Below, piece after piece: positions 1 through 24,012 of a stretch of 24,012 bases of DNA. The translations under genes were made by a program, and so were the position numbers. This stretch comes from a virus. The notes under the pieces are model-generated. The model saw nothing but the letters and a program-made list of their open reading frames with translations. It was not told the DNA's origin and did not search any database. Every line of letters begins with the position of its first letter. Position 1 is the stretch's first letter. Location of the stretch: IMG/VR virus record IMGVR_UViG_3300048547_000552, positions 1 through 24,012 of that record; one strand, 5' to 3'.

Positions 1-2247
1 ACAAGTGTTGGTCCGTTTATTAGAAACGGTATTCCAGTTGGTGTTGAATTAAAAGAGGTTAGTGACAACGAAGCATTGTTATCAAGTTTAGGCACACAAG
101 ATTTCCAAACAGCACCTACACAAAGAGCTGTTTCAAATTATGTTGAAGCAAGATACTTGAACAAAACAACAGGCGGTGATATTGTTGGCGATGTAAGTAT
201 GACAGGAGACTTAGCAGTCAACGGTGATGCAATTACAAGTACAAATACAAGTTTTGAATTCCTTAATACAGGTGTACAAAGCATAGATATGTTAGCTGCG
301 GCAACCACTATTAATATTGGTGCTGCAACAGGTACTGTTACAATTAATCCAGATGTTACAATAGAAGGTGTTCTAACTGTTAACGGAAACTTAGTATTTG
401 ACGGTGATGTTAATATTAGTATACCAGATGAAACATTACAAGCATATAGTATTACTGAAGGCACTGAAGATTATATAAGCATCAATACTAGAGAAGGTGA
501 AGAAGCAATTACATTTGGTGAGCAGCCAAGTGTTATTATTGCCAACCAAACAATATCAACAAGCAAAGACACTGGTGCATTAGTTGTAGACGGCGGTGTT
601 GGTGTTGAAGGCAGTGTGTTTATAAACACTGATTTAACTGTTACTGCAAACGCAAACCTAGGTGCAGATAGAACTACATCCGAACATACTGTTTCAGGTA
701 AAATAGATATCGATATTCCAGATGATAGTATTAATAATTTTAGAATACACGAAAACATCAGTGAATATGTAAACATCTATACTACAGATGGTGATGAACA
801 AATTCTTTTAGGTAGTACACCTAAATTAATTATTCTAAACAACACAAACGCTACAGATAACACAACTGGTGCTGTACAAGTCACTGGTGGTATAAGTGCT
901 CAACAAAATATACATTCGGGTATTGACGTTGTAGCAGATCGTGATTTGATTGCTGATAGAAATGCTAAAATTAACGGTAGTAATATCACAACCGATTCTA
1001 CCTCATTTGATGTAATAAACACAGTAGCAACAACTGTAAATGCGTTTGGTGATGCTACTACACTTAACATAGGTGGTGCTACTGGCACAATGACAATTGG
1101 CAATGAAGTTGTTATTATAGATAGTGTAGCAGGTTTACAGATTCCGGTAGGTACTACTTCCGATCGTCCAACTAATGTTACAGGTAGAATCAGATTTAAC
1201 ACTAGTTTAAATGCATTTGAAGGTTATGATGGTATAGCTTGGAATACTTTAGGCGGAGTAATTGATGTAGATCAAGATACGAAAATTGTTGCCGAAGATA
1301 ATCCTGGTGCAGACAATGACGAACTAGACTTCTTTACTGGAGGTGTACTTAGAGCTACATTGAGCAGTACATCTTTTGATATTGCAGCAACAAACACTTT
1401 AAGTATCGCAAATGTTACAGAAAGCGAATCAACAACAACAGGTGCATTAACAGTAGCAGGTGGTGTAGGCATTAGTAAAAACTTGCACGTAAATGGATAC
1501 ATTAACGGCAACACAAATGGTATACTAACAATTGGTAACTTAGGTAGTGATAAAATCATTATCAAAGGCGAAACAATCGAAACACCTGATACTATAAAAC
1601 TTATTGCTAATGCTCCTGACAGTGCAGCTGACGACATTGTATATCCGATGACATTTGCACATCATACAATAAGTGGTGCTATTGTTGCAGGGTCTGGTAC
1701 AGGTATTAAGTTTGAATTAGAAACAACAAATGACAATTTTGAAATCGGCGGCCAAATTGAAATAGTATCTCAAGACATTACAGGGTCACAAGAAGACTTT
1801 GATATGGTGTTTAGAACAATGGATGCTGGTAGTACAGGTGTAGAAAAACTACGTTTGAGTGAAACTACAAGTACATTTAGTACAAACGTTCAAGTTGATC
1901 AAAACTTATTTGTAACTGGTATACTTGATGCAGCAGGATTTAGAGGTAGTATATTTGCAGATGATAGTACCGAAATGCTTGATGCAATTAACAACAAAAT
2001 TACTGTAACTGATATAGCTGCTGGTACACTTTCACTTACTACTGATTTAGAAGTTATACACGGTGGTACAGGCGTAAGTACACTTACCGAAGATGGTATT
2101 ATGTATGGTGCAGGAACAGGAACAGTGCAAGTTACAGCAGCAGCTGGTACAGCAGATGCTTCAGAAACATTCCAAGTACTTACTGTAACAAGCGATTCAG
2201 ATGCGACTCCAATTTGGTCTGACACTATAGATGGTGGTAGCTTCTAA
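1..2247 (+). CDS. Fibre-type virion structural protein, 5'-truncated
   Basis: The frame is open from the first base of the window (it begins TSVGPFIRNG), so the start lies upstream; 748 residues are visible. It ends at tandem stops TAATAA. The protein is built from beta-rich fibre modules. One is an ATTxNIGxATGTxTI motif (two copies, around 300-350 and 1027-1100). Another is a TTGALxVxGGVG motif (around 560-620, 860-900 and 1435-1480). There is also a tandem module of about 98 residues starting IxIxIPD. The same motifs recur in the giant fibre gene downstream, so the two are related adhesin/fibre proteins. The C-terminus (HGGTGVSTLTEDG, then a short tail) has no S74 chaperone, unlike its neighbour. 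It probably assembles as a trimeric fibre or baseplate appendage; this is inferred from family resemblance. No catalytic motif was seen. Confidence 0.8.
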   Translation, partial: TSVGPFIRNGIPVGVELKEVSDNEALLSSLGTQDFQTAPTQRAVSNYVEARYLNKTTGGDIVGDVSMTGDLAVNGDAITSTNTSFEFLNTGVQSIDMLAAATTINIGAATGTVTINPDVTIEGVLTVNGNLVFDGDVNISIPDETLQAYSITEGTEDYISINTREGEEAITFGEQPSVIIANQTISTSKDTGALVVDGGVGVEGSVFINTDLTVTANANLGADRTTSEHTVSGKIDIDIPDDSINNFRIHENISEYVNIYTTDGDEQILLGSTPKLIILNNTNATDNTTGAVQVTGGISAQQNIHSGIDVVADRDLIADRNAKINGSNITTDSTSFDVINTVATTVNAFGDATTLNIGGATGTMTIGNEVVIIDSVAGLQIPVGTTSDRPTNVTGRIRFNTSLNAFEGYDGIAWNTLGGVIDVDQDTKIVAEDNPGADNDELDFFTGGVLRATLSSTSFDIAATNTLSIANVTESESTTTGALTVAGGVGISKNLHVNGYINGNTNGILTIGNLGSDKIIIKGETIETPDTIKLIANAPDSAADDIVYPMTFAHHTISGAIVAGSGTGIKFELETTNDNFEIGGQIEIVSQDITGSQEDFDMVFRTMDAGSTGVEKLRLSETTSTFSTNVQVDQNLFVTGILDAAGFRGSIFADDSTEMLDAINNKITVTDIAAGTLSLTTDLEVIHGGTGVSTLTEDGIMYGAGTGTVQVTAAAGTADASETFQVLTVTSDSDATPIWSDTIDGGSF
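409..996 (+). repeat. Tandem duplicated 98-residue fibre module
   Basis: Two consecutive in-frame units start at 409 (VNISIPDETL) and 703 (IDIDIPDDSI), 294 bases apart. They share the order IPD – EY/DYxxIxTxxGxE – xxLG/FG – xxIIxN – TGAxxVxGG, but are clearly diverged at the protein level. The end of the second unit is approximate. This looks like an old internal duplication that lengthened the fibre shaft. Confidence 0.6.
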
Positions 2248-2271
2248 TAAAGCTGCCACTTTTACTCCTAT

Positions 2272-2279
2272 CATAAATA
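2272..2279 (+). promoter_or_regulatory. Candidate T4-type late promoter (CATAAATA)
   Basis: This octamer fits the T4-like late -10 element (TATAAATA class) and lies 25 bases after the stop of the first fibre gene. If the octamer occupies -13 to -6 as in T4, transcription would start near 2285. That gives a leader of about 70 bases for the giant fibre gene with its Shine-Dalgarno intact. Confidence 0.5.
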
Positions 2280-2287
2280 ACAATAGA

Positions 2288-2330
2288 ACGATTTATATCG
2301 TGTTACTGGGCGTCTTTATAGACTTGACCC
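2288..2330 (+). other. Two small hairpins in the intergenic leader
   Basis: The first hairpin is ACGAT-TTAT-ATCGT (2288-2301). The second has a GTCT-TTAT-AGAC core (2312-2323) with flanking GGG (2308-2310) and CCC (2328-2330) that could extend it. Both loops read TTAT. Neither is followed by a T-run, so they look like leader structure or mRNA-end protection more than intrinsic terminators. Confidence 0.35.
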
Positions 2331-2333
2331 GTA

Positions 2334-2346
2334 CCTAAATAGGAGG
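2334..2346 (+). promoter_or_regulatory. CCTAAATA late-type motif fused to a strong Shine-Dalgarno
   Basis: CCTAAATA (2334-2341) runs directly into AGGAGG (2341-2346), which sits 8 bases before the ATG at 2355. The Shine-Dalgarno fixes the start of the giant gene. CTAAATA is a late-promoter form in marine T4-like phages. With T4 spacing, however, the start point would be near 2347 and would remove the Shine-Dalgarno. The upstream CATAAATA may therefore be the working promoter. Confidence 0.5.
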
Positions 2347-2354
2347 CAGCCTTT

Positions 2355-5300
2355 ATGGCAACAAAGATTAGACACAAGCGTAGTGCGGTGGCTGGTAAAC
2401 AGCCGTTAGTTTCTCAATTAGAATCAGGTGAATTAGCAATCAACACAGCAGATGGTAAAGTATACCTATTGCGTGATGATAACACTGTACAAGATATTAC
2501 AAGAAGAGTATTTGAAGGAAATACACAATTAGAAGTAGATGACTTAGGTGATAGTACATCAGCTGCAATTACTGCAACTGTTAACAACGACTTAAAAATG
2601 TCAGTTACTGATAATGGTATATTTTTAAACGATGATATTAGTATTAATAATGCAAATACATTAACGTTCAAAGAACTTACAGGTTCTGGTGCTGATGGTA
2701 TTTCATTAAAATCTCCGGATACGCTTGACGCAGGGTACAACCTTACATTGCCTCCACAAGTAGGTACTACTGGTCAGCTTATAGCTACAGACGCACAAGG
2801 AAATTTATTCTTCCAAGATGCAGATATTTTCGGCGGTAACGTTGTTTATGTTAGTGCCGAACAAGGCGATGATGCAAACGATGGTCAAAGTGCTCCAGTT
2901 AAAACTGTAAAACGTGCGTGTCAAATTGCTTCAGGTTTGATTTACAATGCCGATGGCACTACTAATGGTACACGAGTAAACGTAAAAGTTGCAGTTGGTG
3001 ACTATACCGAGGACAACCCTATTATTGTTCCAGATAACACAGTTATCAAAGGTGACGGTTTGCGTGGTTGTATTATTCGTCCTGCAAACGCTAACAGAGA
3101 TATTTTACGTGTTAGAAATGCTTGTTACTTTGGTGAATTTACATTCCGTGATGGCGTCGACGAAAATCAAGTTCCTTTAATTACTGCTGATTATGCTGTG
3201 GCATTTGATGATCCGTTTGATGCTAATATTACTGATCGTGCTGATTATACAAACTTGCCTGACACAAGACCTTTTATTACTACTTCACCTTATATTCAAA
3301 ATGCTTCAATTTTGTCCTTCTTAGGTATGAATGGTGCAAAAATTGATGGTAGCAAAGTTACTTCACCGAACATTGGTTTTATTCCACAAGAGCAAGAAAA
3401 TCCAGTAGTTGGCGCAATACCTGAGCAAGGTAAATCAATGGTTGCCAACGCCTTTACTATTCTATCATTTGGTGGTACAGCGTGGCGACTAACCAACGAT
3501 GCTTATGCACAGATCGTGTCTTGTTTTGAAATCTTCCTACTAAATGGTGTTTATTGTCAGTCAGGTGGTTATTGTTCCATTACTAACTCCGCTACAAACT
3601 TTGGATTGTATGCGTTGAGATCTAGTGGTTATTCACCAAAAGCATTTGAATTTGACCGTGCATTTGTTACAGGTACAGGTGCTTTTGAAGGTTTACAGAC
3701 AGTTAGTATTGTAGGTATCAACAGAGATACACCAGTTGAAGAATTTGTTTTACGCTTCAGAGAAGCCGATTATAAAACAGCATACGAAAGATTGCTAGTT
3801 GAAAAAGATCAAATTGCAGCAGATACTGTTACTTGGATCAATCAACAAATAGCAGCAGCATCGCCAAGTATATGGGCATCATTTGAGTATGATCAAACAA
3901 AATGTGCTAGAGATGTAGGATTGTTAGTAGATGCTATCAGGTGGGATGCTGCATTTGATACTAATTATAGATCAGTTAGTTCTGCACTTACATATTTTAA
4001 CGGTAGATTTCCTTCTGCCTTGTTTGCTGCACAAAAAGCACAACACATAGAAGCATTTACACAAGCAAAATCGTTTACAACTAATATTACACAACAATCT
4101 ACATATGACTCTCGTGTTAACGCACTTTGGGACGAAATTATTGAAATTTTAGATAATGACAAAACATTTACACCAACTACAGGAACAACATACGATCCTA
4201 ACACAGGAATATTAGTTGCTAATATCGGTGCACACAATCTGACCGTAGGTACATCGATAATTATTGCTGATAATAGTTTGACGTTTACTTGTGCATCAGA
4301 TGGCAACACTGCTCAAGTAACATATCCAAGATCAACTGATCCGGCATCAAAAACAGCATTGACAATTTCTGCTGTGACATCTGATACCATTACTGTAAAC
4401 GTTGGAACAAGTAGCGAAACATCTGCACATACATTTATAACATCAGCTGCTAATAGTGTTACTATTGAAGGTGTCGGTGTTACTGGACTTACTGATCCAA
4501 CTGGATATAATAGTAGCTACCTGGCAGGTTACGGAGATGCCAGAACGCAATTAGAAAGCAACAGAAATTTTCTTATAAAAGAAATTACTGCCTGGATTGC
4601 TGTACAAGTTGCTGGAGAAATATCACCATTTGTATCTACGTTTTCATACGATGTTGCTCAGTGCGAAAATGATATAGGATTAATTTTAGATGCATTGAGA
4701 TATGATCTAACATACGGTGGTAATTTACAAACTTTTGATGCAGCAATACAATATTTTGTTGGTACAACAAAACAACTTGCTGATGGTCAAAAAGATGCAA
4801 CATTAGCTTCTTACGCAAGATTAAAAGAAATTATCGGTCAAGTTATTCTTGAACAAGCGGTAACAGTATCCGCTGGTAATGCTTTGACTCAAGACACATC
4901 CGGAACAGCAGGTAGCAGCGATGCGTCTAATGCTGCAAAAGATAGAATACAAGAAATTATTGATTATGTTGATAGCGATGGTGCAACTCCTCCAACTAAA
5001 ATTGAACCAGGTACAACTTGGGTTTCAGCCGCACTTGTAGAAGATAAAGATAGACTATATCCTGAAGCACAAAAAAATATTGGACAAAATGTTAACGCAT
5101 ACATTGAAACACAAGTAGATGCTGCACAGTGGTATAACTTTACATACGATAATTCAAAATGTTTACGTGATACAAAACTGATTGTTGAAGCTGTTGCAAA
5201 AGATGCTTGGGATACAGGTAACAGATATTCACGTAGTGCTGGTTTATCTTACTACAATAAAAACATTGGCGATAGTTCGCAGATTAGTATTAGTGGACAA

Positions 5301-8300
5301 GAAAGACAAACTATAAGTGCTATTAATCAAGCCAAGGCATTAACATTAGCAGAAATTACAAGTCTGTCATTAGCATCACGAAATTTTGTAGGTAGTAGAT
5401 TTGACATAGTAACAACTATTATTAATGATGGTGATGATTTACCAGATGCACAAGATGTAAGTTCAGAAGGCGATATTACAAACGATTTTAAAACCAATGC
5501 TACCGAAAGTACATTTAATGGTTCAACGGATGTAAACGTAAATGTTGATGTATTTACAATTGTAGATCACGGATTTACTAACGGACAAAAAGTAATTTAT
5601 GATCCAGATAACAATCCAGTCATACAAGGACTAGATGCAGAACAAACATATTATATTAAAATTATTAATGATGACGAATTTAGTTTAACATTTGACGAAT
5701 CGGGCGATTTTGATGTTAATGTTCTTGCTACAAGTACCGGTACACATAAATTTTTATCAGGTGTTATTGAATTCTTTGTAAATGAGATTACTGATTCGCA
5801 TACAACTTATCAAACATTAGAATTAGAATCGGGTTCTGAGAGTTATGAGTTTGTACCGGGTAGACAGATTACCGGTGTTACAGGTACAAGTAATAATGCT
5901 GCTATTGTGTTTAGTTGGAAGCCTGCCATAAGAGAACTTATAGTTAGTATAGAACAAGTAGCAGTTGGTCAAAGTTTGTTGCGTATCCAATTCGACGAAA
6001 CTAGTACTATTACAGCAGATCACGCTGGCACACCAAATACCACTATTGGTGTAAATGCTGCGCAATCTAAATTAGGACTTGGTACTGCAACTTTTGCTAT
6101 TAAAGCAACTGACGGTAGTAGTTCTTTAAGTAACCTATCAGCCTTACCAGAAAATCAGGTTTGGTTCCACAGACCAAGTATTGTTAACTCATCATCACAC
6201 ACTTGGGAATATGCAGGTTCAGGTACAGACTATAACGCATTACCACAAAACGGCGGTAACACAAAAAGTGAATTTGAACAGTTTGAAGAACTACCCGGTC
6301 GTGTTTACTCTTCAGGTACAAACGAACTTGGTGACTTTAAAGTTGGTGACTTTATTACAGCGTTTAACAGAACAGGTAATATCACATTTAGAAACAAAGT
6401 TCAGGTTGATGAACTTGATGCTTTGAGACTAAGTTTGTCAGATGTTGCAATTGAAGAAATTTCAACAAGTGTAAACTTAGGCGATGACGAGCTAGGTGGT
6501 GCAAGTAATGCAAGACTTTCAACTCAGTTAGCTGTTAGAGCATTTATTAGTAATAGATTAGGAGGCTTTGTTGACAAAACTGTGTCAACTGCTGCTGTTC
6601 CGGGTGCCATTGTTCAATTAAACACAAATGGACAACTTAATGGAGACTTAATTCCAGCAACACGTCAGTTTACAAATACCAACACACAAGGTTATCAATC
6701 AAGACTTGAACAAGTTGATAATATACCACCTGTTGATTTGAAAGCTGGTGACATTGCTACAGAAAATTATGAACAAGTAGAACTTACTCTAAGTGGAAAT
6801 ATTAGTGCTGCTGACGGAGCTATTATTACACAACCTACTGCATTTGGCGCAACTGGTTATGCCAAAGGACTATATGGTAACAGCGGTAACATTCTTGTAG
6901 CAAGTATTGGCGGTGAATGGATTGTTGGAGACGATAGTACAGGCTCACAATTCCAAACTGGTGTTGGAAACAACATTTTTGTTGACGGTGTTGACAGTGG
7001 TGTATATCCTACAGGTATTGGTCTATCAAGTCAAGTTATTGACAACTTCTTTTTAAGAAGTTCTAATTCAAGTCAATTCCTGATACTAGATCCAACAGAT
7101 GATTATACATTTACTACAAATACAATTACAAACTTAGAACGTACTTCAAATGTTACAACTGCTACAACAAGCGGTGCTCACAATCTCTTAATTGGTAATC
7201 AAATCAGTATTACCTGTTCTGATAATGAAACTTTTGAAACAAATGGACAAGTTATTAGTACGCCAACAAGTACAACATTTACATATTCAAATGTAGATCC
7301 GGATGACGTTGCAAGTTTTGCTGTATCTGACGGTTTTGTTGGCAGTGTTGTAAGAAGTGCTGACGGTAATGCTCAGGGTAGAGTAACTGAATTGAGAGAA
7401 GGTGTGTTATCAGGTATTGATAATTCTAATATTACAGGCGGTACTTTATACACTCCAACAGTAGGAAACCAAACATATCTCGATGTAGTATTAACAAATG
7501 TAACAGGAAGTGGTACGGGTGCTACAGCAGATATTACAGTCACAGCGGGACAAGTTACCGATGTTGATATTAAAACAGGCGGCACAGGTTATGCGATTGG
7601 AGATTTATTAAGTGCAGCTTCTAGTAGTGTAGGAAACACAGGAAGTGGATTCCAGATAGAAGTTACTGCTTTTGAAAAACGTGCTTACATTGACATTATT
7701 GGCGGCGAACTTTTTGTTGCAAGTAGTTCAAGTGTTGACTTTGTAGAAGATAACACTGCTGTACAAACGGCACGAGACATAAACTTAGATGATTTTATCA
7801 CACATAACTTCTTAGCAGGTTCTTCCGGCGCAGGCGGTGCTGTTGACTATACCAACTTTAGAATTACCATACCAAATCACGGATACTCAAATGGTGATCC
7901 ATTAAAATACGATACATTAGGTAATGCTCCAATCGGTGGTATTTTGAACGGACAAGTTGTTTATGCAAAATTCATAGACAATAATACAATTGAATTGTAC
8001 GAAGGATTTGCACTACTTAACAAAATAGAATTTGCAAGTACTCCTGCTAACAACAATCATAATTTGACAAGAAGTACAGTTAACATAACTGACAACAGCG
8101 TTATTATCGAGAATCACGGATACACAACAGCCGATGCTGTTAGATTAAACACACTATCAGACGGTAGTTCAAGTAATGCATTACCTATAGTTGATGGTGC
8201 CGATCCTATTCCAGACGGTTCTAGATTCTTTGTTGGTTCTGTAACTACTAACTCATTTACACTACACGTTCTACGCAGTGATGCTCTAAGCAGTATTAAT

Positions 8301-11300
8301 GATCTTGTAACAAATCCAGAAGATTTAACAAGTGTAGGAATTGGTACTGCTAGAAGTACACGAAGTAATGCTCAAGTTACAGGTCAAATTAATACATCAA
8401 GTAGATTAAAGAAAAATTGGAATACACTCGCTGTTACAAATATTGATGCTGAAAATATTATTTCAGGTATTATATCACCAAGTAGACTTGGCGGTAGCGG
8501 TGTTCCAAATAGTGACACATTCCTAAGAGGTGATAGTGCATATTCTGTTGTTGTACAAAAACTTAAAAAGGCAAGTACAACTGAAAACCCAATTACACTT
8601 GTAGGCAATAGCGTAAGTCAAGAGTTTTACGGCACTGTTAGTATTGGTGTCAATAATGTTGACCTTGATCCGGGCGGAACATTCTCTACACTAGGTGTTT
8701 CAAAATTTTTACAATCACAATTTGATGTAAACGCTAATGCTAGTGGCGAAGTATTCCTTAAAGATGGTGTTGTTGATGCTGGTACACTGGATTCATTAGA
8801 TAGTGCATACTTTCTTAATCCTGCAAACTTAACAAGTCCTGTTCCTGTAAACAGAGGAGGGACAAACATTACTTCTTATGCTAGAGGCGATTTGCTTTAT
8901 GCAGAAACAACTGGTACACTTAATCCATTATCTATAGGTAGAAACAATGCTATCTTAAAATCAAACGGTGAAACACCTGAATGGGGCACAGCACTTGATC
9001 TTGCAGAAGGATTAGACGTTGGTGCTGCTGCACTTACTTCTGCAAGCACAGGTAGTGGTACTGTATATAATGATAATGTCACAAGTTTAAATATTGGCGG
9101 CGATGCAACTAATATCGATATAGGTAGTACAGAAGGTACAAGAAACTTATTTCCATTTTTAGACGGATATGATGCTAGTGCAAGTCAAAATGTTGTAGGT
9201 AATTTAAAAAGCATAACTGCTACCACAAATGATCCAACTGACAACGGATTAAACGAAATTCCATTAGATGATACATCTAGTGTACTTGCAGGAATGATTG
9301 TAACTGGAAGTGGTAGTATCCCTGCAAACACAACAGTAAGCGGTGTTACAGGTGATTACATTTATTTAAGCAACAATACAACTGGTACTATTTTAAGTGG
9401 AGCAACATTAACATTTACATACACACCAAAAACACTTGGTATCGATGTAGGTGATACAATTAATATTGGCTCAAGTACAAAAACTAATCTAGACGGTACT
9501 TGGCCAATAATTGGTGCTACATCTAATGCTACATCGTTTACATTCCAGACTGATGCAAATGTTACATCAAATCCAGTTGATGTTCCTGCAGGCCAATTAA
9601 CTATAAACGCAAACTTCGTTGTAAAAAATCCTAATATGTTTATCGGTAATGCGCAAAACTCTACTGCTCCTGTAAGTGGTATTATAGCTGGTACAAGTGC
9701 AATAGGCATAGACACAGAAGGTGGTGATTTAACACTACAAGCTGGTTTAGGTACAGGTAATGCAACAGGTGGTGACTTTATTATTAGAACCGGTGAAGCG
9801 TTAACTACAAGCGATATTCAACATATTGCAACAACACGTATGACCATTGATACTGCTGGTAAAGCAGCATTTACCGGCGAAGTTGAAGTAAATGACACAA
9901 TCAGTACAACAGAAACTACTGTTGGGTTGTTAGACGATACTGCTACTACAATTAATATGGGCGGTGATGCAACCACAGTTGAAATTGGTGCTGCAACAGG
10001 CACAACAACTGTACATAACAATTTAGATGTTGATTTAGATCTTAATGTAGATGGCGGTGATATCACTACTAACCAAACTACAATGAATGTGATAAATGCT
10101 AATGCAACAACAGTAAATGCATTTGGTGCAGCTACAACTATTAATTTAGGTACCGGCGGTGACGGCGGCGGCACAACTACTATTGGACACGACCTAGTAG
10201 TAAGCGGAGATCTTACTGTAAACGGAGATACGACAACTATTAATTCGACAGAATTAACTGTTGATGATAAAACTATTACAATAGCAAGCGGAGCAGCAGA
10301 TGGGTCAGCAGCCAACGGAGCTGGTATACTTGTTGATGGCGCAAATGCAAGTCTACTTTGGGATAATGCTAATACAAGTTGGGATAGTACTGAAGATTTT
10401 AACTTAGCAAGTGGTAAACAGTACTATATAAACGATGCTAGTGTTCTTAGCAGTACAACACTAGGTGGTGCTGTTGTAAACAGTAGTTTACAAACATTAG
10501 GTACAATTGGTACTGGTGTGTGGCAAGGCACAATAATTTCTCCAACATACGGCGGAACTGGTGTAAACAATGGCACTAAAACAATAACACTAGGCGGCAA
10601 TCTTACGCACAGTGGAGCGCATACATTAACACTGACTACAACAAATAACACAAATATTACTTTACCAACAAGTGGCACATTATCGATAACAGGTAATCCA
10701 TTAAGTCAATTCGCATCAACAACTAGTGCGCAACTAGCAGGTGTGATAAGCGACGAAACAGGTACTGGTAATTTGGTGTACAACAACAATCCAAACTTTA
10801 CAAACAGTGTAACCACATCTAGTGCAACTTTTGCAGCATTTAACACAAATGCAACAACCGTTAATGCATTTGGTGCAGCAACAGCATTAGGATTAGGTGC
10901 TACATCGGGTACAACTACTGTAAACAACGGATTAGCTGTTTTAGGTAATTTGAGTATTGGTGGATTAAGTGATCTTACTGTTAGTGGTGGTACATTTAGT
11001 CTTGCAAATACAGGTGCAACAACAGTCAATGCATTTGGTGCAGCTACAACTATTAATATGGGTGCAAGCACTGGTACAATGAACTTGAACAATGCTAACG
11101 TTGTAGTTGCAGGTGATTTAGCAGTAAATGGTAACACAATTGATACAGACGAAACAGGTACATTTAACTTACTAAAAGATAATGCAACTGCTATTGCGTT
11201 TGGACAAGCTGCTACAGCAATTGTAATTGGTGAAACTTCAGGTACAAGTACATTTAGACATAATGTAACAATCGATCAAGATCTAACAATTACAGGCAAC

Positions 11301-13430
11301 TTGGTTATTGGTGCTATTGACAATGTGCCAATTGGACAAACTACACCAGCTGCTGGTGGATTTACAACATTAAGTGCAAACAACTTTGTAACATTTACAG
11401 ATGCTACAAATGCAACAGGTGATTTTGCAACTGGTAGTGCTTCGGTAAAAATTACAGGTGGTTTACACGTTGCTAAGGACATTAAAGCAGATAACTTTAT
11501 TGGTGATTCTAGTGCTAATGATTTAACAAGCGGCACTATACCAGATGCAAGAGTTCCATCTAGTGCAATCACACAACACCAAACAGATATTACTGCAACT
11601 GGTATTTTAAATGGTGGTAGTATTACATCAGGATTTGGTAACATTGATATTGGTACAAGCACATTCAGTGGTAATGGTAGCGGACTTACAACTTTGTCAG
11701 CAACACAGTTAACTACTGGAACAATACCAGATGCAAGAATACAATCAAGCGGCGTTACTCAACACCAAGGAGATATTTCAGGAGTAGGAACACTTGCTTC
11801 AGGTAGTATTTCAAGTGGCTTTGGTAATATTGATATTGGAACAAACAGTATTACAGCAACTGGTGCAGCAAGCTTAGGTTCAACAAACTTTAATGATAAT
11901 AACCTAACAAATGTTGGAAACATAGCACTAGACAGTTTAAGTGCAGATAATGGTGCGTCTATAAGTGTAAATGCTAATGCAATTGTTACAATATTGAATA
12001 CAAGTAGTGCTACAAGTACAACAAGTGGAGCATTACGTGTAAGTGGCGGACTTGGTGTTGCTGGAAATATTTACGGCGGAGCAATTTACACAGCAAACGG
12101 TGCAAATATACAATCATTAAATGCAAGTAACTTATCAAGTGGTACAGTTCCAAACACTAGAATTGATGGAACATATAGTAACTTAACAGGCACTGGTGCA
12201 TTAGACGCAGGTGAAATTACTTCTAACTTTGGTAATATTAATATTGGCACAAGTACATTTACTGGTAATGGTAGTGGACTTACTAATGTAGATGCAGACA
12301 CATTAGATGGTATTAACGGAGCAAGTTTGTTACGTAGTGACGAAGCTGATACAATGGCAGGATTGTTGACTATGAGTCACGCAGGTGACGAAATGATCAG
12401 ACTGGCTGACACAAGTTCAACAGGTAATCCATATATCAGTTGGTATCAAGCTGGCACACGTAGAGCTTATATGCAATATGTTGATAGCGGCGATAGAGTA
12501 TATATTGCTAACGAAGGCGGAAGTACTGCTATTAATTTAGATGGCGGAACTAGCGGACTTGAATTTATTGAAGGTTCAAATACATATACAGTTTGGCACA
12601 GTGGTAATGACGGTGCTGGTAGTGGACTAAATGCTGATACACTAGATGGTGTAAGTTCAGGTAGTTTCTTACGCAGCGATGCTAACGATAGTTTCTCAGG
12701 AACAATTAGTGGTGCAGGAGATATTAGCATATCAGGTAACATTACCGCTGCTACATTTACAGGTGATGGTAGTGGACTAACAGGTGTTACTGCTACAAAC
12801 GCAAGTACACTAGACAACTTAGATAGTACAGAGTTCTTGCGCAGTAATGCTAGTGATGCGTTTACTTCTGGTACACTTACAATTAACGATGATTTAGCAT
12901 TACAATTGGGCTCTAGCACTTCAAACGCATTTCAATGGAGATTTGAAGATGCAAATGGTAAACTACAAGGGCGTTTTTATGGAAGTGCTACTTTTATTGC
13001 CTTGTCAGATTATAGCTCAGGAAGTTTTGGCGGCGAAAAGATATTATTAAGGAGAAACGGTAATATTGACGCATCAGGTGAAATTACAGCATATTACTCA
13101 GATGCAAGATTAAAAGATTTCCAAGGTACAATACCAAATGCACTAGACAAAATTATGAGTCTAAATGGATACTATTTCACTGAAAATGATAAAGCCAAAG
13201 AACTTGGATACTCAAATGATAAAATGCAAATTGGTGTTAGTGCCCAAGAAGTACAGGCAGTATTACCAGAAATAGTAAAACTAGCACCTATATCTCAAAA
13301 CGAAGGAGTTGATGATTATTATACTGTGTCTTATGAAAAGTTAACTCCTGTGTTAATTGAAGCAATAAAAGAACAGCAAACTCAAATCGATGAACTCAAA
13401 GAAATGGTACAAAAACTACTAGATAAATAA
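2355..13430 (+). CDS. Giant 3,691-residue tail fibre/adhesin with C-terminal S74 chaperone
   Basis: The start is a phage-fibre opening (MATKIRHKRSAVAGKQP, then GELAINTADGKVYL). Residues about 160-460 (VYVSAEQGDDANDGQSAP onward) resemble a DUF1565/pectate-lyase-like parallel beta-helix. A helical repeat with a YDxxxCxxDxxL core follows at residues 512, 765 and 931. Next come several 'HGY/HGF' or related AHNL beta modules (around nt 4210, 5555, 7150, 7855 and 8090) and a GTGATADITV / GGTGYAIGD segment (7435-7665). From 9049 to 11256 there are six degenerate ATTxNxGxATG units. Then come TIPDAR repeats and three DxLDGxxSxxFLRSD-like units (12240-12880). The last 110 residues are a Peptidase_S74 intramolecular chaperone (SDARLK at 3582, AQEV, a YEKL segment and a final EAIKEQQ coiled coil). 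It is most likely a homotrimeric host-recognition fibre; the receptor cannot be predicted. Confidence 0.9.
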   Translation: MATKIRHKRSAVAGKQPLVSQLESGELAINTADGKVYLLRDDNTVQDITRRVFEGNTQLEVDDLGDSTSAAITATVNNDLKMSVTDNGIFLNDDISINNANTLTFKELTGSGADGISLKSPDTLDAGYNLTLPPQVGTTGQLIATDAQGNLFFQDADIFGGNVVYVSAEQGDDANDGQSAPVKTVKRACQIASGLIYNADGTTNGTRVNVKVAVGDYTEDNPIIVPDNTVIKGDGLRGCIIRPANANRDILRVRNACYFGEFTFRDGVDENQVPLITADYAVAFDDPFDANITDRADYTNLPDTRPFITTSPYIQNASILSFLGMNGAKIDGSKVTSPNIGFIPQEQENPVVGAIPEQGKSMVANAFTILSFGGTAWRLTNDAYAQIVSCFEIFLLNGVYCQSGGYCSITNSATNFGLYALRSSGYSPKAFEFDRAFVTGTGAFEGLQTVSIVGINRDTPVEEFVLRFREADYKTAYERLLVEKDQIAADTVTWINQQIAAASPSIWASFEYDQTKCARDVGLLVDAIRWDAAFDTNYRSVSSALTYFNGRFPSALFAAQKAQHIEAFTQAKSFTTNITQQSTYDSRVNALWDEIIEILDNDKTFTPTTGTTYDPNTGILVANIGAHNLTVGTSIIIADNSLTFTCASDGNTAQVTYPRSTDPASKTALTISAVTSDTITVNVGTSSETSAHTFITSAANSVTIEGVGVTGLTDPTGYNSSYLAGYGDARTQLESNRNFLIKEITAWIAVQVAGEISPFVSTFSYDVAQCENDIGLILDALRYDLTYGGNLQTFDAAIQYFVGTTKQLADGQKDATLASYARLKEIIGQVILEQAVTVSAGNALTQDTSGTAGSSDASNAAKDRIQEIIDYVDSDGATPPTKIEPGTTWVSAALVEDKDRLYPEAQKNIGQNVNAYIETQVDAAQWYNFTYDNSKCLRDTKLIVEAVAKDAWDTGNRYSRSAGLSYYNKNIGDSSQISISGQERQTISAINQAKALTLAEITSLSLASRNFVGSRFDIVTTIINDGDDLPDAQDVSSEGDITNDFKTNATESTFNGSTDVNVNVDVFTIVDHGFTNGQKVIYDPDNNPVIQGLDAEQTYYIKIINDDEFSLTFDESGDFDVNVLATSTGTHKFLSGVIEFFVNEITDSHTTYQTLELESGSESYEFVPGRQITGVTGTSNNAAIVFSWKPAIRELIVSIEQVAVGQSLLRIQFDETSTITADHAGTPNTTIGVNAAQSKLGLGTATFAIKATDGSSSLSNLSALPENQVWFHRPSIVNSSSHTWEYAGSGTDYNALPQNGGNTKSEFEQFEELPGRVYSSGTNELGDFKVGDFITAFNRTGNITFRNKVQVDELDALRLSLSDVAIEEISTSVNLGDDELGGASNARLSTQLAVRAFISNRLGGFVDKTVSTAAVPGAIVQLNTNGQLNGDLIPATRQFTNTNTQGYQSRLEQVDNIPPVDLKAGDIATENYEQVELTLSGNISAADGAIITQPTAFGATGYAKGLYGNSGNILVASIGGEWIVGDDSTGSQFQTGVGNNIFVDGVDSGVYPTGIGLSSQVIDNFFLRSSNSSQFLILDPTDDYTFTTNTITNLERTSNVTTATTSGAHNLLIGNQISITCSDNETFETNGQVISTPTSTTFTYSNVDPDDVASFAVSDGFVGSVVRSADGNAQGRVTELREGVLSGIDNSNITGGTLYTPTVGNQTYLDVVLTNVTGSGTGATADITVTAGQVTDVDIKTGGTGYAIGDLLSAASSSVGNTGSGFQIEVTAFEKRAYIDIIGGELFVASSSSVDFVEDNTAVQTARDINLDDFITHNFLAGSSGAGGAVDYTNFRITIPNHGYSNGDPLKYDTLGNAPIGGILNGQVVYAKFIDNNTIELYEGFALLNKIEFASTPANNNHNLTRSTVNITDNSVIIENHGYTTADAVRLNTLSDGSSSNALPIVDGADPIPDGSRFFVGSVTTNSFTLHVLRSDALSSINDLVTNPEDLTSVGIGTARSTRSNAQVTGQINTSSRLKKNWNTLAVTNIDAENIISGIISPSRLGGSGVPNSDTFLRGDSAYSVVVQKLKKASTTENPITLVGNSVSQEFYGTVSIGVNNVDLDPGGTFSTLGVSKFLQSQFDVNANASGEVFLKDGVVDAGTLDSLDSAYFLNPANLTSPVPVNRGGTNITSYARGDLLYAETTGTLNPLSIGRNNAILKSNGETPEWGTALDLAEGLDVGAAALTSASTGSGTVYNDNVTSLNIGGDATNIDIGSTEGTRNLFPFLDGYDASASQNVVGNLKSITATTNDPTDNGLNEIPLDDTSSVLAGMIVTGSGSIPANTTVSGVTGDYIYLSNNTTGTILSGATLTFTYTPKTLGIDVGDTINIGSSTKTNLDGTWPIIGATSNATSFTFQTDANVTSNPVDVPAGQLTINANFVVKNPNMFIGNAQNSTAPVSGIIAGTSAIGIDTEGGDLTLQAGLGTGNATGGDFIIRTGEALTTSDIQHIATTRMTIDTAGKAAFTGEVEVNDTISTTETTVGLLDDTATTINMGGDATTVEIGAATGTTTVHNNLDVDLDLNVDGGDITTNQTTMNVINANATTVNAFGAATTINLGTGGDGGGTTTIGHDLVVSGDLTVNGDTTTINSTELTVDDKTITIASGAADGSAANGAGILVDGANASLLWDNANTSWDSTEDFNLASGKQYYINDASVLSSTTLGGAVVNSSLQTLGTIGTGVWQGTIISPTYGGTGVNNGTKTITLGGNLTHSGAHTLTLTTTNNTNITLPTSGTLSITGNPLSQFASTTSAQLAGVISDETGTGNLVYNNNPNFTNSVTTSSATFAAFNTNATTVNAFGAATALGLGATSGTTTVNNGLAVLGNLSIGGLSDLTVSGGTFSLANTGATTVNAFGAATTINMGASTGTMNLNNANVVVAGDLAVNGNTIDTDETGTFNLLKDNATAIAFGQAATAIVIGETSGTSTFRHNVTIDQDLTITGNLVIGAIDNVPIGQTTPAAGGFTTLSANNFVTFTDATNATGDFATGSASVKITGGLHVAKDIKADNFIGDSSANDLTSGTIPDARVPSSAITQHQTDITATGILNGGSITSGFGNIDIGTSTFSGNGSGLTTLSATQLTTGTIPDARIQSSGVTQHQGDISGVGTLASGSISSGFGNIDIGTNSITATGAASLGSTNFNDNNLTNVGNIALDSLSADNGASISVNANAIVTILNTSSATSTTSGALRVSGGLGVAGNIYGGAIYTANGANIQSLNASNLSSGTVPNTRIDGTYSNLTGTGALDAGEITSNFGNINIGTSTFTGNGSGLTNVDADTLDGINGASLLRSDEADTMAGLLTMSHAGDEMIRLADTSSTGNPYISWYQAGTRRAYMQYVDSGDRVYIANEGGSTAINLDGGTSGLEFIEGSNTYTVWHSGNDGAGSGLNADTLDGVSSGSFLRSDANDSFSGTISGAGDISISGNITAATFTGDGSGLTGVTATNASTLDNLDSTEFLRSNASDAFTSGTLTINDDLALQLGSSTSNAFQWRFEDANGKLQGRFYGSATFIALSDYSSGSFGGEKILLRRNGNIDASGEITAYYSDARLKDFQGTIPNALDKIMSLNGYYFTENDKAKELGYSNDKMQIGVSAQEVQAVLPEIVKLAPISQNEGVDDYYTVSYEKLTPVLIEAIKEQQTQIDELKEMVQKLLDK
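9049..11256 (+). repeat. Six degenerate NATTVNAFGAATTINxG repeats
   Basis: The units lie near 9049-9147, 9929-10024, 10083-10150, 10834-10940, 11000-11088 and 11173-11256, all in frame inside the giant fibre. Units 3 and 5 share about 30 nearly identical bases (aatgcatttggtgcagctac, then aactattaat). Unit 4 keeps the first half of that block. A related copy is in the upstream fibre gene near 1027-1064. These are likely beta-strand fibre-shaft modules, and they also provide homology for recombination within and between fibre genes. Confidence 0.75.
13098..13427 (+). other. S74 intramolecular chaperone with predicted self-cleavage site
   Basis: This is the region of the giant fibre gene for its last 110 residues. 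In the endosialidase/S74 family a Ser in an SDxRLK motif attacks its own backbone, and a nearby Lys assists. Here YSDARLK keeps both the Ser (codon 13098-13100) and the Lys. Cleavage before this Ser would release the chaperone after trimer folding, leaving about 3,581 residues in the virion. Downstream family landmarks are present: the LNGYYF segment, GVSAQEV, LPEIV, and a C-terminal helix starting near EAIKEQQ. Confidence 0.8.
13422..13429 (+). promoter_or_regulatory. Candidate late promoter GATAAATA overlapping the fibre stop codon
   Basis: The octamer is identical to the one before gp13 (21297-21304). It is made from the last codons and stop of the giant fibre (D-K-stop). With T4 spacing, transcripts would begin near 13435, just before the hairpin at 13438, and would run into the small downstream genes. 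It may be a chance product of the codons GAT AAA TAA. Confidence 0.35.
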
Positions 13431-13437
13431 TATTAAG

Positions 13438-13465
13438 GTATCCAGTTTTATCTGGATACTTTATT
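13438..13465 (+). terminator. Hairpin with short T-rich tail after the giant fibre gene
   Basis: The stem is GTATCCAG (13438-13445) paired with CTGGATAC (13452-13459), 8 bp without mismatch, with loop TTTTAT, followed by TTTATT. It lies 7 bases after the fibre stop codon. It fits a modest intrinsic terminator separating the fibre from the next cassette. The interrupted T-tail suggests incomplete termination. Confidence 0.65.
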
Positions 13466-13492
13466 GACAAAAATTAAATATAATGTTATTAT
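13464..13492 (+). promoter_or_regulatory. Near-consensus sigma70-type promoter
   Basis: TTGACA (13464-13469), exactly 17 bases, then TATTAT (13487-13492). The ATG of the 56-residue gene follows 27 bases downstream. It directly follows the terminator hairpin, as expected for a separately controlled cassette. In T4-like phages such promoters are read by unmodified host RNA polymerase early in infection, so the genes from 13520 may be expressed early as well as late. Confidence 0.7.
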
Positions 13493-13519
13493 AGCAAGAT
13501 AACAAACTAGGAAACAAGT

Positions 13520-13690
13520 ATGGCACTACCAAATACGGGAAGCACAATTACAATGAGCCAGATATCCAACTACTTTAGTGGGCCATCTAGCAACATTAGC
13601 ATAGGTGCTGATTTAGGTCCATACATAGGTATATCAAATGGCACTACAATTTCTATGAGTAGTTCATTTGGCGGATACTACTTTCCTTAA
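13520..13690 (+). CDS. Small structural-like protein (MALPxxGxI family), 56 residues
   Basis: This short gene begins MALPNTGSTITMSQISNYF and ends SSFGGYYFP. It resembles a widespread small phage module that starts MALPxxGxIxxxQI and ends with a TISMSxxxG motif, found as separate small proteins or as fibre domains. That resemblance is from memory of the family; its exact role is not established. It sits at the head of the plus-strand cassette, directly after the sigma70-type promoter and a weak Shine-Dalgarno (CTAGGAAAC). The next gene starts 16 bases after its stop. Position next to the fibres suggests a small virion component. Confidence 0.7.
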   Translation: MALPNTGSTITMSQISNYFSGPSSNISIGADLGPYIGISNGTTISMSSSFGGYYFP

Positions 13691-13706
13691 ACACACAGGA
13701 GAAGTT

Positions 13707-14081
13707 ATGAAAACATTATATGAAGTAATGAATATTGATCTAGCTGATGAATATACAAAAACAAGAAAAGTTGCTAAAGGTGCAACACTAGGGTTAGATG
13801 AAAAATTAGCTGATAAGGTTTCGGCTGCTATCGACGAACTTGATATTCCACAAGACGACGAACGTCATCATTGGATCCAAAAGCTTGGTAAAGCAGCTGG
13901 TGTAGACTTACTTACATTAGGTAAAGTACAACCTGAAAATATGTTAGCAATGGCAGGATTAGGTGATGATTTCCAAGAAGCAGTAAAAGTTGCAACAAGC
14001 ACAGCAAGGAAATTAAATCAAAAAACAATCGATGCTGAAAAAGACTTGAACGAAGAATTGATACCGACTAACACATTATGA
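13707..14081 (+). CDS. Unrecognised 124-residue protein
   Basis: I chose the ATG at 13707 because AGGAGA lies 3 bases upstream of it (13698-13703) and the preceding gene stops at 13690. An in-frame TTG at 13668 would overlap that gene and lacks a ribosome site. The protein is charged and mostly helical in appearance, with no signal peptide or membrane segment. It starts MKTLYEVMNIDLADEYTK and contains DDERHHWIQKLGKAAGVDLL. Its stop overlaps the next start (ATGA), which indicates translational coupling with the glycosyltransferase-like gene. I do not recognise the family. Confidence 0.75.
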   Translation: MKTLYEVMNIDLADEYTKTRKVAKGATLGLDEKLADKVSAAIDELDIPQDDERHHWIQKLGKAAGVDLLTLGKVQPENMLAMAGLGDDFQEAVKVATSTARKLNQKTIDAEKDLNEELIPTNTL

Positions 14082-14662
14082 AATTAAGTATCTGTGTGCC
14101 TTGTAGAGATCAAGTGCATACACTGTTTACTCAAAGTTTAGTTAATTTAACTAATAGGCTTACACGCAAACAAATAGAGTTTGAACTACATCTATTTGCT
14201 GGTAGTGTAATCTGTGAATCACGTACACGTCTTGTTGAAGAAGCACTATCTGTAAACAGTGATAAAATATTATTCTTAGACAGTGATATACAATTTCCAT
14301 CAAATATGATAGATAAATTGTATTCTCATAACAAAGATATTGTGGCGGCTAACTACAGCACAAGGTACCCAATTTATCAAAGTGTTGCATTTACCGATCC
14401 AGAAAATATTACAGCAAGATTAGACGCAACACAAGGTCTGCATAAGATCTGGGCAGTCGGAATGGGATGTATGCTTATTGATATAGATGTTTTTCATACA
14501 TTGCCTAAGCCTTGGTTTGTACACGAATATAATAAAATAGACGATACGTTCAGCGGCGAAGATATATACTTTTGCAATCAAGCAATGCATCACGGCATTG
14601 ATGTTTGGGTAGACTCTGATATAAAATTAGGGCATATAGGAACAAAGGCTTACACACTATGA
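14078..14662 (+). CDS. GT-A glycosyltransferase-like protein, 194 residues
   Basis: The N-terminus MKLSICVPCRDQVHTLF is a typical beta1 strand and loop of family-2-like GT-A enzymes. FLDSDIQFPSNMIDKLY at about residues 67-83 holds a DSD motif, which would bind the divalent metal and nucleotide-sugar. The segment DIVAANYSTRYP follows. A later AVGMGCMLIDIDVF segment and the acidic FSGEDIYFC segment resemble the acceptor/base region of such enzymes. It is short but appears complete. ATGA overlaps join it to both neighbours, so the three genes are probably translated together. Likely role: transferring a sugar onto a phage or host-surface target. Donor and acceptor are unknown. Confidence 0.75.
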   Translation: MKLSICVPCRDQVHTLFTQSLVNLTNRLTRKQIEFELHLFAGSVICESRTRLVEEALSVNSDKILFLDSDIQFPSNMIDKLYSHNKDIVAANYSTRYPIYQSVAFTDPENITARLDATQGLHKIWAVGMGCMLIDIDVFHTLPKPWFVHEYNKIDDTFSGEDIYFCNQAMHHGIDVWVDSDIKLGHIGTKAYTL

Positions 14663-17600
14663 GAGCAATAGATAGATTTGAAAAATTTTCTAAGCCGTTA
14701 CACAACGGTCAAGATCAATTAAAAAATTTAATATTTGATAGATATCCAGTTTTGAAAATGGACGATTATTGCAACTTAGATAAAGCTTTGGCAGCCGCTT
14801 CAAATTTTGATAGCGATTATGTTTGGATTGTAGACACAAATATAAGAGTATATGATAGCTTTCCTTGGTGGTTCAAACCACGAGCAATTGACGAAGTACA
14901 AATACACGAATTTCCTTATGTATATAAAGAAAGTAGAAAAGTAAAATCTTGGGATAAAGTTAGATTAGTACCAACAAAAAAAGTAGATACTGAGCCAAGA
15001 CAACATATACACATATGCGGTGAATACGATGTATATAAAGGAAACGACAAATTTGATGCATTTTACATAGGAAGCAATCAAGAAGATATTGATAAACTTA
15101 CACAAAAAGTTCCACATTTACAAACTGTTGAGAACTGGTATGAAGCACAGGCTAAATCATACACAGGTATGTTTTGGGTAGTGTGGGAAGATATTGATGT
15201 TAGAGATACATTTAAATTTAGTTATAAACCAGATGAGTGGAGTCACGATAATGTACACGTTTTTGGTAACGGAGATATAGATACATTAGATGGCGTTGCT
15301 TTGTTTCCTAAAAACTATAAAATCACAGACAAAGAACTTGAACACAGATTTTATGTTAACAAAAAAGAAGTAAGGATAATGGCAAGTACGCCTAAGCCTT
15401 ACAATAAGTTTTCTATAAACAGCTACAAAGAATATGAATATGCACTGCAAAATTCTGAAACAGATTTATTTTGGGGTGTTCCAGACGATATAGAAATTAC
15501 TGATAATAATATTTTTAATTTTTATATTGATCATCATAATCAATCTTTAAAAAACAAAAATCACGTCTGGCTTAACAATAACAAATACAACGGATTGGTT
15601 TTGTTTAGTAAGAATAGTATTGTTACAAATAAAGAAATCGAATATAGATTTATTGCTGATAGAATAGAACACGATACGATTGTTAGTAAATCAAAACCTT
15701 TTAATGTTTTTGTTATCAACAATTATAAAGATTATTTAAATGCATTAGATAAAACCGAAACACAGATGTTTTTAGGTGTGCCAAGCGATGTGATATTAAA
15801 TGATTTTGATATAAATGAATATTTTTATGATTTAGATGAACTTGATACTGGAACTACACATTTATTTTTAAATGGAGAAAACTTTGACGGAGTTGCTTTG
15901 TACAGCAAAAGTAATTCTGTAACTGAAAAAGAAGTTGAGCACAGATTTTATACAAATAAAAAAGAACACAATATCGTTGTAAGTAATCCACGTGCATATG
16001 AAAAATTTGTTATTAATAATTATAACGATTATCTAAATGCACTAAAAGAAACAAAATCAGATATGTTTTGGGGAGTACCTTCTGATGTAGATGTGTGTGA
16101 AGATTTTGATTTTGATTTATATTTTAGTCATCATAATAAATTTGATAGAGAAATAAATCACGTTTTTTTAAATAAAGAATTTTATGACGGTATTGTTCTT
16201 TTTAGTAAAAAATCTATTTGTACAGAAAAAGAAGTTGAAGCACGTTTTTATGTCAATAAAAAAGAACATAAAATAGTAGCAAGTAATCCAAAAAAATACG
16301 AAAAGTTTATTATTTCAAGTTATGATGATTATTTACGAGCAAGAGATCAATCAAAAACAGATTTATTTTATATTGTTTATAACGACATAGAAATTTTGGA
16401 TACTTTTGACTTTGATGTTTATATTTCACATCATAATCAATACGAAAGAAAAATTAATCACGTATGGAAAAATGGAAATTTTTACGACGGAGTAGCATTG
16501 ACTACAAAATCTATTATGCTCACAAAGCACGAAATTGATTATAGATTTTTTGCAGTAAAGAAAGAATATAAAGAAGTTGCTAGTATTCCAGATTCATTTG
16601 AAGTAGTGTTTATTAGTAATGGCGAAATAAATGCTGATAAAAATTACAATAAATTATTACTAGAATATCCTAATGCAAAGCGTGTAGATAAGGTTAAAGG
16701 TATTCACCAAGCTCATATTGCTGCTGCAAAATTAGTTGACACAAAAATGTTTTGGGTTGTTGACGGAGATGCAGAAGTACTAGAAGATTTTGAGTTTGAT
16801 CATCAAATTGCACACTACGATATAGATGGTTATAAAACAGTTTTTGTATGGCGAAGCTTAAATCCTGTAAATAATTTAATTTACGGATATGGAGGTGTAA
16901 AACTTTTACCAACTGAACTTACTTTGAATATGGATGTAGAAACTGCTGATATGACTACAAGTATTAGTAAAAACTTCAAAGGTGTAAACAGAATGAGCAA
17001 TGTTACTGCATTTAACACTGATGCCTTTAGTGCGTGGCGAAGTGGATTTAGAGAGTGTGTAAAACTTGCAAGTAAAGCTATAGATAGACAAGTCGAAGAT
17101 GAAACTACCTTTAGATTAAAAGCCTGGTGTTCAAGAGGAGCAGACAACCCTTTTGGGCTAGAAACTATTGCTGGAGCGTATGAAGGAGCAAAGTACGGTT
17201 TAGCATTTAAAAACAACAAGGATGCACTAAGAAAAATTAATGATTTTAAGTGGCTAAACGATAAATTTAAAAATACATTTGATCCCAATGTAAAAGAGTA
17301 TGATTTAAATTTTTTAGACGAATCAGAAGAACAAGCAATGCTTAGATTTAATCCTATTACAAAATCAATTTTTCAACAAATAGAAAAAAAATTAGGAAAA
17401 AATTATAGATATAAATCAGGTACGGTCAAGTTTGTGATTGAAAATGTAGGAGATATTTATTTTGATAGTAAAGGTGTAAGAATAAGTAAAGCCTATGCTG
17501 ATGCTGAAATAATTGTTGATTTAAAAACTGCACTAAAAGCTCTTGCTGGAGAAGCCGATACATTGGCTTTGTATAAAGCAGGCACTATAGTAATCGAAGG

Positions 17601-17970
17601 CGATGCTGATCTTGCTCAGCATTTTTTTGCAGACTTACGTAAAAATATTGAAGCTGGTATCCAAACAGATATTTCCTTATATATTATCGAACTCAACAAT
17701 TTTTTAATTGAAACAGCACATTTAAATATATCATTTGAAATTGAAGATGTTGGCAATATATCTATAAACGGAACTGGTATAAAAGAATCTGCGGAAACAT
17801 TAGAAACTAATGTTAAGTTAGTAGAAGATAATTGGAAAAAATTGCTAGATGGCGAATTAACAATAGTAGATCTTATTCAAGAAAAGATGGCAATTTTTAC
17901 TGGCGATATACTTCAAATTATAGAACTTAATCAACTATTTCATTATCGAAAAAAACATCAATTAGTTTAA
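14659..17970 (+). CDS. 1,103-residue GT-A-like tandem-repeat protein with two SCP2-like C-terminal segments
   Basis: Seven units carry a (M/L)FWxVxxD(I/V)xV core at residues about 55, 171, 270, 370, 469, 569 and 697. The middle five are spaced 99-100 residues apart and also share SHHNQxxxxINHVFxNxxxYDGVxLFSK and EKEVExRFYxNKKEH segments. The last unit (VVDGDAEV) keeps a full DxD motif and is followed by a conserved-looking block (VFVWRSLNPVNNLIYGYGG; AWRSGFRECVKLA; residues about 720-870). Inner copies have P, W or Y in place of the first D. Residues about 923-994 (VIENVGDIYF to VIEGDADLAQHFF) resemble SCP2 sterol-carrier-type domains. A second, shorter SCP2-like segment is at 1025-1083 (FEIEDVGNISINGTG to AIFTGD). 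The start overlaps the upstream stop (ATGA). I infer a GT-derived enzyme or binder; no substrate can be named. The 3' end overlaps the convergent Nudix gene by 44 bases. Confidence 0.8.
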   Translation: MRAIDRFEKFSKPLHNGQDQLKNLIFDRYPVLKMDDYCNLDKALAAASNFDSDYVWIVDTNIRVYDSFPWWFKPRAIDEVQIHEFPYVYKESRKVKSWDKVRLVPTKKVDTEPRQHIHICGEYDVYKGNDKFDAFYIGSNQEDIDKLTQKVPHLQTVENWYEAQAKSYTGMFWVVWEDIDVRDTFKFSYKPDEWSHDNVHVFGNGDIDTLDGVALFPKNYKITDKELEHRFYVNKKEVRIMASTPKPYNKFSINSYKEYEYALQNSETDLFWGVPDDIEITDNNIFNFYIDHHNQSLKNKNHVWLNNNKYNGLVLFSKNSIVTNKEIEYRFIADRIEHDTIVSKSKPFNVFVINNYKDYLNALDKTETQMFLGVPSDVILNDFDINEYFYDLDELDTGTTHLFLNGENFDGVALYSKSNSVTEKEVEHRFYTNKKEHNIVVSNPRAYEKFVINNYNDYLNALKETKSDMFWGVPSDVDVCEDFDFDLYFSHHNKFDREINHVFLNKEFYDGIVLFSKKSICTEKEVEARFYVNKKEHKIVASNPKKYEKFIISSYDDYLRARDQSKTDLFYIVYNDIEILDTFDFDVYISHHNQYERKINHVWKNGNFYDGVALTTKSIMLTKHEIDYRFFAVKKEYKEVASIPDSFEVVFISNGEINADKNYNKLLLEYPNAKRVDKVKGIHQAHIAAAKLVDTKMFWVVDGDAEVLEDFEFDHQIAHYDIDGYKTVFVWRSLNPVNNLIYGYGGVKLLPTELTLNMDVETADMTTSISKNFKGVNRMSNVTAFNTDAFSAWRSGFRECVKLASKAIDRQVEDETTFRLKAWCSRGADNPFGLETIAGAYEGAKYGLAFKNNKDALRKINDFKWLNDKFKNTFDPNVKEYDLNFLDESEEQAMLRFNPITKSIFQQIEKKLGKNYRYKSGTVKFVIENVGDIYFDSKGVRISKAYADAEIIVDLKTALKALAGEADTLALYKAGTIVIEGDADLAQHFFADLRKNIEAGIQTDISLYIIELNNFLIETAHLNISFEIEDVGNISINGTGIKESAETLETNVKLVEDNWKKLLDGELTIVDLIQEKMAIFTGDILQIIELNQLFHYRKKHQLV
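15169..16662 (+). repeat. Five protein-level tandem repeats of about 100 residues
   Basis: Repeat cores begin at codons 15169, 15466, 15766, 16063 and 16363, a spacing of 297, 300, 297 and 300 bases. The DNA copies are too diverged for simple slippage, but the protein pattern is clear and regular. The end point is approximate. Confidence 0.75.
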
Positions 17971-18379
17971 TTGTAGTTTCCAGCTTTGTGGCGTTTATTT
18001 TTTTACGCAGTGTATTAGCAAGTCCGTTGTGCAGCGGCTTAGGCCATTTACCAAAACTTACCCACGCATAGCCATCGTGTTCGTTATTCAATAAAGGCAA
18101 AAATTCTTTGTCAACTACACAAAGATATGTATGAAAATAAAAATGTTGGTCATTAGATATAAAACTTTCCAAAGGAACAACTTTTTTTATATCTGTTATT
18201 GTACCAATTTCTTCTTTTATTTCTCGTTGTAATGCTTCCCAAGGAGATTCTGAACTTTCGTTAGTACCGCCTACAAGTCCCCACTGATTTTTTGTTTTAC
18301 TTTGTGTACGATGTAATAGCAAAAAACGTTTGGTACTTAAAGAATAAAATAAAGCACCACTACAAATTATCTGGTTCAT
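17927..18379 (-). CDS. Nudix hydrolase, 150 residues
   Basis: The protein holds a near-perfect Nudix box (GX5EX7REUXEEXGU): the second Gly of GLVGGTNESSE, the following Glu, then REIKEEIGT at about residues 53-61. The final hydrophobic position is Thr. The length matches a single-domain Nudix enzyme. The family hydrolyses nucleoside diphosphates linked to another group, such as oxidised dNTPs, ADP-ribose, NADH or dinucleoside polyphosphates. The substrate here is not predictable. It is the last gene of the minus-strand block, starting 12 bases after the gp15 stop, without a clear Shine-Dalgarno, so it may depend on coupling to gp15. Its 3' end overlaps the 1,103-residue gene tail-to-tail by 44 bases. 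Confidence 0.9.
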   Translation of the reverse strand: MNQIICSGALFYSLSTKRFLLLHRTQSKTKNQWGLVGGTNESSESPWEALQREIKEEIGTITDIKKVVPLESFISNDQHFYFHTYLCVVDKEFLPLLNNEHDGYAWVSFGKWPKPLHNGLANTLRKKINATKLETTIKLIDVFFDNEIVD

Positions 18380-18391
18380 ATAGTAATTATT

Positions 18392-20125
18392 TTATATAAT
18401 TAAATCCCAAGCGCCTCTTGGATATAATCCGTCAATTGCATATTGCCAATAATATTGATTGTAGTAAAATTGTTGATCTGTATTTAAGTTTGTAATATAA
18501 ACTGGATTAGTAGATTCACTAGCATCAAATATTATATTCCACTGAGATCCGTCCCATTCCACTATGTCGTGTGTATCAGCAATAAAGTCTCTGCTACTTG
18601 TGCTCTTCCAAGCATCGGCACCGTCTTCATTTATATATAAAACATATCTTACTTCATCACCGGGTCTAGGAGCGTCTGATAATCTAATTACCAACGATCC
18701 GTCAATTGTTTCTTGTGTAGCAGCATCTGTAACTCTAGTATTTTCTACAAATACATCAAAATCATAAACTACATCTGCATCTACTTCGGTTTCTATTCTT
18801 GTTGTGCTACCTGTAACTGTATAAATTCTTTCAATTGCACCACCAATGGGTTGTAATAATAAAAGCCTTATACCGTCTGCTTTTACAACATTTGGATTAA
18901 AATCACGTGGATTTATAATATAATCAATTGTACCTCTACTTGTTACACCAGTTATTACAGTATCACTTGGTTTTGTGTCAATGTCATAATTTAAAACTAA
19001 TTCCTGTGAGTTATTTCCATTTATTTGAAATGTTGCTACAATAGGTGTAAGCAGTTCGCCTCTTTTTAATCTTATCTGACTTATACCTGGTTGATACTTA
19101 GCAGGGGCTTCTGCTTCTATTACATTGTACCAATTTATTTCTCCAATACGTGCAGCATTTTTTCCTAGTTTAACAATATCACCTTCAACAATAATATCAA
19201 AATTCCTATAACTTGCAGTGTTTACATTTGCAACATTTAAGTTACCATCTGGAGAAGTTTTAATTATGGTTGCACGAGTGTCATCAGGGGTAAGTTTTTT
19301 ATAATTAATTTGTCCGTTGTCGTCGACTACTGCACCTGGAGGAGTAGAAGGTTGTTGTGTTATTACAGTACCATCTGGCATTACAACTGTTCCTGTTGCT
19401 GCTTTTGTTGTATCTCCTGTGTCAGGATTAAATCCTTCTAATTCTATAGTACCAGCATCAAAGTTTAGAACGCTGTTGATTATTTCTGTAATTACACCAA
19501 GTTTCTTAACTTTTGTTGGTGGTGAAATATACACAGGAGCTATAAAGCTTAATGTTGCGATATCTATTTCAGATTCTGTTCCAGTAGGAATACTTCTACT
19601 ACTAAAGTTAATATTTTCTAATTGCAAAACACTTAAACTTGTCCAGTCAACATAATTATCATTAGTTTGGAATTCTAAGTCAGGATTAAATAACATAAAA
19701 ATTTGTTCTAGTATTTGTAATTTTTGTTCAGTATTCGTACTCCAAATATCAACATTTACACTTAATGTATATGGAGTAGGATGTAATCTTTCAACAGTAT
19801 AACCTTTTCCTTGTTGATTTTTGTATTCTTGCGCAGAAGTATCAAAATCTCTTTCTTTTACATTTATTTTACTAACAAAACTACTATCACTTAATCTAGC
19901 TCTATCCATTTGCATACTAGTAATGTATACACTCATTCTAGGAGCACTTGGTAATTTATTTTCGCTGTTTTCTCTAATTATATTTGAAACTTGACGTGTC
20001 AAATCTCCATATGTTACAGGTACTACACGCAAATCTCCGTCGCCGTCTTTATAACTAAAATTACTAAAAGCTCTAATAATTTGTGTAAGATATCTACGTA
20101 TCTGTCCGTCATAAAAATATTGCAT
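18392..20125 (-). CDS. 15: Tail sheath stabiliser/completion protein (T4 gp15-like), extended
   Basis: The first ~230 residues match the T4 gp15 pattern. They begin MQYFYDGQIRRYLTQIIRAF (T4: YFYNSSFRRYATLMGDLFSN), followed by RVPVTYGD, then PRMSVYITSMQMDR, HPTPYTLSVNVDIWS, and LEQIFMLFNPDLEF. In T4, gp15 caps the tail tube and sheath and joins them to the neck. At 577 residues this is about twice T4 gp15. The extra C-terminal part is beta-rich and ends with a WDGSQWNIIFDASES / YPRGAWDL module, as is common in marine T4-like virion proteins. Its ATG overlaps the gp14 stop (TAATG), so the two are translationally coupled. Confidence 0.88.
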   Translation of the reverse strand: MQYFYDGQIRRYLTQIIRAFSNFSYKDGDGDLRVVPVTYGDLTRQVSNIIRENSENKLPSAPRMSVYITSMQMDRARLSDSSFVSKINVKERDFDTSAQEYKNQQGKGYTVERLHPTPYTLSVNVDIWSTNTEQKLQILEQIFMLFNPDLEFQTNDNYVDWTSLSVLQLENINFSSRSIPTGTESEIDIATLSFIAPVYISPPTKVKKLGVITEIINSVLNFDAGTIELEGFNPDTGDTTKAATGTVVMPDGTVITQQPSTPPGAVVDDNGQINYKKLTPDDTRATIIKTSPDGNLNVANVNTASYRNFDIIVEGDIVKLGKNAARIGEINWYNVIEAEAPAKYQPGISQIRLKRGELLTPIVATFQINGNNSQELVLNYDIDTKPSDTVITGVTSRGTIDYIINPRDFNPNVVKADGIRLLLLQPIGGAIERIYTVTGSTTRIETEVDADVVYDFDVFVENTRVTDAATQETIDGSLVIRLSDAPRPGDEVRYVLYINEDGADAWKSTSSRDFIADTHDIVEWDGSQWNIIFDASESTNPVYITNLNTDQQFYYNQYYWQYAIDGLYPRGAWDLII

Positions 20126-21282
20126 TAATTGTCCGCCTTAGGTTTTAGTGCCTTACTTAAACTTTGTCTTTCGATAACTTCTTCTCCAGCAATGTTATTT
20201 ACAGCAGTGTTGTTAATAAATGTTCCTTTTAGAGTATTACGTTCTATATTAGGTGTAAGTGTAGTGCGTACTTTGTCTTCTACCTTGCGCCAGCTATTTC
20301 CATCATATCGAAACAAACGATTAGGAATAAAATCCGTTCTTAAAAAATAATCACCTAATGCTGAATTACTAGGAAATCCTACACCACTTCCTAGTGGAGC
20401 ACCATTTGGCGGTAGCCCGTCGCCTACTAAGTAACCAGGATATCCCGATCTTGGAGGATTTTCTACAAGTTGACTAACATCAACTTCTTGATCTACTAGG
20501 AACTCCTCATCTGCTGTAACCAAATTAACTTCGCCATTTGCTAATACGCTAATAGTATAAAAATGGCTGGTATCATATCCTGATGCTGGAGTATTCTCTT
20601 CTGCTTGAGCAATTACAGCATTATTGATTTGCATTTCTTTTTCATATGTTGACATCAACTCACGTAGCGTTGTATTAGGATTCTCTTCATCGCCTGCTGG
20701 TAAATCAAGTATATCTTTGTATTCTTGACTATCATAAATTTGTTTTAACTTTAATCTATACAGGTGAGGATACCAAGTTTGACTGAATCCTTCAGCTGCA
20801 CGATTTACATCTTCTACAACATAGAATCTTTTTAACGATACACTTAAATCATTTAACGCATATTCATCATTTAAATGCGGTAATTCAATAACATCTCCGC
20901 TTATAATTTTTCTGCCTAAAGTTTTAACACTACTATTTAAATGTATTGTTAAGAACAATGTATCGTTTTGTAAAAACAAACCAAATTGACTTAAATCAAA
21001 ATCTTGATCTTGTACATTGTAATGTCCACGCAGTGTGTAAATATCTTCGTCGTATTTTCTATCTCTATTTTCTAAGAAAAGTAAATCTTGTATGTTTGTT
21101 ACATCTTGTTCAGCGTATTGCGGCTGTTCTTTTGTAATATTGTCACCTGTAGGATTTTTTGTTCCAATGTATTTGTGAATAAAAAGATCTGTACCGCCTA
21201 CAGTAAATTGTTCATAGATAATTTTATCTAGGAAATCGTAATCGTGACTTTTTTCTGGTCTGTATAAACTTAAACGTGGCAT
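20125..21282 (-). CDS. 14: Neck protein (T4 gp14-like), 385 residues
   Basis: I chose the ATG at 21282 (MPRLSLYRPEKSHDYDFLD). The open frame extends further, but the extra 57 residues would lie over the divergent gp13 gene and look non-coding. The N-terminal half follows the T4 gp14 pattern: YEQFTVGGTDLFIHKYIG, ENRDRKYDEDIYTLRG, DLSQFGLFLQNDTLFLTIHL and GDVIELPHL. gp14 and gp13 form the neck ring between head and tail. The C-terminal half is longer than in T4 and includes the FLRTDFIPNRLFRYDG module. It is divergent from gp13 across 38 bases and overlaps gp15 by one base. Confidence 0.87.
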   Translation of the reverse strand: MPRLSLYRPEKSHDYDFLDKIIYEQFTVGGTDLFIHKYIGTKNPTGDNITKEQPQYAEQDVTNIQDLLFLENRDRKYDEDIYTLRGHYNVQDQDFDLSQFGLFLQNDTLFLTIHLNSSVKTLGRKIISGDVIELPHLNDEYALNDLSVSLKRFYVVEDVNRAAEGFSQTWYPHLYRLKLKQIYDSQEYKDILDLPAGDEENPNTTLRELMSTYEKEMQINNAVIAQAEENTPASGYDTSHFYTISVLANGEVNLVTADEEFLVDQEVDVSQLVENPPRSGYPGYLVGDGLPPNGAPLGSGVGFPSNSALGDYFLRTDFIPNRLFRYDGNSWRKVEDKVRTTLTPNIERNTLKGTFINNTAVNNIAGEEVIERQSLSKALKPKADN

Positions 21283-21287
21283 AGTTA

Positions 21288-21304
21288 TATTTATGCGATA
21301 AATA
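21288..21304. promoter_or_regulatory. Palindromic divergent late promoter pair
   Basis: The sequence TATTTATGCGATAAATA has perfect 7-base inverted arms around GCG. Read on the minus strand it gives CATAAATA (21295-21288) toward gp14. Read on the plus strand it gives GATAAATA (21297-21304) toward gp13. With T4 late-promoter spacing, gp13 transcripts begin near 21310, giving an 11-base leader that starts with GGAGA. gp14 transcripts would begin at 21282, exactly the A of its ATG. Confidence 0.65.
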
Positions 21305-21320
21305 TATATGGAGAACTTCA

Positions 21321-22088
21321 ATGGCAGATAGCAATTTAGTAACACAAAAACAACAAGTATTTGATTATGTAAACGCATTTTTAGGCGGAGGTATGGTCGA
21401 TGTTGAACTTGATCCGATGCATTATGAAGCTGCATTGTTAAAATCATTAACAAAGTATAGGCAACGTAGTGAAAATGCTGTAGAAGAAAGTTATATCACT
21501 GTAAAACTAGCACAAGATCAAAATACTTATACCCTTCCTCAAGAAGTTATAGAAGTAAGAAAAATATATAGGCGTAGTGTTGGCAGCAGATTAGGCGGAA
21601 GTGCTGACGGCGGAAGTTTATTTGAACCATTTAACTTAGCCTATACAAATACATATTTGTTAGCAGGTTCCGGAATTGGAGGCCTTGCTACATATGATTT
21701 GTTTGCTCAACAACAAGAACTAGTAGGAAGAATGTTTGGTAGCTTTATGGAGTTTAAATGGAATCCTGCTACCTCTGTGCTAACTATTTTACAAAGACCA
21801 AGAGCTGACGAAGAAGTTTTACTTTTTGCATACAATTATCGTCCTGATATGCAACTATTGAAAGATTACAAAGCAATACAATGGTTGAAAGATTATACAT
21901 TAGCAAGTTGTAAACATATGCTTGGTGAAGCAAGAAGTAAATTTTCAACTATTGCCGGTCCAGGCGGGGGCACCACTCTTAATGGAGATAGTCTAAAAGC
22001 AGAAGCGCAGGCCGAAATGGAAAAACTTGAAATGGATCTTTCAATGGCTGTTGCTGGTGGCACAGGTTATGGCTTTCTAATTGGATGA
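21321..22088 (+). CDS. 13: Neck protein (T4 gp13-like), 255 residues
   Basis: It begins MADSNLVTQKQQVFDYVNAF and matches T4-like gp13 neck proteins of marine phages through VDVELDPMHYEAALLKSL, YTLPQEVIEVRKIYRR, LFAQQQELVGRMFG, FKWNPATSVLTILQRP, and a C-terminal helical part (WLKDYTLASCKHMLGEARSK). gp13 works with gp14 to close the filled head and give the tail its docking site. The start has GGAGA 6 bases upstream (21310-21314), driven by the GATAAATA late motif. The final codons overlap the TTG start of the SGNH-like gene by 8 bases. Confidence 0.9.
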   Translation: MADSNLVTQKQQVFDYVNAFLGGGMVDVELDPMHYEAALLKSLTKYRQRSENAVEESYITVKLAQDQNTYTLPQEVIEVRKIYRRSVGSRLGGSADGGSLFEPFNLAYTNTYLLAGSGIGGLATYDLFAQQQELVGRMFGSFMEFKWNPATSVLTILQRPRADEEVLLFAYNYRPDMQLLKDYKAIQWLKDYTLASCKHMLGEARSKFSTIAGPGGGTTLNGDSLKAEAQAEMEKLEMDLSMAVAGGTGYGFLIG

Positions 22089-22908
22089 CATAAAAAAAGT
22101 TGTTGCAGGTGGATGTAGTTTTACAGCTGGAGCAGAATTAGCTGATCATAGTCCTATTTGGCCTTTTTCAGGATGTATAAGATTTAAAGGTGAATCTACT
22201 TGGGCACATTGGGTGCAAAGAAAATTATATACAAATGCAGTAGTTGATAATGTAGCTATGCCAGGAAGTGATTTTGGTAGTTGTGTTAGAAGAGTAGTAT
22301 TCCACATAGACAATTTATTAAAATCATACCAACCACAAGAAATTGTTGTTGTAGTAATGTGGACTAGTTTTTTGCGTAGAGAATATCTTCGTATTTTACC
22401 AAAAGATAAAATTCCATTTTTTGAAGATGACGAAGATAAATTTTGGTGTTCTTTACCCTCGGATGCAGAAGGTTATCTTAACTGGAAATCTGAAACAGTA
22501 AAACAACGTAAAGATTTAATAAATGACGAACATCTCAAAAGAACAGTGCTAGATTTTTATAGGAAACGTGCTGATAATACAAACATAATATATTATCCTT
22601 TACAACAAATAGAATACTTGATGAGTTATTTAAATTTACAAGGTGTAAAATTTTACTTTACAAGTGCTTTTGACGATTTCAACAGGTATGTAAATTACGA
22701 AAGAGAATCTAATATTTTTATAGATAGTATGGTAAAACGTTTGAATCTAGATAACATAATACACACAGAGGACAATTTAGGCTTTAATGATTGGTCAGTA
22801 AAAAGGGGATATAAATGTGGTCCGCGATCTCATCCACTAGAGGCAGCACATAAACATTGGGCAGATAGATTTTGTACGTTTATTGAGAATCAAAGGTCGT
22901 TGTCGTGA
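22081..22908 (+). CDS. SGNH/GDSL-type hydrolase-like protein, TTG start
   Basis: An in-frame TAA at 22078-22080 directly precedes TTG at 22081. The next in-frame ATG (residue ~60) would remove the conserved GGCSFTAGAE block, so TTG is the only sensible start. Residues 10-15 (GGCSFT) are SGNH block I, with Ser13 as the likely nucleophile, and AMPGSDFG is a block II-like Gly region. The C-terminal CGPRSHPLEAAHKHWADRF carries the block V His. The usual Asp three residues before that His is Pro here, so activity is uncertain. Families of this kind hydrolyse esters, including acyl groups on sugars; the substrate is unknown. No clear Shine-Dalgarno is seen, so translation is probably coupled to gp13. 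The 3' end overlaps the next, convergent gene by 19 bases. Confidence 0.75.
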   Translation: MDDIKKVVAGGCSFTAGAELADHSPIWPFSGCIRFKGESTWAHWVQRKLYTNAVVDNVAMPGSDFGSCVRRVVFHIDNLLKSYQPQEIVVVVMWTSFLRREYLRILPKDKIPFFEDDEDKFWCSLPSDAEGYLNWKSETVKQRKDLINDEHLKRTVLDFYRKRADNTNIIYYPLQQIEYLMSYLNLQGVKFYFTSAFDDFNRYVNYERESNIFIDSMVKRLNLDNIIHTEDNLGFNDWSVKRGYKCGPRSHPLEAAHKHWADRFCTFIENQRSLS

Positions 22909-23165
22909 ACGTATAATTGAATTAAAGCATAATGTAAAATTTTCATTAAGTCTTTTCTGGCATCGTCTTTTGTGCCTTTTTTACCATATCTATTTGCATA
23001 CTTGTCAACATTGCCCATACAAAATCCTGTGCCGTGTCCTCTATCAATTATAACCTCAGTTGACTGAAACTTATTTGTACTATAATGTCCGTTATACGTT
23101 TTATCAATGTACTTCGAGAATTCTTCAATATATTTGTTTTCGTCAAATTTGTAGTTTATATCCAT
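22890..23165 (-). CDS. DUF3310-like small phage protein, 91 residues
   Basis: The start is the ATG at 23165 (MDINYKFDENKYIEEFSK), preceded on the minus strand by AAAGGAT about 8 bases away. A longer frame to 23213 would run through the -10 and -35 promoter elements and was not used. The core (HGTGFCMGNVDKYANRYGKK, then a DLMKILHYALIQLY helix) matches the GNxxKYxxRxGKK pattern of DUF3310-type proteins, common and uncharacterised in phages including marine T4-like ones. Function is unknown. It has its own sigma70-type promoter and points against the flanking late genes, which suggests early expression. Confidence 0.75.
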   Translation of the reverse strand: MDINYKFDENKYIEEFSKYIDKTYNGHYSTNKFQSTEVIIDRGHGTGFCMGNVDKYANRYGKKGTKDDARKDLMKILHYALIQLYVHDNDL

Positions 23166-23184
23166 AAGCAATCCTTTTCTTTTT

Positions 23185-23213
23185 ATAATAGTGTATTTTT
23201 TAAAAAAAGTCAA
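23185..23213 (-). promoter_or_regulatory. Sigma70-type promoter for the DUF3310-like gene
   Basis: On the minus strand: TTGACT (23213-23208), exactly 17 bases, TATTAT (23190-23185), then the Shine-Dalgarno AGGA and the ATG at 23165. It has the same -10 hexamer and spacer length as the promoter at 13464-13492. No late octamer is seen for this gene, so it is likely an early, host-polymerase-read unit. Confidence 0.7.
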
Positions 23214-23264
23214 CAGAAAAATGCGTGTATTACTTGTTATAAACCTTAGAATTTCACCAAATCA

Positions 23265-23301
23265 GCTAAATAATAGTAATAAAGAAATTGACCCATAGGA
23301 G
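23265..23301 (+). promoter_or_regulatory. Late promoter and ribosome site of the sheath gene
   Basis: GCTAAATA (23265-23272) matches the CTAAATA late-promoter form. T4 spacing puts the start near 23278, giving a leader of about 31 bases with Shine-Dalgarno AGGAG (23297-23301) 7 bases before the ATG at 23309. This is the most conventional late unit in the window. Confidence 0.65.
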
Positions 23302-23308
23302 AATTAAA

Positions 23309-24012
23309 ATGGCTTTAACATCACCAGGTGTACAGGTTAGCGTAATTGACGAGAGTTTCTATACTCCAGCTGAACCAGGCACAACACCTATTATCTTTGT
23401 AGCAACTGCTCAAGACAAATTAAATGGAGCAGGAACCGGTATTGCCCCAGGTACAACAAAAGCAAATGCTGGTAAAGTGTATTTGATGACATCTCAAAGA
23501 GATTTGGTAGAAACGTTTGGGGATCCATCGTTTTACACTGATTCAAATAATAATCCAATACACGGTGGCGAACAAAACGAATACGGTTTACAAGCTGCTT
23601 ACTCGTATTTAGGTGTAAGTAACAGAGCATATATCGTAAGAGGTGATGTTGACTTATCAAATATATCAGCAAGTGCAACTCCAACTACTGCAAATCCAGC
23701 AGATGGAACTTGGTGGTTGGATACACAAACATCGTTGTTTGGTATTCAAGAATGGAATTCATCAGCAATTACAACTACAGGTGGACAAACGTTTGGAAAT
23801 AAAACACCTATTGTAATTACAGATGTTACGCAGCTAGTAGGCGGAAGCGCAACAGGCGCACCAAAAGGGTCAGTTGGTGTAGTTGGTGATTATGCGGTTA
23901 GAGCTACAAGCACAACATTAAAAACATATTACAAAAATAAAAGCGGAGCGTGGGTAGAAGTAGGTAGTGCAGCTTGGAAGAAAAGTTGGCCATCAGTTAC
24001 AAGTACAGCCGG
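23309..24012 (+). CDS. 18: Tail sheath protein (T4 gp18-like), 3'-truncated
   Basis: The first 234 residues are visible. The start MALTSPGVQVSVIDESFYTP is the signature opening of T4-like gp18 (SPGVxxxExD/SV in sheath proteins). Further sheath features are PIIFVATAQDK, VYLMTSQRDLVETFGDPSFY, and the YGLQAAYSYLGVSNRAYIVR block. gp18 forms the contractile sheath around the tube. The gene has a strong Shine-Dalgarno and a CTAAATA-type late promoter. It runs off the end of the window; in T4 the full protein is about 660 residues, so most of it is missing here. Confidence 0.95.
   Translation, partial: MALTSPGVQVSVIDESFYTPAEPGTTPIIFVATAQDKLNGAGTGIAPGTTKANAGKVYLMTSQRDLVETFGDPSFYTDSNNNPIHGGEQNEYGLQAAYSYLGVSNRAYIVRGDVDLSNISASATPTTANPADGTWWLDTQTSLFGIQEWNSSAITTTGGQTFGNKTPIVITDVTQLVGGSATGAPKGSVGVVGDYAVRATSTTLKTYYKNKSGAWVEVGSAAWKKSWPSVTSTA

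Follow-up and report, generated by a model that had tools for sequence, protein, structure and literature searches.

The question raised by this locus is why a virus would encode a single protein in which a glycosyltransferase-like core recurs along the chain and is followed by SCP2-like segments. The protein lies in a window of 24,012 nucleotides, by which we mean the whole stretch of DNA analysed, from IMG/VR virus record IMGVR_UViG_3300048547_000552, an uncultured water virus that infects bacteria. Where enzymes have inactive copies, these are usually single partner domains. Here, up to seven shortened copies of an enzyme core stand in the same chain and are held under purifying selection, and the resulting array has grown and shrunk repeatedly within a virus family that is absent from the cultivated-phage records searched. 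The protein and its neighbours in the window are as follows.

2355..13430, + strand: tail fibre gene, 3691 aa, upstream neighbour (PHROG tail fiber protein, E 6e-118, first 1000 aa)
13668..14081, + strand: small conserved gene, cluster c9 (19 loci; phrog_1409, unknown function)
14078..14662, + strand: GT-like gene, 194 aa (Pfam Anp1 at E 2.3e-6, just under the cut-off; phrog_1574 at E 1e-25)
14659..17970, + strand: repeat-array GT-A-like protein with SCP2-like tail, 1103 aa (open reading frame confirmed)
14659..15012, + strand: N-terminal region, residues 1–118, with a degenerate seventh core near residue 54 (seen in the sequence)
15055..15312, + strand: unit 1, residues 133–218, strand-1-like start retained, DxD position WED
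15313..15612, + strand: unit 2, residues 219–318, DxD position PDD
15613..15912, + strand: unit 3, residues 319–418, DxD position PSD
15913..16209, + strand: unit 4, residues 419–517, DxD position PSD
16210..16509, + strand: unit 5, residues 518–617, DxD position YND
16591..17298, + strand: terminal GT-A-like domain, residues 645–880 (AlphaFold2 pLDDT 92.3; Foldseek matches to glycosyltransferases)
16762..16770, + strand: DGD motif, residues 702–704 (both Asp invariant, 82/82)
17416..17628, + strand: SCP2-like copy 1, residues 920–990 (PF02036, above the cut-off)
17659..17967, + strand: SCP2-like copy 2, residues 1001–1103, weak (profile comparison with copy 1; sub-cut-off match in relative L014)
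17927..18379, − strand: Nudix hydrolase gene (PF00293, E 1.4e-19), overlapping the repeat gene tail to tail

The repeat array and its truncated GT-A cores

The (M/L)FWxVxxDxxV core occurs in exact form at residues 171, 270, 370, 469, 569 and 697, with core-to-core spacings of 99, 100, 99, 100 and 128 residues. A sequence-only reading of the window had counted seven units sharing this core, five of them 99–100 residues apart; the spacing is as described and six of the cores are exact, while the seventh, at the N-terminus, is degenerate (YVWIVDTNIRV, at about residue 54). Chance or low complexity as the source of the motif is ruled out by shuffled versions of the 1103-aa protein, which contained a mean of 0.03 and a maximum of 2 core matches. 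Units 2–5 are 37–57% identical in pairwise comparison (z 24–51), and homology with the GT-A core is seen in unit 4, which is 47% identical to the terminal unit over 66 residues (z 15); the terminal-domain sequence also matches the inner units. The triplets at the DxD position read, in order, WED, PDD, PSD, PSD, YND and DGD, so that a true DxD is confined to the last unit of the protein, as the sequence-only reading had stated. The same pattern holds across the family, where the first Asp is retained in 3 of 139 inner units, versus 82 of 82 terminal domains in which both Asp of the motif (DGD or DAD) are invariant.

The inner units are truncated GT-A cores of about 75 of 235 residues. Units 2–5 align only with terminal-domain positions of about 25–97 and lack strand 4–9, helix 15–25 and the helices after 145 of the terminal-domain model; the first beta-alpha element (unit 1 excepted) and the C-terminal helical half are thus missing. 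Because the 100-aa spacing and the terminal-domain model show that the central part alone is repeated, the repeats are not full GT-A domains. The initial proposal of a duplicated glycosyltransferase fold, turned into a non-catalytic array with one active unit at its end, therefore stands as regards GT-A derivation and DxD loss and has to be amended as regards the extent of the repeated segment. The inner units bear a conserved signature of their own and are modelled by AlphaFold2 at a pLDDT of about 90. Their dN/dS between the window and relative L006 is 0.015–0.165, similar to the 0.084 of the terminal domain, and because of this strong purifying selection they are considered retained, not decaying, which rules out decaying pseudo-repeats. 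The derivation of the repeats from a GT-A-like domain is thus supported, and the motif and alignment patterns likewise support an array that is probably non-catalytic.

The terminal domain and the SCP2-like tail

The terminal domain (residues 645–880) was predicted by AlphaFold2 with pLDDT 92.3 and pTM 0.87 as a complete GT-A-like domain, and Foldseek returned 18 PDB matches at E <= 1e-3, comprising glycosyltransferases and one sugar nucleotidyltransferase, with probabilities of 0.97–1.00. The TM-scores (TMq) to these solved structures are 0.28–0.41 over the whole domain, because of which the C-terminal half is taken to be unmatched by solved structures. Searching with the full-length model, whose many domains blurred the result, gave only matches with E > 0.001, and no solved relative was found by sequence in the PDB for either the whole protein or the terminal-domain profile. 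Pfam GT2 matched 27 of 82 members weakly (best E 0.002–0.005), none of the 82 passed the cut-off of a Pfam glycosyltransferase model, and the PHROG search of the window protein gave neither a significant match nor a name. We file the terminal domain as GT-A-like and do not assign it to GT2. Its S/E/N and FRE motifs are conserved, and both DxD Asp are still invariant once bacterial homologues are added to the alignment.

The C-terminal region, in turn, is poorly modelled (pLDDT < 50 for residues 942–1103) and was assessed by profiles. One clear and one weaker SCP2-like segment had been proposed, and both descriptions were borne out, the first by Pfam. Copy 1 matches PF02036 at residues 920–990 (E 4.4e-7; score 30.6 bits, cut-off 21.3), and such copies score 30.6–33.2 bits. 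Copy 2 has no Pfam match in the window protein; it aligns in register with copy 1 in a profile comparison (probability 90, E 1.7e-6), and its counterpart in L014 reaches 17.9 bits (E 0.004) with PF02036, below the cut-off. This profile similarity makes copy 2 a weakly supported, putative SCP2-like domain. The sole PDB hint for copy 1, UbiJ, has an E-value of 0.69 and is not taken as evidence, and PHROG gives no coverage of the SCP2 segment. The SCP2-like region is missing from nearly all family members and was gained once on the tree, in the clade of the window virus, which rules it out as a family-wide trait. A lipid-linked acceptor is therefore not a general feature of the family, and as a late, single-clade addition SCP2 cannot, through lipid binding, explain the array itself.

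Distribution, genome context and possible function

The family comprises at least 578 viral-contig stretches from metagenomes. Neither the window protein nor either of two relatives had a match in a cultivated-phage collection, and together with the lack of a significant PHROG match this rules out membership in a known phage family; the family is large and unnamed, and the window protein is undescribed. Within the family, arrays range from 0 to 7 units, differ by increments of about 100 aa and show at least 20 changes of length on the tree; no array without a terminal domain was found among the loci examined. Bacterial homologues consist of the terminal domain alone, with no arrays beyond that domain's own match. 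In bacteria this domain forms a conserved unnamed family, present in Streptomyces, Photorhabdus, Bdellovibrionales and others; its genes often adjoin radical-SAM or glycosyltransferase-like genes, and in some cases the domain is fused to GT-B or GT2 domains. One biochemical assignment would therefore annotate many bacterial genes.

The repeat gene lies among tail-fibre and GT-like genes, with radical-SAM enzymes in many relatives, and its surroundings resemble a host-recognition region. In the window it overlaps the 194-aa GT-like gene by 4 nt, and the two are considered translationally coupled. The start of the c9 gene in relatives corresponds to the MKTLYE methionine (13707). Cassettes of the relatives include genes for NAD epimerase, UDP-glucose/GDP-mannose dehydrogenase, radical-SAM and GDSL-like proteins; in the window itself, neither a sugar-nucleotide gene nor a lipid-carrier gene was identified. 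The comparable tail-fibre island of pelagimyophages carries glycosyltransferases and radical-SAM cassettes, which its authors read as host O-chain modification (PMC7029224).

Our leading interpretation, held tentatively and with somewhat less than even confidence, is a phage glycosyltransferase that modifies a host envelope glycan during infection. The terminal domain would be its single catalytic unit, presumably binding a nucleotide-sugar and a metal. The inner units, with their donor site lost, would persist as a folded array whose most likely task is to bind a long or repetitive acceptor, be it a glycan chain or a fibre, and to offer it to the unit at the end. For the two added SCP2-like domains, the likeliest role would be to grip the lipid portion of an acceptor that is lipid-linked or bound to a membrane. 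A wider proposal, about which we are more doubtful, is that these proteins of uncultured aquatic phages represent a modular glycosyltransferase class that is new. A tunable array of catalytically dead, truncated copies of the enzyme's core would then serve the single active end unit as a ruler that holds the acceptor; array length would follow an acceptor that changes fast, and one lineage would have a pair of SCP2 domains that hold lipid. The natural series of array lengths allows a direct test of repeat number against acceptor length or specificity.

The same enzyme might instead act on the virion, glycosylating the tail fibre of the phage itself or a different virion protein, with the array gripping a repetitive fibre and SCP2 serving as a protein contact or in membrane-side assembly. 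Virion glycosylation by phage-encoded enzymes has been described for mycobacteriophages (cited in PMC12619734), and the window gene lies downstream of the 3691-aa tail fibre. Arrays also occupy the side of the cassette that faces the tail fibre at 43/48 array loci vs 10/22 single-unit loci (Fisher p 1.5e-4). However, this association is tied to kinship (3 independent pairs) and, with kinship taken into account, no longer counts in favour of a fibre substrate, and SCP2 and the relatives' sugar-nucleotide enzymes suit envelope glycans better, so that we regard a virion substrate as rather unlikely.

The location among structural genes, the non-catalytic units and the TM-scores below 0.5 to active enzymes would also suit a wholly non-enzymatic chain, terminal domain included, such as an adhesin-like rod binding host glycans through GT-A domains used as lectin-like modules. 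This is improbable given the DxD Asp and other motif residues invariant in the terminal domains of phages and bacteria, the bacterial domains standing alone beside glycosyltransferases or fused to them, and the translational coupling to another GT-like gene. Radical-SAM neighbours at 50 of 70 loci, a radical-SAM/SPASM fusion in relative L105, and the peptide S-glycosyltransferases SunS and ThuS among the best fold matches would suit a radical-SAM-linked pathway with a glycocin-like or RiPP-like product, either a modified peptide or a small glycoside, in which the array would bind that peptide or partner enzymes and not a glycan. The clade of the window has no radical-SAM gene within the stretch examined, and sugar-nucleotide enzymes are also present in relatives; we give such a pathway little weight compared with envelope-glycan modification.

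Comparison with known systems

A literature search for SCP2 with phage glycosyltransferases, or for repeated inactive glycosyltransferases in phages, found no relevant report among the papers listed. The pelagimyophage host-recognition cluster is similar in that, ahead of the neck genes, tail fibres adjoin genes for glycosyltransferases and radical-SAM proteins, and it differs in that GT8 and other glycosyltransferases, and no repeat-array protein, are named in the part of the description used here (PMC7029224). Two uncultured Caudovirales proteins, A0A6J5L5L5 (1076 aa) and A0A6J5LK21 (804 aa), both unannotated, contain a domain that matches the terminal domain (TMq 0.82–0.85, 26–27% identity). 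The SCP2 family (PF02036, e.g. UbiJ) is represented by copy 1, above the Pfam gathering score, whereas in the phage protein it is fused to a GT-A-like repeat protein, has no PHROG coverage and is followed by a degenerate second copy. With the GT-A glycosyltransferases in the PDB (SunS, RmlT, PGANT9, ArnC), the protein shares the beta-alpha-beta order, an S..E after strand 1, an invariant DxD after strand 3 and Foldseek probabilities of 0.97–1.00; it differs in having no PDB sequence match, no Pfam pass, a compact C-terminal half and tandem truncated units. Chondroitin polymerase K4CP, one of the fold matches, also has more than one GT-A-derived domain per chain. The two domains of K4CP are full-length and active, whereas the phage family carries up to seven truncated, DxD-less units before one intact unit.

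The terminal domain and its truncated copies

The terminal domain (T, residues 645–880 of the 1103-aa repeat protein) carries invariant S, E, DxD, N, YGxGGxK-type and W...FRE..K residues in an alignment of 82 terminal domains, and E12, D58, D60, N91, G101, K104 and F153-R154-E155, among others, stay invariant after bacterial homologues are added. An AlphaFold2 model of T (pLDDT 92.3, pTM 0.87) matched 18 PDB entries at E ≤ 1e-3, namely glycosyltransferases (CgT, SunS, RmlT, PGANT9, ArnC, WrtF) and the sugar nucleotidyltransferase HddC; the TM-scores of 0.28–0.41 indicate that the match covers part of T only, which would be its nucleotide-binding half. Pfam GT2 matched 27 of the 82 members weakly and none reached the cut-off, and T is therefore named GT-A-like rather than a GT2 member.

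The sequence-only reading of a core recurring in seven units was borne out, as (M/L)FWxVxxDxxV is present at residues 171, 270, 370, 469, 569 and 697 and, in degenerate form, near residue 54, against a mean of 0.03 matches in the shuffled protein. Its restriction of a true DxD to the last unit also holds within the window protein, where WED, PDD, PSD, PSD and YND precede the final DGD; family-wide, the first Asp is kept in 3 of 139 inner units (those with a readable core, out of 163 full units) versus all 82 terminal domains. Units 2–5 share 37–57% identity, and a 66-residue stretch of unit 4 is 47% identical to the last unit, which makes the inner units and the last domain homologous. The proposed duplication of a GT-A fold thus stands as homology, not as whole-fold copying: inner units correspond to T positions of about 25–97 plus a long strand and lack both the first strand-helix, on which the S and E residues lie, and the C-terminal half with its helices, a strand-1-like start being kept in the first unit only. 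They are truncated copies, not full domains. They are not decaying, since dN/dS between the window and the relative L006 is 0.015–0.165 in the units versus 0.084 in T. The unit-specific signatures NKKE...VAS and NHV are each largely conserved across the 163 units, and inner units are predicted at pLDDT about 90.

Array length and distribution

Relatives of T are encoded on at least 578 viral-contig stretches, and protein sizes form a ladder (about 225, 350, 455, 555, 660, 760, 870 and 970 aa) corresponding to T plus 0–7 units. At least 20 changes in unit number are required on the tree of phage terminal domains, and identity of up to 78–83% among units of the longest arrays (loci L049 and L085) indicates recent expansion there. 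No array without a terminal domain occurred among the loci examined, and searches of 50,697 phage records with the window protein and two relatives returned no relatives. In locus L044, the array lies in two overlapping ORFs (4398–5726 and 5704–6675); the gene may be truly split or frameshifted, or the break may be a sequencing error.

In bacteria (Streptomyces, Nocardia, Micromonospora, Photorhabdus, Bdellovibrionales and others), T occurs without the units, either next to putative GT-like genes or as part of a fusion with GT-B, GT2 or radical-SAM/SPASM domains. Fusions on bacterial or prophage-like contigs, whose partners across the five loci are radical-SAM/SPASM, GT-B (macrolide-GT-like), GT2 and T's own 300-aa paralogue, are as follows.

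L105, 3804–5711
L168, 3729–5927
L124, 4671–6572
L099, 3051–4637
L102, 4128–5678

A few 'bacterial' contigs carry the phage cassette (e.g. L102, L172); a phage or prophage origin is probable for them. A recurrent actinobacterial group (L113, L116, L131 and L175; Streptomyces, Micromonospora) has a 385–425-aa GT-like gene followed by the T gene, for which no Pfam or NCBIfam name was found; L113 and L116 have an additional GT-like gene downstream.

The SCP2-like C-terminus

Of the two SCP2-like segments proposed earlier, copy 1 (residues 920–990) passes the Pfam cut-off in the window and close relatives. Copy 2 does not reach it in the window and retains a weak likeness: an hhalign comparison lines the two copies up in the same register (probability 90, E 1.7e-6), the counterpart of copy 2 in the relative L014 matches PF02036 under the cut-off, and its predicted strand/helix order is similar to that of copy 1, at low confidence. 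The model of the C-terminal region is not reliable. Between distant members, copy 2 shows rapid evolution (dN/dS 0.6–0.7). The tree places the pair as a single gain in one fully supported clade, and 24 related contigs from beyond that clade, many of them fragmentary, yielded no SCP2.

Gene neighbourhood and proposed role

The window, a 24-kb viral record, belongs to a contractile-tailed phage, whose tail genes are nearest to those of jumbo phages, among them Sinorhizobium phage Phosso, Agrobacterium phage Atu_ph07 and PA5oct-like Pseudomonas phages (29–42% identity, part-length). Its gene order is as follows.

2355–13430, tail fibre, 3691 aa, first in order
Small conserved gene, between the tail fibre and the 194-aa GT-like gene
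14078–14662, GT-like gene, 194 aa, directly upstream of the repeat gene
14659–17970 (+), repeat gene, 1103 aa
17927–18379 (−), Nudix hydrolase, opposite strand to the repeat gene; tail genes beyond, also on the opposite strand

The repeat gene shares its first 4 nt with the 194-aa gene upstream, and the overlap is similarly short in most relatives. The Nudix gene, kept in 26 loci of the clade, overlaps the repeat gene tail-to-tail by 44 nt. A putative SGNH-like protein with a GGCSFTAG start (22081–22908, +) lies between the neck and sheath genes; it matches DUF6071 weakly (E 1.7e-4, under the cut-off), and similar proteins form neighbour cluster c17 in ten loci. As predicted, ORFs 20125–21453 (−) and 21321–22088 (+) overlap start to start by about 130 nt; the true start of the minus-strand gene is probably further in, at the MPRLSLYRPEK methionine.

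In relatives, a common cassette begins with a tail fibre, followed by a small gene, a pair of 280-aa DxD-bearing genes that appear GT-like (neither with a Pfam match), a 200-aa gene and a 300-aa paralogue of T; the repeat gene comes next, and between one and five radical-SAM genes close the cassette. The 194-aa GT-like gene replaces the paralogue in the window's clade, where no radical-SAM gene was found near the repeat gene; such a neighbour is present in 50 of 70 loci. Up to five consecutive radical-SAM genes (cluster c1, about 390–520 aa each) directly follow the repeat gene in L035, L052, L055, L059 and L085. Other cassette neighbours include NAD epimerases, UDP-glucose/GDP-mannose dehydrogenases and GDSL-like hydrolases.

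We propose that the end unit would transfer a sugar, which conserved residues and the predicted fold support well. The array may hold a long or repeated acceptor, as purifying selection and variable length suggest, and in this lineage the SCP2 pair may hold a lipid end, by analogy with SCP2 biology such as that of UbiJ, whose SCP2 domain is a proposed binder of a polyisoprenoid tail (PMC9499169). The same enzyme could instead glycosylate the phage's own fibre, a reading that the linkage of the repeat gene to the tail fibre keeps in play; modification of a host-envelope glycan is slightly preferred, given SCP2 and the sugar-nucleotide enzymes seen in relatives. The relatives' cassette is similar to the host-recognition cluster of pelagimyophages, which its authors read as modifying the host O-chain (PMC7029224).
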